Positions 1-64,000 of a stretch of 64,000 bases of DNA are shown here, one piece after another (the first letter of the stretch is position 1; the number at the start of each line of letters is the position of its first letter). A program made the position numbers and the translations under genes. A model generated the notes under the pieces. The model worked only from the letters and a program-made list of their open reading frames with translations. It was not told the DNA's origin and searched no databases. The DNA comes from Microscilla marina ATCC 23134. Its GTDB lineage: Bacteria; Bacteroidota; Bacteroidia; Cytophagales; Microscillaceae. Location: assembly GCF_000169175.1 (NCBI RefSeq), contig NZ_AAWS01000004.1, forward strand, positions 62,001 through 126,000, given 5' to 3'.

Positions 1-41
1 CCTTCTTATGACTGTAAGCCAATATCTTCAAAAATTTAAAT

Positions 42-1019
42 GTGAATCACGCAGAGAAAAACAAAAAAGGCAGCGTTGCACCGCATAAGCCTATTTTGTT
101 GTTGAGTATGATCAGGTTAATTGAAGATAGGGTCATTACATCTCAGCGAATATATCTCACGCCTGAGCTACTGTCAACTTTTAAAGAGTACTGGGAACTA
201 CTTGCCAACCCTAAATACCACCGGGAAATTTCTCTTCCTTTTTTTTACTTAAAAAGTGATGGGTTCTGGAAACTCATACCCAACCTGGGACATGAAGAAT
301 TCTTTGCATCTAAGAAAACAATCAAGACTTTTCATCAGCTTACTACTAAGGTAGCCTACGCCGAGTTGGATGAAGCATTGTTTCAGTTTTTACAAAACAA
401 GCAACATCGCCAGGATTTTTGCCAAATATTACTAGATACTTACCTTGCCTACAGTAAAAACAAATTTACTGAGCAACTCAACTATAAGCAATATATTCAA
501 GAAGTGGGTAAAAACATTGTAGAAGAAGATTTTGAGACATACTATACACGGTTGAACCAAGTAAAAACAAGGCTCAAAGCTGGAAGTAAAGCCAGGGAAC
601 AAGTAGATGAAGAAGAGTTTATACGAACGGCTAAGTTTTCAGAGTTTATTTTAGAAATATATAACTATTCGTGTTGTGTTTCACAGTTAAACATACAAGT
701 AAACCCCAAAGTCAAAAGAAAAATCAGCATGGTAGAAGGCTGCCACATAGAACCCTTTCATATCCATGGTAATAATAGCGTAAATAACGGCATTCCACTT
801 ACCTATACCATACATAAGGCTTTTGATAAGGGTTTGATTGCCATTGACGATCAATACCGGGTAATTGTTGGCAATAACTTTAAAGAAAATAAGACCTCAC
901 CCTATCATTTGCATCAGTTTCACAAACAAGAGATTCTATTGCCACAAAACCCCAAATATTACCCAAGCCTAAAAGCCCTTCATGCACACAGAGTAAAATT
1001 TGGATTTCCCAGGTCATAA
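42..1019 (+). CDS. HNH endonuclease, putative modified-DNA restriction enzyme
   Basis: Predicted DNA endonuclease of the putative-restriction-endonuclease/HNH type (phosphorothioate-sensing McrA-like enzymes share this layout). The N-terminal third has the family's HKPILLL helix (residues 16-22) and a region resembling a modified-DNA-binding domain. The C-terminal third (about 210-300) carries the HNH pattern: CHIEPFHIHG, then NGIPLTYTIHKAFDKG. A GTG at 42 is the first start in this frame. Family members normally begin some 15 residues earlier with an FxNLxV stretch. The frame upstream of 42 does encode FKNLNV but is closed by TAA at 15-17, while an ATG at 8 in another frame encodes a plausible family start (MTVSQYLQ). 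The A5 run at 30-34 lies between the two. The true 5' end may therefore be frameshifted or mis-sequenced. The gene is convergent with the LanB pseudogene. Substrate specificity is inferred from the family only. Confidence 0.75.
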   Translation: MNHAEKNKKGSVAPHKPILLLSMIRLIEDRVITSQRIYLTPELLSTFKEYWELLANPKYHREISLPFFYLKSDGFWKLIPNLGHEEFFASKKTIKTFHQLTTKVAYAELDEALFQFLQNKQHRQDFCQILLDTYLAYSKNKFTEQLNYKQYIQEVGKNIVEEDFETYYTRLNQVKTRLKAGSKAREQVDEEEFIRTAKFSEFILEIYNYSCCVSQLNIQVNPKVKRKISMVEGCHIEPFHIHGNNSVNNGIPLTYTIHKAFDKGLIAIDDQYRVIVGNNFKENKTSPYHLHQFHKQEILLPQNPKYYPSLKALHAHRVKFGFPRS

Positions 1020-1227
1020 ACCAAACCCCGCCCAACACCCTCAAAACCAATCCATTATAAACCCTTGCCCCACCCGTTTTTCTTTGGCGCGTGTTGCGCC
1101 TGTATGGGCGAAACAGGGGCAAATTCTGGGTTAGGAAGCTACCCTACTAATGAAAAAGAAAAATCCTCTATCTAAGCTACACTATAGATTCACATTAGTT
1201 GACTTATATAAGTGACTCATTATGATG

Positions 1228-1340
1228 CCAAATTGTCAAGGTAAGCTTGCTAATTTGGCAAGGTTCGAGGACAATCTGGCGAGGTAAGCTTGACAACCTG
1301 GCAAGGTTCAGGGACAATTTGGCAAGCTTGCAAGGTCGGT
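1228..1340. repeat. 43-bp imperfect tandem repeat
   Basis: About 2.5 imperfect copies of a 43-bp unit lie between the convergent ends of the HNH gene and the LanB pseudogene. GTAAGCTTG recurs at 1241 and 1284, and GGCAAGGTTC at 1257 and 1300. No open reading frame fits it. The rest of 1020-1227 shows nothing recognisable. Confidence 0.7.
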
Positions 1341-1351
1341 AATGCAAGGGC

Positions 1352-1394
1352 AGAAAAAAAGATAAGAAGCAAAGCATCAGCTGCTTATCTTATC
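1352..1394 (-). terminator. Rho-independent terminator of the LanB gene
   Basis: A stem of AAGATAAG-AAGC with GCT-GCTTATCTT overlaps the stop codon of the minus-strand dehydratase gene. It is followed on that strand by a run of seven T (A7 on the plus strand at 1354-1360). Confidence 0.65.
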
Positions 1395-4300
1395 CTTCCA
1401 ACCTCCAATACCCCCACATCTCCTCCAGCCTTTGCCCACTGGCAAAAAAACGATTATAAAACATGTGGATGTAGCTGCTGAGCAGCGAACGGAGTTGTGT
1501 TTCGCTTGCCCCATGCTGTTGCAGGTTGGCTTTTATTTGTTGGGCAAGGGGCGCTTCCTGTTCGGTAAGTTGATCAAACAGTAGGCGGTAAGCCGGAGGC
1601 AACCAGGGAGGCAGTGCTTGCTTTGCCAATGCTTTTTTGAGGCGTTGTGCCTGGGGGTGGACATCCAACCCAAATTCGCGGCTAAAGTTTGTTTTACCTT
1701 GGCTGGTGATTTGCTGCCTGGTTTCTTCGGGGAGGTCAAAAGCCTGCAACAGGGCTTTGATGCGTTGCAGGGCAAGTGCCGATTTGAGTGTGTCGTTAGT
1801 GGCTTCGTCTTTGGCAAGTAGAGCCAAGGCGTGGCATACAAAATCACTATCCAGAGCAAACCATTCTTCGCTTAGCGCCATATTATAAGGCAGATAACGG
1901 TTCAGTTCACGTTGGTAAGTATCGGGTACATAGTGGATAATTTTCCCCTGTTGCTTTAGCCCCAGCAACTTTTGCGAAAATGCTTGCACTATCTCGCCAA
2001 ATTCTTTGGGATAATGGTTGATGTGCAGTCGCCAGCGCAAGTGGGTGCCATAGGCCTCCGGATCGGTATAGCGAATAAAAAACCACTGGTCAATGTGCCC
2101 TGAATCTCTCAACTCTTTGCTCAAAGGGTGCAGGTCTTCCGCAATAAGCCGATCGCTACCCAGGGTACCCAGGTAAATTTTAAAGTACACCCATTCGCTG
2201 CCAAAGCTAAAGTTTTTTTGTACATCTGGTACCCAGGTTTGGGCATCAAAAGCAGGCGATTGCTTGCTGCTTGGTGCAGCAGTATTAATGATAGGAAAAA
2301 TCATTTCATTGCTATAGGGCTGGCTGGGCAAGTGTTGTTCTATTACTTCTTCTAATACCAGTTCTTTACGGTCAAACACCTTTTGCAAAAATACTCCTAT
2401 GCTCAAAGGGTGGGCAAAATCAATGTAGAGCTTATTGTCTGCTTCTACCAAAAGCACCGCTTGAGGCAAACGCAATTGTTGTCTGAGCCTTTCTATTTTG
2501 TGAGTCCAGGTACTGACGGCATGCATATCTTCTTTTTTCTGCAACTGTACTGCTTCCAATGCCTTGTAGTTCACCCGCCATTGCCTGGGTGATAGAATCA
2601 GGGTACCATCATAGACCAGGCGGGGCAAATAACTCCTTTGCTGCCAGCGCTGCGCCCTAAAAAACGGGGGCAACTGGCGGTACTCTTGTTGGTATTGCAA
2701 ATCGCACAAAAACTTATAGAGCGGGTGGGCATTGTGGGCGTAGTTATGGGCATTGCTCATCCGGGGTACTACTTGTTTGTTTAGCTTACGCGAGTGCAAT
2801 ACCAAACGTTTGCCTCCATCCTGGGCACTCAACCACAAGTCAGTCACGGGTATTTGGTGAACGTCGTTGGTATTGGCACCTCCCAAGGCAATGCTATAGT
2901 CACGCAACCGGGGGCGGATGATCACATTGCCCACTCTTTGCCCTGGCAAATGGTCTATCTCGGCGTATACTACACTGTTATCATCAGGTTCTACCTGAGC
3001 AATGGTAGCACTGAGTTGCTGCTGGAGCAAGGGGCTACCGTAGCAAAACCGCCCCAACAAATTGCCCACCACGGGACCCGTGGCGTGGTACAACTGAAAA
3101 CGAAAATTACGCGGGTTATCCTGTTTGGGGTTGTGTTCCAGGTCATCGGGTGCCTGGTAAAGCAGCTTACCCATCGCCACCATTGCCGGAGGCAAAGACC
3201 TTGGTTTTTCTTTGGTTGGTAACTGGCTTGCCTTCAGACTTTGTACTTCGCCTTTGCTCAAATGTATTGCAGGTGCCCCGGTTTGTAAAGCCTCTACATA
3301 TTTTTGTTCCAGCAAGGCATCCAGCGCTGAGGTCTGTCCTGCCTTTGGGTCAGCAACTTGGGGCATTGCTCCACCTTCGCCAACCACTACACCCAACTCC
3401 TGCAAATAGGTAGGTAGCGTTGCTACCCGTTTGCCATAAGGATAACCCACCCCTGTTACCTCGTCCATTGCCAACAGCAAGGGCACGGCTTCGTTTTCGT
3501 AACGCTTAAAAAAAGCCTGGGCAAAGGTACTTAAGTCTGCTTTTGTTGTGGGCACCTCACCTACAGTGTCTATCAAAGTGGCTATTTGACGTACTAGGTG
3601 GCGGGGAACGGTTTTGCTTAGTGCTTGCCCATTTTCATCCCTAAAAGCATCTACCTGAATAAGTTCTTTTTTAGACGCAGTTTTTTCGTTGGGGTGGGCA
3701 GTGATAGCTGTCTCTTGTGCCTGATAAAAAGGCTGTTCACTCAGATAGCCTGCCAATTGTTGATAAAGCCCCAGGCTTTGAGCAGGGTCAGGCGTGGCAT
3801 CAATCAGCGCCAGCTGCCTACGAATATGATTGATGATGGCGAGGTAGCCTTGGGCAGCAGGCATTTGAGCTATGCTGGCGTGCAATTGTTCCAGGTACTC
3901 TTCACCATTCAGACTGGGATACAGTTCAGAAATAAGCAAATGATGGTTAATCAAATACTCCACAAACTCACGGCAATCTGCCTCGGTGAGTTCGGGGCCT
4001 GTCATCAGGTGGGCAATCATTTCGCCTATACGCATACCACCCGCTTGCCCGCAGGCAATAAACAACTCCCAGGCTACCTCATGGTATTCCTTCGATGAGG
4101 CAACGTGTTGCAAGGTTTGCTCATCGAAAAACGAACACAGCATATCGTCGCCATTGCGGTACAGCGTATTGTTAGGAAAGTAACGCAACTGCTCCCTTAT
4201 TTTTGGTTCGGCTTCCAGGGAGGCTCTGAGCCTCAGCAAATATACCATATCCAACCGCGACGAGGTACGCATGTTGCCAAGCTTATCCAGCGCCAGGCTG

Positions 4301-4569
4301 CTGTGTCTTTGCAAACGAAACTCGCCCACGGTAACCGCAGCAAATGTACCAAAGGGGGTACAACGATAAGCCGCCCTTGCCAAAAACATCCACAGCTTTT
4401 GCTCCAGGTTTTGCAAATCTTTGCGCTGCTTTTTATTGGGTGCAGGCAACGCTGCCAAAGCGTGCCAACGGTCGAGCTGAGCAAACAAATCGGGGGAGGC
4501 AATGTACAAGGCTTGTTGCAAGGCTGGCAGCCTATAAGCCGCTTGTAGGTGTTGGCGTACCGTATCCAC
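1390..4569 (-). pseudogene. lanB: Lantibiotic dehydratase (LanB), body, severed from its 5' end by IS66
   Basis: Class I lanthipeptide dehydratase. The family glutamylates Ser/Thr of a precursor peptide using Glu-tRNA and eliminates glutamate to give dehydroamino acids. This fragment holds almost the whole protein: the N-terminal domain motif RCTPFGTFAAVTVGEF near residues 68-83, and the C-terminal SpaB_C/thiopeptide-type domain (WVYFKIYLG, WFFIRYTDPEAYGTHLRWRLHIN, last ~270 residues). The open frame begins at a GTG directly after a TGA, and the family's RTPLLP start is missing. That start lies on the far side of the IS66 element at 6873-6981. Joining the two at the 8-bp duplication gives one uninterrupted frame of about 1,090 residues, normal for LanB. 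Only the last codons before 4561 belong to the gene; 4562-4569 is already IS sequence. It is probably inactive, although a truncated product cannot be excluded. Confidence 0.9.
4554..4561. repeat. Target site duplication, left copy
   Basis: GGCGTACC directly precedes the left end of the IS66 element and recurs immediately after its right end at 6873-6880. Eight bp is the usual duplication length for IS66-family insertions. Confidence 0.9.
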
Positions 4570-4644
4570 TCATCGGCTGGGGTATATGAAAAACGACTTG
4601 CTTGTATTTGCTTTGCATCATCAAATCACTAAACACCCAATACG

Positions 4645-4974
4645 ATGAGCAAACAATATGATCGTGCGAAGATATTTAAGATGGTGTCGGAAAGCTATGA
4701 GCTAGGACTAACTGCTGCCGAGTATTGCCGCAAGAAAAATTTTTCTTCCAAGATATTCTATCGTTACCGTCAGCAATATATAGAGGTTTATGGGGCAAAG
4801 CCAATGCCTACTACACCCATGGCTGATTTTGTGGAGTTAGCGGTAGCTCCTCCTGAAACTACTGGTTTGAGTTTGGAGGTAGGCACCCATATTCGTTTAC
4901 GTTTTGAGTCTTTGCCTGACCCTGTATATTTATCCCAACTTTTGAGTCAGCTCTCCAATGTTACACTTAAGTAG
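4645..4974 (+). CDS. tnpA: IS66 accessory protein TnpA (HTH)
   Basis: A 109-residue protein with the N-terminal helix-turn-helix typical of IS66 Orf1 (FKMVSESYELGLTAAEYCRKKNFSSKIFYRYRQQY, split here by positions 11-45). It is required with TnpB for transposition in the family, probably by binding DNA or the transposase. The start ATG is preceded by no Shine-Dalgarno. Its 3' end overlaps the tnpB start by 17 bp, which suggests coupled translation. It is complete and not visibly damaged. Confidence 0.88.
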   Translation: MSKQYDRAKIFKMVSESYELGLTAAEYCRKKNFSSKIFYRYRQQYIEVYGAKPMPTTPMADFVELAVAPPETTGLSLEVGTHIRLRFESLPDPVYLSQLLSQLSNVTLK

Positions 4975-5305
4975 CGTTCGTCATTATTATTTATATACCG
5001 AGGTATGCGATTTTCGCAAAGGCTTCGAGGGCTTGTGTAACTTGGTGATGGAGCGCTTTGGTGAATTGCTCACCAGTGGCTCAGTGTTTATATTTTTCAA
5101 TCGTCGTCGTGATCGGGTAAAGTTACTATGTTGGGAAGGAGATGGTTTTGCGATTTACTACAAGCGTTTAGAAACAGGTACTTATGAACGCCCTCAGATG
5201 AGTTGGGGTACCCGCCCACTGACTGCTTCCGAAGCTCATTTACTTTTATCAGGTATTTCTTTGAGTTCGGTGACTTATCGCAAACGTTATTTGGCAAAAG
5301 CGTAG
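4958..5305 (+). CDS. tnpB: IS66 accessory protein TnpB
   Basis: A 115-residue IS66 Orf2 protein. It has the family signature VCDFRKGFEGLCNLV near the N-terminus, followed by VFIFFNRRRDRVKLLCWEGDG and a YKRLETGTYERP stretch. The length is typical for the family. It overlaps tnpA at its 5' end and is followed by tnpC after 31 bp. The molecular role in IS66 transposition is poorly defined but the gene is conserved in the family. Confidence 0.92.
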   Translation: MLHLSSVRHYYLYTEVCDFRKGFEGLCNLVMERFGELLTSGSVFIFFNRRRDRVKLLCWEGDGFAIYYKRLETGTYERPQMSWGTRPLTASEAHLLLSGISLSSVTYRKRYLAKA

Positions 5306-5336
5306 ATATTTCGGTTAGATTTAATAGTTTTGCCCT

Positions 5337-6844
5337 ATGCAGGAACAAAAACCTACATATGAGGCACTTGCCAAAGAAAATGCTGATTTGAAGGCGCTTA
5401 TCTCAAACCAAAATCTAGAGATGACTGAACTCAAAGCCCAGCTTGATGAACTACTTCGTTTGACCTATGACACCAAGTCAGAGTCTCGTGGTAGCAACTA
5501 CACCCCTGCAAAAAAAAAGCGCAAGTTGAAAATCCCGAACTTGCATTCGGGGAAGAAGTAGTAGATACGGTTAAGTCCGCTTCACCTCCCAAAAAAACAT
5601 CTAATAAACTTTTAAATGCTGAGGGCAAGTTCCCTGAGCACTTACCACGCAAAGAAGTGGTGATCACTCCTGATGAACCCATCACCGAAGATATGCGTCG
5701 TTTGCCTGACCGAATCACCGAGGTACTCGATTATGTACCTGGTCATTTGGTGGTGATTCGCTACATTCGTCATTGTTACATCAAAGATGTAGCAGACGGT
5801 TTACATTCTAAAAAAATAATGGCTGCTAAACCTGAACGACCCATCAATAGGTGTTTGGCAGATGCAGCACTACTTGCGCAAATTATTTGTGACAAATACT
5901 GTGACCACTTGCCTTTATATCGCCAACTTCAACGCTTTGAGCGGTCAGGAGTTCAGATAGGCTCGTCTACGTTCAATTCTTGGGTTGAAAAAATCGCCCA
6001 ATTACTCACTCCATTGTACGATTTACTACAAGAAGAGGTGCTTTCAAGCAATTATGTCAGAATAGACGAGACCCCCATCAAAGTACTTGACCGAGCAAAG
6101 GAAAAAAACATCCACCAAGGCTATTTATGGTACTATCAATCCTCTAAGGCCTGTTTTATCCAATATCACCGCTCGCGAGGCAGTGAACCTCCTGATGAAA
6201 TGCTTCAAAATTTCCAAGGAAAAATCCAGACTGATGGTTATGGAGTCTATGATCATTTTGAAGAAAATGAACATATCAAGTTATTCGGATGCTGGGCACA
6301 CGCGAGGCGCAAAATATTCGAAGTCAGCAAGGCACATCCTTCCCTGACCGAAGCTCCTCTGGAGTTCATCGGAGAACTATATCTTATCGAAAAGCAGATT
6401 AAAAAACAAGGATTGGATGTAGCAGAAGCAAGCTTGCTACGCCAACAAAAAGCAGGCACTCCCTTGATGAAGCTCAAGCACTGGATGTATAAAACCAAGC
6501 CCAAGCTCAAACCCAAGATGAAGCTTTATAAAGCGATTGAATACATCCAAAAACGTTGGAAAAAATTGATTCGCTACCTCTGGCATGGAGAGGTGCAGAT
6601 TGATAACAACCTGATAGAAAACGCCATTCGTCCTGCTGCACTGGGGCGCAAAAACTACCTTTTTGCTGGCTCACAAGATGCCGCAGAACGCACCGCACTC
6701 TTCTACTCTTTGATTGGTTCTTGCAAAATGGCAGGGGTAAATCCACTAGAGTGGCTTACGGATGTGATCAAAAACATCAATAACCAACCCATCCAAAAAC
6801 TACATCTTTTGTTGCCTAGTAACTGGAAATCGCAACAAGGTTAG
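5337..6844 (+). CDS. tnpC: IS66 transposase TnpC, in two frames across an A9 tract
   Basis: DDE transposase of IS66. The first frame starts at ATG 5337 and encodes the N-terminal coiled coil (EALAKENADLKALIS and following), closing at 5561. The second frame runs on to 6844 and contains the zinc-binding region, the catalytic YVRIDETP and KIQTDGYGVYD aspartates, and the glutamate motif NNLIENAIRPAALGRKNYLF. The sequence in the second frame upstream of 5657 (AQVENPELAFGEEVV, SPPKKTSNKLL, PEHLPRKE) is clearly family-like. The frames therefore join at A9 (5510-5518) followed by GCG. A -1 slip on A-AAA-AAG gives exactly the needed frame; otherwise one A was lost. The joined protein would have about 502 residues, normal for TnpC. 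Confidence 0.85.
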
Positions 6845-6872
6845 GGTAGCACCCCTTTGAATGAGGGGATAC

Positions 6873-6981
6873 GGCGTACCTGCTCGATGTCTTGGGCAAC
6901 TCCCACCGGAGGCTCCAGGTAGCTGCGCTCCAGCAATGGAGTACGCAGTACATAAAAATTACCTGGTTCGAATGTATTCAT
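6873..6981 (-). pseudogene. lanB: Lantibiotic dehydratase, detached 5' end
   Basis: From ATG at 6981 the minus strand encodes MNTFEPGNFYVLRTPLLERS, ending with DIEQVRR near the target duplication. YVLRTPLLE is the hallmark N-terminal motif of LanB dehydratases. After Q34-V35-R36 the reading enters the IS66 end and stops a few codons later (near 6843). The first copy of GGTACGCC on the minus strand joins this fragment to the body at 4561 without a frame change. The promoter of the gene therefore lies above 6981 and is now separated from the main coding body. Confidence 0.9.
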
Positions 6982-7029
6982 TGGTTAGTTTTTTAGTCAG
7001 TAGTCCAGAGTTTGAACCCTCTCTTTGCG

Positions 7030-7345
7030 CTCATTCGTAATTTCTAAAGCTACGTTTTCTTATTGTCCCCAATAAAGCGAGCCTGACCAGCATGTACAAA
7101 ACATAAGTCCAAGTGGTGTGGTGCCAAGGTGGGAGCATGGTAATACTGAGCTAATAATGCCATCGGTGTTTTTACAATGCACCTTAAAAGTGTAAGTACT
7201 CTCACGCAGGTGAATATATTCTTTCTTTTACTTAATACTCCATTTCAACCAATCCTCATCGAGCCTCATCAGTTGGTGACTATACAAATTTCGCTCATAC
7301 ACCGTCCAACTGTTGTTGGTATAAAGATATCACGATGGCAGGGTA
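7030..7345 (-). pseudogene. Relic of a Y_Y_Y-domain sensor protein
   Basis: The minus strand encodes a decayed copy of the membrane-proximal part of the sensor at 9403-12402. LYSHQLMRLDEDWLKWS, then a TAA stop, then KKEYIHLRESTYTFKVHCKN and, in another frame, PPWHHTTWTYVLYMLV match the intact gene's RYSYKLEGLEKSW, KKEYTNLREGTYTFQVRCKN and PPWYRTWWAYTLYLLI. At least one stop and one frameshift are present. It indicates that a second regulator of this type once lay just upstream of lanB. Confidence 0.75.
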
Positions 7346-7458
7346 AATACGAAATAAAAAGCTGCTTTTTCTTGTTTGACCATAGGTTTTATTTAGAAAC
7401 AAACGTCTGAGGGATGCTTTATAAATCTATTTACAGGAGCTTTGATTATTTGTTAGCA

Positions 7459-8739
7459 TTATTTCAATTTATTGAATGCTTTCTCCCAATCAAAGAACTT
7501 CAAATTGATCTGATTTCTGGAAACGAAACGTCCTATAGTCTTATATAAATTATTGGCAATAATATACTCTTTGGTGTTTAGCTGACCATTGGTATTCATC
7601 ATCAAAATGATACCCATTGGGATGTCAGTCCTCATGATAAGTGCAGACTGATACTCTCCAATATGCCCAGTGTGCCCAAAAAACTGTACCCCATTAGTGA
7701 AAAATTGGGAATGTAAAAAACCAAAAGCCCGGCTAGAAGCGGCTTCTTCTTTTTTGAACATGATGGTGTACTTATTAGCTGGTTTTTGCACATCTACTTG
7801 GTGATAGTATTTTTTGATAATCTTCCAAGGTAGTACCTTATTATAATTGGTAAGGCAATTTTTGCGTTTTCTGAAACTTAAAAAGTCCATAAATTTTAAC
7901 ATATCCATTACAGACGCCCTTATTCCTCCGTGAGCCTCGTGGATGCCATGATTTCGGTCAATTCTTATCTCTTTGATGGAATCATTCCCTGTTTTACGAT
8001 AACTGCTTGCCAATAAGTTCTGGAATCTCTGAGGGGTTTTGCCATAATGAGTAGTAGTTTCCATTCCTAGTGGTTTAAAAATACGTTTTTGGATGTATTC
8101 GGTGAACTTCATACGGGTGACATGTTCTACTACTAACCCTAATATTGAATAACTACCATTGCTGTATTCGTACTTTTGGCCAGGCTTTCTGGATAAGCTC
8201 AAATACTTTAAATAAGGCTTGATCATTTTCCAGGTATTAACATACCTGATTTTAGGATACTTGGCTTTCAATGTATCTCTCAAGCTTTGCCATAACAGAC
8301 CACTGTTGTGGTTGATCAAATGATGTATTTTTACTTGTTCATAGTCGCCGTATGGGGTATTAATAACTTTGAGTTCTGGCACATATTTAGTTACGGGGTC
8401 ATCTATCTTTAACTTACCCTCTTCTATGAGTTGTAAAACAGCAATGGAGGTAAACATTTTGGAAATAGAGGCCCAGGGGTATATCGTTTGATTGTCTAAT
8501 TTTAATTGCTGTTTTCTATTGGCGTACCCCATACGTTTGGTAGAGATAATTTTACCCTCCCATACCAAGACTGCATTAAAGGCAAAATCGGGGGCTACCT
8601 CCTTTACCCTATGAATAAAAGTATCCAGCTTATTCCACTCTTTGAGCAATGTTGCTTTGATGATTGACTTCTTATTCTGAGCCTGGGTTTTTAGTATAAA
8701 TAGGCTTAGAATAAGGAGTAATGTGGCTAGTTTCTTCAT
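7459..8739 (-). CDS. Secreted beta-lactamase-fold serine hydrolase (paralogue 1)
   Basis: A 426-residue exported protein of the serine beta-lactamase/penicillin-binding-protein class C-like family. A signal peptide covers about residues 1-20 (KKLATLLLILSLFILKTQAQ). The SxxK nucleophile motif is in WASISKMFTSIAVLQL, the YxN motif in YEYSNGSYSILG, and the HTG-type third motif in GHTGHIGEYQ. All catalytic motifs are intact. Family members are D,D-peptidases, esterases or D-aminopeptidases; the sequence does not say which. It is closely related to 12386-13666 and lies in the RiPP region, so a role in self-protection or peptide processing is possible but is inference only. Confidence 0.85.
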   Translation of the reverse strand: MKKLATLLLILSLFILKTQAQNKKSIIKATLLKEWNKLDTFIHRVKEVAPDFAFNAVLVWEGKIISTKRMGYANRKQQLKLDNQTIYPWASISKMFTSIAVLQLIEEGKLKIDDPVTKYVPELKVINTPYGDYEQVKIHHLINHNSGLLWQSLRDTLKAKYPKIRYVNTWKMIKPYLKYLSLSRKPGQKYEYSNGSYSILGLVVEHVTRMKFTEYIQKRIFKPLGMETTTHYGKTPQRFQNLLASSYRKTGNDSIKEIRIDRNHGIHEAHGGIRASVMDMLKFMDFLSFRKRKNCLTNYNKVLPWKIIKKYYHQVDVQKPANKYTIMFKKEEAASSRAFGFLHSQFFTNGVQFFGHTGHIGEYQSALIMRTDIPMGIILMMNTNGQLNTKEYIIANNLYKTIGRFVSRNQINLKFFDWEKAFNKLK

Positions 8740-8800
8740 AAGACACTTATTGATTTTTTTAGTTCATTTTCTTATTTTAGTCTAATGTATCAGTAATTTC

Positions 8801-9145
8801 TTATTCTTTCTTTACTTCTGCTTCCAGCACCTTCAACTCCCTTAATTTGGCTGCATGCAATCCTATCATTGTATGACTTTTACTAAGTAAACGAGCGGTT
8901 TCCTTGGTACTTTTGCCTCCTTTGAAACAGTGAGCTGCTCGCCACTCGTTGGGAGTAATAATTTCGTCGAGCAAAATCGAGTCTAAGTGTAATACAAAAT
9001 CTGGATGATGCTTCCGAACATGTGTCTGGATAGTAATGTAAGTATTAAGCGTTTCAATTTCACTCCTTAACAGACTCAGACCTGCTTCCAACCCTTCTTT
9101 TTGGTATACTTCTTTTATTTTGAGTAATTTAAATGATACGTGCAT
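8801..9145 (-). CDS. Stand-alone HTH output-domain protein
   Basis: A 114-residue protein homologous to the last ~100 residues of the sensor encoded by 9403-12402. EAGLSLLRSEIETLN aligns with EVGLHFLENELNTAG, and the VLHLDSILLDEIITPNEWRAAHCFKGGKSTKETARLL region aligns with the sensor's C-terminal DNA-binding segment. The C-terminal part is a predicted helix-turn-helix of the LuxR-like type. It has no membrane segment and no receiver domain. It may act as a free competitor or partner of the sensor. Located 61 bp from the downstream serine hydrolase on the same strand. Confidence 0.6.
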   Translation of the reverse strand: MHVSFKLLKIKEVYQKEGLEAGLSLLRSEIETLNTYITIQTHVRKHHPDFVLHLDSILLDEIITPNEWRAAHCFKGGKSTKETARLLSKSHTMIGLHAAKLRELKVLEAEVKKE

Positions 9146-9249
9146 GATTCCTTCAATATTTATATTTAGTCAATAGCTTCTACAGCCTTAATTCCTTAGA
9201 TACCGATGTATATCGGTGCTTCAAGTTTGACACTGCTCTACAAGCAACT

Positions 9250-9310
9250 TACCGATTTTATAGGACGTTCGTTAACTTTTAGCGATTTATAAAATCGGTA
9301 GATGGAAGTC
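9250..9310. repeat. Dispersed palindromic repeat, copy 1
   Basis: TACCGATTTTATA at 9250-9262 and its inverted partner TATAAAATCGGTA at 9288-9300 form a hairpin. The minus-strand reading CTTCCATCTACCGATTTTAT recurs at 54991 and, with one change, near 57893. A separate palindrome ACCGAT-N4-ATCGGT just upstream (9201-9216) recurs at 59281. Lies in the 257-bp gap between two regulator genes. Confidence 0.65.
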
Positions 9311-9402
9311 CATAGCTTTTAGCCAACCGCTTATACTACAAATGGGACAAAAAACGAAAATATGGATGGCTACACTGATACATTGCGCAACCATCAACAC
9401 TT

Positions 9403-12402
9403 TTATAATAAACCTGCCTTGCGCAAGCGAGAACCATACGAATAAATGGTAGAAGGCTTGACATCCAGCAGTGCCGAAATTTCGTTGGCAGATTTACCCA
9501 GTTTCAAACATTGTCCTACCTTCCATTGGGTATAGGTAATGTCTTCATCCAATAGTACTTTGTCCAGCTTGGCTATAAACTCAGGGTAAGCCTCGCGTAC
9601 TTCTGCCTGAATGCTGGCCATTTTGCCCGCAGTATTGAGTTCATTTTCCAGAAAATGGAGCCCTACCTCCAGTCCACGACTCTTAAATATGTCTATCACC
9701 TCTACAAAACGCTCGTTAGAGTCAGATACCCGCTGCACATAGTATTTGAGTTTATCTTCTTGTTCTTTTTTGATTTGGGCATTGGCATCCTCTAAAGCCT
9801 CGTTGGTGGTTTGTAGTTCCAGGTTGGTCTTGTGCAGTGCTTGGTTGGTGGTCTTTAGTTCCTTTGCCGTAACTTGTAGCTGAGCATTGGCAGCGTTGAG
9901 CGACTCATTGGTTACTTTTAACTGCGTTGCCTGTTGGGTAATTTCGGCTTTTTGTCCGCTGATTTCCTCAGTACGCAAAGCCACCGTTTGCTCCAGTTCC
10001 CGGTTGCGTTTTCTGAGCTGCCTGCTCCGATATTGGTTATAGCTCATACTTGCACCCACCGTCAGGCTTACTCCTATCAATAGATACAGCGTATAAGCCC
10101 ACCAAGTACGGTACCAGGGAGGTAAAATAGTAAAGGTGTAAGTATCTACCGAGCTAATGGTACCATACACGTTTTTGCAGCGTACCTGGAAGGTATAAGT
10201 GCCTTCTCGTAGGTTAGTATATTCCTTCTTTTGTTCTTTGCTCCAGTTCGACCAAGATTTTTCTAGCCCTTCGAGTTTGTAACTGTACCTATTTGCTTCA
10301 GTGGCCACATAATAATTGCTGGCAAATTTGAGGGTAATGCTATTTGTTCCATAGGGTATTTTCTCTACTTTGTGTTGTTGTGTAATCCCCTGATAAATTA
10401 TTGAATCCTTATAGTTATTTTCAACCAAATCACCTTGGATAGTATCTGATATGTTTTGCTTGAGAGATACTTCCCTGATATAACTATTGAATTTATGTGC
10501 CGGAATATTTCCCTTGTTTAAGTTACAGGTGATGATTTTCTTTTGTGTAATGATTTGAATATGGTTAGAGTCAAGTTTTTTTACGTCAGTGGTCACAGTG
10601 CTGCCAATTCGCTTAAAATCTCTGGTTTCAAAAGTATACCGACCAGCTTGATTCTTTGATAATACCCCTGGGAAACTCCTTGATTTATCTCCACCTGAAT
10701 AAACTGGAGTTAAAAAAAAACGATTGTTTGCCAAAGGCTTGGCAAAAGAAAATTTTTGGTGATAAATACCTTGTTCATTGAGGGGGAGATTTTGGAGGTT
10801 TGCAGTAAGGCAAGTAATTTTTTCGTGGTTATCTACTTTAAATAGCCCCAATGCATTGACAATGTAAACGCGGTTACCTTTCTCAAAAAAACTAAAACTA
10901 TAGCGGGTTTTGGCAGGGAAGGCTAATTTTCTTCTGCTTAAAACTGATTTGAAATCTGACGAGAGCCGAATTTGATAGACCTCATTTACCGTAGAATAGT
11001 AAATCACTCCATCAGTAGAAATAAAGGTATTATAAATGCCTCCATCTGTGAGGCGTATTGTATTAATCACTTTATATTCTTTATTTAGGACTTGCAGAGT
11101 TTGAGTGCCTGCCAAAAGGAATACTTGCTTGGGCAGATAATTTACAACTCTCCTAAACTTTCCATTTAATATTTTTTTACGAAAGCTACCTACAGTATCA
11201 ATTTTATACAGCCCTTTTGAGGTACTAACCAGAAAGCGGTTGTTGTCTAGTGTAACATCAGAAACGAAACCATCAAATATGATCGTTTGAGATCTTTTGC
11301 TATTATTAATTTCAATCTTATGCTCACTTTTCAATAAATACACTTCATAGTTGCCCAATCGTTTACTTTTTCTGATTCCCTTATTATTGGGCTGGAATGT
11401 GAATTTTTCATTTAATTCAATGTATAAAACACCGTTGTTGGTAGTCACCCAAATATTTCCTTGTAAATCGAATGCAAAGTCATTGGCAGCTAATTGTTTG
11501 AACGTGTACTGAAAACCAATTTCATTATTTGCAAGATTAAGTTTAAGCAACAATTCATTGGTTAAGATCACCAAATATTTTTTTTGTTGCTTCACCTGAA
11601 ATTTTGCGCCGCCTTTGATTAAAGCAGAAATGCGAGGAATCTCTCGTATATCAGAGGTACCCGTTTTGAGATAAAACTTTTTTTCGCTGGAAATTAATAC
11701 CAACAAACTGTTTTCAAACTCTTTTAAAAAAATAGGCTGATATTGTTGGATTAAAGAAGGTGGGGCAACGAGTTTTAACCAGTGATTGCCCGAAAGCTTA
11801 AATAAATCACCCTTGGCAGAAGTAATCAAAATATCTTGATTGATCTTCAAAGAGGAAAAGCTAACCGTATTGTTTATAGGAGGAACATAGCTTTTTTGCC
11901 CCGTTTGTTGATTATAAACAATACACCCCGAAGAAGCACCCAAGAAAAATATCCGCTCATCTTTTTGATAAATATTTAATAGCCGACCTCCTAATTTTTC
12001 CTTGTTTTCTTTAAAACTTATAATTTCCTTAAACCGAAACCGATCATTCTTCAAAACAAAAAAGCCGATTTTACTAAGACCTCCTACATAATACCTGTGA
12101 GCATTTTTTTCATCTCTTTTGAGTTTATTAAATCTGGGGTGCTTCGGTTTATCCATAAGTTTCATATCCCAGGCATAACCGTTAAAAACGTTAATTCCGT
12201 ACCCGGTAGCAACCATGACCAAACCATCGTTGGTAACTTCTATATCATGACAATCTCTGGCTACTCGTTCTTTTCTTGTAAAATGTTTAGTAAACTCCTC
12301 TAATCTACTCTGAGATTTAACTGGGAGTGCTATGGATAACATCAGAGTCAAAATAAGTGATGTGATTCTGAAGGTGTATATAGTATCAGAACTCATTTTC
12401 AT
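9403..12402 (-). CDS. Propeller/Y_Y_Y sensor with C-terminal HTH
   Basis: A 999-residue one-component regulator. Signal peptide or anchor at about 10-30; a long periplasmic beta-propeller-like region follows (about 40-680). A Y_Y_Y (triple tyrosine) domain with NRYSYKLEGLEKSWSNWS and EGTYTFQVRCKN comes next. Then come a membrane helix (YTLYLLIGVSLTVGASM), a long coiled coil rich in repeated LKxTNxxLxxxNxxL, and a C-terminal helix-turn-helix (TQWKVGQCLKLGKSANEISALL). It lacks kinase and receiver domains. The family resembles hybrid two-component regulators in which an outside signal is passed directly to DNA binding. The start overlaps the end of the upstream hydrolase gene by 17 bp, so the two are co-transcribed. 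It is likely the regulator of the RiPP cluster. Confidence 0.8.
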   Translation of the reverse strand: MKMSSDTIYTFRITSLILTLMLSIALPVKSQSRLEEFTKHFTRKERVARDCHDIEVTNDGLVMVATGYGINVFNGYAWDMKLMDKPKHPRFNKLKRDEKNAHRYYVGGLSKIGFFVLKNDRFRFKEIISFKENKEKLGGRLLNIYQKDERIFFLGASSGCIVYNQQTGQKSYVPPINNTVSFSSLKINQDILITSAKGDLFKLSGNHWLKLVAPPSLIQQYQPIFLKEFENSLLVLISSEKKFYLKTGTSDIREIPRISALIKGGAKFQVKQQKKYLVILTNELLLKLNLANNEIGFQYTFKQLAANDFAFDLQGNIWVTTNNGVLYIELNEKFTFQPNNKGIRKSKRLGNYEVYLLKSEHKIEINNSKRSQTIIFDGFVSDVTLDNNRFLVSTSKGLYKIDTVGSFRKKILNGKFRRVVNYLPKQVFLLAGTQTLQVLNKEYKVINTIRLTDGGIYNTFISTDGVIYYSTVNEVYQIRLSSDFKSVLSRRKLAFPAKTRYSFSFFEKGNRVYIVNALGLFKVDNHEKITCLTANLQNLPLNEQGIYHQKFSFAKPLANNRFFLTPVYSGGDKSRSFPGVLSKNQAGRYTFETRDFKRIGSTVTTDVKKLDSNHIQIITQKKIITCNLNKGNIPAHKFNSYIREVSLKQNISDTIQGDLVENNYKDSIIYQGITQQHKVEKIPYGTNSITLKFASNYYVATEANRYSYKLEGLEKSWSNWSKEQKKEYTNLREGTYTFQVRCKNVYGTISSVDTYTFTILPPWYRTWWAYTLYLLIGVSLTVGASMSYNQYRSRQLRKRNRELEQTVALRTEEISGQKAEITQQATQLKVTNESLNAANAQLQVTAKELKTTNQALHKTNLELQTTNEALEDANAQIKKEQEDKLKYYVQRVSDSNERFVEVIDIFKSRGLEVGLHFLENELNTAGKMASIQAEVREAYPEFIAKLDKVLLDEDITYTQWKVGQCLKLGKSANEISALLDVKPSTIYSYGSRLRKAGLL

Positions 12403-13666
12403 TTAGATTTATCAGTTGCCCAAAATCTCCATTGACAGCAAATTTAGTAATAAGCCAGCTTAGTTTGTCAATCAGTTTATAAGGAGTACCCTTGGGATCA
12501 GAATAAATATTAGAGGCCATCATCACCCCAAATGGCATTTTTTTATTGAAGATAAAATAAGATATATAAGTAGCTACTTTCCCACTATGACCTATACCGA
12601 TGTTTTTTTTCTCTACTCTTACCCTAAATCCATTGACACGGTAGAACTTTGTGCCTTTATTTTTTCTGAGAAATACCACATTTTGATTATCAATAATATC
12701 TAAATCAGCATCAAACAAGTATTTCTGTAAGGTTGCACGTTTGAGTACTTTTTCTGCCCTTTTATTGCTTTTTCTAAATCGCAGAAAACTCATAAACTTC
12801 ACCATATCATTGGGCGATGCTCTAATACCGCCATTGGCAGCCAATATGCCTTGCGAATAATTTGAAATATGAGAAAGCTTTTCTCTTTTGCCATCTTTGT
12901 CTTGGTCATAATAACCATAGTAGGCGGCAAATTTCTTCATCATCTTTTTAGAGAGGGGACCATAGCTGGTACTTTTCATGCGCAAAGGCTTAAGAATGTT
13001 TTGCTTAATGTAGAATTTAAACTTGATGCCCGACACCTTCTCAATGACCAAGCCAAGCAGTGAATATCCCATATTGGAATACTCATACTTTTCTCCCGCT
13101 GGAAAGGTTTGTTCGGCCAACTCTAGGTAAGGTAAAAACTCTTCATTTTCGGCTCGCCTAAATTTCTTTTCTTCCTTTTTTATTTTTGCTGCAACAGTTC
13201 TGAATGCTTTAGTGAGGCTGAGACCGCTGTTATGGTTAATTAAGTGATGAATTTTAACCTGATTGATTTTTGCAAAGTCCCCCGTTTTTTTGCCCAGGTT
13301 GGGAAAATAATGGGTGATGGAGTCGGTCAGCTTGAGTTGACCTTTTTCTACTAATTGTAAGATGGCTACTGTAGTAAACAACTTAGATACTGACCCCCAC
13401 ATGTGTACCATGTGACGGTTCATTTTGACTTTATTCTTAATGTTGGCATAGCCCATTTGCTTTTCAGAAATAATTTTTCCATTATAGACCAATGCTGTAT
13501 AAAACGAAAGGTCAGGTTGTTTTTTCTTGGCCAAGGAAACAAACCGATCCAGTTTATTCCAATTGTCCAGTAAAGTTCTTTTTTCGCTTTTGCTCTTTTG
13601 AGCAAGACAAGGCGAAAAAAGATACATAGAAACAATAATAAATATGGTGGTTTTTAGGTGATTCAT
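12386..13666 (-). CDS. Secreted beta-lactamase-fold serine hydrolase (paralogue 2)
   Basis: A 426-residue exported serine hydrolase, paralogous along its length to 7459-8739. Signal peptide TTIFIIVSMYLFSPCLAQ at the N-terminus. SxxK is in WGSVSKLFTTVAILQL, YxN in YEYSNMGYSLLG, and the third motif is GHSGKVATY. It sits 12 bp after lanC and overlaps the sensor gene by 17 bp, so lanC, hydrolase and sensor form one transcription unit. Beta-lactamase-fold hydrolases act on D-Ala-containing peptides or esters. A leader protease or resistance role in the RiPP system is a hypothesis drawn from position, not shown by the sequence. Confidence 0.87.
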   Translation of the reverse strand: MNHLKTTIFIIVSMYLFSPCLAQKSKSEKRTLLDNWNKLDRFVSLAKKKQPDLSFYTALVYNGKIISEKQMGYANIKNKVKMNRHMVHMWGSVSKLFTTVAILQLVEKGQLKLTDSITHYFPNLGKKTGDFAKINQVKIHHLINHNSGLSLTKAFRTVAAKIKKEEKKFRRAENEEFLPYLELAEQTFPAGEKYEYSNMGYSLLGLVIEKVSGIKFKFYIKQNILKPLRMKSTSYGPLSKKMMKKFAAYYGYYDQDKDGKREKLSHISNYSQGILAANGGIRASPNDMVKFMSFLRFRKSNKRAEKVLKRATLQKYLFDADLDIIDNQNVVFLRKNKGTKFYRVNGFRVRVEKKNIGIGHSGKVATYISYFIFNKKMPFGVMMASNIYSDPKGTPYKLIDKLSWLITKFAVNGDFGQLINLNENEF

Positions 13667-13678
13667 GAATATGTTTTT

Positions 13679-14941
13679 TTAAAATAAAAACTTCAACCAA
13701 TTTAGCTGTTGTATCTGTATAATGTTCTGTTCGACCAATAAAAAGCTTAAAAGGGACAGACACTGCCCAGTAGCGCCAAATAATAAACCACTAGATTGTC
13801 CCCATTCCTGATGCCCTGTAGTTGGGTTTGTACCATAGTGACTCCAGCCAAGAAATTTTTCATCCCAATCTGCTTGACTAAGGCTTTCATTGAGCCAATA
13901 AAGGTACGCATCTTTTGCTTCGGGTAGTTGGGTATGTTTGTACAGCAAATAGAATAAAAAAAATGCCCCAAACGACCCATGACAAAGTGTGGTGTCGAGT
14001 CTGGTAGCATCTTGGTGTATGCCTGAGTTAAGTTTTCTTACTTTGGCGGTTTTTTTTATGATTGAATTGATAATATCATCAATTTTTTGTGACTTCAAGC
14101 ATTTGTTGGCGGCTATCAGAGAAAAAACGATTCCCAAATCACCTTTACACCAAGCAAGTGAATATTGATTTGTGTTTAATTTATTTTCATCAACTGATAG
14201 TTTATTGGCGAATGTAAAGTGATTGTGGTCACTAGATTTGCGATTAATTAAAAAACTACAGGCCAAAGAAAGGCAAGTCTGAATTTTTTGTTTGAGATCA
14301 GCATCTATAAAGTCATAATTGTATGCTTTAGCCAAAAAATTAATAATACTCGCTAACCCGTGGGCTAATCCTGTATTGATGATACCTTCAGGGGTAGCGA
14401 TGGTTTCCCAAAAAATTTCTGCTTCACCATTGGTATACTTTGCGTTGTCAACAACATACTCAATGCCTTTAATTACATTTGCTTCTATCAAAGACCTGAC
14501 ATCATCCTCAAAAAAATCTCTTACCTCTGTGAGGGCAATAAGTTTCCCAATTAACCCATGCAAAAAATCGAGGTTACAGTTCTGAAAGTCATAAGGGATT
14601 GAGTCAAGTACCAAATGCTGCAAAACTTTCATTACTTCCTGTATTTCCTGCTTATCGAGTTGGCCTTCTTGAATGAGAGTACTCAGTGTTAACAAAACCC
14701 CTGAGTATCCTGAAAAGCTTGCGTTACCGTCAAGGGTTTGGAGGTTATTAATGCAATGGGTTATAGAGTCATACAAACGATCCTGATTAACAGGAGCCAA
14801 GCCACCTTTGTTTAACAAAGAAAATAACAATGCCTGACCTAATGAACCTCTATATACATTTATTTGTGTATTTGCCTCTAAACTTTCTAACAATATATCT
14901 TTTACTAACCTTGCTGTTACTTGATTAAGATTTTTGTGCAT
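13679..14941 (-). CDS. lanC: Lanthionine synthetase C-like cyclase (LanC)
   Basis: A 420-residue zinc-dependent cyclase that adds cysteine thiols to dehydroalanine/dehydrobutyrine in lanthipeptide precursors. The double-helix-barrel repeat motifs are visible: GYSGVLLTL, GLAHGLASIINFL (191-203), WCKGDLGIVFSL with Cys265, and CHGSFGAFFLF with Cys320-His321. Cys265, Cys320 and His321 are the expected zinc ligands and all are present. It lies 55 bp downstream of the precursor gene and 12 bp upstream of a serine hydrolase, all on the minus strand. Its presence identifies the cluster as class I (separate LanB and LanC). Confidence 0.9.
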   Translation of the reverse strand: MHKNLNQVTARLVKDILLESLEANTQINVYRGSLGQALLFSLLNKGGLAPVNQDRLYDSITHCINNLQTLDGNASFSGYSGVLLTLSTLIQEGQLDKQEIQEVMKVLQHLVLDSIPYDFQNCNLDFLHGLIGKLIALTEVRDFFEDDVRSLIEANVIKGIEYVVDNAKYTNGEAEIFWETIATPEGIINTGLAHGLASIINFLAKAYNYDFIDADLKQKIQTCLSLACSFLINRKSSDHNHFTFANKLSVDENKLNTNQYSLAWCKGDLGIVFSLIAANKCLKSQKIDDIINSIIKKTAKVRKLNSGIHQDATRLDTTLCHGSFGAFFLFYLLYKHTQLPEAKDAYLYWLNESLSQADWDEKFLGWSHYGTNPTTGHQEWGQSSGLLFGATGQCLSLLSFLLVEQNIIQIQQLNWLKFLF

Positions 14942-14996
14942 AGTTTAAAAATATTAATAGGTCAGAACTGAAAAAGCTCTGACCTAGATATAGGAA

Positions 14997-15173
14997 TTAA
15001 ACTATATGAGTTCTTTCGGTCTCTTTACCAGCTTGCGGATTACAATCACCACAACCATCATAAAAAGATGCCCCACCTGCTGTACCACCTTTAACATTAT
15101 GCATGTTCATAGGTTTGATGGTTAAAGCTTTGCTCCAATTTTCTTTAATCGTTAGTTTATTTTTCTTCTTCAT
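14997..15173 (-). CDS. Lanthipeptide-type RiPP precursor peptide (58 aa)
   Basis: A short gene from ATG 15173 to TAA 14997 encoding 58 residues. The leader is basic and Lys/Asn-rich (MKKKNKLTIKENWSKALTIK) and ends in NVKGG at residues 26-30, a double-glycine-type cleavage motif. The 28-residue core holds two cysteines (Cys41 and Cys44 in DGCGDC) and Ser/Thr at 31, 36, 52 and 55. Position just upstream of lanC, leader style and Cys/Ser/Thr content all match Bacteroidota class I lanthipeptide precursors. The number of rings cannot exceed two. With lanB disrupted in this strain, dehydration may not occur. No transporter gene is seen in the window. Confidence 0.8.
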   Translation of the reverse strand: MKKKNKLTIKENWSKALTIKPMNMHNVKGGTAGGASFYDGCGDCNPQAGKETERTHIV

Positions 15174-15359
15174 AATAAGTGTATTTAAAATTGAATATAA
15201 TTAAGATCATAGCTTTACAAGCTTTGTGTTAGTAGGGCTTAAAATGCCAATCGCTTGATGAAACAATTATCCTCAAGTTTTCTTATGCAAGTAATGCCTT
15301 GAGGTGTTTCGGAAAGTTTCACAATAGTAGGGTTTGGTGGTTCAAATATCAAATCAAAA

Positions 15360-15380
15360 CCTTGATCAAACCTTGATTTG
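15360..15380 (-). promoter_or_regulatory. Conserved 21-bp upstream element, relic copy
   Basis: Plus-strand CCTTGAT-N5-CTTGATTTG, matching the elements at 17670 and 22311. It is followed at 15439-15473 by a copy of the sequence found beyond the intact ATPase gene (TGGAACGA, AAAAGCACG, ACTAGCAGAG). Here it precedes no leader-type gene. The nearest downstream start is the RiPP precursor 187 bp away. Confidence 0.45.
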
Positions 15381-15477
15381 CGTGATTTACTGCTTTATAA
15401 TTATATATTTAATTGATATAATTCAATATTTTGCCCCAAACTGGAACGAACTAAAAGCACGCACTAGCAGAGAATAA

Positions 15478-15760
15478 CGGCTAAACTATTGCCTGGTAAC
15501 AGTAGACTTCTCCATATAAGCATATTGTTTTCGAAACAAATGAGCCGTGTTGTACTCAAAATGGCTTCGCTCACAACCATACCAGTGGAGGTACTGGTGC
15601 ATTTCTTCAGCCGAAATGCTATTGCTTGCAGCACACAGTACTTTGTAAGAGGGTGTGGTAAGTGGATTTTGAGCAATTTCCTAAGAAGGAATGGTCTCGA
15701 GTGCCTCTGCAAAAGTATCGTCAAATGTTTGCCGACAACGAAAATGGATGAATTTTTCCA
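15478..15760 (-). pseudogene. Relic of the AAA+ ATPase 3' end
   Basis: The minus strand encodes SISAEEMHQYLHWYGCERSH followed by FEYNTAHLFRKQYAY, nearly identical to the tail of the intact ATPase at 17828 (AEEMRQYLHWYGCERGYFEYNTAHLFQKQYAY). Upstream of it the reading is broken by a stop (after ALETIPS) and at least one frameshift. Together with the element at 15360 this is a decayed duplicate of the 17.65-18.1 kb segment. The rest of 15174-15850 shows no gene. Confidence 0.8.
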
Positions 15761-15850
15761 ACCATTGTAGGTCTTGTAGGTAGTAGGATAGATATCATCA
15801 GTTAGTTGAGGATTTATAGTTACTGTAAAGAGTTTTAAAGCTTACTTATA

Positions 15851-16297
15851 TTAATTAATCAGCTTTAGGTTTACTGAATAACTCTTGCCATTTTTATCGG
15901 TATTGGTTAAATGCCCTGCCAAATCTTTAAGATTTTCGGGATTTTTAGTGCACAAAAATAACCGAGCAGTCAGGGTATTACCAGTATATTCTTCTATTAA
16001 TAAACCTTGCTTTAGAACTGATTTATCGTATTTATCAGGATGACAGGGTGCCTGTCCACAATGTCCTGATAATCTATAAAGTCGCTCAGGATGATGATTT
16101 ACATAATAATAGCTTCCTTTCCATAAAGCACAAGGGTTGCTTTGATCAAATACAAATGTAAATCTTGCTTCAAGTTTACCTACCTTTCCAGCATATAAGT
16201 AGGTTTTCAGCTTCGATTGGTTGGTTTGCGCTTTTACCTTCAAGGTGGAACATAAGCTCAGTATTATTATGAGGTAAATGTATTTTTTCTTAAACAT
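15851..16297 (-). CDS. Small secreted protein, unknown function
   Basis: A 148-residue protein with a clear signal peptide (KYIYLIIILSLCSTLKVKAQ). The mature part contains four or more cysteines (FDQSNPCALWKG, SGHCGQAPCHPD, LFLCTKN), suggesting disulfides in the periplasm or outside the cell. I do not recognise the family. The start lies 38 bp after the LysM/L,D-transpeptidase-like gene on the same strand, so the two are probably co-transcribed. A role as an inhibitor or immunity partner of that protein is possible but unsupported beyond position. Confidence 0.65.
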   Translation of the reverse strand: MFKKKYIYLIIILSLCSTLKVKAQTNQSKLKTYLYAGKVGKLEARFTFVFDQSNPCALWKGSYYYVNHHPERLYRLSGHCGQAPCHPDKYDKSVLKQGLLIEEYTGNTLTARLFLCTKNPENLKDLAGHLTNTDKNGKSYSVNLKLIN

Positions 16298-16335
16298 ATC
16301 AAGTTGTATTTATCGTGGAGTAAATAATCATTTTT

Positions 16336-17559
16336 TTAATCAACAAAATCACTGTAATTCAACAGTGTATAGGTGATTTTACCGTGCCCTGATTGGACGT
16401 GTTTCCTGAAAAATGGTAACAGTTTTTTAAACTCAGGCTCTGGAGCGCCTTGACATCCTTGACTCCAGGGAACTCCAGGTGCATTCACTGTACGGCTTGC
16501 TATTCCATTGTTACTCATGCGATGCGTGTTTGTTCCGTAAAATCCTTTATATACTTTTCCTCTATCCAATTTTAAGTCTTTAGTGTTATCTCGGTAATAA
16601 TCCATAGAACCCGTTTGATACAAATAAGGATACTTGAGCCATAAATTTTGATAGTTTTTAGAATCCATAAATGTATAAACATTTTCGTATTGCTTTTCTA
16701 TTATAGTAGCTGTTCCTGCAACTCCAGTCTGAGTTTCAACTGCATTTAATGGATCAAGGACACCTCCATGAGCAAGCGTACCAGCGGTAGTTGTCCAAGG
16801 GATTTCTATTATTTTAGGTTTTCCTTTTATATGTTGAATAGTGAATAGTTTATCACTGAATTTATTATCATAGGTTTCATCCATCCTAATTGCTATCAAG
16901 TTGACTTTCCCTTCTTCTTCATAAAACTTATATCCCTTTCGTTTTAGTGTATCTTTTATCCCACTGAGCGAAAAGTCAGGTTTTACCCGTTTTTTGACTT
17001 TTTTGGGTGTTTTCACCTTTTTAGGCGTATTCTTTTTATTTACCTTTTTCCCCTCAAAAATCGGTGGTTGATACACTTTGGTATTATCCGCTTGTTGTTC
17101 CATCATTTTCAGTTCAAGTGCCCGTAATTTGTCGTTTATTTTAGGCGACGTTTTTTGGGGAGGTGGTTTTTGATTACCAAGATTAACAGTAGAAGGTACT
17201 TTAAGCATTTGCCCGGGAGCAATTAAAGCCTTAACGCTCCCTAAATTATTCAACTTAACTATTTTCTGCACTAGTTGGGCAATCTCGGTTATAGGAGCCA
17301 AGGGGTTATATTTTTTGGCAATTGTCCAAAGTCCTTCTCCCGCTTGTACAGTGTGTTGGCTTATTTTAGGTGCTTTCTTTCCTAAAATTCGTTCTGGACT
17401 GGCTGCTACCAAGGTTCCATAAGGTGGCTGTTGTTTCTGGGTTGGCCACGAGGTTTCTTTTCCCATCAGGCGTTCCAGGCTTGGCTCAACGATTCGTGGT
17501 TGTATTGATCCCTCGTGTTGGTGTTGTGGATCGTGTTCGGCATTGGCTTGGCTTGACAT
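16336..17559 (-). CDS. LysM protein with L,D-transpeptidase-like C-terminus and shared leader
   Basis: A 407-residue protein without a signal peptide. Residues 1-12 (MSSQANAEHDPQ) are nearly identical to the start of the 602-residue protein at 20392-22200. A LysM domain covers about 68-121 (HTVQAGEGLWTIAKKYNP, IAPGQMLKVP). A basic, Lys/Pro-rich linker follows. The C-terminal domain has a histidine (NTHRMSNNG) followed by APGVPWSQGCQGAP with Cys369, resembling the H...SxGC pattern of YkuD L,D-transpeptidases, although the canonical SHGC is altered to SQGC. It probably acts on peptidoglycan. Location beside an injection-system ATPase and the shared leader suggest cargo or a structural component of such a machine. 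Confidence 0.65.
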   Translation of the reverse strand: MSSQANAEHDPQHQHEGSIQPRIVEPSLERLMGKETSWPTQKQQPPYGTLVAASPERILGKKAPKISQHTVQAGEGLWTIAKKYNPLAPITEIAQLVQKIVKLNNLGSVKALIAPGQMLKVPSTVNLGNQKPPPQKTSPKINDKLRALELKMMEQQADNTKVYQPPIFEGKKVNKKNTPKKVKTPKKVKKRVKPDFSLSGIKDTLKRKGYKFYEEEGKVNLIAIRMDETYDNKFSDKLFTIQHIKGKPKIIEIPWTTTAGTLAHGGVLDPLNAVETQTGVAGTATIIEKQYENVYTFMDSKNYQNLWLKYPYLYQTGSMDYYRDNTKDLKLDRGKVYKGFYGTNTHRMSNNGIASRTVNAPGVPWSQGCQGAPEPEFKKLLPFFRKHVQSGHGKITYTLLNYSDFVD

Positions 17560-17669
17560 AGTAAATAAGGTTAGAATAATATAAAATTTTTAAGAAGTGG
17601 GTTAAGTGCGATTGGGCACTTTTTCCGAGGCAAGAGTAGGTGTTTTGGCAGATAAATTCCAAATCTTAA

Positions 17670-17690
17670 CCTTGATCAACCCTTGATTTG
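17670..17690 (-). promoter_or_regulatory. Conserved 21-bp upstream element
   Basis: Plus-strand CCTTGAT-N5-CTTGATTTG, 111 bp from the start codon of the 17559 gene. The same element lies exactly 111 bp from the start at 22200, and the stretch between element and start is also conserved (GTGCGATTGGGCACTTT, GGCAAGAGTAGG). Two TTGAT half-sites are spaced about one helical turn apart, as in an operator. Confidence 0.6.
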
Positions 17691-17827
17691 CCTGACACAG
17701 CAGCTTATATTTTAAATTTATATAGTACATTTACATAAGTATTGCATCAAACTGGAACGAGCCAAAAGCACGTACTAGCAGAGGGCGAATGCTAAACACT
17801 GTCTACCGTGGCTTGCCCAATGACGCA

Positions 17828-19225
17828 CTAACTACCTTCAGCCCCCTCATAAGCATATTGTTTTTGGAACAAATGAGCCGTGTTGTACTCAAAATAGCCC
17901 CGCTCACAACCATACCAATGAAGGTACTGGCGCATTTCTTCCGCAGAAATGCTATTCGTGCCCTTGGCGGTAGCCTGTAGTACACAGTAAGCATAAAACT
18001 GCTCTATCCAGGCGGCACTCACATTGGCGGCTTCGGCCAGTTCCCGAAACCGGGCTTGGCTAATGGCGGGGTCTAGCTGCAAATAACCTGGTTTTTCAAA
18101 GAAATGCTGCCATAGCTGGGCGCGGGTATACTTATCAGGGGTTTGGAAAGTAATCCAGGAATGAAACCGTCGCTGAAAGGCTTGATCGATGGCAGTCGCA
18201 TGATTGGTGGCCAGAAAAATCATTCCGGGGTATTCTTCCAGTTTATACAGCAAGTAGCTTACCTCCTGATTGGCATACCGTTCGTTGCTGCTGCTGCTCC
18301 CTTCGCTACGCTTGCCAAACAAGGCATCGCCTTCGTCAAAAAAGAGAATCCAGTCCTGGGCTTCGGCTATTTCAAAAATGCGCCTTAGCTTTTTACTGGT
18401 TTCGCCCACGTATTTGTCTACAATATTAGAGATATCGATGCGGTACACAGGCTTGTTGGCAGCTTGCCCCAGTAGAGCAGCGGTCATCGTTTTCCCGGTA
18501 CCAGAGGGACCTTCCATGAGTAAACGATATCCCTGGCGTTGGTTTCCTTGGGTAGCTTGTTGTACCTGGTGATAGTATTGTACCCATTTACAGGCTTGAG
18601 CCAATAGGGTGTTGGTTTCTTCGTCCACAATCAAGTCGTCCCAGGTTTTGGTGGTCGTGAGCAGGGTGGCTGGGAAGTCGGAGGAGTATTGCACAGGCAA
18701 AGCGCGTTCAGTGACTAATTGATGTAATACGTTGGAGCTTAATTGGAGAACTGTGCCCAAGGTAGGAAGTAATTCATTAGTAGGCCATTCTAATATGCCT
18801 GATGTACGCAAGCGGGTGTCAGCACTCAATAATTGCCATGTTTTCTTCTGTTGGGTTGGGTCGTTTCCTGCTATCAGAAACAGCACCGTACCCACTGTAG
18901 CCTGAAGGTAAGGAGTATGGGGAAGTTTTAATAGCCCAAATTGCCCCAAATCTAATTTTGCCTTATTTTCCGCAAAAGCCTGCCATAGCGTTGGATATAC
19001 CTGGTTGGCTAAAGCACCAAGTATGACCAATCGTTCCACAATGCTAAATGGAGCAATCATTTGCTGGTAATCTTTTTGAAACTCTTCCAGAGGAATGCTC
19101 AGGGGCTCAGCCAAGGTAGCTTCTTCTTTTTGGGAGTTACTCCCTTCCTGATCGAGTCGGAAACAGATGTAGTCTTGTAACCATTTCAAGTCTTGGGAGT
19201 AGTCTTTTAGCATAATTGTTTGCAT
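17828..19225 (-). CDS. AAA+ ATPase, contractile-injection-system type
   Basis: A 465-residue protein with an N-terminal helical domain and one AAA+ module. Walker A GPSGTGKT at 239-246, Walker B ILFFDEGDALFG with Asp-Glu at 297-298, sensor ATNHATAID, and arginine finger region QAFQRRFHSW. This is the ATPase type found in extracellular contractile injection system loci (Afp15/Pvc15) and related secreted-particle islands. I chose ATG 19225; a TTG at 19237 would overlap the LRR gene's TGA. It is third in a probable operon of leader protein, LRR protein and ATPase. A decayed duplicate of its 3' end lies at 15478-15760. Confidence 0.85.
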   Translation of the reverse strand: MQTIMLKDYSQDLKWLQDYICFRLDQEGSNSQKEEATLAEPLSIPLEEFQKDYQQMIAPFSIVERLVILGALANQVYPTLWQAFAENKAKLDLGQFGLLKLPHTPYLQATVGTVLFLIAGNDPTQQKKTWQLLSADTRLRTSGILEWPTNELLPTLGTVLQLSSNVLHQLVTERALPVQYSSDFPATLLTTTKTWDDLIVDEETNTLLAQACKWVQYYHQVQQATQGNQRQGYRLLMEGPSGTGKTMTAALLGQAANKPVYRIDISNIVDKYVGETSKKLRRIFEIAEAQDWILFFDEGDALFGKRSEGSSSSNERYANQEVSYLLYKLEEYPGMIFLATNHATAIDQAFQRRFHSWITFQTPDKYTRAQLWQHFFEKPGYLQLDPAISQARFRELAEAANVSAAWIEQFYAYCVLQATAKGTNSISAEEMRQYLHWYGCERGYFEYNTAHLFQKQYAYEGAEGS

Positions 19226-19233
19226 ATCTGTAG

Positions 19234-20358
19234 TCAATATTTAATTTTAGCGTTGGGCAAAGCTTCTTGCAATGCCTTTTTATCGGTTGTTGACAAGTGT
19301 AAAGGGTTACCTGATAAATTCAAGTGTTTCAAAGATTTGAGTTTATAAACACAATCTGGGATTTTAGTAAAACGATTGTTAGCTATGTTTAAACTTCTGA
19401 TGATGCGTAGCTTGCCCAATTCGATGGGTAAGTCACTCAATTGATTGTTTTTCAACCCCAAATACACCAAAGGTGATTTGCCTAAGATGGCTGGAATATA
19501 CGTGAGTTGATTATCACTCAAATCCAAGTCATTTAGCCTGGAAAAATGAGGCAGATCATTGGGCAACGCCTTGATTTTATTTTGCTGTAATTCCAGCGTG
19601 CCCAATCTTTGGCGTGCCTGGTAGGTGGCTTTTGGGAAATGGGTCAATTGGTTTGCTCTTAGGTCGAGGATATACAATGACTTAGGCAAACAATTAGGGG
19701 GAATGGATTGAATTTGATTATGACCAAGATTCAATACATTGAGTTCAGACATTTTACCCATGCTGGCGGGCAGAGTTTTGAGTTGGTTATGGTCAAGGTC
19801 TAATTTTTCTAACTGACCTAAATTACCAATTTCAACAGGAAGTACCCTTAACTGATTCTCGCCTAAGTTTAATACCCACAATCGAGCTAATTGACCAATC
19901 TCTTTGGGAAGGGATTTGATTTGGTTTTGCGTTAATGCCAGTCGCAATAGCTTTTTTAGTTGACCAATTTCAGGGGGTATGGTGGTTAGTTCATTATTTG
20001 GGAGGTAAAGACGAGAGGTGGAGTCTAGTTGCCCAATTTCGGGAGGCAAGGTTTTCAATCCTACTCCCAGAAGGTTCCATTCACTCACTCTTTTGAGCTT
20101 TACAATGTCAGGTGGTAAGGTTGTTAAGTTCTGGCTATGGTCCCCTATCACTTCTTTTACCTGGGTGGCTTCCGCAAGGTTAGTAGGCCAATGTTGGAAT
20201 TCAGTCCCATCTCTAAGTTCTAGAGTGGGAGTATGTATATTTTCTAATGTCCAGGTTTTGGGAGACGGCTTGGGGGCAGATGGTTGACTTATGACAATGG
20301 CCACTACCAACACCACCACCAGGCTCAATAAAAATAAAGTTTTGTGGGCAAGTTTCAT
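19234..20358 (-). CDS. Membrane-anchored leucine-rich-repeat protein
   Basis: A 374-residue protein. An N-terminal hydrophobic segment (LFLLSLVVVLVVAIVIS) acts as an anchor or signal, followed by a short proline-rich spacer. About eleven 23-residue leucine-rich repeats follow (pattern LPxEIGQLxxLxxLxLxxNQL). LRRs are protein-binding scaffolds. It sits 33 bp after the leader-carrying gene and abuts the ATPase gene, so it is likely part of the same operon. No catalytic domain is seen. Confidence 0.85.
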   Translation of the reverse strand: MKLAHKTLFLLSLVVVLVVAIVISQPSAPKPSPKTWTLENIHTPTLELRDGTEFQHWPTNLAEATQVKEVIGDHSQNLTTLPPDIVKLKRVSEWNLLGVGLKTLPPEIGQLDSTSRLYLPNNELTTIPPEIGQLKKLLRLALTQNQIKSLPKEIGQLARLWVLNLGENQLRVLPVEIGNLGQLEKLDLDHNQLKTLPASMGKMSELNVLNLGHNQIQSIPPNCLPKSLYILDLRANQLTHFPKATYQARQRLGTLELQQNKIKALPNDLPHFSRLNDLDLSDNQLTYIPAILGKSPLVYLGLKNNQLSDLPIELGKLRIIRSLNIANNRFTKIPDCVYKLKSLKHLNLSGNPLHLSTTDKKALQEALPNAKIKY

Positions 20359-20391
20359 ATTTGAATAGCTTTTTATAAAATAACTGATTGC

Positions 20392-22200
20392 TTACAATAC
20401 TACCTGTAATTGATATTTACCATTAATGTTTTTAGGTCCATAGCTTTTGTGTCCTGCATGACTCAAATCATTAATGGTGAATACAGGTCCAGAAGCAGCG
20501 AACAAAAGGTTAAAAGAACGAATGTCTTTAATGTTCCCTTTTTTAGCCGCCAAAATGTCCTGGCGATTGGTATGTACCCATACATCCCCAAAGTTGGTTT
20601 GGCTAAAATCGAGGTAAGTTTTCCCTGATTTGCTATAGGTAGGGCTGATGGCTTCGTTGGTAATTCTCTTTATATCTTTGCCTATCATAACTACTGCATC
20701 AGGGCGACGAGGAAAGACCATTCCTGGCGCGCCGCCAATCCAATCTGGGAAACTATTATTCATTGTCTGTCTGAATAGGTTAAGATTAGTAACTTTGATT
20801 GGTAGTTTCCAGTTCTTTTCCCCCAAGGTATTGCTTTGGCGCAATCCTTTATGAAATCCAGGGGTAAAGTTATAGTCTAAACCCATGTTCTGTAGCGTGG
20901 AACGCATATTTTGGTACGCCAAATCATAAGGTCCCTGAGTAATGGTTTCTATGGTTTGGTAGGCATCTTTTTTGACCGAAGTAGCGGCTGTAGTAGGCTT
21001 TTTACCTGTGGTTTTACCAAAGTCTGGTTCTTTGTATTCTTTGATGGGCATTTCTTGCAAGGCACTAAGCGCATATTCACTGACTTCGCCTTGAGGCTTA
21101 TAGCTTTTATGAGTTACTTCACCATCACTATCCAGTTTGGCACCGTAAAAAAAAGTTTCGGTCAAAAATTGTTGCTCAGCAAAACTACTGATGCCAGCAT
21201 GGTCAGCCTTATCAGTTCCAATAAACCCATATTGAGCCAACTGAGGAAAAACCTGAGCTAAAATGGCATGGTATATAGCCAGTTCAACATCGCTTAGTTG
21301 GTCGGGATCACTCAAGTTAAGAGGAGGAGCTTGGGCGGCCTCTTGTGCCATTTGGAGCATGAGGTGGTGAATCGCGTATTGAGCAAGCTCTTCTAACTTA
21401 ATATTGGCTTTTTCTACGTTTTTTGTCCATTTGCTTTTATTACTTTTCCAGAGTCCTCGTATTTGCCCTACAGTACTAACTATTGCTCCTCGGTAGGCAG
21501 TAGCACCAAAAGACTGGATATTTTTACCCCATTGCGGAAGACGAATATTGGTTACCAGGTCAGGGTTGGCAAGCTTTCCTAAATATTTTTGTCTAATTGC
21601 ATTTTCCAGAGCTTTGGTAAATAAGTTGGCTCCAATCGGAATAAAGGTATTTAATATATTAATAGTAGCCATTAATACACTTTGATGATGCTTAGTGCGG
21701 GCTTCTGCGGCTTTGTATTTTTGGGTGAGTTTGCCCACTGCATTTTTTTGTCCTGCCTTGATGCTTTTGAATATTATACCTACTCTTCCTTGTATCTTGT
21801 CTATCAAGTTCTCAGCAAAATTATCCAAGCCATAGGCTTTTTTAAATTTGGCATCGGCATAATTTTTTGAACGAATAATTAAATCATCTGATCCATACTT
21901 GTACCCTCCTTTTCGCTCAGTCTTTTTTATGCCTTTACTACGATCTAATAACTCCTCCAATAAAACTTTTTCTTTTTCGTCCGTCATTATCGGAGTAGCC
22001 AAAAACTCTTTACTTGTACTTAACATATCTAATTCTTGCGAAAGGAGGGTTTGAGGTTGATTCGTCTTTTTTTGTTGGCTGTCAAAAACATGAGACACCG
22101 AAAGTAATTGCTCAGGATGAATTTGTTCTACCGCTTGAGACTGTAATAAATCCTGTGTTTGCTGTTGCGGATCGTGTTCAGCATTGGCTTGAGTTGACAT
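20392..22200 (-). CDS. Leader-carrying large protein, unknown C-terminal domain
   Basis: A 602-residue protein. The open frame extends 56 codons further upstream, but ATG 22200 is chosen because the product then begins MSTQANAEHDPQQQ, matching the start of the protein at 16336-17559, and the 5' flanks also align. There is no signal peptide. The middle is rich in Lys/Ala helices, with a hydrophobic stretch near 190-215 (SVLMATINILNTFIPIGANL). The C-terminal ~170 residues (from about NFTPGFHKGLRQSN) form a compact domain I do not recognise. The modular build and shared leader recall payload proteins loaded into contractile particles. Function is otherwise unknown. Confidence 0.65.
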   Translation of the reverse strand: MSTQANAEHDPQQQTQDLLQSQAVEQIHPEQLLSVSHVFDSQQKKTNQPQTLLSQELDMLSTSKEFLATPIMTDEKEKVLLEELLDRSKGIKKTERKGGYKYGSDDLIIRSKNYADAKFKKAYGLDNFAENLIDKIQGRVGIIFKSIKAGQKNAVGKLTQKYKAAEARTKHHQSVLMATINILNTFIPIGANLFTKALENAIRQKYLGKLANPDLVTNIRLPQWGKNIQSFGATAYRGAIVSTVGQIRGLWKSNKSKWTKNVEKANIKLEELAQYAIHHLMLQMAQEAAQAPPLNLSDPDQLSDVELAIYHAILAQVFPQLAQYGFIGTDKADHAGISSFAEQQFLTETFFYGAKLDSDGEVTHKSYKPQGEVSEYALSALQEMPIKEYKEPDFGKTTGKKPTTAATSVKKDAYQTIETITQGPYDLAYQNMRSTLQNMGLDYNFTPGFHKGLRQSNTLGEKNWKLPIKVTNLNLFRQTMNNSFPDWIGGAPGMVFPRRPDAVVMIGKDIKRITNEAISPTYSKSGKTYLDFSQTNFGDVWVHTNRQDILAAKKGNIKDIRSFNLLFAASGPVFTINDLSHAGHKSYGPKNINGKYQLQVVL

Positions 22201-22310
22201 AGTAAATAAGGTTAGAATAACATAATATTTCTCAGAAGTGGCTCCAGTGCGATTGGGCACTTTCGCTGCGGCAAGAGTAGGCATTTTGGCGGATAAATTC
22301 CAAGTGAATA

Positions 22311-22331
22311 CCTTGATGAAACTTTGATTTG
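22311..22331 (-). promoter_or_regulatory. Conserved 21-bp upstream element
   Basis: CCTTGAT-N5-TTTGATTTG on the plus strand, 111 bp from the ATG at 22200, matching 17670-17690 in sequence, orientation and distance. An inverted counterpart lies at 22513-22532. Confidence 0.6.
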
Positions 22332-22512
22332 TGTGGTATATATAGTTATAGTTATATAGTAAAACCAAAAAGTGCTATTTAAAAAAAGAGACACTACATA
22401 AAAATAGCCCATTAAGATCCAAAATTGCCTTTTGGGGTACTTATAATAGTTAAAAAGGATTTTTATATGATTATTTAAATAAGATATATTGTTATTTTAA
22501 CTTAAATCAAAA

Positions 22513-22532
22513 GAATCAAACTTTCATCAAGA
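22513..22532 (+). promoter_or_regulatory. Conserved upstream element, opposite orientation
   Basis: GAATCAAACTTTCATCAAGA is close to the reverse complement of the element at 22311-22331. It faces the plus-strand DUF4255 gene, with its distal edge about 119 bp before the ATG at 22651. The region 22201-22650 therefore holds two divergent copies and no gene. Confidence 0.5.
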
Positions 22533-22650
22533 TCGAGATTTGCCCCCAACCCCTGTACTTTCCTAACATTGTGCCATCAGTAGCTCACAATATGGTGAAG
22601 CTTTTTATACTGATTGTTTCATGGTTTCACTCGCAACAATCTCTTATCAA

Positions 22651-23208
22651 ATGATTTATTCTATACTTCAACTTATTCAGGAATCCCTGCAAGATTTCAT
22701 GGAACTTCAATTTCCTCAAAAAGCGTATGAGGTAGCAGTAGATAAACTGGTGACGCGAGAGGGTAAATCGACCACCGATGCCCAATCTGGGCGGATAGTC
22801 ATTACTTTATTACATGCGCAGGAAGAACGTACTATGCAAAGAAGTCGCACCAGTGACCTTACTCAGCCTTATCATTTAAATCTCTTGCTGTTGTTTTCGG
22901 TGCACGAAAAAGAGCAAAATGCGAGCGGCAATGCTTACCTGGAAGCGATGAAGTACTTAGACATGGTTTTAGGTTATTTTCAACAAACCCCAGTATTTTC
23001 ACCCCAAACCCATGCATTACCTCCCAATATTCAACACTTGCATTTTGAACTATTCAATGAAGACCTTCGGGAAAGCTCTTATATCTGGACAATGACTGGA
23101 GCCAAACATACCACTTCTGTACTTTATCAGGTGCGTAGTGTGACAGTAGGGCAAGCATTGGTTGGCTCGCAGTTCGCTGCCCACAGTCAACAACTATTTG
23201 GTACTTGA
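22651..23208 (+). CDS. DUF4255 protein (Pvc16/Afp16-like)
   Basis: A 185-residue protein of the DUF4255/Pvc16 N-terminal family, found in contractile injection systems where Afp16/Pvc16 caps or terminates the tube-sheath. The start ATG 22651 gives MIYSILQLIQESLQDFM, the usual family opening; an ATG at 22621 would add ten residues. The family features LLLLFSVHEKEQNASGNAYLEAMKYLDMVLGYFQQTPVF are present near 95-130, and the C-terminal TTSVLYQVRSVTV stretch is also typical. Divergent from the minus-strand operon that includes the ATPase and preceded by a matching regulatory element. Confidence 0.8.
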   Translation: MIYSILQLIQESLQDFMELQFPQKAYEVAVDKLVTREGKSTTDAQSGRIVITLLHAQEERTMQRSRTSDLTQPYHLNLLLLFSVHEKEQNASGNAYLEAMKYLDMVLGYFQQTPVFSPQTHALPPNIQHLHFELFNEDLRESSYIWTMTGAKHTTSVLYQVRSVTVGQALVGSQFAAHSQQLFGT

Positions 23209-23320
23209 ACTACCCATGATTAAGCATCAATCACAAATAATCAAATACAAAAAAAACTACCTAAACCCATTAGGCAATACAAACAATTAAATCATCTTAA
23301 ACTCTCTAAAAAAAACGATT

Positions 23321-23800
23321 ATGTATCACAATCATCCACCTACTGTTTCATACCCTACTACCCATAGGCAACCACCATCCTCTCCATTGACTCCCAATAC
23401 ATTGACCTTCGAGCAACCACAGGAACTTACCTTGGAGAGCGGGCTTGTCGTATGGGATATTAAACCAAAAAAGCCGAAGAACTCCCTTCGGGTCACCAAA
23501 CCAGTGATAGAAAATCCCCAGGTTACCGAGATCAAAATATATACTGAGAAACTTGTATTGGGGGGTGACTGGCAAGGTGAAGTAATTGCCCCTATTACTT
23601 CATCAGGAGGGTTAGATGACGCTAAAGCGACCCATTATTTAGTGAGAAATGTTTGGTTAGAATTGATTGGCTATCAGGTTGAGTACTACATTTTTCGTAT
23701 CCAGGCAGCCTTTATGGTACCCTTGCCCAAAGTGGTATATCTGTACCAGCAAAACAGCCGAATTATAGTAAACAAAAATGTGGTAAAGTGTAATGGTTAA
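23321..23800 (+). CDS. Hypothetical protein of the injection-system island
   Basis: A 159-residue protein, proline-rich at the N-terminus (first ~30 residues) and then beta-rich. No signal peptide and no motif that I recognise. The C-terminal part (YYIFRIQAAFMVPLPKVVYLYQ) is hydrophobic but not a clear membrane helix. It lies 112 bp after the DUF4255 gene on the same strand and is probably expressed with it. Likely a structural or accessory component, on context only. Confidence 0.55.
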   Translation: MYHNHPPTVSYPTTHRQPPSSPLTPNTLTFEQPQELTLESGLVVWDIKPKKPKNSLRVTKPVIENPQVTEIKIYTEKLVLGGDWQGEVIAPITSSGGLDDAKATHYLVRNVWLELIGYQVEYYIFRIQAAFMVPLPKVVYLYQQNSRIIVNKNVVKCNG

Positions 23801-24048
23801 ATTAAGAATTGAAAACTCCTAATTCTCAAACAGTGCCTTGCCGCATTTCAATTGTTTACACAGCGATTAAATTTGTTTCCCATAGTGCAAGGTGCTGTTT
23901 TTTAGTAAGTCAAGAGTTGAGAGTCGGTAGTCGGGAGCTACCATAGGCTACCAACAATAGACTAATAAAAGAATCAAACTCTAAACCCAACCCAGGGTAG
24001 TTCAAGTCATCTACCGACTCCTGACTACCAACTACTGACTAAAAAAAA

Positions 24049-27000
24049 ATGAAAACATTCACCCTATTTTGCGTGCTCCTCTGGAGCCTTGCCCAGCCCT
24101 CCTATGCCCAAACCCAACTTCGGGGGCAGGGTACCAGCTTTGCCATTAGTACGCTGACTGCTGCGACTGCTTATATAGAAGAAAGTGCCTCTGCGGTAGA
24201 CAATAGTCGCCCAACTCCCGATCCAGTGATCATCATCCCTGCCGACCCGGTGACCGCCTGCAATAGAGGCAAGTCCGTGACTCTTTCACCCATTATCATC
24301 AGCGAGCAAAGCACTGGATCGTTTGCAGTAGGTAAAGGAGTGTTGGTGTTGGGTTTCGATCATCCCGATTTTGTGATTAGTAAGTTGCCTGTGGTAGTGG
24401 TGACAGGAGCTCCTGGCGATTTTCTTGCTCCTACTGTAGAGTTAAAATCAGGCAAACTCTACATAGACTATGATTTTGTGGGTGCCACCAAGGTAGGCGG
24501 CATTGTGCTGAGCGGGCTGGAAGTATTGGCTAAAAGCAAGACCGCAGGAGCAGTAGCCCAGTTAAAACCCGTAAGTGGTTACGCCCACTTTACGGGGCTT
24601 ACTACCAGTGCCGTTTTTGCCACCATAAAAGGCATCAATGCCACCACAAGCAGTGCGCTTCCTGCCCCAACAAATATTGGGGGCTTTGGCGTAGTGTGTG
24701 CCGGGGGCAATGGCTTTACTTATACTGCCGATCCGGTGCCCGATGTCACGGGCTATTTGTGGAAGCTGCCAGTTGGCTTTCTTGCCAGCAACGATCCCCA
24801 GGCAATTCAGGTATCGGCAGATCAGTATTACACTGCTGACAATATGATTACCCTGGACGTGGCAAATTCGGCAAGCGTGGGAAACAAACTGCTACAGGTC
24901 AAAAGCGTAAATGATTGCAAAATAAGTACTACCGCACGCAGCAAAACCATTCGGGTAGCAGTTCCACCCAATCCCAAGGTAAGTTTACCCGCTACGAGTT
25001 TTCCCGACAACGATTTTTCTCCGGTAAACATCACCGTGACCAATAGCCCGGCGGGGGGAGTAGGTGTACTTCGGGGCGATGGGGTAGTAGGCAACAAACT
25101 CTATCCAGGACTACTTTTTCCGGGCACGGGTTACAAGGTGTATTACGACTATGCCATCAACAATTGCACGGTGACGGTGAGTACCTCTTTCAGCGTGTAT
25201 GATGCCGATGCCGTGGTATTGGGACTTGCCACAAGCTATTGCAGCAATGTAGCGGCTTCTCAAACCGTGACGATTGCCAATCTAAGTTCGGCGTTGGGGG
25301 CAAAGCTCTATAGCCCTACAAACACCCTGATCCCTTTAAACTTGCGGCTGATCAGTGGCAACGATTACCGCTATACTTTTAGCGGTCAAGACTTGTATAA
25401 ACACTACGGCGCCGGGGCTTACCGTTTTGAGGTCACCCAGGCCGGGGCAAGCGTGCCCATCAAGGTGGCTTTTCAGATTACTACCCCTCCCGCCCAAAGC
25501 ATTACCGGAGGCACAGGCGCCCAGGTATGCGGCGATGGCAGCTCTATTTATAATTATAGTTCCAGCATTGCCGCCACCACCGACGAATTTGAATGGTCGG
25601 CACCCGCAGGGGGGGCTACTTTTGTAGGAGGCATCCACCGCCAGGCGACGGCATCGGTAGTTTGGTCAGGAGGCACCCCTACGGGAACCAGCAAAATCCT
25701 GCGCCTTGCCCAAACCCGCAATGGTTGTACTACCATTACCGACTATGCGGTGAAAGTTTTTGCCCTGCCTGCCCCCGGCATTTTAGGGGATTTGACCCCC
25801 TGCGCTGGTGAAACGATCACGTATAGCCTAAGTAATGGTGGTAGCACGAGTGGAGGCACCTACAGTTGGCAGGTAGCAAACGGGCAAATTGTGGGAGCAA
25901 GCAATCAAAATACGATTGTCGTCAAGTGGGGCAATACGAAGGGTAATCTCAAAGTAACTCAAAGCCTCAATGGTTGCACCAAAAGCGCCGAGATCACCAC
26001 TACTATAGAGGCGTTGCCCACGCTCAGTATTGCAGGATTCAACGCTGAGCGTAGATATTGCGTAGGAGATGCCACTCCTGTGGTACTTACCCCTGTATTT
26101 GGTGGTACTGCAACGCTACCTTCGGACTATTTAACCAAGGGAAGGTTTGAAATTCAACGCATAGCAGGCAACAAACCAACATCAGCTTCCTTTGTTCGCT
26201 TGGTGGCACAAAGTGGAGCCCTTACTGATCGCTGGTTGCCTGCTTTTCCTATTATTGGGTCGGGTGAAGCCTCTATTCCAACAGATGCCAACACAAACAA
26301 ACTCAACCTCAACGCCGGGCAGTACCTCATTCGCTATACTTATACCAATGCCAATGGCTGTGTAAACTACTCGGCGGCTTATACTATTACTATCCAACCC
26401 TTGCCTACCCTTAGTTTCACCGGGCTTGCCGACAGTTATTGCAGTAACGACTCACCTGTAATGCTGTCAGCGTTCAAAAACGGGGTACTCACCCCGCTTT
26501 TGCCCGGTTTTATTGCGCGAAACCTTGCCACAGGCGAAGAAAAAGCCTTGGGGGGCAACCTACTCAACCCTGCTAACTTCGTGGCGGGTAGATATGAGTT
26601 GTTTTTAGCACTTGCCAGCACAGGCAGCACGGGCTGCGCCAACACCTCCAACCGCGATACAACGGTGTATTTTGAGGTCATTGATCCACCCGCGAGCGTG
26701 CAGGTAGTAGCCGAAAGGCGTTGGAACGAGGATACCCTCCGTTTTACTGCGGTTGCTGGCACTCCTGTGTCAAGTTGGGCGTGGAATTTTGGTAATTTGC
26801 TCGCCTCTACCGCAAGCGTGGCTTATCCGGTACACCCCGATAGGCAAGGAAGCATTCCATTACTGAATTATAGCCTAAACGCTACCAATGCCTCCGGTTG
26901 TAGCGAACAAATCAGCCAGGCGTTCAAAGTAGATTTTGATTTTGAAGGACAATATATTGGCGGCAAGGGCGAGTCGTATCCCACCCGGTTTACTGATCTT

Positions 27001-28767
27001 TCGCTGGTAGTAGGCGATTCTATCCAGGCTTATGTCTGGAACTTTGGTGATGGGGCGACTTCTACAGCAAAAGACCCCGTGCACCAGTACCAACGCCCCG
27101 GTACTTATGAGGTAAGTCTGACCATTCGCACCTCAGTGGCGGCTTATACGCTGCACCGCCGCATCGATATTTTTCCATTAATAAAAGTCACTGAAACGAC
27201 TCCTTACTATAGTAGTTTCGAAAACACCGCAGGTGGCTGGCTTACCCACGGCACTATAGCCAAAGAGAGCACTACCGAAGGCAGCAGCTGGCAACTGGTG
27301 AATGATGCCTGGCAAATGCCGGGTGGCTACGCTCATCAGGAACAGTCTTATGTAGCAAGCCCTGCCTTTGACATTAGTGAGCTGACCTGTCCCGTACTTT
27401 CGTTCGATTACAAGCTCGATACTGATGCAGGCGCTGACGGGTTGGTACTCCTTTATACGCTTGACGATGGCAAGACCTGGCAACGCCTGGGGGTAGTAGA
27501 TCAAGGCGTTGGCTGGTACAATACCACCCCCATTTTGGGCAAACCAGGTGATCGTTTTACGACTAGCAACGGTGATGCTCAGGGTTGGTCAGGCAAGTTC
27601 AAAGGTTGGCGCACCGCACGCATTGCTTTGGATAGAGCCATTGCTAATTTACCCGCTGCTGCTGCCAATCCCAACATCATCCGGTTCAGGTTTGCTTTTG
27701 GCTCCAATGCCGACAACCCACCGGGCAGCACGTACCAAGGGATTACTTTTGACAACTTTGAGCTGCGTAATCGCAACCGGGTGGCACTCCTGGAATATTT
27801 TACCAATCAGGGCATAGCAAATGCGGCGATTAAAAGCACTCAATTAGCTCAGGTAATGAGTGCCAGCAGCAACGGCGAAATCGTGAGTATTCATTACCAT
27901 ACCAGCTTCCCTACGGTAGATGAGTTCAACAGCGAAAACTCTAAAGACCCCAGTGGTAGGGCTTTGCATTATGGTTTGCGCAACGTACCCGCTACGGTGG
28001 CAAACGGCAGGGTGAAAGATTCCTTGTCAGTGACCCAACTCAAAGACAGCCTACTCAAAGAGACCTTGTTGCCAGCAGCTTTTGCCATCGATATTGCACC
28101 TGCTCAATGGCAAAACAAACATCTCGAAATTTCAGCAAAGATCACTGCCTTAACTGCCTTCAACGAGCCTGTTGTTTTTCACGCGACCATTGTAGATAGT
28201 AGCCGGGTGGCTAATAACACAGGAGAAACCTACGCTCAGGTACTTCGCAAGATGTTGCCTGATGCAGCAGGGATTTTTAGAGGGAGCGTGTGGAAAAAAG
28301 GCGAAGTTCAAAGCCTTGGATTTAGCTACAACGCGGGACCAGGAAGGGTGAACCCTCAAAACTTAAAAGTAGTGGTATTTGTGGCAGACTATCAAAGCAG
28401 GGGCATTTATCAGGTAGCTACGGCAAAAGTGCCTGTGAATGCCGGGCGTGATGCTGATGAAAATACGGTCACGGGGTTAAATGGACAGTCAAAACCACAT
28501 GCTACTAAACTGCTTGCCTACCCCAATCCAGTGAGGGAAGCAGTGACCCTGGTGTTGCCCCAAGGCCTGGTGCCTTCGCCCGACATCCGTTGGCAGGTCA
28601 TCAGCCTGCAAGGGCAGGTAGTAACCAGGGGGCATTGGGCAAGTCGTACCCACCAGCACCAAATCTACCTGCACGAACTCTCGGCGGGGGTGTATGTAAT
28701 CAAAGTATATGATGCCACAAGCCCTGGGCGAAGCAGTTTTGAGTGTAGGGTTGAGAAAGTAAAATAA
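24049..28767 (+). CDS. Giant secreted PKD-domain protein with T9SS sorting domain
   Basis: A 1,572-residue exported protein. Signal peptide at 1-21 (KTFTLFCVLLWSLAQPSYAQ). The first ~950 residues are repeated Ig-like/SprB-type beta domains with regularly spaced cysteines. A PKD domain (AYVWNFGDGATSTAKDPVHQYQ) lies around 1,000-1,030. A concanavalin-like region with KLDTDAGADGLVLLYTLDDGKTW follows. The last ~85 residues form a type A T9SS sorting domain (LLAYPNPVREAVTLVLPQ, then YLHELSAGVYVIKVYD). It is therefore secreted through the outer membrane and attached to or released from the surface. Probably an adhesin-like surface protein; substrate unknown. It has its own terminator at 28854. Confidence 0.85.
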   Translation: MKTFTLFCVLLWSLAQPSYAQTQLRGQGTSFAISTLTAATAYIEESASAVDNSRPTPDPVIIIPADPVTACNRGKSVTLSPIIISEQSTGSFAVGKGVLVLGFDHPDFVISKLPVVVVTGAPGDFLAPTVELKSGKLYIDYDFVGATKVGGIVLSGLEVLAKSKTAGAVAQLKPVSGYAHFTGLTTSAVFATIKGINATTSSALPAPTNIGGFGVVCAGGNGFTYTADPVPDVTGYLWKLPVGFLASNDPQAIQVSADQYYTADNMITLDVANSASVGNKLLQVKSVNDCKISTTARSKTIRVAVPPNPKVSLPATSFPDNDFSPVNITVTNSPAGGVGVLRGDGVVGNKLYPGLLFPGTGYKVYYDYAINNCTVTVSTSFSVYDADAVVLGLATSYCSNVAASQTVTIANLSSALGAKLYSPTNTLIPLNLRLISGNDYRYTFSGQDLYKHYGAGAYRFEVTQAGASVPIKVAFQITTPPAQSITGGTGAQVCGDGSSIYNYSSSIAATTDEFEWSAPAGGATFVGGIHRQATASVVWSGGTPTGTSKILRLAQTRNGCTTITDYAVKVFALPAPGILGDLTPCAGETITYSLSNGGSTSGGTYSWQVANGQIVGASNQNTIVVKWGNTKGNLKVTQSLNGCTKSAEITTTIEALPTLSIAGFNAERRYCVGDATPVVLTPVFGGTATLPSDYLTKGRFEIQRIAGNKPTSASFVRLVAQSGALTDRWLPAFPIIGSGEASIPTDANTNKLNLNAGQYLIRYTYTNANGCVNYSAAYTITIQPLPTLSFTGLADSYCSNDSPVMLSAFKNGVLTPLLPGFIARNLATGEEKALGGNLLNPANFVAGRYELFLALASTGSTGCANTSNRDTTVYFEVIDPPASVQVVAERRWNEDTLRFTAVAGTPVSSWAWNFGNLLASTASVAYPVHPDRQGSIPLLNYSLNATNASGCSEQISQAFKVDFDFEGQYIGGKGESYPTRFTDLSLVVGDSIQAYVWNFGDGATSTAKDPVHQYQRPGTYEVSLTIRTSVAAYTLHRRIDIFPLIKVTETTPYYSSFENTAGGWLTHGTIAKESTTEGSSWQLVNDAWQMPGGYAHQEQSYVASPAFDISELTCPVLSFDYKLDTDAGADGLVLLYTLDDGKTWQRLGVVDQGVGWYNTTPILGKPGDRFTTSNGDAQGWSGKFKGWRTARIALDRAIANLPAAAANPNIIRFRFAFGSNADNPPGSTYQGITFDNFELRNRNRVALLEYFTNQGIANAAIKSTQLAQVMSASSNGEIVSIHYHTSFPTVDEFNSENSKDPSGRALHYGLRNVPATVANGRVKDSLSVTQLKDSLLKETLLPAAFAIDIAPAQWQNKHLEISAKITALTAFNEPVVFHATIVDSSRVANNTGETYAQVLRKMLPDAAGIFRGSVWKKGEVQSLGFSYNAGPGRVNPQNLKVVVFVADYQSRGIYQVATAKVPVNAGRDADENTVTGLNGQSKPHATKLLAYPNPVREAVTLVLPQGLVPSPDIRWQVISLQGQVVTRGHWASRTHQHQIYLHELSAGVYVIKVYDATSPGRSSFECRVEKVK

Positions 28768-28853
28768 TAGCAGTGTAATGTAGTTAATGTGTCCTGTTTT
28801 TACCCTCATAGAACTTATGTTGGTTAGTGATGGATGGATAACAGGGATAAACC

Positions 28854-28889
28854 AAGAAGGCAGGTTTGCTGAACCTGTCCTTCTTTTTT
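28854..28889 (+). terminator. Rho-independent terminator
   Basis: AAGAAGG-CAGGTT pairs with AACCTGTCCTTCTT across a TGCTG loop and is followed by a T run. It ends the T9SS protein transcript. Confidence 0.8.
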
Positions 28890-28956
28890 AAAAAGTGCAG
28901 ACAATAGTCAATGGCGCTTTGCGAACCATAAAACAATACAACCATAAAACAATCAA

Positions 28957-29661
28957 ATGATGATCGATACGATCCAACAATCATTAATCTCAGAAGGCTT
29001 GCAGGAAGCAAGGCAACTGGTGCAGACAATGAAGCAAAAAGCATTGAAACTTACCAATACCGATTTGCTCAAAAGAATTGTGGAGTTAGAAGATATGCTG
29101 CGCAATATTGACGATGTCAATAACATCTCTACCGAAGCCGTGCACATAGAGAAGTGCAGCCTTAAGGCACTCATTGATACGGCTTACCAAATGTACCACC
29201 TCTACTTTAGCCGCAAAGACATTCGTTTTTCGAGCTATGTGGCAAACCTACAAATCAAAGTAGATAAGATGAGCTTTTTTAGAATGTTTTTCAGTTTGGT
29301 TCATTATATGGGCAAGCACGCCCACCCCGACGAAGAGCGCTTTATTAGTATTGAAGCGGCTGCTTATAATAGCCAAACTATTGCTATGTATATAGAAGAC
29401 AATGGTGTATACCCGACCAGCAATACCGATATTTTCGACCAGTCGTTCAAACGACGGATTACCGGGGCAATTTCAGGAGTAGGGCTCGCTGCCATCCAGC
29501 AATGGGCTCACTCGGTAGGGGGCAAGGTATGTCCCGTTGACAAAGTAGGTAGCGGCTTAAAGCTGTGTTTTTTGTTGCCGGGCACGGCGAGTCCCCATTT
29601 GCGTGAGCAGCCTTTAGGAGAGGCAAGGTTGCCTTTGCAAGGAGCATCTGTAATTTGTTAG
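28957..29661 (+). CDS. Histidine-kinase-like ATPase-domain protein
   Basis: A 234-residue soluble protein. Residues ~1-60 are a coiled-coil-like helical region. Residues ~75-210 resemble a HATPase_c domain: an N-box-like SLVHYMGKHAHPDEERF, a G1-box-like MYIEDNGVYP and a G2-like GVGLAAIQQWAHSVGGKV. A phosphorylatable H-box is not evident, and the N-box asparagine is replaced, so it is either degenerate or a partner ATPase without autophosphorylation. The start could be 28957 or the next codon. No receiver gene is adjacent. Confidence 0.6.
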   Translation: MMIDTIQQSLISEGLQEARQLVQTMKQKALKLTNTDLLKRIVELEDMLRNIDDVNNISTEAVHIEKCSLKALIDTAYQMYHLYFSRKDIRFSSYVANLQIKVDKMSFFRMFFSLVHYMGKHAHPDEERFISIEAAAYNSQTIAMYIEDNGVYPTSNTDIFDQSFKRRITGAISGVGLAAIQQWAHSVGGKVCPVDKVGSGLKLCFLLPGTASPHLREQPLGEARLPLQGASVIC

Positions 29662-29686
29662 TTAAGTCAAAAAACTGGCAGAGCAA

Positions 29687-29977
29687 TTAACTCCACCAGC
29701 TTTTTCTGTGCCCATTGTTGGTGTCAAACTCAAAGCCCCGGTAGCGTACGTTGGCTTTCCACCACTCTTCGTTTATTTCAACATCGTATATATAGTGGAT
29801 GCTGTCTTTGCCAAAGTCACGCTTGCTCTTAAATTGAGGGTTTTGGATGGCGGTACGGGGTACCCACATCGAGCGGTATTTATCGAGCCTGTCTTCAATA
29901 AACACCGCTTCTTTGTTCCATTTTTTGATCCAGATATTGCGGGCTGTCCAGGTAGTCTTTGTTTCTATTGTAGTCAT
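29687..29977 (-). CDS. Hypothetical protein of the small-gene array
   Basis: A 96-residue acidic/basic mixed protein, Trp-rich. Its central MWVPRTAIQNPQF and late YDVEINEEWW recall the WLPVTVIRNPRF and YRISINQDYW segments of the 91-residue protein at 32344-32619 and its paralogue at 36375-36617, so it may be a diverged member of that family. The start lies ~35 bp from repeat module A. Function unknown. Confidence 0.55.
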   Translation of the reverse strand: MTTIETKTTWTARNIWIKKWNKEAVFIEDRLDKYRSMWVPRTAIQNPQFKSKRDFGKDSIHYIYDVEINEEWWKANVRYRGFEFDTNNGHRKSWWS

Positions 29978-30011
29978 TGTTTTAAGTGATTTAGTAAGTC
30001 CTTGTTTGAAT

Positions 30012-30345
30012 TATTATATGTCTAAAGACGACTAATTTAGTCCGACTATCAACTCGCTGTTGGTGAGTAGATGATGAGGTAATAAAGCTTGCCGAAAGCG
30101 ATTTTTTGACGCAGCTTAGGGCACTCAGAATAGTGCAGGTTTTTGGCGGGTAGTGGGCATTTCTTCCAGTAATAGTGCTATAGTAAAAGATTCCTGAAGT
30201 TCATTGGGGCAAAAAATGATACAATCAAGGGGGAATTTCGGGCAACCGAGACATATTCAAGGCAAAAAGGGTGGTTTGGAGGCATTATATGCACTTAGGC
30301 GGTTTTTCTTATTTGCCCTAACCCCAAAAGGCGAACCAGATAAGA
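30012..30345. repeat. Divergent-promoter repeat module, copy A
   Basis: The most diverged copy of a ~350-bp intergenic repeat. Shared landmarks include ACGACTAAT near the minus-strand start, ATCAACTCGCTGT, GCGAAAGCGATTTTTTGA (with small changes), GGCGGGTA, GACATATT and TGCACTTAGGC. Unlike the others it has no plus-strand gene on its right side. Confidence 0.6.
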
Positions 30346-30386
30346 TAGGTTCACCTTTTGAGAAATAGAAGCGTACAAGAGAGGAC

Positions 30387-30800
30387 TTAGCCAACCCCTA
30401 TAAACAAAAACACTTTGCCGTGTTTCCCTTTGATTCCGTTTTTGATCCGGAAGGCACTGGCGGCTGGTCCCTTGAGCCTTAAGCCCAGAGTTTTATTTTC
30501 GTCCACCATTGCCTGGGCAAGGCTGAGCACCTTGGTCTGCCGTGCCTTGGGTACAAACAGCAGGTAACGTTTTTTGTCCCACTCGCTGGCATCCGTTTTG
30601 AGCGAACAGCAGGCTTGTCTGATCCATTCGGCGTATTTGAGTGGGTTTACTCCGGCGGGAGTGTTGATTTCCTCAAAGGTTGTTTTGGTGTGCAAATCAC
30701 TGTTTGCCCCGGCTTGTTCCTGGGCTTCTTGATGGGCAGTCCAAAACGCTTCCCCTATACTTGCCCCAAACCCTTGTCTTTCAAAATAAGTCATTTTCAT
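30387..30800 (-). CDS. Hypothetical protein, paralogue of the next gene
   Basis: A 137-residue protein. The open frame begins at 30899, but ATG 30800 gives MKMTYFERQGFG, matching MGATNFERYAFG of the neighbour at 30865-31302. The two share FERxxFG near the start, then GVNPLKYAEWIRQA versus GVTPAKYLSWIEKA, and a final GKVFLF versus GNVYLF. No known domain is recognised and there is no signal peptide. Probably a tandem duplicate; 64 bp separates the two genes. Confidence 0.6.
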   Translation of the reverse strand: MKMTYFERQGFGASIGEAFWTAHQEAQEQAGANSDLHTKTTFEEINTPAGVNPLKYAEWIRQACCSLKTDASEWDKKRYLLFVPKARQTKVLSLAQAMVDENKTLGLRLKGPAASAFRIKNGIKGKHGKVFLFIGVG

Positions 30801-30864
30801 TTGTTTATTGTTTAAATCACTGTCACTCTCACAGGTAGAAAAACCAGCTTTCGCTGGTCGTTCC

Positions 30865-31302
30865 TTAACATCTGGCACAGCCAAAAAACAGGTACACATT
30901 GCCTTGTTTGCCCGCGTAAACTGTCCTCCGGCGAAACTCCTGTGCCTTTTTTCCGGTCATTTTGATGGCCAGCGCTTTGGCACTGGTGTTGGCGTAGTAA
31001 TTAGCATAAGTAAATACCCTTGCCTGATGCCTGTCAGGAATGGAGCCCAGCAGTTTGTCTTTTTGCTTTTGGCTAATGCCATAGCCCGTAAAAGCCTGAT
31101 TCGCTTTTTCAATCCAGCTCAGGTATTTGGCAGGGGTCACCCCTTCGGGTACGGCTACTTCTATGCAGCCTGGTTTGGAGTTGAGGTCTCCACTTGCTCC
31201 ATCAATAATTCCAGTAAAAGCTTCGGCATCTTCGTAAGCCCTTTGGTAAGCTTCTTCCATTGTTTTTCCGAAGGCGTAGCGTTCAAAATTTGTTGCTCCC
31301 AT
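30865..31302 (-). CDS. Hypothetical protein, paralogue of 30387-30800
   Basis: A 145-residue protein with the same layout as its downstream neighbour: FERYAFGKTMEEAYQRAYEDA at the start, PEGVTPAKYLSWIEKANQAF in the middle, a basic KMTGKKAQEFRRRT near the end and NVYLFFG at the C-terminus. Alpha-helical N-terminal half. Function unknown. It starts ~35 bp from repeat module B and is probably driven from its left end. Confidence 0.62.
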   Translation of the reverse strand: MGATNFERYAFGKTMEEAYQRAYEDAEAFTGIIDGASGDLNSKPGCIEVAVPEGVTPAKYLSWIEKANQAFTGYGISQKQKDKLLGSIPDRHQARVFTYANYYANTSAKALAIKMTGKKAQEFRRRTVYAGKQGNVYLFFGCARC

Positions 31303-31336
31303 TGCATTTTTATTTAATGGTTAATTATTTAATTAT

Positions 31337-31700
31337 AGTGCTAAGTACGAGTAATCTTACCCCCTTACCAACCCACTGTGGGCGAGGTAATTATGATGTA
31401 ATACTATCTGGCAAAAGCGATTTTTAGCGTGAATTTTTGTGCCCGGAAAAGTGCCATTTTTGGGCGGGTTTCAGGCAACTATGCTGGCAATAATGCAACA
31501 GGGAACTACAGGATAGTGGAATACAGGCAAACGTTGAAAAAAGTGGGGGAATTTCAGGCAAACGAAGACAGTTTATGCGCAATCTGGCGGTTCCGGGAGT
31601 AGAATATGCACTTTGGTAATTAACCTTATTTGGCTTGTGATTCAGCGATTAAGTACTGGATAGTTCCCCAAAGATTGAGGTACTTAGAGGTATAATAAAA
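31337..31700. repeat. Divergent-promoter repeat module, copy B
   Basis: Lies between starts at 31302 (minus) and 31761 (plus). Landmarks: TGCTAAGTACGAGTAATC, CCAACCCACTGTGGGCGAGG, GCAAAAGCGATTTTTAG, AAAAGTGCCATTTTTGGGCG, GGCGGTTC, TGCACTTTGGTAA and TTAAGTACTGGATAGT. A weak hairpin (GGGCTTGG with CCAAACCC) follows at 31708-31731. Confidence 0.75.
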
Positions 31701-31760
31701 AAGGGCTTGGAAGGTAACAGCTCCCAAACCCGTTGTTTTTAACTTTAAAAGATAAAGCCA

Positions 31761-31910
31761 ATGCAAATGTCAAACAACCTACTGAAAAAAGCAACCCCAA
31801 CCGACATAAAATGGAGCACCGAAGAAGAAGAGGAAGGGTTTGATCCCTGGGGGTGGGAACCTAACTACGGAGACAAAGACTTTGGGGTTAGCGACCGGGA
31901 TTTTTATTAG
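31761..31910 (+). CDS. Small acidic protein (49 aa)
   Basis: ATG 31761 to TAG 31908-31910. The product is acidic, with a run of five glutamates (TEEEEEGFDPWGW) and a Trp/Asp-rich C-terminus (FGVSDRDFY). It is in the position taken by plus-strand small genes after modules B-F. No family recognised. A second ATG two codons in is an alternative start. Confidence 0.5.
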   Translation: MQMSNNLLKKATPTDIKWSTEEEEEGFDPWGWEPNYGDKDFGVSDRDFY

Positions 31911-31966
31911 TATTAAAATGATTGAACGAGGCTTTATGTGTTGTAAAGCCTCGTTTTTATCTTGGT

Positions 31967-32347
31967 TTAGGTGCTCGCTTGTCTAAAAAACTGTTCAATC
32001 TTGGGGGCAAGTTGTTCCTGCCAGTCCTGTTTGCCATCTACGAGGATAAAAATATCCTCCATGCCCTGTTCGGCCACGGTAAACAGGGCGTAGTTGAAAC
32101 AGTCGCCGTTTGGCAGACACATCAGGTACAAATGCCCTTGGGTGTATTCACTAAACTCCTCCAGAATAAACCCTGATGCACTATCTGAAGCCGGAATGAC
32201 CTCTTTTTGGTATTCCTGCGGCTGCGGTGCCTGGTCTGCCTGGTGGTAGTAGCGGGCACTCAGCATATCATCCAACCGGGTAATGAGGTAGCCTAACTCC
32301 TCGTCGGTCAGTTTTTCAGCGGCGGCTATGATGGTCGTATATTTCAT
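31967..32347 (-). CDS. Hypothetical protein, paralogue of 35949-36332
   Basis: A 126-residue protein. ATG 32347 is chosen because the product (MKYTTIIAAAEKLTDEEL) aligns with MNYDKILTEADKLSSNEL of the copy at 35949-36332 and because its ATGA overlaps the end of the upstream gene. Both paralogues continue with FILxEFxEYxxGxLxLM, YALFTV/YALYTL and a C-terminal DWQEQLAPKIEQFF/DWEKKLAPKIRLFF. Acidic, cytoplasmic, no known domain. Forms a two-gene operon with 32344-32619. Confidence 0.68.
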   Translation of the reverse strand: MKYTTIIAAAEKLTDEELGYLITRLDDMLSARYYHQADQAPQPQEYQKEVIPASDSASGFILEEFSEYTQGHLYLMCLPNGDCFNYALFTVAEQGMEDIFILVDGKQDWQEQLAPKIEQFFRQAST

Positions 32348-32619
32348 TTTTTCCGGTTTAAGTAAAACAAATGATCTACCCAAAAAATGTCCTCCCAATA
32401 ATCCTGGTTAATGCTGATGCGATAAACCCCTTGGTTATCAGAGGTAACCCCTGCCAAAAACCGGGGATTACGGATAACGGTCACGGGTAGCCAGGCATAG
32501 CCGTGGGCTTCATGGCTTATTTTGACAATGCCCTCCTGAATTTTACACAAATCCATTGCCACCTGATGGGTGACTAAATCCTGGTCAAAGACGTTGGCGG
32601 GTGGTGATTGCTTGCTCAT
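32344..32619 (-). CDS. Hypothetical protein, paralogue of 36375-36617
   Basis: A 91-residue protein. VFDQDLVTHQVAMDLCKIQEG aligns with VFDRDLEQHQVILDMGKIHEG of the 80-residue paralogue, and both share WLPVTVIRNP/WLPISVVRNI and YWEDIFW/YWKDIFW. First gene of a two-gene operon with 31967-32347 (4-bp overlap). The pair as a whole is duplicated at 35949-36617. No domain recognised. Confidence 0.68.
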   Translation of the reverse strand: MSKQSPPANVFDQDLVTHQVAMDLCKIQEGIVKISHEAHGYAWLPVTVIRNPRFLAGVTSDNQGVYRISINQDYWEDIFWVDHLFYLNRKK

Positions 32620-32667
32620 TTTTTACAGTATTTTTTTAGTGATGATTTGAAACTGACACGCGCTGTG

Positions 32668-32976
32668 TCAGTCTATAATGCCTTGTTCGGTAAAGCCTAT
32701 AATAAAGCCTCTGGTAAAACTTATCTTGTCCAGGTTTGGGGTTTTACTGTTACTTGCTTCTTTCAAAGCAAGGGCGTCCAATTCCTGAGCGTTGAGGATA
32801 AACTCATCCAGCATTTTTTGTAAAGTGGCTTGGTCTGTTTGGGCTGCCTGGACTGCCCCGGCATTAAATCCGGAGATAAAGTCTGCCTGATCGAGTTGAT
32901 GTGGTAGTTGCTTTTTGTCAAAATACCTTTGGGACATTTTAAATTTCTCAAGGGCGATATTTTCTAAATTTTTCAT
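32668..32976 (-). CDS. Hypothetical helical protein
   Basis: A 102-residue protein starting MKNLENIALEKFKMSQRYF at ATG 32976; the frame extends upstream into repeat module C and that extension is rejected. It contains a GFNAGAVQAAQTD helix, a predicted coiled-coil section and a C-terminal FTRGFIIGFTEQG. No domain recognised. It starts ~40 bp from module C and lies 49 bp upstream of the 32619 gene on the same strand, so the three minus-strand genes may be one unit. Confidence 0.58.
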   Translation of the reverse strand: MKNLENIALEKFKMSQRYFDKKQLPHQLDQADFISGFNAGAVQAAQTDQATLQKMLDEFILNAQELDALALKEASNSKTPNLDKISFTRGFIIGFTEQGIID

Positions 32977-33009
32977 TTGTATTGAATGTTTTTGTTTACT
33001 GCTTTCATT

Positions 33010-33390
33010 GTTATGACACAAAGCACGACTAATTGTGTGCCCTTAGCAACTCACTGTTAAACAGAAGGTTATGATGTAATACTATCTGCGAAAAGCGATA
33101 TTTTGAGGTGTTTTGTGTACTTCTAAAAGTGCCATTTTTAGGCGGGTTTGGGGCAGTTTCAATTACCATAGTGCCATAGAGTAGCGATGCTATGGGCAGA
33201 TAATAACAAATGGTGAAAAGAGTGTAGGTGCTTTAGGGCAAATCAGGACATATTTGGGGTGGTTTAGCTGGTTTGGAGGGCGTAATGTGCACTTTGGTAA
33301 CTAATCTTATTTGCTTCGCTATCAGGGGTTTAAGTACTGGCTAGTGGGCAAGGTATTGTCGTTTTTTGTTTTATAAATAATTACTAAATA
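33010..33390. repeat. Divergent-promoter repeat module, copy C
   Basis: Between starts at 32976 (minus) and 33401 (plus), 425 bp apart. It is very close to copies E and F: ACAAAGCACGACTAATTG, GCGAAAAGCGATATTTTGAG, AAAAGTGCCATTTTTAGGCG, ATAGAGTAGC, GGACATATT, GCTGGTTTGGAGG, GCACTTTGGTAACTAATC and AAGTACTGGCTAGTGGGC. Confidence 0.8.
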
Positions 33391-33400
33391 AAACAACGAC

Positions 33401-33616
33401 ATGGACAACGCCATTCAAATTGTAGAAGCCCAAATTGAAGCATTACAACAGCATAAAGCAGCCACCAGTCAGGAGTTCAAAGCCTGTGTAAAGGCAGGCA
33501 AGAGCAATGAGGCTGACCGCTGCGAAATTGAACTAAGTAATGTCGATCGGGCAGTATTTGAGTTGATGAAACTCAAATCAAAACTAGTGACTGCTGGTGC
33601 CAAAGGCAGTGAATGA
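33401..33616 (+). CDS. Short coiled-coil protein
   Basis: A 71-residue, highly helical protein (IQIVEAQIEALQQHKAATSQ, then ELSNVDRAVFELMKLKSKL), probably a coiled coil or small adaptor. It resembles the proteins at 33678-33914 and 35492-35719 in size, heptad pattern and position after a repeat module. It has its own terminator at 33624. Function unknown. Confidence 0.62.
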   Translation: MDNAIQIVEAQIEALQQHKAATSQEFKACVKAGKSNEADRCEIELSNVDRAVFELMKLKSKLVTAGAKGSE

Positions 33617-33621
33617 TTAAT

Positions 33622-33652
33622 ACCACCGGGGCGGTTTTGTCCCGGTGTTTTT
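33622..33652 (+). terminator. Rho-independent terminator
   Basis: CACCGGG (33624-33630) pairs with CCCGGTG (33641-33647), followed by T5. Placed directly after the 33401-33616 gene. Confidence 0.85.
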
Positions 33653-33677
33653 ATACAAACTATAAAACAGAGATCAA

Positions 33678-33914
33678 ATGAATACCCAGGCAGCATTAGC
33701 ATTGTATACCCTGCTTACCATACGCAGTGAAGAACTCTGCAAAGAGCGACTACTTGCCGAAAGAGCTCTGGAATATGCCAAAGATGCCCGGTCATTGGTA
33801 GATGTGGCTTTTTATGAAAAAGAGCTGGAGATCATCGATAGGCTGGATGGAGAACTCAATCTCTTAATGGAACAAGCCGAGCAACTTGCCGAAGCAAATC
33901 GTGAAGTAAAATAA
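33678..33914 (+). CDS. Short coiled-coil protein
   Basis: A 78-residue helical protein with ELCKERLLAERALEYAKDAR and EKELEIIDRLDGELNLLMEQ, probably an extended coiled-coil hairpin. It has the same size class and pattern (two helices joined near the middle) as 33401-33616 and 35492-35719, suggesting tandem duplication and divergence. No catalytic motif. Confidence 0.62.
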   Translation: MNTQAALALYTLLTIRSEELCKERLLAERALEYAKDARSLVDVAFYEKELEIIDRLDGELNLLMEQAEQLAEANREVK

Positions 33915-33926
33915 TCAACAGAAAGC

Positions 33927-33958
33927 TCCACTAACTTTTATGAAGTTGGTGGGGTTTT
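33927..33958 (+). terminator. Rho-independent terminator
   Basis: CCACTAACTT (33928-33937) pairs perfectly with AAGTTGGTGG (33943-33952), then GGTTTTG. Ends the 33678-33914 transcript. Confidence 0.85.
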
Positions 33959-34158
33959 GCTTTGGGTAGGTTCAACCAGAAAAAGATAGAATTAACACAA
34001 CGAACGACAATTATTCAGCTACTTGCGTAAGCACCCAACGCCTCACTTGCCCCTGGGTCTGGGTAGGTGTTTATTTCACAGGCATCGCCTGGGTAAACAA
34101 AATCGCTACTGAAGGCATCAAAAATAGCTTGTAGTAAAAGTAAGCGTCATCAAGTAAG

Positions 34159-34192
34159 ACCCAGCGGTAATTCAACTTAACCGCTGGGTTTG
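34159..34192 (+). terminator. Terminator-like hairpin in a gene-free stretch
   Basis: ACCCAGCGGT pairs with ACCGCTGGGT and is followed by a short T run. It lies in 33959-34309, where I see no gene. The stretch CGCCTGGGTAAACAAAATCGC nearby resembles decayed coding sequence, but no frame stays open. Confidence 0.6.
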
Positions 34193-34309
34193 GTGCTTGT
34201 CTGGCATTACAAATAAAACCCTGACGTAGCGCATAAAAAATACCTGATTATGCTGTATATTTATGGTGTGCCCGCAAAAACGGGCAGTAAATGATAAATC
34301 ATGTGACAA

Positions 34310-34558
34310 ATGAAAGAAGATCAAGTAATGTTCAAACCGTCAGTATTTTTTGATGATAATAATGAATTAAACGATTCAGGGATTTTATTATATGTAGATG
34401 CGCTCAGGCTCAACCGGGAAAAAGAGTTGCCAGGCGAACTTACTGCGCATATTCTTCGCTCACCTCATGATCGAAGAAGAATTCTTGAGTATTATGAGTT
34501 TATAAAGGACGACGATATTCGGGAATTGATGCCTCACCCATATTTTGCACAGCATTAA
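34310..34558 (+). CDS. Hypothetical acidic protein
   Basis: An 82-residue protein with acidic N-terminus (FFDDNNELNDSGILLYVDAL), a helical middle (LPGELTAHILRSPHDRRRIL) and DDDIRELMPHPYF near the end. Internal ATG at codon 7 (MFKPSVFF) is an alternative start. The helix-break pattern could suggest an anti-sigma- or zinc-finger-like regulator, but nothing decides this. Not preceded by a repeat module. Confidence 0.55.
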   Translation: MKEDQVMFKPSVFFDDNNELNDSGILLYVDALRLNREKELPGELTAHILRSPHDRRRILEYYEFIKDDDIRELMPHPYFAQH

Positions 34559-34577
34559 CTAACCCAGACAAAATCAA

Positions 34578-34606
34578 GAGGCTGGTTGGTGATCCATTCC
34601 AGCCTC
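34578..34606. terminator. Bidirectional terminator-like hairpin
   Basis: GAGGCTGG pairs with CCAGCCTC between the convergent genes 34310-34558 (+) and 34626-35069 (-). Confidence 0.6.
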
Positions 34607-34625
34607 TATCACAAATCAACGCTTT

Positions 34626-35069
34626 TTATCCTCCCAACTCTTCTTCAAAAAATGCCTCCAGACAAGCCTGATAATCACCTGACCAATTGTCGTCATAGGT
34701 ACTGAGTGTGCTTTGTACTTCTTGTATTTTTTTAGCAATTGGCTGCTGCCAGGATTCATCCCCGGTATCATGATAAATGACCTTCAGGAAAGAAATATCC
34801 GCCCGTTTTATAGTAAAGAGAATACACACGCTGGTTGTGAAGCTGACAGGATGCTGCTGAATGTATAGTTTGCCTTCGTGAAACAGATTGTATCCATTTT
34901 TGAAATAACAATCAAAATTAACAGACAACGTGCCATCTGCTTGTATACACAGTCCTTGCACTTGAGCTACAGAATAAGGTACACCTTTAGGCGCGGTAAA
35001 AAAATCACCAGAATTAAGAAGTAGAAATCTGGGTTTTTCTGTGGGTATATTGATTAGTTTTAATTGCAT
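34626..35069 (-). CDS. Hypothetical protein of the small-gene array
   Basis: A 147-residue protein, beta-rich in the first two thirds (FLLLNSGDFFTAPKGVPYSV, KLYIQQHPVSFTTSVCILFT) and acidic/helical at the end (DYQACLEAFFEEELGG). No family recognised. It starts about 25 bp from repeat module D, in the minus-strand position. Confidence 0.58.
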   Translation of the reverse strand: MQLKLINIPTEKPRFLLLNSGDFFTAPKGVPYSVAQVQGLCIQADGTLSVNFDCYFKNGYNLFHEGKLYIQQHPVSFTTSVCILFTIKRADISFLKVIYHDTGDESWQQPIAKKIQEVQSTLSTYDDNWSGDYQACLEAFFEEELGG

Positions 35070-35089
35070 AAAAAATTATTTATTTGATT

Positions 35090-35480
35090 TATAATGCTAA
35101 GCACGATCAATTAAGTGCTCTTATCAACTCGCTTTTGCCCAACTAATGGCGAGGTAATACTCTTTGCGAAAAGCGATATTTTGAGGCGTTTTGTACGCCA
35201 GGAAAAGTGCCGTTTTTGGGCGGGTTTGGGGCGATTTGGATTGGAGTAGTGCAATGGTGAGCCTACGCAGTAGCTGTATTTGATCAAATCAGAAAAAAAG
35301 TAGGGGTGTTTTGGGGTGAACGAGGACATATTGGGGGTGATTTGGCTGGTTTTGGGGCAAAAAGTGCACTTCTACAACTAATCTTATCTTGCTCGCTATC
35401 AAGGTATTAAGTACTGGATAGTAAGAGATTGTTTGTCGTACTTTGGTTCATAATTAAACAGTTAAACCACGCATTACTAA
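35090..35480. repeat. Divergent-promoter repeat module, copy D
   Basis: Between starts at 35069 (minus) and 35492 (plus), 423 bp apart. It shares with copy F the stretches GGAGTAGTGCAATGGTGAGC and CCTACGCAGTAGCTGTATTT, as well as GCGAAAAGCGATATTTTGAG and TTTGTCGTACTTTGGTTCAT next to the plus-strand start. Confidence 0.8.
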
Positions 35481-35491
35481 ATAAAACCGCC

Positions 35492-35719
35492 ATGATTACA
35501 AACGAAGCATACTGGGTAATAATAGAAAGAAGAAATGAGTTAGCCATTGAACTATCCCAGGTAAAAAAAGCACTTGAAACAGCCAAAGCGACCAAAGCCA
35601 TGGAGCAAGTAGTAGCACAGGAAAAACAAGTGGAATTTTTAACCCTGATGATTGAGGAGTTGAGACAGCTCAACTATCGCATCGCAAAAGCAGAAGAAGC
35701 AGCGAAAAAAGAGGGGTAG
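35492..35719 (+). CDS. Short coiled-coil protein
   Basis: A 75-residue helical protein. ATG 35492 is chosen; the frame's upstream extension lies in repeat module D and its MFVVLWFIIK reading recurs unchanged before an unrelated gene at 38360, showing it is 5' flank. The helices ELAIELSQVKKALETAKATK and FLTLMIEELRQLNYRIAKAE resemble 33401-33616 and 33678-33914. Ends with a Lys/Glu-rich tail. Function unknown. Confidence 0.65.
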   Translation: MITNEAYWVIIERRNELAIELSQVKKALETAKATKAMEQVVAQEKQVEFLTLMIEELRQLNYRIAKAEEAAKKEG

Positions 35720-35729
35720 GCTGGCAGTA

Positions 35730-35757
35730 AAACGAGGTTGGTCATACAGCCTCGTTT
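35730..35757 (+). terminator. Terminator-like hairpin
   Basis: AAACGAGG pairs with CCTCGTTT directly after the 35492-35719 gene. Confidence 0.7.
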
Positions 35758-35837
35758 ATATATTCAGAAAGCAACCAAAAAGTGTTATCTCTTATCTACA
35801 TTTTTTTGTTACCCCTGCTTTACCGATTACACCGACC

Positions 35838-35866
35838 AACGAAACCTGATATAGGGTTTCGTTTTT
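35838..35866 (+). terminator. Rho-independent terminator
   Basis: AACGAAACC pairs with GGGTTTCGTT over a TGATATA loop, followed by T5. A second hairpin (GAACCTGG with CCCGGTTC) lies just beyond, near 35900-35942, and probably serves the convergent minus-strand operon. Confidence 0.7.
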
Positions 35867-35948
35867 GCTCCTGCCCAAAGCAAGGCTCCCCCGAAAAATC
35901 AGAACCTGGAAGCCGACTCATCGAGGGAGGCTCCCGGTTCCTTCCTTA

Positions 35949-36332
35949 TTATTCAAATGCTGTTGCCCCTTTTTCAAAAAACAGTCTGATTTTCGGAGCC
36001 AGTTTTTTCTCCCAATCGAAGCTGCCATCCGTTAAGGTAAACAGGTGTTTAATTTCGATATCGTGCAGGGTATACAAGGCATAAATCATTTTATCTCCAT
36101 AAGGTTCTGCCATCAGCTGAAGTTTTCCTTCATCGTATTCCGGCTCGTCAGTCAGAATAAAACCAAATTCGTTTTTTTCAGACAACACCACACCTTTAGT
36201 ATGCCCCTGAAGCTTAGGACGTACTTCATCGTATTCCTTCACTTTTTGCATGTGGTTAAGGTCGGCAATTAGCCAGAGTAGTTCGTTGCTGCTAAGTTTA
36301 TCAGCTTCAGTTAGTATTTTATCGTAGTTCAT
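35949..36332 (-). CDS. Hypothetical protein, paralogue of 31967-32347
   Basis: A 127-residue acidic protein, second gene of a two-gene operon duplicated from or into 31967-32619. Shared segments include EADKLSSNELLWLIADL at the start and DWEKKLAPKIRLFFEKG at the end. The centre differs more, as expected for old duplicates. No known domain. Confidence 0.66.
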   Translation of the reverse strand: MNYDKILTEADKLSSNELLWLIADLNHMQKVKEYDEVRPKLQGHTKGVVLSEKNEFGFILTDEPEYDEGKLQLMAEPYGDKMIYALYTLHDIEIKHLFTLTDGSFDWEKKLAPKIRLFFEKGATAFE

Positions 36333-36374
36333 CTTTAGGCTTGGTTTGTTGTTTTAAAATCATATTTCGGTGGT

Positions 36375-36617
36375 TTAACCCATCCAAAAAATATCCTTCC
36401 AGTAATCTCGGTTTACTTCGATGATGTAGTTTTTGGTGCTGAGTGGTTCTATGTTTCGAACCACACTGATGGGTAACCAGGTGGAGCCAAGTTGTTCGTG
36501 GGTCACCTTCAGCAACCCTTCATGAATTTTGCCCATGTCAAGTATTACCTGGTGTTGTTCCAGGTCCCGGTCAAAAACGGTTCTTCCGGGTATTCGAAAT
36601 CTTTTTCTTGTTTTCAT
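36375..36617 (-). CDS. Hypothetical protein, paralogue of 32344-32619
   Basis: An 80-residue protein. VFDRDLEQHQVILDMGKIHE, STWLPISVVRNI and NRDYWKDIFW mirror the 91-residue paralogue, which carries an extra C-terminal tail. Starts ~30 bp from repeat module E and is followed by its operon partner after 42 bp (the other copy overlaps by 4 bp). Confidence 0.66.
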   Translation of the reverse strand: MKTRKRFRIPGRTVFDRDLEQHQVILDMGKIHEGLLKVTHEQLGSTWLPISVVRNIEPLSTKNYIIEVNRDYWKDIFWMG

Positions 36618-36641
36618 TTTCTTGTTTTCTAATAATTTATA

Positions 36642-37010
36642 TCACGAAGTACGACTAATTGCGTGCCCTTAGCAACTCGCTGTGGCACAAGTGATTATGG
36701 CGTAATATTGTCTGCGAAAAGCGATATTTTGAGGTGTTTTGTGTACTTCGAAAAGTGCCATTTGTGGGCGGGTTTGGGGCAATTTAGATTACCATAGTGC
36801 AATAGAGTAGCTATGCTATAGGCAAATGATAATAAATGATAAAAACAGTGCAGGCGTTTTGGGGCAGATCAGGACATATTGAGGGTGTTTTAGCTGGTTT
36901 GGGGGCAACAAGTACGTTTTTGAAACTAACCTTATTCGCTTCGTTATCAGTGATTTAAGTGCTTGATAGTGGGCAGGGTATTGTCGTACTTTGGTTCATA
37001 ATTAAAGCTA
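36642..37010. repeat. Divergent-promoter repeat module, copy E
   Basis: Between starts at 36617 (minus) and 37039 (plus), 422 bp apart. Left part closest to copy C (CGACTAATTGCGTGCCCTTA, TTTGAGGTGTTTTGTGTACT); right part ends TTGTCGTACTTTGGTTCATA. Confidence 0.8.
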
Positions 37011-37038
37011 AACAAACTACTAAATAAAACAAGAATAC

Positions 37039-37536
37039 ATGGATCAGATAGCTATTCAAAACCGAAGCATCTCACTTGATTTGTTCAATAAAATAATTGG
37101 ACGACAGAAAATCTCACGGATTTTCCTGCCAATCATTGGTTGGGAACAAATTCAGGATCAAAACAGAGAAAACATTCTACAAGCTCAGGAGGATTTGTTC
37201 GCTCAATTAAATGATCAGTTATCAATGCCCATTGAAGGAACCAACCTTTCCTTGATTATTAAACTGACCACTCTAAAGGTTCGGAAGTTTTGCCATATAC
37301 TGAGTCTCCTGGATATAAATTATATTGACTCTAAGGTATTCAAGGCTGTAGATCAATATAACTACCCAAGAAACCAGTATTTGTATAAAAATTATTCAAC
37401 TGGTGCTTATGATTTAACTGACTCACAGGAGAGCGTTAAAACTTATTTGATAAGCCATTACGGGAAAGCATTCTGGGAGAAAAAGCCTTGCATGGCAGTG
37501 ATTGACTTTTCAATAGAAAGAGTGGATGCAATATAA
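37039..37536 (+). CDS. Hypothetical protein
   Basis: A 165-residue protein, no signal peptide. N-terminal helical segment (ISLDLFNKIIGRQKISRIFL), a central IKLTTLKVRKFCHILSLLDI and a Tyr/Asn-rich stretch (QYNYPRNQYLYKNYSTGAYD). No family recognised. It occupies the plus-strand position after module E and ends at a strong hairpin at 37550. Confidence 0.55.
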   Translation: MDQIAIQNRSISLDLFNKIIGRQKISRIFLPIIGWEQIQDQNRENILQAQEDLFAQLNDQLSMPIEGTNLSLIIKLTTLKVRKFCHILSLLDINYIDSKVFKAVDQYNYPRNQYLYKNYSTGAYDLTDSQESVKTYLISHYGKAFWEKKPCMAVIDFSIERVDAI

Positions 37537-37549
37537 GCCAACAAAAAAA

Positions 37550-37585
37550 GCCCCACTGATTTTACACGAAGTCAGTGGGGCATTG
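37550..37585. terminator. Bidirectional terminator
   Basis: GCCCCACTGA pairs with TCAGTGGGGC. A7 on the left side (T run for the minus strand) and a weak T run on the right fit termination of both convergent genes. A second hairpin (GCCCCACCT with AGGTAGGGC) lies near 37660-37682. Confidence 0.75.
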
Positions 37586-37704
37586 CTTTAGAGCAACCAA
37601 AAAAGATAAAAAAACGAACGGTCATTAGCAACCTGCTCATAGTTTGCACCAACAAGCAACGCCCCACCTGTAGAGGTAGGGCAAGGGCTTGGTTTTGTCT
37701 GGCT

Positions 37705-37986
37705 TTATATTAATTTCTTGAAAATGGTTACGGGCATTGTCTGGGTGAAAAAGGTAAGAACTCTTATTTCGCTTACCTGTTCAAAATCAATTACTTTCCA
37801 TTTTTCTTCGCTGAGGCTGTAAAAGGTGAGCTGCTTGCCCTGGTGGTTTTCTTTACCGATTTGCTGTTGCTTTTTAGCTGGGATCAAATCAAGGTTTAAG
37901 GTGGTTTTTTCAATCTTTCCGTTGAGGGTAATTTGAACTATTCCGCTGCTTAATGCTACTATTGTTCTTTGTTTTATCTGATTCAT
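37705..37986 (-). CDS. DUF2693/WYL_2-like protein
   Basis: A 93-residue small beta-barrel protein. IVQITLNGKIEKTTLNLDLI, then FYSLSEEKWKVIDFEQVSEI, is the DUF2693 pattern (x-DGT-xx-x-AT-L, then Y-D-L-x-x-G-x-W-R). It is homologous to the first ~90 residues of the 189-residue protein at 38420-38989 on the other side of repeat module F. The family is common in phages and mobile elements and resembles Sm/SH3 barrels; a nucleic-acid-binding role is a family-level guess. Confidence 0.68.
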   Translation of the reverse strand: MNQIKQRTIVALSSGIVQITLNGKIEKTTLNLDLIPAKKQQQIGKENHQGKQLTFYSLSEEKWKVIDFEQVSEIRVLTFFTQTMPVTIFKKLI

Positions 37987-38021
37987 CTTTTTTAATGTTT
38001 TTGTTTACTTGTTTAATTATT

Positions 38022-38395
38022 ATGATACAAAGAACGACTAATTGCGTGCACTTAGCAACTCACTGTGGCACAGGTAATTATGGCGTAATATTGTCTGCGA
38101 AAAGCGATATTTTGAGGCGTTTTGTACCCTTGGTAAAGTGCCGTTTTTGGGCGGGTTTGGGGCGATTTGGATAGGAGTAGTGCAATGGTGAGCCTACGCA
38201 GTAGCTGTATTTGATCAAATCATAAAAAAATCAGGGGTGTTTTGGGGTAAACGAGGACATATTGGGGGCAATATGGAAGGTTTTGGGGCAAAATGCACGC
38301 TTTTGCAACTAACCTTATTCGCTTCGTTATCAAGGGTTTAAGTACTGGTTAGTGGGCGTTTGTTTGTCGTACTTTGGTTTATAATTAAAGTTAAA
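38022..38395. repeat. Divergent-promoter repeat module, copy F
   Basis: Between starts at 37986 (minus) and 38420 (plus), 434 bp apart. Its outer ends are inverted copies of one motif: left ATGATACAAAGAACGAC, right GTCGTACTTTGGTTTAT. This suggests back-to-back promoters with the same recognition sequence. Confidence 0.8.
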
Positions 38396-38419
38396 CAAAC
38401 AACTAAAACGCTTACTACA

Positions 38420-38989
38420 ATGACCTTAGCAACCGATACAAACACTGCCAACTCCCTCACTAAGGAGGAGTTAAAACAAGATTTAAGAAAAGGCATCGCA
38501 CAGGTAGCCTACACCAAGTTAGATGGTACCCTGAACGTACGGAAAGCAACTTTAAACTTTAGCTTGATCCCGTTAAAAGATCACCCAAACGGCGCGGAGT
38601 ATAACCCACCCAAAGACAAAGGCTGGGTTAACTATTACGACCTCGACAAGGGCGAGTGGCGCAAACTGCACATCGACCGTTTAAAAGAATTGAATATCTT
38701 ATTTGAGTTGAACCCGGTAAATGAGGAGTTTGAATACCACACCCTGCGCTTCAAAAAACTGAGCTATGAGGCAGTGAAACAACAAGCCACAGCTTACTTT
38801 AACCAACATAAAATACTTACTACCCTACACCTAAAAAAGGCGTTACGTGAAGCAGGTTATTGGGCAACTCAGGAAAAAGTAAGCGAGCTGATGCAGGAAC
38901 TGGCAACTCGTGAGGTTGACTGGAACTTTAGCCTGCAAGAGGGCGAATTATTTAGGCTGTATTATCAGGAAGAGGAAGTGGAGTTTTAG
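38420..38989 (+). CDS. DUF2693/WYL_2 protein with C-terminal extension
   Basis: A 189-residue protein. ATG 38420 is chosen; the upstream in-frame extension belongs to module F. The N-terminal DUF2693 barrel (GIAQVAYTKLDGTLNVRKAT, then YYDLDKGEWRKLHIDRLKEL) is paralogous to 37705-37986. The C-terminal ~80 residues form a winged-helix-like segment (LTTLHLKKALREAGYWATQE, KVSELMQELATREVDWNFSL). Its 3' end and the following ~230 bp are duplicated at 42.15-42.5 kb. Confidence 0.72.
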   Translation: MTLATDTNTANSLTKEELKQDLRKGIAQVAYTKLDGTLNVRKATLNFSLIPLKDHPNGAEYNPPKDKGWVNYYDLDKGEWRKLHIDRLKELNILFELNPVNEEFEYHTLRFKKLSYEAVKQQATAYFNQHKILTTLHLKKALREAGYWATQEKVSELMQELATREVDWNFSLQEGELFRLYYQEEEVEF

Positions 38990-39210
38990 ACTCCAGTTTT
39001 TTTGATTAAAACGTTAAAAAAATCAGCGGCGCTATTTTAAATTATCAAAAAGGAACATACCTTTGTAGCGCATAGCTGGTTGAAGAATCTTGGGGGATGA
39101 GTAGATTTGTATCTACTTTCCTTCAGGTTTTTTTTGCTTTAGGGCAACTAACTACTCACTCCTTCTCCACCACCTCTACCGTATACTTCCCCATCACCAC
39201 TTACTACCTG
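38985..39210 (+). repeat. Duplicated segment, copy 1
   Basis: About 225 bp after the DUF2693 gene match 42280-42500 closely: GTTAAAAAAATCA, CATACCTTTGTA, GAAGAATCTTGGGGGATGAG, TATCTACTTTCCTTCAGGTT, then the 3' end of the lipoprotein gene (ACTCCTT, CACTACC). The left duplicate boundary lies within the DUF2693 coding region. The remainder of 39211-39311 holds only a hairpin. Confidence 0.8.
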
Positions 39211-39219
39211 AAAGTAAAA

Positions 39220-39249
39220 CACCCGGAGTTTACTAGCCGCCTCCGGGTG
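39220..39249. terminator. Terminator-like hairpin
   Basis: CACCCGGAG pairs with CTCCGGGTG. It lies between the duplicated segment and a convergent minus-strand gene. Confidence 0.65.
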
Positions 39250-39311
39250 TGGAAAGGTAGGTACTAGCAGATTCGGTGTGTTGGCAGAGCAACAGGTAAG
39301 GAATGAGTTTT

Positions 39312-39773
39312 TCAAGTTTCTGGGTATGCTGCGTATTGAATAATCATTTCCTTGTCATCAACTGTTAGCAGTTGCCCCTGTGACTGATGCCTTCCTCTGA
39401 TGTAAGCCCTTCGCGCACCAAAATGTGTATTTGGGTTGTCAAAATCAGCAATAACAGGCAAATGATAAGTGGGCGAAAACTTTACCTGGTATACCTTATC
39501 CAAATGAGCGTAATACAGTGTATTGCCGTAACACCCCAGATACAAATGCTCTGCCAGCTGAAGGTGATCATAGGGGTACAGACTATAGCTGTTTATTACT
39601 GACTTTTGCCCCGGAGCATCGGAATTTATAAACCAGCTTTTGATAAAACAGGAACTATGGCTTAGATCGAAGCCATGCACCTGTCCGGCTCCGGCAGTTG
39701 GGTAGTAAATATGCTCTACCCATAAGCCCAACATCAGGTTTGGGTTTATAGTGGATATTGTTGAAATTTGCAT
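39312..39773 (-). CDS. Hypothetical protein
   Basis: A 153-residue protein, beta-rich and aromatic (LWVEHIYYPTAGAGQVHGFD, NSYSLYPYDHLQLAEHLYLG). No signal peptide, no family recognised. The Tyr/His-rich composition is unusual among its neighbours. A ~320-bp gap (39774-40093) follows upstream. Confidence 0.5.
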   Translation of the reverse strand: MQISTISTINPNLMLGLWVEHIYYPTAGAGQVHGFDLSHSSCFIKSWFINSDAPGQKSVINSYSLYPYDHLQLAEHLYLGCYGNTLYYAHLDKVYQVKFSPTYHLPVIADFDNPNTHFGARRAYIRGRHQSQGQLLTVDDKEMIIQYAAYPET

Positions 39774-40093
39774 TATGTATCTAATTTAGGTTTGTCCCCA
39801 TTTTGTGCTTTAATTGTCAAACATGAAGGCATTTAGACGGGGTTTATTGATTGTAATTGTGTAGCACAAATATAATCAATAGCAGCCGAAAGACGTAAGG
39901 ATACGAGGAGGAAATGGAGGCTGGGAAACCAAAAACAATCAACTTTAATCACTATGTTTATTTAACAGCAAAAACCTTGTTTGAATGGGGAGTATTGAAA
40001 TAATTCAGGCTCCTATGCCCTGCAAGATTTAGTTGAGCTTGCCAGCACCCTAAACCGTGTTTTAAGCAAGAGATACTTTCACCAAGTGCTGGC
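39774..40093. other. Gene-free stretch
   Basis: I see no open frame, RNA or clear repeat here. The base composition is close to its neighbours. Confidence 0.5.
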
Positions 40094-40777
40094 TTACTGT
40101 TTTTTATCCCAAAAGTCTTCTATTCGAAACATTTCGCTATATACTTTTTTACTTAACTTTTCTACACTTTTAACTTCAGGTTCCTGCCCATAGGCTAATT
40201 CAAGCTCGGTATTTACTCTTGCAATTATATTGGCAGCTACGTTTATTTTTTGTTGGATTACCTGAAGCTGCTCTTCGCTTAAACCTTTATAGTCAGGCTC
40301 TTCAAACTCTATACTATTTGCGGGCTTATAAAGGTGTATGACTTCAAATTCATTTTCACCTTGCTTTACAAAACCGACACTCCCGGCCAATCTGCCAGAT
40401 GCTTCAAAATTTACTGAATCAAGTAGTTCCTTACTGATGGTTATTCTTTGTTCAGACCGCTGGTGGCAACAAATCAGGTGATCAAGAATGGTTTGCCTTA
40501 AGGCACCTGATAAATAGCCTTTGCCCCTGTATTCAGGTAAGGTAAACCAATGCAAGTCCTGGATCATATCAAATACAGCCGCTACAAATTGATCTGTCTC
40601 ATTTTTGACGAAATAAAACCGATGGGGATACTCTATTCCAAGTGTGGTTAACGCTCCTGCTGGTAAATCCCAGACGACCGCCAAATAAACATTATCAGTT
40701 AATTGTTTTAGTATTATATTTTCCTGATTGCCACTGTTAAGTTGCCTTATCAGATTTTCAAGGCTTTGATCTGTCAT
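40094..40777 (-). CDS. GNAT-family acetyltransferase
   Basis: A 227-residue protein with an acetyltransferase fold. The beta4-alpha3 acetyl-CoA site is at HWFTLPEYRGKGYLSGALRQTILDHL (R/Q-x-x-G-x-G/A as RGKGYL), preceded by FVAAVFDMIQDL. A C-terminal extension of ~60 residues (SEEQLQVIQQKINVAANIIA onward) is helical. The substrate cannot be told. Monocistronic. Confidence 0.75.
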   Translation of the reverse strand: MTDQSLENLIRQLNSGNQENIILKQLTDNVYLAVVWDLPAGALTTLGIEYPHRFYFVKNETDQFVAAVFDMIQDLHWFTLPEYRGKGYLSGALRQTILDHLICCHQRSEQRITISKELLDSVNFEASGRLAGSVGFVKQGENEFEVIHLYKPANSIEFEEPDYKGLSEEQLQVIQQKINVAANIIARVNTELELAYGQEPEVKSVEKLSKKVYSEMFRIEDFWDKKQ

Positions 40778-41044
40778 TACATTTCAGTTATATGTTCAAA
40801 ACTTTATATTCTTCATAGTCATAGTGGGAGCACACCCAAGTCATAATATTTCCGGGTTAAAACACTGTTATTCTTGATAGCCAAGGTAGACTTCTTAGCT
40901 CTTAAACCCCTCCATATCTCCAAACTTTTCACCTTATAAACAAAGCTGTTTTTAATTATAAAAACAAACAATAATAATCTGGTAAGTAGTTGATATACAG
41001 GTATTTGTGTTTTATGTTTGTTCTGTAAATAATGGTATAATAAG

Positions 41045-41085
41045 AAACCCGCTACTCTCCCCTTCCAAGTTTGAGTAACGGGTTT
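41045..41085. terminator. Hairpin in the leader of the J-domain gene
   Basis: AAACCCGcTACTC pairs with GAGTAaCGGGTTT, ending 16 bp before ATG 41101. Its position right before a start suggests a terminator of upstream transcription or an attenuator. The rest of 40778-41044 shows no gene. Confidence 0.55.
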
Positions 41086-41100
41086 ATAAAACAATTTGAA

Positions 41101-41595
41101 ATGCAATCTATCAATTATTTCAACATTGAACAAATATCCAACAAGCAGGAGCTGAAAATTGCCTACTGGACGTTGTGTAAACAACATCACCCTGACTTCC
41201 ACCCTGGTATAGATGATACCCCGATTAAAATGATTAATGCCGAATATGAGGTACTTGCCCATTTGATGGAGACTGAAGGACGATTTGAGCAATTCAAAAC
41301 AGGAGAAGAGCAGGGAGAAATTGATCAAATGTTTATGGAAATGTATCTTAAGGTATGCCATCTTCCCCTTATTTTCGAACTGGTGGGGAACTGGATTTGG
41401 GTGACAGGTGATACCCGTGCCCATAAAGAAACGCTGAAAAAAGCAGGCTTTTTTTGGGCAAAGAAAAAGCAAGCCTGGTACTGGCGGCATGCAAGTCAGA
41501 AATCCTGGTCATCAGGTAAAAGCTTAGGGCAAATCAAAATAAAGTATGGGGCAAGAAGAGTGTCGCATACTCCCCTGAGCCTGGACGTAAATTAA
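41101..41595 (+). CDS. J-domain protein with C-terminal unknown domain
   Basis: A 164-residue protein. Residues ~1-60 form a DnaJ-type J domain with the diagnostic HPD (ELKIAYWTLCKQHHPDFHPG). It should stimulate an Hsp70 partner. The C-terminal part holds WIWVTGDTRAHKETLKKAGF followed by FWAKKKQAWYWR, a motif seen in small mobile-element J-proteins. ATG 41101 is chosen over the upstream in-frame start because the J domain begins there. Confidence 0.78.
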   Translation: MQSINYFNIEQISNKQELKIAYWTLCKQHHPDFHPGIDDTPIKMINAEYEVLAHLMETEGRFEQFKTGEEQGEIDQMFMEMYLKVCHLPLIFELVGNWIWVTGDTRAHKETLKKAGFFWAKKKQAWYWRHASQKSWSSGKSLGQIKIKYGARRVSHTPLSLDVN

Positions 41596-41645
41596 ACAAA
41601 ATGTCTCTTTATGATTTTTCACATCATTCTAAAAACTAACAAACA

Positions 41646-41912
41646 ATGAAAGCTGATTTTGCCAAACTTATAGTAGAGCACAAGCCTGAAAGCGATGAAG
41701 AAGAAGGTGTACTGGATTATTCAGGACGCAGCATGTATGGTCAGAGTGTGCCAGCGGTTCAAGTAGATGACCTAAATCATTTTCACCATTTGGTTGCCGA
41801 AATCATAGAGGAAGCGATTGAACAGGCAGATTTTGAATCACTCAAAGTAGTAGTCAGAGGAATCAAAAATTTGAGAACCGACAATATGAGCTACGGCCTG
41901 GTAATTTATTAA
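41646..41912 (+). CDS. Hypothetical acidic protein
   Basis: An 88-residue protein with acidic N-terminus (HKPESDEEEGVLDYSGRSMY) and a helical middle (HFHHLVAEIIEEAIEQADFE). No family recognised. 50 bp after the J-domain gene on the same strand, and followed by a terminator at 41920, so the two likely form an operon. Confidence 0.6.
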   Translation: MKADFAKLIVEHKPESDEEEGVLDYSGRSMYGQSVPAVQVDDLNHFHHLVAEIIEEAIEQADFESLKVVVRGIKNLRTDNMSYGLVIY

Positions 41913-41919
41913 CAATTAG

Positions 41920-41947
41920 AAAGTGTGGTAATTTTACCGCACTTTTT
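41920..41947 (+). terminator. Rho-independent terminator
   Basis: AAAGTG-T-GGTAA pairs with TTACC-G-CACTTT, followed by a T run. Confidence 0.75.
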
Positions 41948-41968
41948 ACTTTTAGATTTTTTTCAAGC

Positions 41969-42310
41969 ATGAAACTTCAATATACGCCTCTTATGTTTGC
42001 CAGTGTTTTGTTGCTTGCTAGTCAAGGTGGTTTGGCACAGGGAGCTGCACCAACTGGGATTACTGGGGAGATATTTTTTGGAGGGATTAAGCCTCAATTA
42101 TGGACTATAGAGAAGCAGTCAACGAAATGTGAAGAATCAAAATATAGTTACAAAACATGGGCTTGCCAGACAACACAGGAAAAAGTAAGTGAGCTCCGGT
42201 TACCAGCGACGCTGACTGGAATTTTAGCCAACACGAAGGCGAAGTATTTAGGCTGTATTATCAGGAAGAGGAATTGGAGTTTTAGACTCCATTTTTTATT
42301 GCTTGATTAA
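41969..42310 (+). pseudogene. Chimeric relic: signal-peptide gene start fused to a DUF2693 gene remnant
   Basis: The first ~40 residues are a signal peptide and a short mature start (MKLQYTPLMFASVLLLASQG, then GITGEIFFGG). From about 42160 the DNA is instead a copy of the 3' end of the DUF2693 gene (CAGGAAAAAGTAAGTGAGCT, TTAGGCTGTATTATCAGGAA), which the ORF reads in the wrong frame. In the duplicate's own frame the final FRLYYQEEE-LEF can be read. It is therefore a recombination product, probably not functional as a whole. Confidence 0.7.
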
Positions 42311-42500
42311 AATGTTAAAAAAATCAACAGTGCTATTTTAAATTACCAAAAATAAACATACCTTTGTAATACATAGCTGATTGAAGAATCTTGGGGGATG
42401 AGTAGGTTTTTATCTACTTTCCTTCAGGTTTTTTTTGCTTTAGTGCAACTCACTATTCACTCCTTTTCCACTACCTTTACCTTATACTTCCCCGCCAACA
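42280..42500 (+). repeat. Duplicated segment, copy 2
   Basis: Second copy of the 38985-39210 segment. Here it runs into the intact 3' end of the minus-strand lipoprotein gene, so this is probably the original arrangement for the lipoprotein side, while the 38.9-kb locus is the original for the DUF2693 side. Confidence 0.75.
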
Positions 42501-43155
42501 CATCGGTCAAAAAGGCTTCAAACACCTCTGCATTCCAACCCATTTTAAGTATTACCCCATTGCCATCACCCCGGCTTGCCACCTGAAAATAAAGCAAGCG
42601 AAGCTGAGACAAAAACACCTGGGCAGTGGCGGCCGCTGAGTTCGGAAAAACTGTGTTGAGCTTGCCTTGCACAGGTATTTGAGCTTTGGTTTCGTAATAA
42701 GCAAACAAAATGTCCAGCGACAAACCCAGGGCTTCTATAATCTCCGGGCTTGTCTTGCGCCTGGCAGTGAGTTCTTCTTTGAGTTTGGCTGCCACAAAAG
42801 CAAAAAACTGCCCCAGGTCATAAGAAACCACTACCCCCACTTTATCTGCTGATTCCTCTGAAAACCGGAGACCACCTACGGCATACTTATTTTCAATGAG
42901 GACAGTTTTGGTGTCGCCCAGGGGCAGTATTTGTCTGGTCTCCACACGGGCAAATGTATCAGGTAGTACCTCTCTTAGTTTTTGGGTGAGCTTGCCCGCC
43001 ACAAAACGAGGCAGTACCATTTTTTCGGGGCTGAGCTTTTCATCCGGGGCTTTGCTTACCCGAATAATTTTGTGGCAGCCTACGACCAGGCTGGTCCCCA
43101 ATAACAACAAGCCCAGCATGACTGCCAGGTGTTTGCGTGTGATTTGTTTCATCAA
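42457..43155 (-). CDS. Predicted lipoprotein, unknown function
   Basis: A 232-residue protein with a lipoprotein signal peptide; the lipobox SLVVGC places the lipidated cysteine at residue 27. The mature protein has an alpha/beta pattern (FAAVTA-like KVGVVVSYDLGQFFAFVAAK) and an acidic/basic C-terminus (GKYKVKVVEKE). No family recognised. Divergent from 43317-43823. Confidence 0.68.
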   Translation of the reverse strand: MMKQITRKHLAVMLGLLLLGTSLVVGCHKIIRVSKAPDEKLSPEKMVLPRFVAGKLTQKLREVLPDTFARVETRQILPLGDTKTVLIENKYAVGGLRFSEESADKVGVVVSYDLGQFFAFVAAKLKEELTARRKTSPEIIEALGLSLDILFAYYETKAQIPVQGKLNTVFPNSAAATAQVFLSQLRLLYFQVASRGDGNGVILKMGWNAEVFEAFLTDVLAGKYKVKVVEKE

Positions 43156-43316
43156 TGTATCGATTGTGTTAATTTTGAAAAAGCGAAAGCTAAAAGAATC
43201 AAGCGTGCCGTTTTTCGGGCATTTTTTCAGGATAGATACATTTAACTGTATGATAGAGAGTGAATTAGGGTTTGATAACTTTTTTGTAATTTAGTAGGCA
43301 AAAACAGCAAAACACC

Positions 43317-43823
43317 ATGAGCACTACATACCCTACCCTGCCTCCCTGGGAGGTGGTAGCCCTGGAAGCAATGATTGAAAAGCTATACCAGGCAGACGAA
43401 ACCAAAGAACCCGCTGTGCGCCGCCGCGACGATGTATTGGGCAGTTTCAAATACCTGCAACGAATCAAATATGGGTCGATGGAGGTCATTTGCCAAACCC
43501 TTGCCTACAAGTATTATTACCGCCCCCGTTCGGTGTATGCGTTGGTTTTACGCAACGCCAATCGGCTCAAAGACGCTGAACTGGAGGAACTTAAAGTGGG
43601 GGTGGACGAGTTGATGTACATCCGGCAACAGGTCAAGTCACTTTATTGGATGGAGAGCACGCGCCGCCACGAGGCAGTGCGGGCTGCTTTTAGAAAATGG
43701 CAAAACCTGGGCGACATTAGCTTTTTGTGTCGTTTGCTGGGCTACATGTTTTATTACCGCCCCGAAACCGTGCGCCAACTCTTAAAAGAAGTGGATTATA
43801 AAAAAGTAAGTCACCACAAGTAG
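43317..43823 (+). CDS. Hypothetical protein with internal repeat
   Basis: A 168-residue helical, basic protein. Two related halves are visible: ICQTLAYKYYYRPRSVYALV and LCRLLGYMFYYRPETVRQLL, each preceded by a helical arm. The repeat suggests a two-lobed fold. No known family. A positively charged C-terminus (KEVDYKKVSHHK). Possibly nucleic-acid-binding, by charge only. Confidence 0.6.
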   Translation: MSTTYPTLPPWEVVALEAMIEKLYQADETKEPAVRRRDDVLGSFKYLQRIKYGSMEVICQTLAYKYYYRPRSVYALVLRNANRLKDAELEELKVGVDELMYIRQQVKSLYWMESTRRHEAVRAAFRKWQNLGDISFLCRLLGYMFYYRPETVRQLLKEVDYKKVSHHK

Positions 43824-43852
43824 CTATTATTTTACTCATTATTAACCAAAGA

Positions 43853-44026
43853 ATGACACCGCGCATGAATAAGAAGACAGGAGATAAAGATAAAGGCAAA
43901 CCTACCCCACTTGCCTGCAAAATATGGGGGCACAAATGGCAGGGTGACAGCCTGAAGAGGTGGTGTACCCGCTGTGGCAAAACCCAGGTATCGAGGTATT
44001 CGGTAGAAGGGTGGGTGGATGTGTGA
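43853..44026 (+). CDS. Small zinc-ribbon-like protein (DUF1660-like)
   Basis: A 57-residue protein. LACKIWGHKWQGDSLKRWCT followed by RCGKTQ gives a C-x4-H ... C-x2-C metal-binding pattern, like prophage DUF1660 proteins. The basic N-terminus (MTPRMNKKTGDKDKGK) has a second ATG at codon 5. It lies 30 bp after 43317-43823. Confidence 0.6.
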   Translation: MTPRMNKKTGDKDKGKPTPLACKIWGHKWQGDSLKRWCTRCGKTQVSRYSVEGWVDV

Positions 44027-44112
44027 GGGTTGGTTTGCCCTCCTTCCACATTTCACCCAGCTACCTAACATTTCACAAAAAAAATGATTTGATCTAGGGG
44101 AAATGGGTAAGT

Positions 44113-44298
44113 TCACATATCCTCGATCTTATTCAACTGTCCACATTTTATACACAAATAAAAAGAGTATATGATCTCTATTGTGTCTCCTTCAAACTCT
44201 ACCTCTTCCATCTCTGAATAAAGCCAGTGTTGAGTAGATTTTTGATTGCAGTGAAAACAATGCTGATAAAACTCATCCCCTTCGGTAGGTTGACTCAT
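44113..44298 (-). CDS. Small zinc-ribbon protein
   Basis: A 61-residue protein with HCFHCNQKS and LCIKCGQLN, two CxxC knuckles about 32 residues apart, a simple zinc ribbon. The central part is acidic. Function unknown. Last minus-strand gene before the phage module. Confidence 0.55.
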   Translation of the reverse strand: MSQPTEGDEFYQHCFHCNQKSTQHWLYSEMEEVEFEGDTIEIIYSFYLCIKCGQLNKIEDM

Positions 44299-44452
44299 GG
44301 CTAAATATAACTTAACACTAATAACTCTTGAAGTACAGGTTTTGGTTTAAAAACCAACTGGAATTGAGACTTTCCACTTGCTCCTTATTATAACGATTCT
44401 TTAAATACATACGATACGTAGTACCAGAAGTATCCGGCCGGTGCTTGCAGCG

Positions 44453-44932
44453 CTACTCCATTCTTACTGTTACCTCATTCCCACCAATCTTCTCCCTTTT
44501 CACCTGTGGCGAATAATCCTTGTAACTCATTTCATAGTTTTGCTCCACCCGGTACAAATAGCCGTTGCCATTCACGGTGCGCCTACTCGTTTGGGTAAGC
44601 GTACCAAACTTCCCCGATTGCCAACCGTGGAGTTGGGCAGTGATCACTTGGGAGAGCAACAGGATGCCTTTGCCCGTGGTAACTTTGGCTCCGGTGGTAG
44701 TAGGACGGTAATCTTTGCAACCCAGGTGCAGGGTAAAGCTGGATTTTACCAGTAGCACCTTGTCCCCCAGTGGACTGGTGTCTTCGCGGGTGATTTCCAG
44801 GTAGGCGGCAGGCAAGGGGTAAGGAAATTTTTCGCTGCTATTATCAAATTGACCTTCCCACAAGTCAAAATGGCGGATGCCTACTTCGGGGGTTTTGAGG
44901 TGTGTCTCTAATTCGTTGTATAAATTAATCAT
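44453..44932 (-). CDS. Phage gp37/DUF1834-like tail-completion protein
   Basis: A 159-residue protein, beta-rich (PAAYLEITREDTSPLGDKVL, VKSSFTLHLGCKDYRPTTTG). It occupies the place of a tail terminator or gp37-type protein in the Mu-like order. The assignment rests mostly on position and the MINLYNELETHL opening. No capsid or tail gene follows toward lower coordinates. Confidence 0.5.
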   Translation of the reverse strand: MINLYNELETHLKTPEVGIRHFDLWEGQFDNSSEKFPYPLPAAYLEITREDTSPLGDKVLLVKSSFTLHLGCKDYRPTTTGAKVTTGKGILLLSQVITAQLHGWQSGKFGTLTQTSRRTVNGNGYLYRVEQNYEMSYKDYSPQVKREKIGGNEVTVRME

Positions 44933-44989
44933 AAAAATAATGGTTTGATTGTTTTATGGTTGGAGTCAGGTGTAGCCATCAAGAAATAG

Positions 44990-45484
44990 CTACCTGAACA
45001 CTTTATCCAGTTCTTTGTTTACAAAATCTTCAATGGCTGCCCAAAGTTCCGGAGGGAGTGGTTCTTTACCTGGAATGGGCATAAATTGTCGTTGGGGCAA
45101 CTCAGTTTGCCTACGGTGGCTACGTACCCTTACCGAGCCGTTACGCCCCCGCCGGGTATAGGTGCGAACGGTCGCAGCGCCTTTAGCCCCTTCATTGTGG
45201 AGCTGGGCAAGGTGAGCGTTGCCACTACTGCCTGCTGTTTGCCGATCACTGCCCACCCTAATTACCCGCCAGTTGGCTTCGCGTACCTTAAAAGAAGCTT
45301 TGAGTTTGCCTGTGTCAGTAAGCAAGGGTTTGCGGTTGTTGGTGTTCAGGTTTTGGCGGGGTGGCCAGGCGCTGCCTTGGTACGATTCACTGGCAAAGTT
45401 GCGCTCCACATAACGCAGCATGACCCGCCCTACGCCACTGGGCATCTGACGCATGACTTTCTTAAATTTTCGTTCGTTGATCAT
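44990..45484 (-). CDS. Phage virion morphogenesis protein (Mu gpG-like)
   Basis: A 164-residue protein of the phage virion morphogenesis family: RYVERNFASESYQGSAWPPR near the start, then KPLLTDTGKLKASFKVREAN, HLAQLHNEGAKG and QRQFMPIPGKEPLP near the end. These features (an R-x-x-F, then a W-x-P, an L-T-D-T-G-x-L, and an H-N-x-G) are typical. It acts in head completion. Follows the portal gene on the minus strand after 57 bp. Confidence 0.8.
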   Translation of the reverse strand: MINERKFKKVMRQMPSGVGRVMLRYVERNFASESYQGSAWPPRQNLNTNNRKPLLTDTGKLKASFKVREANWRVIRVGSDRQTAGSSGNAHLAQLHNEGAKGAATVRTYTRRGRNGSVRVRSHRRQTELPQRQFMPIPGKEPLPPELWAAIEDFVNKELDKVFR

Positions 45485-45541
45485 CAGTATTTAAATTCTA
45501 TGGTTGTTGTATGGTTTTATGGCGTTAGCGCAAAGCGTCGT

Positions 45542-47392
45542 TTAGAGTTTGATGAGTGTCTTGTTACCCCTACCATCACTGTATATCGCTTCGCTTAGAG
45601 ATAGCTTGATTGGTTGCTCAAGTTGAGTCAACGTATATTTCTTTGCTGTTCCCTTTTTAATAAAAGCAATGGTGGCGTGGGGCTGGTAGGTTTCATACTG
45701 CAAAGTATGTTTGAGCTCCGCCTTTAATGCTTCGTGGAGTGCTACCAGGGCAGGGCTGGTTACCTCAAACTTGAGCACCTCATAGTCCTTGTCCTTTTGA
45801 TCAAACACCGAAATCGCGGTAAGTTGTACCTCCATCTCTTGTTGGGTAGAAAGTAAGGCTTCAAGTTTTTTTAAGGCATTGGGCAAAGCGTGTAGCCCAT
45901 ACAGGGCAGTGATATGAGGCGTGTCTTCATAGCCGTAGACTCCAGCCTTGGGGCAGATGTATAAGTCGCGTACTTCAATGTCTGGCAGTAGGCTTGCCCA
46001 CAGCTTTTTATCTCTAATGGGCAGGGTCACCGATCCATACTTAAAAAAGTCCTGGTTTTTGGCAACTTCGACATTAGTATCAAGATTACTCGTACTATCC
46101 ACTTGATTGCCTGTTTCCTGATTAGCTTCAGAATCCGTGGCAGTGTTAGTGTTTGTATCATTCTCAGCATTCTTTTTTACTACTGCCTTCATATTTTGGT
46201 CTACTGGCAAGGTTGCCTTCTTTTTTACCTTGATTCCCGTAGCTTTTTCAAACTCGGCAGTGCTTACCTCAAAATGGCTCAGGGCAAGTTCCAGGGCTTT
46301 CTCAGAGATACTTTTCTTCTGGCGCTGGAGTTCACGCAGGTAAGTATCCAGAAAAATAAACGAATGCCCGGCCAACGGGTAATTGAAGTCCAGCAGGCGG
46401 GGAAAAAGTTCTTCATTCACCACTGACTCCACCCTTGCCATATCGTATTCTCTGATTTCTTCGCTGGGCGTTTTGGCAATGCTGTCTTTATTCATGTAGG
46501 TTTGGGCACCGCCATCGGTATCATTGCTCAGCTTGACGTGTCCCTGAATGATTTTGAGCAGCTTCTTGCTTGCCTTCTCATCCATTTTGTCAAAGGTATC
46601 AACGGTACCACCGCCACCGGAGGGAAAGGCAATCTCTACCTTTTCTTCAATATCAAACACTCCGTTGAGCTCTTCTTCTACATTCAGAAGAGCATCCAAT
46701 ACTTCACGGCGTTCTTCCCCTTCCTTGTCGGTATGCACTATTTTGTAAGGCTTGCCGTAATCCCGATTAAATTCGGCGTGCTTTACCAAGGCATCTCTGC
46801 TGAGAATGGCATAAGGAGCCGCGTACAACAGCAAGCCCAGAGGAAAGCGTTTGCTATGGCAGAAGATGTACCAACGCTTCAAATATTCGGCGCTGAAATC
46901 AATGCCTTCCTGATAGGCAGAGAAAGGGTAAGGCAGTACCAGCCCACGCCCTGGAATGATGTTGCGTCGTTCTACGGTGTTGATTTCTTTGATTGAATAA
47001 TCACCATCGTTCAAGGTTTGCCCTATTTCAATCAGCGAGTAGCCATAAAACTCCGCATCGAGCACCGCATTGATGAAATCATCGAACCAACTGCCTCTTA
47101 ATTTTTTGGTGGCAGCCTCCTGATAATTGCTCTCCGAATCCAGCACCAGAAAAGGCTCGCCCAGTACTTTGTTCTTGCGGTTGTTGATGGCGGTGATCAC
47201 TTCGGCATCGATGCACACCATATCATAGACTTCCATCAAAGGATAGGTGCGGGGCATTACCGGGCTTTCGGCAATGCGCCAGGCTTGTATCCAGTCGGCA
47301 ATGGTTACCCGGTCCCTGCCGTATTGGAATACCGAGGCAAAAGTGCTCAGATGATGAGCAGCAGTAGCTCGTTTTTTTGTTTTTTTAGACAT
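45542..47392 (-). CDS. Phage portal protein (DUF935) fused to a 2H phosphoesterase domain
   Basis: A 616-residue protein. ATG 47392 is chosen (MSKKTKKRATAAHH); the frame extends to 47437 but overlaps the previous gene. Residues ~30-410 match the Mu gp29/DUF935 portal: DMVCIDAEVITAINNRKNKV, GYSLIEIGQTL, FDIEEKVEIAFPSGGGG, and ERIREYDMA-like EEIREYDMARVE. The portal forms the head vertex for DNA packaging. The last ~145 residues are a separate domain with two H-x-T motifs, PHITALYGL (His493) and PHATIAFIK (His572), the signature of 2H phosphoesterases. A Thr/Asn-rich linker joins the two. The portal half is complete. Confidence 0.82.
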   Translation of the reverse strand: MSKKTKKRATAAHHLSTFASVFQYGRDRVTIADWIQAWRIAESPVMPRTYPLMEVYDMVCIDAEVITAINNRKNKVLGEPFLVLDSESNYQEAATKKLRGSWFDDFINAVLDAEFYGYSLIEIGQTLNDGDYSIKEINTVERRNIIPGRGLVLPYPFSAYQEGIDFSAEYLKRWYIFCHSKRFPLGLLLYAAPYAILSRDALVKHAEFNRDYGKPYKIVHTDKEGEERREVLDALLNVEEELNGVFDIEEKVEIAFPSGGGGTVDTFDKMDEKASKKLLKIIQGHVKLSNDTDGGAQTYMNKDSIAKTPSEEIREYDMARVESVVNEELFPRLLDFNYPLAGHSFIFLDTYLRELQRQKKSISEKALELALSHFEVSTAEFEKATGIKVKKKATLPVDQNMKAVVKKNAENDTNTNTATDSEANQETGNQVDSTSNLDTNVEVAKNQDFFKYGSVTLPIRDKKLWASLLPDIEVRDLYICPKAGVYGYEDTPHITALYGLHALPNALKKLEALLSTQQEMEVQLTAISVFDQKDKDYEVLKFEVTSPALVALHEALKAELKHTLQYETYQPHATIAFIKKGTAKKYTLTQLEQPIKLSLSEAIYSDGRGNKTLIKL

Positions 47393-47430
47393 TTGGCAAT
47401 CATTTGTAATGTGTATGTAACTTTTAAACT

Positions 47431-48048
47431 CTACCACCCTTTATAATCACTCCCCCGGCTATCCTGCCTGTCGTTGCCAGGTTTCACTTTCCCACCCGCA
47501 ATAAGTATCCCCCGGTCTCCAGGAGGTTCTTGAGGCAACTGTGTAGGACGCTCGTTTTTCATATACACCTTGCACCAGGCAATGGCGTCATCATAGAATT
47601 GCCTAAACTGACTGGCAATCTCTACCGGGCTATTGGCAGGAACTACTCTATAAAGAGCAATGTCTACGGCAAAATCACGTACAATGGTACTGCGGGGATC
47701 GGTGGTCAGGGGCTGCCAATAAGCAGGGTTATCGCTGGATGGAGTAATGCCTTGGTTAGCTTTGATGGCTCTATAGTATTTCACCTCTGGGGGCAGATGA
47801 GTATCAGGACTCATATTCACCCATACCAAATCACCCGCTGCGAAAGTTTGGCCAGTGCCGTTATAGGCAAACAGCCGGATAAATATTTTTGGCAACGAAG
47901 ACCGGGCAGCCATATACTCCCCCATTTCTTCGATGGCCGATTTTTGGGCTTCGGCAAGCTTGCCCCAATCCCCTTCTATAAAATCAAGCAAGTCCGCCTC
48001 GCTTAACCTTCGGCGGTAGTCGTAGCGGTGTAAAAAGTTAGAATGCAT
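47431..48048 (-). CDS. Head-tail joining protein (Mu gp36/DUF1320-like)
   Basis: A 205-residue protein. ATG 48048 (MHSNFLHRYDYRRRLSEADL) is chosen over the upstream extension because the extension overlaps the terminase gene heavily. It has a DUF1320-like helical core (FAVDIALYRVVPANSPVEIA, FRQFYDDAIAWCKVYM) with an inserted WVNMSPDTHLPPEVKYYRAI segment. The C-terminus is flexible and Gly/Arg-rich. It overlaps the terminase end by 11 bp. Confidence 0.65.
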   Translation of the reverse strand: MHSNFLHRYDYRRRLSEADLLDFIEGDWGKLAEAQKSAIEEMGEYMAARSSLPKIFIRLFAYNGTGQTFAAGDLVWVNMSPDTHLPPEVKYYRAIKANQGITPSSDNPAYWQPLTTDPRSTIVRDFAVDIALYRVVPANSPVEIASQFRQFYDDAIAWCKVYMKNERPTQLPQEPPGDRGILIAGGKVKPGNDRQDSRGSDYKGW

Positions 48049-49651
48049 CTTTTGATCGTTTTCTTGGTACAGTTTGCGTTTTGCGTTGGCTAGTGCCCTT
48101 CCCTCTGAACTTCTTGTATGCTTTCGCAAATTTTGCCACAAAAAAGTAGCGCAAGGCATCTGAAATGTGCCCAAAGGGTTGGTAGCGAATTTTGAGTTTG
48201 GTGTCTTCGATCGTTTTCTTGCTGATGGTGCCATCCTCCGCCTCTTTGGTGTATTCAAACTCCCGAATCACCGTTTTGCAACGGGCTTTGTCTACGTGTA
48301 CCCGAATGCCATAGCTCTGCTTTTCTAAGATCAGGTTGATGAAGTCCCCACTCTCCGAAACCCCTGGTGCCTTGGTCAGCACCATATCACGCAGGCTGGT
48401 AAAGTAAGGTTTGAGCTGCTCAAAAATCACCTTAAAATCGGAGCGTTTGTCCCTGGTTTTGGTTTGCTGGTTTTTGCCCGATGGATCACCGTGGATATAG
48501 ATTCGCCCCTGGTGGGATTGGTATATTTTCAAAAAATCCTCACAAGTATGAGGGGTGGTGTTGCGAGGGGTTTTATTAAGTATCTCGTCTAAAATATACA
48601 CATCAATCATCCCTTCTTCGGGGCGTACAAATACCTGAATGACTACGCAAGTCACATAAGGGTGCACGTTGAAATCCCATGTAATATCCAGGGGGTGGGC
48701 AGGGTCATACACTGCTTCATAATAATGTCCCGTATGCACGCTGGCATCCCACTGTTTCCAAAACTCTCCCCCGCTTTTGGCCAGGGGGTCACCATAAATC
48801 AGCATCCCGTGCCGATGGCTGGCAAGGTTGGCTTCCTGTTTTTTGATATAGTTGGAGGGCAGGTTTTTGAGGTTCAAATGAGTCGCCGAAATCACTACAA
48901 ACTTAGAGTCCCCGCCTACTTTCTTTTTAAAGTACTGAGGCGGATCATAAATCTTTGCCTTGATTTCTTCTTCATACTCGCTCAACTCAAACCAATCATT
49001 AATCCAGGGTACTTTGGCCGGAGAAGTAAAAATATACAAAGGATTAAAAGGGAGGTTAGCGACTACCGGGCTTCCTTCATCGTACTCCTCACTGGTGAGT
49101 GCCCCCGCCCTTGTCTGGCTAATATACAACCCTTGCTGGCGAAGCCTTCCCAGGATTACTTCCTGCACGGCTTCTTCGCGCGTGTCCTTGGTTTCATCTA
49201 AAATCGCCCAGGCAAACTCTTTCCCATCGTGGGCTTTGTAATTTTCCAAAGAACCAATAAATACCACGCAGCCATTCCAAAAACTAATCTTGTTGCGGTA
49301 ACTCTTAAAAGCGTGCCCTTCCCGGCTAAAGTGCCTGGGGGGTTGGGTGCCCACCACATAGTCGCCCTGCCCCAGGTATTCGTCATATTCTTCCAACCCC
49401 AAATCTTTCCAGACCAAAAAGACCCGGTAAAGCGTTGAATCAGTGAGCTGCATATCGGTGTTGGCGCCCATAAAACCAAACACTCCGGGAAAATTGCTAA
49501 TCAAACGAAACGAGATTAAACCAGCCCCGTGCGTTTTGCCTGCCCCTTGCCCCGCCATAAACAAGTTGACAGGGGTGTCGGATACATAAATATCAAACTG
49601 GGGTTTACTGGGGCGGACAGTCACTGCTTGCCCTTTCTTTTTACTGGTCAT
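48038..49651 (-). CDS. terL: Phage terminase large subunit
   Basis: A 537-residue packaging motor. ATPase domain: Walker A in NLFMAGQGAGKTHGAGL (about 29-45) and Walker B in EFAWAILDETKD. Nuclease domain: DITWDFNVHPYVTCVVIQ and IYIHGDPSGKNQQTKTRDKR supply the acidic residues of the RNase H-like fold. The protein cuts and packages phage DNA. It overlaps its neighbours on both sides, as in a translationally coupled operon. Confidence 0.88.
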   Translation of the reverse strand: MTSKKKGQAVTVRPSKPQFDIYVSDTPVNLFMAGQGAGKTHGAGLISFRLISNFPGVFGFMGANTDMQLTDSTLYRVFLVWKDLGLEEYDEYLGQGDYVVGTQPPRHFSREGHAFKSYRNKISFWNGCVVFIGSLENYKAHDGKEFAWAILDETKDTREEAVQEVILGRLRQQGLYISQTRAGALTSEEYDEGSPVVANLPFNPLYIFTSPAKVPWINDWFELSEYEEEIKAKIYDPPQYFKKKVGGDSKFVVISATHLNLKNLPSNYIKKQEANLASHRHGMLIYGDPLAKSGGEFWKQWDASVHTGHYYEAVYDPAHPLDITWDFNVHPYVTCVVIQVFVRPEEGMIDVYILDEILNKTPRNTTPHTCEDFLKIYQSHQGRIYIHGDPSGKNQQTKTRDKRSDFKVIFEQLKPYFTSLRDMVLTKAPGVSESGDFINLILEKQSYGIRVHVDKARCKTVIREFEYTKEAEDGTISKKTIEDTKLKIRYQPFGHISDALRYFFVAKFAKAYKKFRGKGTSQRKTQTVPRKRSKDAF

Positions 49652-50204
49652 CTATTTCCCCCTCCCCATTTTCGTTTGCCTCAGCTTCATAAGGGTTGGC
49701 AATGGTTACCTGAATATTTTTGGTGGTGATTTCACCCGAATGCTCCACCTTTTGGGTACCATAACCCAGGTGTTGCGCCTTGGCACTCAGCAGTATTTTT
49801 GCCGCGTGATAATCAGGCGGCAGGTACTTTTTCACTTCCTTTACTTCTACCCGTTCTTTGTACTTATCTACCTTCACCTTTACCACCACCTGCTCTTTGT
49901 AATACATGCCCTGGGTGCGTTGTACCAGGGTACTTTGGGCAAGGTCTACGGTAATGGCATCCCCAATCTGGTTGGCTTCGGCTACTTTTTTGGCAAAGCT
50001 TTGGTTGTTTTTGAGCCAGTGATAGACCGAGCTGCGTGATACCTTGACCCCTAACTGTTGGCTGGCGCGTTCACAGGCAAGTTGGCGGTTGCCTCCGGTA
50101 TGCACTAATGCCTCCACAAAAGCCTTTTGCTTGTCAGGAGTCGTGTAGTGTTCGGTAGCCTTGCTTTTCCTTTGGGGCGATATGTTTTTTTTATCTTTGC
50201 TCAT
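49641..50204 (-). CDS. terS: Phage terminase small subunit-like protein
   Basis: A 187-residue protein; ATG 50204 gives MSKDKKNISPQRKSKATEHY and the upstream extension is rejected. An N-terminal helix-turn-helix of the terminase-small type lies at about 30-80 (QLACERASQQLGVKVSRSSV, YHWLKNNQSFAKKVAEANQI). The acidic C-terminus is free to contact TerL. It overlaps terL by 11 bp. Confidence 0.72.
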   Translation of the reverse strand: MSKDKKNISPQRKSKATEHYTTPDKQKAFVEALVHTGGNRQLACERASQQLGVKVSRSSVYHWLKNNQSFAKKVAEANQIGDAITVDLAQSTLVQRTQGMYYKEQVVVKVKVDKYKERVEVKEVKKYLPPDYHAAKILLSAKAQHLGYGTQKVEHSGEITTKNIQVTIANPYEAEANENGEGEIDDQ

Positions 50205-50454
50205 TTTCCTTCGCGCGCGCCCGCGCATGGGCGTGTACAATTTGCCCAATGTAAGTTGTTGTTACTTAGTAATAGCCTGCATGCATTTGACAGTAGTTAC
50301 AAAAGTGCGTAATTGAAAGAGCTTAAACAGCCGTTTGTTATGAGAATGGAGAAATAGGCAAGGCGTGGTGGTATAATTTGCCTAAAGCAAAAAATAAAAA
50401 CTTGCGGGAGTGGGTAAGCAAAGCCGTGCCTAACTGATCAGGCACGGCTTTAGA

Positions 50455-51938
50455 TTATTTAGGCATCAGAGGGGCAAGGGCTTCCTCCGTCATCAACTCA
50501 CCATTGCGTGTGATCTCAAAAGGCTTGTTTTCGCTCTGGCAATGATGAATAAAACGAGTTAGAATACCTTGCATATAGTGAGGTTCGTACTCAACACCAT
50601 AGCATATTCGGCGGGTGCGTTCGGTGGCCATTAGGGTGGTACCCGAACCCAAAAAGCAGTCCAACGCAATGTCTCCCTCGTTGGTGGTATCGAGCAGGGC
50701 ATCAGCAATCATTCTTACGGGCTTGGGAGTAGGGTGATTTTCCAAAGCTCCCAACTTGCCAAACTCTTTACGTTCTTCATTAGAGAAGTCGTTGGCTGAT
50801 TTGTAGTCCCAAACATTAGAGCGAAAGCGATCTTTGAGTTCCAAATGAGACAAGTGTTTTGCCTCCCCTGATTTGAAGATAAAACAGAATTCGTGTTTTG
50901 CCCGGTAGAAGCTGCCATTTGCCTGAATAGATTTGTTCCAAACGCAGACTTGTTTGGGTTCGCGGCTGCCGTATACTTTGCCTCCAGCCTCGCACATGTG
51001 CCAGGCGTGACGAAAGTCCATAAAATTGTAATGAATGCTGCCATCTACGGTGTGTTGTACGGCGTGGCGCATATAGGTTGCAAGAAACTCCACAAACTCC
51101 TGGTCACCCATTTCGCCCGCAGCCATAGAAAAGTCTTCGTGCTGTACTTTGCCTAAGCCACCAAATAGACTGTAAGGGATGTTATAAGGTGGGTCGGTAA
51201 TAAGTACTCTTGCTAGTGTTCCATTCATCAACGTTTCAAAGGTTGCTGCCAAAAGGCTGTCCCCACAGATGAGACGGTGTTTGCCGTTGAGCTCATATAC
51301 ATCTCCTTTTTGTACGACTACCTCGGCTTCTTCGTCAGGCATAAAGTCTTCGTGTTCTTCGGCGTAGGGAGCCTCGCCTCCTTCACTGCCATTACCACCC
51401 AGTCCAAAGGTATCAAAGGTTTGCTCAAAGCGGGGCATAGAAAACTCAGGGAGGTTAATTTCAAACTTGAGCTGAGGAAAGTTGAGGTCGTACTGTTCAA
51501 TGAATTCAGCAAGCCCTTGTTGGGTCACCTCGCCGTAGCCGGAAGAATAAAGGAGCACCAACTTGGCGGCTTCTTCTTTGGAGTCTGCCTCGATGATGAG
51601 CGCAGGTAGTTCTGCGGGGATGGTAATTTCATAGAATTGATCCTGCCCGGCATCGGCATCGCGCACTGTAGCCCCACCTTCTTCTTCAATACGCCGCAGT
51701 ACGGTATCACGGCGTTTGCCGTCTACACACCAGTGTTTGCCTGCTTCGTCTCGCCATACATAAAAAGGGGCTACGAACTGGTTATGACTAACGAGCTGAC
51801 CACTTTTTGGTACTGTTCGTCGGTAGATACTTTGAAATTATCCTGCTGGATAAACTCCATTGCCTTCCAGTCAATCATTTCTAAACCTAAAATGCGGGAG
51901 CGCAGGGCTTCGGAAGTGGGGGTTTGATCTTTTGTCAT
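50455..51938 (-). CDS. ParB-like/DNA methyltransferase of a phage, with a frameshift
   Basis: Amino-methyltransferase of the beta class with an N-terminal ParB-like region. From ATG 51938 the frame reads MTKDQTPTSEALRSRILGLE and following, but closes at about 51773. The continuation in another frame (SGQLVSHNQFVAPFYVWRDE, then AGKHWCVDGKRRDTVLRRIE) runs into the 403-residue frame that ends at 50455. The change falls at a five-base A run on the minus strand (51804-51808), so one A is lost or the read is wrong. Catalytic DPPYN is in VLITDPPYNIPYSLF, and the AdoMet motif is in DCFLGSGTTLMATE near the C-terminus. It probably modifies phage DNA against restriction. Confidence 0.75.
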
Positions 51939-52223
51939 AATTGAGTTTCGATTTAAATAATGCTTGTATAAGAAGTGTTTATGATTGGTTAATTACAGCA
52001 CACACTATTTTTTTAGATAAAAAAACAGTGCGCAAAAAGATTGCGCAATGGCAGCTTTACTTTGTAATCAAATAGGGAAGCAAGCGTCAGCAAACAGTCA
52101 AAAACAGACTTAAACCAAAAGGTTACCATATAGGTTACTGTATGGTGTGTATATGGTTTTTTGTGTTGATTATCAGTGTGTTATGTTTTTGACTTGAGTC
52201 CTGCCCGCTTCCTTTTTAACTCC

Positions 52224-52352
52224 GAAGCAGTAGCTCAGTCTGGTTAGAGCGCCAACTTTGTTAGTTTTGGCATTACCCGCAAGGGTCAATTAAAACTTAC
52301 TTCAACTTTTGGGAGTTGGAGGTCGTGGGTTCAAATCCCACCTGCTTCGCCA
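52224..52352 (+). tRNA. tRNA-Pro(TGG)-like gene with ~51-nt insertion in the anticodon loop
   Basis: All conserved arms are present: acceptor GAAGCAG (52224-52230) with CTGCTTC (52342-52348), D-arm GCTC/GAGC, T-arm GTGGG-TTCAAAT-CCCAC, discriminator G and encoded CCA (52350-52352). The anticodon stem is CCAAC (52252-52256) with GTTGG (52315-52319). Between them lie 58 nt instead of 7. Removing about 51 nt leaves the loop TTTGGGA, which has the TGG anticodon and G37 of tRNA-Pro. The insert contains a hairpin (ACCC-GCAA-GGGT) and CAACTTT is repeated at both ends. An alternative pairing GCCAA/TTGGC with the 5' stem side exists. G73 is unusual for tRNA-Pro. Confidence 0.65.
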
Positions 52353-52430
52353 TATTAGGTCAACGGTGGCTTACTTTATTTTTTTACCCGAAAATAGCCA
52401 CCACATTATCTAACTTTTTTTAACAACATT

Positions 52431-54662
52431 ATGAACACATTACTAAAAGTAAGTTTGAGGCAAAAAGCCGTATTTGTGTCCAACACGGTACACCAAACCG
52501 CACTTGCCGAGTTGCGCGAAACCACCTCGGTATTAGTAGCAAACCTGGCCCAACTGGGTTATGGCGTGTCGGAGCCATTGCTAAAAGCCTTGAATCAAAC
52601 CACCCCTACTTTTCAGGCAAACTTGCTGGAGCAGTTTCGTGAGGTGATGAATGTAAATAAAAACTGGATACCTTTGGTAAAAGGTTGGAACGTGCCTACG
52701 GGGGAGTCTATAGTAGACCACATTATGACCTTTTTTGCCAATGTGTTTCAAGCAAAAGGTACGCGTTTGCAATGCGGGCATATCATTCCTGCCGACACCT
52801 TTCCATTGGAGCGTTACAATGGTTGCCCGTTTTGTGGAACACCATTCGAAACGGGTGAAATTGAGCACTATGGACAAGGAAGTAAGCTCAAAATATTGAG
52901 CTTGTGGACAGAAAAAGACGCAGAGAAGTTTTTTGCCAACTTGTTAAAGTCTAAAACAGCTTTAGACGCTACCCAAATGGATAGCCTAAAACTATTGTTG
53001 GCAGAGTTGCCTTTGCCTAAAGCAGACATTGCTATGAAAGAAACCTTGATGGCAGTGATAGATACTTTGGTAGAACTGGAGCATGCAGAAAGAGCACAGG
53101 CTTTGTTTAGCTCACCTACCGATATTATGCGCTATTTGTGGTACAAACATACCGGGTTTTTGCAGTTGGTAGCGCCCAAAACTATAGCCAAGCGCAAAGC
53201 TAAAAACAATGTAAACTTACGCCCAATGCTCGACCAAAGTGCTGAAGTAGGGGGTAAAGCCAAGCAAGCGCTTAAGCTAAAATACATCCGAAAGCAATGC
53301 TTGATGGTGGCTACCTGGTTAAACAACTTGATGTTGCCTGCCGAAAAAGCGTGTGAAATGATGCACCCAAAAAGAGGGATGTGGGTGCGGTTTATCAGGG
53401 CCTTGCGACTGGCAGAGTATAGCAAACGTGAGGGGTTTGACAACCTACGTACTTTGTTAGATGTGTTTTATAACCAACGCTATGAAGTATGGCAGGCAAA
53501 AGTAGACCGTTACCGATTGGCATCGGATGCTGAAAATACTTTAGGCTTACTAAAGCAACGCCCCGGCTTATTTGCCCGTTCGTTGTTTGCCAATATGTTG
53601 TGGTTTGGCAAAGACAAGGTAATAGAGGCGTTTGGTGAGGTAGTAGATCAAGTACCTGCCCGATTGGTATTCACTTTGAACATGTATGCCGACAATTACT
53701 TTGACAGTAAAATGCAACGTACTGTAAAACCATTGGGAGGTATAAGTAAAGCAGTACCGCCTAACAAATTGTTGAGGTTGTATAAACCTAAGCAAATCAG
53801 GGCAATGCAAGACAGCATTCAGGACTTGTGCCTGTTGGCAATGAAAAAACGTTTTGCAGCTATAGAAAACAACCACGAGTCTATGTATATAGATCCTATG
53901 TTGTTTAAGATGCCAGTGTCTATTGGCGATCGTAGCGAAAGTGTGCAAGATTTGCCGTCAGCATTGATGGGAACCCGCTTTGCCTTAGAAGGCAATACTG
54001 TGCGTTTGTTTATGCAATGGGGAGAGGGTTTACCTGCCCAACACCTCGACATGGACCTGAGCTGCTACGTGAGCTATAGCAATAAAGCCGACATTTGCTC
54101 TTATAGTCGTTTGCATACTACGGGTTGCAAGCATAGTGGTGATATTAGAAGCATTCCCGAAAAAGTGGGAACTGCCGAATACATCGACATCAATGTGCCT
54201 GAGTTGAAAAAAGCAGGGGCAAAGTATGTAACATTTACTTGCAATGCTTATAGCAATGGTTCTATCACGCCTAACCTGGTGGTTGGTTGGATGGATAGCA
54301 AAAAACCAATGAAGATTTCGGCAAAAACCGGAGTAGCTTACGATCCTTCTTGCGTGCAGCACCAAGTACGGGTAACCAGTAGTGTGACTAAAGGGTTGGT
54401 GTTTGGGGTATTAGACATAGCCGCCAACGAGATTGTATGGCTTGAAATGCCGTTTGCTGGACAAGTAGTACAGAACATGAACGAAGATGCCGTAAAAGGT
54501 ATTTTGGCAAAACTAGATGCTAAATTGAGTGTGGGTAATTTGCTAAAAGTAAAAGCCGAGGCTCAAGGTTTGGTAATGGTAGAAACTGCTGAAGCCGACG
54601 AAGCATATACCTCAGAGTGGGCAATGGACGTGGCAGCGGTTACTCAGTTGTTGGTAGATTAG
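52431..54662 (+). CDS. RING-like/TerD-like protein (MXAN_6230/SCO0854-type)
   Basis: A 743-residue cytoplasmic protein. A RING-like zinc motif lies near 120-145: CGHIIPADTFPLERYNGCPF, then CGTPFE. A long helical region follows. The C-terminal ~170 residues carry a TerD-like domain: MDLSCYVSYSNKADICSYSR, then KHSGDIRSIPEK and AEYIDINVPELKKAGAKYVT. TerD-family proteins bind calcium and act in stress or conflict systems. The combination matches the prokaryotic RING family named for MXAN_6230/SCO0854, of unknown cellular role. It lies 78 bp after the tRNA-like gene. Confidence 0.72.
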   Translation: MNTLLKVSLRQKAVFVSNTVHQTALAELRETTSVLVANLAQLGYGVSEPLLKALNQTTPTFQANLLEQFREVMNVNKNWIPLVKGWNVPTGESIVDHIMTFFANVFQAKGTRLQCGHIIPADTFPLERYNGCPFCGTPFETGEIEHYGQGSKLKILSLWTEKDAEKFFANLLKSKTALDATQMDSLKLLLAELPLPKADIAMKETLMAVIDTLVELEHAERAQALFSSPTDIMRYLWYKHTGFLQLVAPKTIAKRKAKNNVNLRPMLDQSAEVGGKAKQALKLKYIRKQCLMVATWLNNLMLPAEKACEMMHPKRGMWVRFIRALRLAEYSKREGFDNLRTLLDVFYNQRYEVWQAKVDRYRLASDAENTLGLLKQRPGLFARSLFANMLWFGKDKVIEAFGEVVDQVPARLVFTLNMYADNYFDSKMQRTVKPLGGISKAVPPNKLLRLYKPKQIRAMQDSIQDLCLLAMKKRFAAIENNHESMYIDPMLFKMPVSIGDRSESVQDLPSALMGTRFALEGNTVRLFMQWGEGLPAQHLDMDLSCYVSYSNKADICSYSRLHTTGCKHSGDIRSIPEKVGTAEYIDINVPELKKAGAKYVTFTCNAYSNGSITPNLVVGWMDSKKPMKISAKTGVAYDPSCVQHQVRVTSSVTKGLVFGVLDIAANEIVWLEMPFAGQVVQNMNEDAVKGILAKLDAKLSVGNLLKVKAEAQGLVMVETAEADEAYTSEWAMDVAAVTQLLVD

Positions 54663-54990
54663 TAGTAATTGAGCGGTAAGCTATTAGCTACAAGCAACAA
54701 GTTGTCCATGCCTATTTCATATAAAGAGTTCTTCTTGAATAAGGAGGGCTCTTTTTTTATGGGCACAAGAGCAAATTGTATTTGGTGAATTATTCGTCGC
54801 TAAAAAATATTACATTTGCTTTTCTGTATGCCAGCATTTTTTGTATCTATACTCATTAATTAGTTTATAAACCTGGAATGGCTAGTGTGTTTAGGGAGCA
54901 ACCAGTAAATAAAATGCGTATACTATTTGTTGGTTGCTCCCTTAAATCGCAAGTGAAAGCCAACAGCTTGTAGAAGCTATCAACTATGGT

Positions 54991-55045
54991 CTTCCATCTA
55001 CCGATTTTATAAGTGTTTAAAAATCAATATATTATAAAATAGATA
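54991..55045 (+). repeat. Dispersed repeat, copy 2
   Basis: CTTCCATCTACCGATTTTAT and following AAAAATCAATATATTATAAA match 9250-9310 (opposite strand) and 57893-57945. The preceding AAGCTATCAACTATGG is also shared with copy 1. The gap 54663-55116 otherwise shows a weak hairpin (AAGAGTTCTTCTT) and no gene. Confidence 0.6.
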
Positions 55046-55116
55046 GTATGCCTGCAAACCAGCCTAAAGCCCTTAGCTTTAGGCTGTAGAAGCTATCGAC
55101 TATTAACTAAATCATT

Positions 55117-55821
55117 GTGAAAAATAAATTTGAAGATTTGGGAGGTGAGTTTGTGCTACCTGCCGAAAAAATTGCCGAAAAACTAAATAACATCAAAGCC
55201 TTTGTTTTTGACTGGGATGGGGTGTTTAGCTTGGGGGCAAAAGGCGTGGGCGTGTCCAGCTCGTTTACTGAAGCCGACTCTATGGGTACCAACATGCTAC
55301 GCTATAGCCACTGGCGCAAACATGAGCATACCCCTTTGGCAATGGCGATCATCACGGGCGCCAGCAACCCTACTGCAATACAGTTTGCCCAGCGCGAACA
55401 TTTTTACGCAGTTTATTCCAGCATTCATGACAAAAGCAAGGCCATTGAGCACTTTTGCCTGCTCAATCACATTGCCCCTGAACAAGTAGCTTGTTGTTTC
55501 GACGATGTCAACGATTTCCCGATGGCACGTATTTGTGGGTTGCGTTTTATGGTGCGTCGTGCCGCCAGCCCTTTGTTGCTTGACTTTGCCCGCGAACACC
55601 AACTTTGCGACTACATTACAGGCAGCCAGAGCGGTCAGTTTGCTGTACGCGAAATTACCGACTTGGTCATGGGCATGCACAATGTGTACAAAGACGTGAT
55701 TTCTTCGCGCATTGCCTACGATGAGGACTATCAGGCATATTTTAAAAACCGGCAAACCCGCGAAACAGTGTTTTTTACCAATGACGAACAGCGTGAAATT
55801 GTACCTATGACATATCCATAG
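55117..55821 (+). CDS. HAD-superfamily phosphatase, KdsC-like
   Basis: A 234-residue HAD hydrolase. The nucleophile motif is FVFDWDGVF (D-W-D-G, where KdsC has D-V-D-G), motif II is the Ser/Thr-like IITGASNP, and motif IV is CFDDVNDFPM. The core resembles 3-deoxy-octulosonate-8-phosphate phosphatase, but the C-terminal ~60 residues are longer than in KdsC. Starts at GTG 55117 without a Shine-Dalgarno. The 3' end overlaps the convergent ADP-ribosylglycohydrolase gene by 17 bp. Confidence 0.78.
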   Translation: MKNKFEDLGGEFVLPAEKIAEKLNNIKAFVFDWDGVFSLGAKGVGVSSSFTEADSMGTNMLRYSHWRKHEHTPLAMAIITGASNPTAIQFAQREHFYAVYSSIHDKSKAIEHFCLLNHIAPEQVACCFDDVNDFPMARICGLRFMVRRAASPLLLDFAREHQLCDYITGSQSGQFAVREITDLVMGMHNVYKDVISSRIAYDEDYQAYFKNRQTRETVFFTNDEQREIVPMTYP

Positions 55822-56749
55822 CACTGATGAGTTGCTTGACCTGATCGAGCAACCAATCCTTCTTTGCCAGTCCGTTGAGCCATCTTTGCGGAATATTTTC
55901 ATACCCAAAACGGGCGCCCAGCACTGCCCCAGCTATTGCTGCATTGGTGTCAGCATCGCCTCCCTCATGAATAATTTTAGAGATGCCTTTTTCAAAAGAA
56001 GAAGAGTACTGAAGCGCCCACCAGGCACAACCCAGTGCTTTGAGAGTGTAGCCAATGCTGGCTTTATCTTCCAGTGCAAGCACGGCAATATCGGGGCGTA
56101 CATGGGCAGTGAGGTATTCGCGAATACGGGCATCGTAGCGGTCACCTTCCTGTAGCATTTCTTCCATAAAATCATCATTTATTATTTGCCCCTGCAGCAA
56201 ACGGCTAATCATGAGGCACAACATCACACAAGAGCCCACGCAGCGTGGGTCATAGTGGGTGATCTTGCACACCTTTTCGGCGTTAAGTCTTATTTTTTCG
56301 GGATTGTTGTACTCCCATATCCCCAGCACCGAAGTACGCATAAGAGCGCCATTGGCAGCAGCATATTTTTTTGACTTAAGCCAGTATTCTTCAGCGGCTT
56401 TGTGGGGATTGTTCATAAACAGGGGTGAACCTATGACAGTATATATGGTGCGTCCAGTGCCTCGCCCGTCGTTGTGTGCCCAATCTACAATAGTAAGCCC
56501 AATGTCTTTAATATCAATTCTTTTATTGGCAAGCAAACTGTCTAAAATGCACAACATCTGATGGGTGTCATCTGTCCACTCGCCCAGCTGCCAACGGCTA
56601 CGGTGCTTATCCTGTACAATTTGCTTGTAATCGGTGAGCCCATTAGGGTAATGATGTTGCACCATTGCCTTAGACATAAACTCAGTACCCAAGCCTATAG
56701 CATCGCCTACGGCGTTGCCAAAAATAACTCCTTTGATTTTATCTTCCAT
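55805..56749 (-). CDS. ADP-ribosylglycohydrolase family protein
   Basis: A 314-residue protein of the ARH/DraG family, which removes ADP-ribose from arginine or other acceptors. Magnesium-site motifs are visible: GDAIGLGTEFMSK near the start, EWTDDTHQMLCILDSLL (about 57-73), and HEGGDADTNAAIAGAVLGAR near 260. All are intact. Substrate not decided. 35 bp downstream of the MBL hydrolase gene, same strand. Confidence 0.88.
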   Translation of the reverse strand: MEDKIKGVIFGNAVGDAIGLGTEFMSKAMVQHHYPNGLTDYKQIVQDKHRSRWQLGEWTDDTHQMLCILDSLLANKRIDIKDIGLTIVDWAHNDGRGTGRTIYTVIGSPLFMNNPHKAAEEYWLKSKKYAAANGALMRTSVLGIWEYNNPEKIRLNAEKVCKITHYDPRCVGSCVMLCLMISRLLQGQIINDDFMEEMLQEGDRYDARIREYLTAHVRPDIAVLALEDKASIGYTLKALGCAWWALQYSSSFEKGISKIIHEGGDADTNAAIAGAVLGARFGYENIPQRWLNGLAKKDWLLDQVKQLISAMDMS

Positions 56750-56784
56750 AGTTCTAAAATAAGAGATTTTATAGATACTTGGAG

Positions 56785-57750
56785 CTAAACTGCAAAATAT
56801 TTGATCCCTTGATCAGTTTTTTCAGCTTTGATTAAATCCTCACTTGCCAGCAAGTCTAAATAGCCCACCAGCATAGGCAAAGCTGGGATGTTAAAATTGG
56901 TACCATAGAGTTTTTCTAACAATGCCATAAAATCATGTGTACCTGCCTTGATGTGCTTCAGGCACTCAGTTTTGCGTTGGGTTATTCGGTTCAGTTGTTT
57001 GGTAATTACCTCTCGGTGGTTGTCAAAAGGGGTATAGTGCCCAGGGTATACTGTGCTTACTTCCAGTTGGGCAAACTTTTGGTAAGAAGCAATCATTTGG
57101 TGCAGGCTCTTTTCTCTTTGGTAAGGAGGTTCAAGGGTAACATCAATCACCGGGGTGGGTGTAACTGCCAGTAGCATGTCTGCTGAGAGCAACTGTTGGG
57201 TGTTGGGTTGGTAAAAGCAGGTTTGGTGGTTGCAATGTCCGGGAGCATAGATTACTTGCCATTCATGTTGGCCAAAATGCAGTGTTTCGTCTTTTGTGAA
57301 TTTTCGTATTTTCTCTGGAGGAATGTCACCCCAGGCAGCAGCCATCAACTTATAAGCACTATTGAACATTTGCTGTAAAGGCGACCCTTCCAGTTGAGGG
57401 AAAAGCTTTAGGTATTCCTGAATTACCCCTTGCCTTATTTCGTTCATGCCTTGTGGGTTGGTTGCCCAGTTGTAGGCATACTCCGATACCCATATTTCAG
57501 TTTTGTTACTTTCTTTAGCTATTTTGCCTGCCATGCCTATATGGTCTACGTGGGCATGGGTAACAATCACTTTGGCAAGATCGTTTATGTGAAGGTGATG
57601 TGCAGCTAAAGCCTTATTGAGTGTTTTCCACGATTGTTCGGTTTGTTCTCCACAGTCAATCAACACAGGTTCGGGTTTCAGAAACAAGTAAGCGTTTACT
57701 GTGTTCATTCCAAACAAAGTGGGCAGTTCTATACGTATAGGTGTGTGCAT
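56785..57750 (-). CDS. MBL-fold metallo-hydrolase
   Basis: A 321-residue protein of the metallo-beta-lactamase fold. Metal ligands: HAHVDHIG (H-x-H-x-D-H) at about 65-72, APGHCNHQTCF, SADM and TVYPGHYTPF. A C-terminal extension of ~90 residues is helical, like hydroxyacylglutathione-hydrolase-type or ribonuclease-Z-like members with winged helix ends. Substrate unknown. Followed by the ADP-ribosylglycohydrolase gene. Confidence 0.87.
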   Translation of the reverse strand: MHTPIRIELPTLFGMNTVNAYLFLKPEPVLIDCGEQTEQSWKTLNKALAAHHLHINDLAKVIVTHAHVDHIGMAGKIAKESNKTEIWVSEYAYNWATNPQGMNEIRQGVIQEYLKLFPQLEGSPLQQMFNSAYKLMAAAWGDIPPEKIRKFTKDETLHFGQHEWQVIYAPGHCNHQTCFYQPNTQQLLSADMLLAVTPTPVIDVTLEPPYQREKSLHQMIASYQKFAQLEVSTVYPGHYTPFDNHREVITKQLNRITQRKTECLKHIKAGTHDFMALLEKLYGTNFNIPALPMLVGYLDLLASEDLIKAEKTDQGIKYFAV

Positions 57751-58256
57751 TTTTTATAGTTTTAATTCTTGCGCAAGGCGTGAAATATAGTTTACCCTGA
57801 GTTAATAAACAAAAACCTGTAGTGAGGAACCCTAACCTGGGCTTGTTGCTTAAAGCAATGATCTAAGGACTGAATACTTGTCTCTGTAAAGGTTTTCATC
57901 TACGGATTTTATAAATTGTTAAAAATCAATGTGTTGTAAAGCCCATAGTTGCTTGTAAACCGAATCTGTAGCTTGCTATGATAAGCTCAATGCAGTTAAA
58001 TAGGGGTGTACTTGTGGCTTGTCGCTTAAAGCATAGGTATGCATTGGCATCTAAAGACTTGCCTCTATAGAGGCTTTTGACTCCAGACCAATGTTGTTTC
58101 CTTAAGGATTGAGCATTAAAAAAACAGACGCGTGAGCCATCTGCGACAGGCTAATAATGAGAGCTTTGCTCCACTCCGCCGCACGGAGAAGCTAAAAGCG
58201 TTGTTAAGGAAGCAGTATTGGACTCCAGACTATTAACTTTTAAAGTGTTAGTGTAT
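57751..58256. other. Gene-free stretch with repeat copy 3
   Basis: No open frame. 57893-57945 is a third copy of the dispersed repeat (TCTACGGATTTTATAAATTG, then AAAAATCAATGTGTTGTAAA). Near 58094 and 58203 TTTCCTTAA and TTAAGGAA form inverted arms around a small internal segment. The promoter of the NlpC/P60 gene should lie at the right end. Confidence 0.5.
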
Positions 58257-59123
58257 ATGAAAAAAAACTTTTTATTCAGCGTTTTGGCGTTGTTAATGAC
58301 AGTGCAGGTGTATGCACTCGACTATGGTATATGTGCCCAAAGCGTAGTAGCAGTGCGCAAAACTACCTCCGCTAAAAGCGAGCAGGTAACCCAGTTGGTA
58401 TTTGGCGATGCTTATAAAGTATTGAAGTGGTCGCCCAATAAAAAATGGGCATATATTGAAAACTCTTACGACAATTACCACGGTTGGATTGAGGTAGCAT
58501 CGGTGTTTAGGGTATCTAAAGATTACTTTACCGACTATCATAAAAATGCTCACCCAGTAGTAGCCGAAAAACTGGGGGTGGTAAAGTTTAAAGGTGAAAA
58601 AATCCCTGTATCTTTGGGTTCTACCTTGCCTTTTTACAAAAAAGGAGAAATAAAGCTAGGCAACGAAATAGCCCGTTATGTGGGCAAAGCCAGCGATATT
58701 ACCAACAAACAAAGCAAAGAGAAAATAATCAAGACTGCCGAAAAACTCTTGAAGATTCCTTACTTGTGGGGAGGCAAAGGTAAACAAGGCTACGATTGCT
58801 CTGGCTTTGCGCAAATGGTGTTTAAAACCAATGGCTATATTTTACCCCGCGACTCGTACCAACAAGCCGAAAAAGGTAAAACAGTATCTTTGGCAGAAGC
58901 TCAACCGGGCGATTTGGTGTTTTTTCAGCGCAAGCCCCAATACATAGAAAAAAACGGCCGGGTAGTGCATGTAGGTATTGTCTACGAAAACAAAAACAAA
59001 CAATTAAAAGTCATTCATTCGGCAGGCATGGTGCGAATCAACAAGCTTGATAAAACAGGTTTGTACCGCGACGACTTGGGCAAGTATTCTCACTACTTTA
59101 AGTTTATTAAACGCCTAGAGTAG
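58257..59123 (+). CDS. Exported SH3b-NlpC/P60 cell-wall peptidase
   Basis: A 288-residue protein. ATG 58257 is chosen because it gives a clear signal peptide (MKKNFLFSVLALLMTVQVYA); an upstream ATG at 58218 would bury it. An SH3b domain lies at about 25-90 (AVRKTTSAKSEQVTQLVFGD, YHGWIEVAS). The NlpC/P60 domain follows: LLKIPYLWGGKGKQGYDCSG with Cys181, VVHVGIVYEN with His238, and a third polar residue at KVIHSAG. It cleaves within peptidoglycan stem peptides, between gamma-D-Glu and meso-DAP in typical members. Confidence 0.88.
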   Translation: MKKNFLFSVLALLMTVQVYALDYGICAQSVVAVRKTTSAKSEQVTQLVFGDAYKVLKWSPNKKWAYIENSYDNYHGWIEVASVFRVSKDYFTDYHKNAHPVVAEKLGVVKFKGEKIPVSLGSTLPFYKKGEIKLGNEIARYVGKASDITNKQSKEKIIKTAEKLLKIPYLWGGKGKQGYDCSGFAQMVFKTNGYILPRDSYQQAEKGKTVSLAEAQPGDLVFFQRKPQYIEKNGRVVHVGIVYENKNKQLKVIHSAGMVRINKLDKTGLYRDDLGKYSHYFKFIKRLE

Positions 59124-59272
59124 TTGGAAGCCCCAACAGGGTTTTAGGGACTAGGTGCTCTAGGTACACCTTCTTCCATAAGTAGCTAACAAATTCATAG
59201 TGTGCTTATTTTCAGTTGATTATGAGTCTATTAGTTAAAAGAAATGGCAGGGGCAAGCCTTAGGCGACAAGT

Positions 59273-59303
59273 CCTTAGATACCGATACATATCGGTGCTA
59301 AGC
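59273..59303. repeat. Short palindromic repeat, second copy
   Basis: CCTTAGATACCGATACATAT followed by CGGTGCTAAG repeats 9194-9220 (one or two changes). The palindrome is ACCGAT-N4-ATCGGT. The surrounding 59124-59394 shows no gene. Confidence 0.5.
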
Positions 59304-59394
59304 CTTGTCTATCAGCAACTAACAAACGTATAAGTTGCTGGTAGTTTTGTCATTGCTTGCATAAAGTTAAAAGCCTTGATTTGTGTTAGGGCTT

Positions 59395-59652
59395 TTAGTA
59401 CTTTAGGAGGCACCTTGTTTTGCTGCAATACCTTAAGTACTTCATCATTATGCAGCAAAATTGTGGCAACTCAAAAATAGAAGCCTGTAAATGATTTTTG
59501 ACTGGTTCTGCAGGCTTTGTAGATGCTCTAATGGAGTTGTTGGCATTGAATATATACGCTGCTAAATGAACTCGTAAGCTCTTGGTAAAAAAGTGAATAA
59601 ACTCAGGCACATTTGCCTCTTGTGCCTCCAGATTTAATTCTTTAACTTGCAT
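59395..59652 (-). CDS. Possible small hypothetical protein
   Basis: An 85-residue open frame starting MQVKELNLEAQEANVPEFIH. The first ~65 residues look protein-like (helical, then ASTKPAEPVKNHLQASIFEL), but the C-terminus (RYCSKTRCLLKY) looks random. No family recognised. It may be the 5' part of a broken gene or chance. Confidence 0.3.
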   Translation of the reverse strand: MQVKELNLEAQEANVPEFIHFFTKSLRVHLAAYIFNANNSIRASTKPAEPVKNHLQASIFELPQFCCIMMKYLRYCSKTRCLLKY

Positions 59653-59815
59653 TTAGGTTAAATGGTTAATATGATCTCTCTCTTAAGGGAGTTGTCGAAA
59701 ACTCAACCTCTTGGGCTGCTTTTCAGCTTGAAAAGCTCAATAAACACAAAGAGCAATAAAACCAAAATCAAGTATTTTGCTTGATAGTCAATAATTTAAA
59801 CTTGTGCCGTGTCTT

Positions 59816-60289
59816 ATGATTGTCTCCCTTACTCGTCATCACGCTACCCAATCTATTCCTTATGAGTTGTTACTTTTGGCAGATCCCTACCAAAGCAAAA
59901 TAGACGAGTACCTGTCTTATAGCAAACTATACATTGCCTATACCTCAGCAGGCGATAGGGTAGGAGCCTGTGTAGTAACCGATTTGTCCAAAAATGCTTG
60001 GGAGATACTTAACCTTGCGGTAGAAGAAGCCTGCCAGCGCCAAGGGGTTGGCAAGCAAATTATTACACAAATAGTGCATTTGGCACAAACCCAACATATA
60101 CAAAAGTTATGGGTGGCTACAGGCAACTCCAGCATAGGGCAGTTGGTTTTTTATCAGAAGAGTGGCTTTGAGATGCACACCATTGTTCCCAATTATTTCA
60201 TTGATCATTACCCCGAAGAAATTGTAGAAAACGGCATTGTATGTAAACATCAAGTAAGGTTGGTGTATTGTTTAAGCAAAAACCAGTGA
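59816..60289 (+). CDS. GNAT-family acetyltransferase
   Basis: A 157-residue N-acetyltransferase. ATG 59816 (MIVSLTRHHATQ) fits the domain start. The acetyl-CoA-binding loop is in EEACQRQGVGKQIITQIVHL (Q-x-x-G-x-G), preceded by the beta4 strand EILNLAV; LWVATGNSSIGQLVFYQKSGFE is the following conserved part. Substrate unknown. Codon use is like the surrounding chromosome. Confidence 0.82.
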   Translation: MIVSLTRHHATQSIPYELLLLADPYQSKIDEYLSYSKLYIAYTSAGDRVGACVVTDLSKNAWEILNLAVEEACQRQGVGKQIITQIVHLAQTQHIQKLWVATGNSSIGQLVFYQKSGFEMHTIVPNYFIDHYPEEIVENGIVCKHQVRLVYCLSKNQ

Positions 60290-60520
60290 GCAGGCAGTTT
60301 TGAGTACTTACCTTCTTCTCATTTTTACCCATCAAAAAAAGCTGCTTTATAGCATTCCTGTGGGTTGGCTCTATTACTTGGTCATCTTCTCGTTTTACCA
60401 ATATTAAAAAGTGCCGTTTTGTAAACAATCAGGTAATAAAACTATAGTGCCATTTTGTAAATTGAGGGTTATTTATTTGTTTTACAGGCGTATACAACAC
60501 TTCAATAAAACACACCAATT

Positions 60521-61519
60521 ATGATGCAATCACTCATAGAAGGTTTTCGTGCCCAATTGCAAAAGGCACAAGAAATAGGCAAAAGCCTTACCTTCACTGC
60601 TCCTAACCAACCTATCCAAAATGTAGTAATTGCGGGATTGGGGGGCTCAGGCATTGGCGGCAATTTGGTAGAGTCGTTTATGGCATCAGGGCTCAAAGTG
60701 CCAGTTACTGTGTCAAAGACCTACACCGTGCCTAACTTTGTAAGCGCTCATACCTTGTTTATTGCTTGTTCTTTTTCAGGAAATACTGAAGAAACCTTAC
60801 AGGCTTTAGAGCTGGTAGAGCAGCGTGGAGCCAAAATATTTTGTGTAACTTCGGGAGGGCAATTACTGGAAAAAGCAAAAAGCGCAGGCTATGACTTTGC
60901 CCAAATTCCTAACGAAGCACCTTGTCCCAGGGCATTTTTAGGTTATTCGCTTACCCAATTGTTGTATGCCTTCAAAGGCTACAAATTATCTGACACTGAG
61001 TTTGAGACAGCTTACACCGAAACTCTGGCTTTGCTTGAGAACGATGCTGCTGACATTCAGGCAAAAGCCCGTGAGCTGGCCGATGCATTTTACAATCACT
61101 TGCCAGTAGTATATGCAGACACCCACTTTGGCGGCGTAATTACTCGTTTTCAGCAACAGATCAACGAAAACTCAAAGCAGCTTTGCCATGCCCACGTATT
61201 TCCGGAAATGAACCACAACGAATTGGTAGGTTGGGAGTCTGGCGATAGTGTACGTAACAAAACTGCAGTATTGATGATTCGTTCGGGGCTTGACCATGAG
61301 CGAGTAAAGATACGTATGGATATTTGCAAGAACATATTTGAAGAAAAAGCGGCTAAAGTAATCGAACTTGAGCCCAAGGGAGCTTCATTGATCACTCAGT
61401 CGTTTTACCTCATTCACTTGCTAGACTGGGTATCGTTTTATCTTGCTGAAAAAAATGGAGTAGATCCGTTTCAGGTCAACATTATTATGCACCTCAAGGG
61501 TGAGTTAGCCAAGGTGTAA
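60521..61519 (+). CDS. Bifunctional phosphoglucose/phosphomannose isomerase
   Basis: A 332-residue enzyme of the archaeal/Bacteroidota-type PGI/PMI family, interconverting glucose-6-P or mannose-6-P and fructose-6-P. The first SIS domain has VIAGLGGSGIGGNLVESF (near 37-54) and the sugar-phosphate loop ACSFSGNTEETLQALE. The second half contains FPEMNHNELVGWESGD, the catalytic glutamate/histidine region, and a final HLKGEL. Length and motifs are normal. It is monocistronic with no close neighbour. Confidence 0.88.
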   Translation: MMQSLIEGFRAQLQKAQEIGKSLTFTAPNQPIQNVVIAGLGGSGIGGNLVESFMASGLKVPVTVSKTYTVPNFVSAHTLFIACSFSGNTEETLQALELVEQRGAKIFCVTSGGQLLEKAKSAGYDFAQIPNEAPCPRAFLGYSLTQLLYAFKGYKLSDTEFETAYTETLALLENDAADIQAKARELADAFYNHLPVVYADTHFGGVITRFQQQINENSKQLCHAHVFPEMNHNELVGWESGDSVRNKTAVLMIRSGLDHERVKIRMDICKNIFEEKAAKVIELEPKGASLITQSFYLIHLLDWVSFYLAEKNGVDPFQVNIIMHLKGELAKV

Positions 61520-61665
61520 GTTGGGTAAAGCCATCGAAAACAGAATGGCAGTTTTTCCGTTTTTAGAGTATGTTTAAATCTTATCTAGTGGGTAGTTTTT
61601 AGACATACTCTTGTTATTTTACTGCATTATACACAGCAGTAAATGTAGACTTAAATAGATGTGAT

Positions 61666-62070
61666 ATGAAGAAAGACATTGAGATACCTAAAGTAGAAGG
61701 AGTAGAAGTGGCGGTTGCCCGAAAGAAGACCGAAACAGGTGAGTACGATTGGCACGTGTACCTGATTAACCGTAATGACTTTGTGTTAGACAATATCCTG
61801 ATTACTTCTACTGGTTATGGGCAAAAAAATGGAGAAGCCCAAAAAACATCTACTTTGCGCCAAATGATAGAAAAAATGGATAAAGAGAGTTTTGCCATTA
61901 TAGAACGTATTGACCCACAGGTGTTTCATCTATCAAACGAGTATTGGGTGAGCTATTATGTAAATGGGAAAATACACGACAAAAAGTTCATCTTTATGCC
62001 AGGCAGTATTGTAGAACAAAACCTAAGCAACATAGACGTGCTCAATCTGGAAGGCGTACGCCATATATAA
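61666..62070 (+). CDS. Conserved hypothetical protein
   Basis: A 134-residue protein with a beta-rich core (VEVAVARKKTETGEYDWHVY, VLDNILITSTGYGQKN) and a helix-strand end (KKFIFMPGSIVEQNLSNIDV, then LNLEGVRHI). It looks like a well-kept single-domain cytoplasmic protein of Cytophagales. I do not know its function. It lies 88 bp before the exonuclease-like gene on the same strand. Confidence 0.7.
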   Translation: MKKDIEIPKVEGVEVAVARKKTETGEYDWHVYLINRNDFVLDNILITSTGYGQKNGEAQKTSTLRQMIEKMDKESFAIIERIDPQVFHLSNEYWVSYYVNGKIHDKKFIFMPGSIVEQNLSNIDVLNLEGVRHI

Positions 62071-62158
62071 AATTATTGCCCGTACGTGTGGGCACTTGTC
62101 ACCACCTAATCAAAAACTCACCCAATCACCAACAACCCTAAACGATCAAAACAAGTAA

Positions 62159-62899
62159 ATGTCAGACATACAAGAGACTCACATTCACCCCAGAATAAAA
62201 CATATACTCTTTGTAGATATCAAGACCGTCTCGCAAAGCGACAGTTACCATACCCTGCCGCAAAATCTGCAAAAGTTTTGGGATAAAAGATTTGCTTACC
62301 GCCGCGACGAAGATCTCAACATCGAGGAGCATTATTTTCAGCAGGCAAGCCTGCAGGCCGAGTTTGGGAAAATCGTGACCATTGGGGTAGGGTATTTTTA
62401 TTTAGACGAACATAAGGAAACGGCTTTGAGGGTAAAAGCTTTTGCTGGGGCAGACGAAAAAGGACTTCTGGAAGACTTTAAGGCGTTGATAGATACCAAG
62501 TTTACCGATAATTTGGTAATGTGTGCCCACAACGGAAAAGAGTTTGATTATCCTTATTTATGCCGTCGTATGGTTATTCATGGCGTAGAGTTGCCACTTA
62601 CGCTCAATTTGCTTCACAAAAAACCCTGGGAAATCCCTCACCTTGATACCTTGGAAATGTGGAAGTTTGGCGATCGCAAACACAAAACATCATTATCTTT
62701 GCTTGCCACACTGATGGATATTCCTGAGGTAGAAAATCGGTTAGAAGGGCAAGACATTAACAAGGTTTACCACGAAACCCAGGATATGAAGCAAATTACT
62801 CAGGGGTGTATGCGGGATATTGAAATTTTAGCCAAACTTTTCTTGAAGTTAAACCAAATACCCATAAATTTAGAAAATCGTGTCTATAAAATAGATTAA
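62159..62899 (+). CDS. 3'-5' exonuclease-like protein (PolB type) with altered first catalytic motif
   Basis: A 246-residue protein of the predicted 3'-5' exonuclease family related to PolB exonucleases (DEDDy). ExoII is visible as CAHNGKEFDYPYLCRRMVIH and the later region as HLDTLEMWKFG and YHETQDMKQITQGCMRDIEI. ExoI should read D-x-E, but here it is FVDIKTVSQ (D-I-K, residues 20-22). If the codon AAG is correct, the metal-binding glutamate is lost and catalysis is doubtful. The gene is otherwise full length. Confidence 0.78.
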   Translation: MSDIQETHIHPRIKHILFVDIKTVSQSDSYHTLPQNLQKFWDKRFAYRRDEDLNIEEHYFQQASLQAEFGKIVTIGVGYFYLDEHKETALRVKAFAGADEKGLLEDFKALIDTKFTDNLVMCAHNGKEFDYPYLCRRMVIHGVELPLTLNLLHKKPWEIPHLDTLEMWKFGDRKHKTSLSLLATLMDIPEVENRLEGQDINKVYHETQDMKQITQGCMRDIEILAKLFLKLNQIPINLENRVYKID

Positions 62900-63061
62900 A
62901 GGATAGCTATTAACTAATTTAACACTTTATATGGTTTAAGTGCATTGGTAGCTTTTGCACTACACAAACACACCAAAACATCACGTGAGGGAGGCAAGTG
63001 GGGCAGGTGAAGAAATCAATAACCAGGCACCTTGTATGTGCTATAGACTAATAGAGGGAAT

Positions 63062-64000
63062 ATGTCATCATTTAGCAACGAAGAAGAAAACGAAGTAATT
63101 TTAGATGTTCGAAACCTTGAGGTGAGTTTCTCAACTGATAATGGTATTATCAAAGCAGTAGACAACATCTCTTTTCAAATACCTCGTGGCAAAACACTAG
63201 GTATTGTGGGCGAGTCGGGATCGGGCAAGTCAGTAACCTCGTTGGCTATTATGCGGCTTATTCAAGAGCCTGTAGGTAAAATTACTTCTGGTGAGATATG
63301 GTTTGATTCTCCTACCCTAAAGCGCAAAATTAATTTGGCAAAAGCCACCCCACAAGAAATGCGTGAGATCAGAGGCAAAGACATTGCAATGGTGTTTCAA
63401 GAACCTATGTCCTCGCTCAATCCAGTATATACTTGTGGCAACCAGGTGATGGAAGCCATTTTGTTGCATGAAAATGTCACCAAGAAAGAAGCGTATGATA
63501 AAACCATTGAGCTTTTTAAGAAAGTACGCTTGCCCCGACCGAAGAAGATGTTCAACTCTTACCCTCATGAAATATCGGGAGGGCAAAAACAAAGGGTAAT
63601 GATTTCAATGGCACTGTCGTGCAACCCCCGATTGCTCATTGCTGATGAACCCACCACTGCATTGGATGTAACGGTACAGGCTGCTATTTTAGACCTGCTG
63701 CAGATTTTGCACGAAGACAAAGACGTATCTATCATTTTTATTACCCACGACTTAGGCGTAATTGCCGAAATCGCCGATGATGTAATGGTGATGTACCACG
63801 GGCGAATGATGGAGAAAGACGATGTATGGAATATTTTTGACAATCCTCAACACCCTTACACTAAAGGTTTGTTGGCTTGTCGCCCTCGTTTGGATGTGCA
63901 AATGCGGGTATTGCCAGTGATTGATGACTTTATGGAAGTAACAGAGGATGATTCTATCATAGAAAAGGCCAACCATAAGTATGCATCAGTAGGAGAGGCG
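63062..64000 (+). CDS. Oligopeptide/dipeptide ABC transporter ATP-binding protein (partial)
   Basis: ATG 63062; the frame is open to the window end (313 codons seen). ABC ATPase of the Opp/Dpp type: Walker A GIVGESGSGKSVTSLAI, Q-loop MVFQEPMSSLNPVYT, signature PHEISGGQKQRVMIS, Walker B RLLIADEPTTALDVT, H-loop FITHDLGVIAEIAD, and the Opp-type C-terminal NPQHPYTKGLL. It energises peptide uptake. In Bacteroidota such proteins are often fused to a second ATPase, which would lie beyond 64000. Confidence 0.9.
   Translation, partial: MSSFSNEEENEVILDVRNLEVSFSTDNGIIKAVDNISFQIPRGKTLGIVGESGSGKSVTSLAIMRLIQEPVGKITSGEIWFDSPTLKRKINLAKATPQEMREIRGKDIAMVFQEPMSSLNPVYTCGNQVMEAILLHENVTKKEAYDKTIELFKKVRLPRPKKMFNSYPHEISGGQKQRVMISMALSCNPRLLIADEPTTALDVTVQAAILDLLQILHEDKDVSIIFITHDLGVIAEIADDVMVMYHGRMMEKDDVWNIFDNPQHPYTKGLLACRPRLDVQMRVLPVIDDFMEVTEDDSIIEKANHKYASVGEA

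What the first reader, a model, noticed from the sequence alone, without database searches (positions are those of the whole stretch)
1390..6981. A complete IS66 element has cut a lantibiotic dehydratase gene, and the gene can be rebuilt exactly
The element spans 4562-6872 with an 8-bp target duplication (GGCGTACC at 4554 and 6873) and inverted ends starting GTATCC. On the minus strand the far flank encodes FYVLRTPLLE, the LanB start, and the near flank continues VRQHLQAAY. Removing the IS and one duplicate leaves one open frame of about 1,090 codons. The inactivation therefore looks recent and the RiPP product may be lost or altered in this strain.
Basis: partly seen in the sequence, partly recalled or inferred. 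Interest (0 to 1): 0.85.

Follow-up and report, generated by a model that had tools for sequence, protein, structure and literature searches.

The report
Jumping gene splits peptide-modifying enzyme gene
A mobile element has cut one of several near-identical genes for an enzyme that modifies small peptides in a marine bacterium; intact sister copies confirm the cut and might stand in for the broken one.

Summary
An IS66-family element (4562-6872) with an exact 8-bp duplication sits after codon 36 of a class I lanthipeptide dehydratase gene (lanB, minus strand, 6981 to 1390); the joined flanks form one open frame of 1090 codons. Five of five close homologues (three in this genome, two in another Microscilla genome) are uninterrupted, carry nearly the same N-terminus and hold the target octamer once, exact in two, one base different in three. 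The severed 34 residues include an arginine invariant in 16 of 16 aligned LanBs, aligned with NisB R14; NisB R14A impairs dehydration and secretion (PMC4341554, passages). This copy is probably inactive. 'Product lost' does not follow: three intact LanBs, 85-89% identical, exist in clusters whose precursors share the leader start KKNKLTIKxNW. Across clusters LanB stays constant while core peptide, cyclase, hydrolase and a regulator's sensor part change as a block with sharp edges; the LanBs are mosaics of one another. Against buffering: 6 of 6 clusters have a lanB of their own.

The parts
4562..6872 (+). IS66-family insertion sequence, 2311 bp
   Evidence: 8-bp duplication and terminal inverted repeats; TnpB PF05717 104 bits, TnpC PF03050 299 bits, NF033517 362 bits over its cut-off of 180
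4554..4561 (.). target-site duplication, copy 1 (GGCGTACC)
   Evidence: present once at the homologous site in five homologues, exact in C16 and C84, one base different in C9, L049 and L050
6873..6880 (.). target-site duplication, copy 2 (GGCGTACC)
4645..4974 (+). tnpA of the element
   Evidence: HTH_Tnp_1 PF01527 26.8 bits (cut-off 24.1), NF047593 29.1 bits (cut-off 28)
4958..5305 (+). tnpB of the element
   Evidence: PF05717, NF033819
5337..6844 (+). tnpC of the element in two frames: 5337-5561, and a second frame open from after the stop at 5492 to 6844, overlapping at a run of nine A (5510-5518, A AAA AAG)
   Evidence: the other long copy in the genome has the same run
6873..6981 (-). 5' piece of lanB, 36 codons plus 1 base, start ATG at 6981; encodes the FYVLRTPLLE motif
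   Evidence: aligned with five intact homologues
1390..4561 (-). 3' piece of lanB, residues 35-1090 (Lant_dehydr_N and Lant_dehydr_C); with 8 element bases it reads as an ORF of 1059 aa, 1390-4569, starting GTG in the element's end
   Evidence: PF04738 419 bits, PF14028 179 bits
7144..7311 (-). remnant of a Y_Y_Y regulator gene between lanB and the 7459-8739 gene
   Evidence: 168 nt at 76-81% identity with the regulator genes of the three sister clusters; 152 nt (7160-7311) at 80% with that of L049
7459..8739 (-). serine hydrolase (beta-lactamase fold) of the cluster
   Evidence: PF00144 191 bits; counterpart at the same place in L050, 56% identical
8801..9145 (-). 114-aa protein of the cluster (helix-turn-helix-like by eye only)
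   Evidence: 97% identical to the counterpart in L050; no Pfam family over a cut-off
9403..12402 (-). Y_Y_Y regulator; N-terminal sensor part variable between clusters, C-terminal part much less so
   Evidence: PF07495; sliding identity
12386..13666 (-). serine hydrolase (beta-lactamase fold)
   Evidence: PF00144 170 bits
13679..14941 (-). lanC cyclase, open frame, with WCKG and LCHG motifs
   Evidence: PF05147 111 bits; motifs read (their role as zinc ligands is recalled)
14997..15173 (-). candidate precursor peptide (lanA), 58 aa, GG at the leader end, core with 2 Cys and 4 Ser/Thr
   Evidence: leader-start pattern found without mismatch in 4 places of the genome, one per cluster; no Pfam or NCBIfam match

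Best explanation
An IS66-family element transposed into codons 34-37 of the dehydratase gene of one of four parallel class I lanthipeptide clusters in a Microscilla genome, duplicating 8 bp. Shown: exact insertion, exact empty sites in homologues, absence of the first 34 residues from the remaining ORF. Inferred: no working dehydratase is made from this gene, because the upstream piece ends after 46 codons inside the element and the downstream piece lacks the N-terminal segment with the invariant arginine (NisB R14). Inferred, less certain: the cluster's precursor can still be dehydrated by one or more of the three intact LanBs elsewhere in the genome, because the leader start and the LanBs are the constant parts of a cassette-like family whose core peptide, cyclase, hydrolase and sensor are exchanged as a block. 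The confidence given is for insertion plus inactivation; I put buffering in trans at about 0.45.
For: Insertion. Identity. Intact homologues with nearly the same N-terminus: C9, C16, C84 in the genome and L049, L050 in another Microscilla genome; L050 has the window's gene order beside lanB. Arginine 13: invariant in 16 of 16 rows of A2, aligned with NisB residue 14 (position counted from the printed alignment); NisB R14A gives a spread of 0-7 dehydrations and no secretion (PMC4341554, passages). Buffering: LanB identities 84.8, 89.4 and 86.9% to C9, C16, C84; approximate leader-binding region 71, 76 and 75 of 81 identical (borders estimated); leader start identical at 11, 11 and 13 of 15 positions; the KKNKLTIK pattern occurs without mismatch 4 times in the genome, once per cluster. 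Constant/variable blocks. Mosaic LanBs: longest shared run of polymorphic sites for W/C84 is 78, shuffle maximum 21, 0 of 2000.
Against: All 6 clusters found in two genomes have a lanB of their own, 5 uninterrupted and this one cut, which is not what free sharing in trans would favour. Nothing shows that any of these clusters is expressed. A truncated LanB started at the GTG in the element's end could keep some activity: the NisB paper says R14A reduces but does not abolish dehydration. Cyclases are only 29-31% identical between the window and the other clusters, so a foreign LanB might not fit the window's LanC. The cassette picture is not uniform: the upstream hydrolase of C84 is only 42-43% identical to those of the other three clusters that have it, and the regulator's C-terminal end and the small protein before lanB come in different types (W and L050 against the rest).
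Confidence: 0.85

Rival explanations
1. The insertion simply kills this cluster: no LanB in trans reaches its precursor, the peptide is made unmodified or not at all, and the remaining genes are on the way to decay.
For: The IS removes an invariant residue. Every cluster seen has its own lanB. The cyclases are very different, which would favour cognate LanB-LanC pairs.
Against: The precursor, LanC and the 1056 codons of the 3' piece of lanB are all open. LanBs and leader starts are nearly the same in all clusters. No excess of amino-acid changes in this copy (10 N: 18 S against 61: 187, p = 0.25, low power).
Confidence: 0.4
2. The gene still works as an N-terminally shortened LanB of 1059 aa, translated from the GTG that the element's end supplies, with transcription from inside the element.
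For: The ORF 1390-4569 runs in frame from the element into residues 35-1090 and keeps both Pfam domains almost whole, because the Pfam model starts downstream of the lost part.
Against: The lost part holds R13, invariant in 16 of 16. No match to a Bacteroidota-type promoter pattern (motif recalled) lies in the element; the 6 matches in the window are near the chance mean of 4.5. Other promoter types and ribosome-binding sites were not tested.
Confidence: 0.08
3. The mosaic, disrupted copy is an assembly artefact of a draft genome with four similar lanB genes.
For: Draft of 135 contigs; runs of up to 286 identical bases between copies could mislead an assembler.
Against: The insertion lies well inside a contig (window = C4:62001-126000), with an exact 8-bp duplication and matching terminal repeats, which misassembly would not make; the other long copy of the element is on another contig (C56).
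Confidence: 0.03

Closest known systems
IS66 family insertion sequences
   Same: tnpA-tnpB-tnpC order, TnpB and DDE TnpC domains, 8-bp target duplication (reported for IS66 in PMC6778807, passage)
   Different: ends GTATCC (the family's usual GTAA is recalled, not looked up); tnpC in two frames overlapping at A AAA AAG
NisB and other class I LanB dehydratases (4wd9 NisB; 9g04 and 5ehk, which I take to be MadB and MibB from chain titles, lengths and recall)
   Same: glutamylation and elimination domains on one chain; profile match to all three; arginine in line with NisB R14
   Different: this copy is cut after codon 36; in Microscilla the gene belongs to a mosaic family of similar paralogues
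Bacteroidota class I lanthipeptides, pinensin group
   Same: class I LanB + LanC, GG leader end (PMC7268733 reports GG leaders for Bacteroidetes class I precursors; passage)
   Different: pinensin LanB is encoded as two polypeptides (PMC7268733, passage); here it is one full-length gene cut by an element. The published leader motif LxLxKx5L is similar to, but not matched exactly by, LTIKxNWxKxL (compared by eye)
Loss of a lantibiotic locus through IS elements (Bifidobacterium longum, IS30; PMC2430713, passages)
   Same: mobile elements removing lantibiotic capacity
   Different: there a deletion of the whole locus between two IS30 elements; here one insertion in one enzyme gene, the other cluster genes open

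Membership tests
IS66 family | 8-bp target duplication | tested here: met
   GGCGTACC twice, once in each of five homologues
IS66 family | tnpA, tnpB, tnpC with IS66 domains | tested here: met
   (TnpA only just over its cut-offs)
IS66 family | terminal inverted repeats starting GTAA (recalled) | tested here: inconclusive
   ends are GTATCC, 11 of 12 paired; the family consensus was not looked up
IS66 family | TnpC from one open frame (usual in the family by recall; not strictly defining) | tested here: not met
   two frames overlapping at A9. A 45%-identical relative has one long frame (492 aa), though its first 42 residues did not align. A -1 frameshift signal is possible but not shown: downstream fold z = -0.71
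class I lanthipeptide dehydratase LanB | Lant_dehydr_N and Lant_dehydr_C on one chain | tested here: met
   419 and 179 bits
class I lanthipeptide dehydratase LanB | intact N-terminal segment with the R14-equivalent | tested here: not met
   severed by the element; present in the joined frame and in the homologues
class I lanthipeptide dehydratase LanB | glutamyl-tRNA-dependent dehydration activity | not testable with these tools
   needs an assay
class I lanthipeptide gene cluster | precursor with leader and Cys/Ser/Thr core, LanB, LanC | tested here: met
   58-aa candidate precursor, LanC PF05147, LanB; the precursor matches no family model
class I lanthipeptide gene cluster | dedicated transporter and protease genes | tested here: inconclusive
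   none among the 19 ORFs of 1-29661 scanned against Pfam; small and unscanned ORFs remain
pinensin group | split LanB encoded as two genes | tested here: not met
   one gene in five of five uninterrupted close homologues

The most novel reading that the evidence does not exclude
Microscilla keeps its lanthipeptide clusters as constant/variable cassettes: a constant leader start, regulator output end and promiscuous dehydratase flank an exchangeable block of core peptide, cyclase, hydrolase and sensor. The constant dehydratases recombine with each other and serve any precursor, so the copy cut by the IS66 element is buffered in trans and could be restored in nature by gene conversion from a sister copy.
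Probability: 0.35. Interest if true: 0.6.

Novelty: new member of a known kind. Interest (0 to 1): 0.42.

Why it matters
An IS in an enzyme gene is ordinary. What raises this case is a natural knock-out in one of four parallel clusters with three intact, closely similar dehydratases in the same cell: a ready-made test of whether class I dehydratases serve foreign precursors through a shared leader. The constant/variable block structure, with breakpoints inside the precursor leader and inside the regulator gene, suggests a route by which new peptide products are swapped into a fixed processing frame. If that holds, writing off a cluster because its lanB is broken would be wrong here.

Tried and rejected
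Truncated but working LanB: disfavoured (lost invariant arginine; no promoter-pattern match in the element). Programmed -1 frameshift in tnpC: the slippery run A AAA AAG is present, but the downstream fold is not better than shuffles (z = -0.71, 45 of 200 shuffles at least as good), and the second long copy is identical over about 720 nt there, so it is no independent test. Dating the insertion from that copy: not possible, since the two are identical over about 720 nt and about 89-90% alike after that, a mosaic (the second figure is my arithmetic). Dating from N/S in lanB: no signal. phmmer with one LanB did not align the N-terminus to NisB; a 16-row profile did. Precursor family models: no match over a cut-off for 4 of 4 precursors; one weak NCBIfam match (TIGR04149, 13.1 bits, cut-off 25) for C16. 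Papers: 'Microscilla marina' + lanthipeptide gave 1 paper; insertion sequence + lantibiotic dehydratase + transposase + interrupted gave 0; at least 3 of lantibiotic, insertion sequence, dehydratase, 'inactivated by insertion' gave 15; lanthipeptide + gene conversion gave 3; in-trans and cross-talk terms gave 58, of which 12 were listed. In these listings I saw no title or start of abstract that describes this insertion or the cassette structure; any claim of absence from print rests on that alone. The gene-conversion test shuffles the order of variable sites and does not correct for rate differences along the gene. Relatives searched with the 3' piece of LanB: 8 of 57 genomes match, and only the window's own genome and G001 at 80% or more; a scan of genome contigs confirmed 4 loci of 176 candidate stretches.
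Full report
WHAT IS THERE. The window holds a lanB gene on the minus strand, start at 6981 and stop at 1390, split by a 2311-bp element at 4562-6872. The octamer GGCGTACC stands at 4554-4561 and 6873-6880, and the element's ends pair at 11 of the first 12 positions. The 5' piece covers 36 codons plus one base. Translated as it stands it runs into the element and ends after 46 codons; the 3' piece reads as an ORF of 1059 aa whose first three residues come from the element's end and the junction. Left out of the count, the element and one octamer leave 1090 codons without a stop. The element carries TnpA, TnpB and TnpC of the IS66 family.

INDEPENDENT PROOF. The window's genome (9.77 Mb, 135 contigs) has five LanBs. 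Three, on C9, C16 and C84, are 85-89% identical to the joined window protein; the fifth, on C45, is 29% identical. A second genome of the genus (G001) holds two more. Proteins with the same starts and lengths lie in named records of an uncultured Microscilla sp., contigs NODE_129 and NODE_182, against C129 and C182 of G001, hence my placement of the window in Microscilla. That it is M. marina is recalled from the genome size and comes from no call. All five close homologues are uninterrupted and begin (M/V)NTFEPG(N/D)FYVLRTPLLERSYL. At the insertion point C16 and C84 have GGTACGCC and C9, L049 and L050 have GGTGCGCC, once each. L050 is the best positional counterpart: it has the same 114-aa gene (97%) and a hydrolase (56%) next to lanB.

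WHY THIS COPY IS PROBABLY DEAD. The severed segment contains R13. In an alignment of 16 uninterrupted LanBs from the two Microscilla genomes and other genomes of the order it is one of the invariant columns, and a profile of that alignment places it on residue 14 of NisB (position counted from the printed alignment). In NisB, R14A gave a spread of 0-7 dehydrations and no secretion, and the authors state that dehydration is reduced, not abolished (PMC4341554, passages read). So a shortened protein could in principle keep some activity. lanB is the last large minus-strand gene of the cluster before the plus-strand HNH gene at 42-1019, so I expect no polar effect on other cluster genes.

WHY THE PRODUCT NEED NOT BE LOST. 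Each of the four clusters has one LanC and one candidate precursor with the shared leader start. The precursors share KKNKLTIKxNW and differ in the core; the eight-residue pattern occurs without mismatch in four places in the genome, all at these precursors (allowing two mismatches, 18 places against 7 for the backward-read control). LanBs are 84-91% identical across the six clusters of two genomes, whereas the cyclases are 26-46% identical with one exception (C16/L049, 84%). In the approximate leader-binding region of LanB the window matches C9, C16 and C84 at 71, 76 and 75 of 81 residues (borders estimated and recalled NisB numbering). A sister dehydratase acting on the window precursor is therefore plausible. 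Against it, 6 of 6 clusters in two genomes have their own lanB, this one cut, and nothing shows expression.

A CONSTANT/VARIABLE ARRANGEMENT. Between C9 and C16, DNA similarity covers the upstream flank and the first 42 bases of lanA, vanishes for about 4.9 kb (rest of lanA, lanC, hydrolase, most of the Y_Y_Y regulator) and returns in about the last 840 bases of the regulator gene, through the 125-aa gene and lanB (one stray 124-nt match between hydrolase genes aside). Inside the regulator protein, identity in 50-column windows jumps from 9-33% to 76-100%. W and L050 show the same step (12-38%, then 88-100%). C16 and L049, from two genomes, match over 11 kb at 87%, so one block type is shared between species. 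The picture is not uniform: the upstream hydrolase of C84 is only 42-43% identical to those of C9, C16 and L049, the last windows of the regulator are 63-68% identical between C84 and C9/C16 and 19-38% between W or L050 and the others, and W and L050 have a different small protein (29-33%) before lanB. LanBs are mosaics: the longest runs of shared polymorphic sites are 33, 30 and 78 for W with C9, C16 and C84, with 0 of 2000 shuffles reaching any of them; the other pairs gave 14 (0 of 2000), 15 (2 of 2000) and 56 (0 of 2000). Sharp edges favour block exchange and gene conversion over gradual divergence, but rate differences along the genes were not modelled.

AGE. The exact octamers, the open 3' piece and the unremarkable N:S counts (10:18 in the window copy; 33:89, 12:74 and 16:24 in C9, C16 and C84) fit a young insertion; none dates it. 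The other long element copy (C56) is identical over about 720 bases and about 89-90% afterwards, so it cannot date the insertion either. In the second Microscilla genome the element's DNA gave 10 matches, the longest 151 bases at 82%.

VERDICT. The finding is real and precise. As a kind of event it is ordinary: an IS in an enzyme gene. Its setting, a knock-out within a family of mosaic, possibly interchangeable dehydratases in exchangeable clusters, makes it worth an experiment. Papers: only passages of PMC4341554, PMC12241602, PMC2430713, PMC11811420, PMC12328550, PMC7268733 and PMC6778807 were read; all others were seen as search listings. PMC11811420 reports an IS66-family element 106 bp downstream of lanC in nisin O-like clusters, a neighbouring but different situation.

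Noticed in passing
L029, L030, L031, L049 (sister clusters) and window 9403-15173: Lanthipeptide clusters with fairly constant ends (leader start, regulator C-terminus, LanB) around an exchangeable block (core, LanC, hydrolase, sensor), with breakpoints inside lanA and inside the regulator gene.
   Followed up: partly
window 5510-5519: tnpC of the IS66 element is split in two frames at a run of nine A (A AAA AAG); the second long genomic copy has the same sequence there. Programmed frameshift or shared defect, undecided.
   Followed up: partly
L033:1679-6569: The other long copy of the element (contig C56) is itself split inside tnpC by about 4.9 kb that holds two ORFs (2299-4032, 4482-6410) that look by eye like group II intron reverse transcriptases with HNH ends; no family search was run on them.
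   Followed up: no
window 7144-7311: A 168-bp remnant of a Y_Y_Y regulator gene lies between lanB and the neighbouring hydrolase, a trace of an earlier rearrangement.
   Followed up: no
window 16336-23208: Upstream of the cluster: LysM protein, AAA ATPase, leucine-rich repeat protein and a Pvc16_N protein, which suggests genes of an extracellular contractile injection system; by eye an AAA-like ORF also lies upstream of the C9 cluster (L029 16216-17001).
   Followed up: no
L032:4504-7506: A fifth, divergent LanB (29% identical) on contig C45; no LanC family hit of the genome lies on that contig. Its neighbours look like hydrolases by eye.
   Followed up: no
G000:C24:85527-85619: A 31-residue match (71%) to the LanB C-terminus, possibly a relic of another lanB copy.
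   Followed up: no
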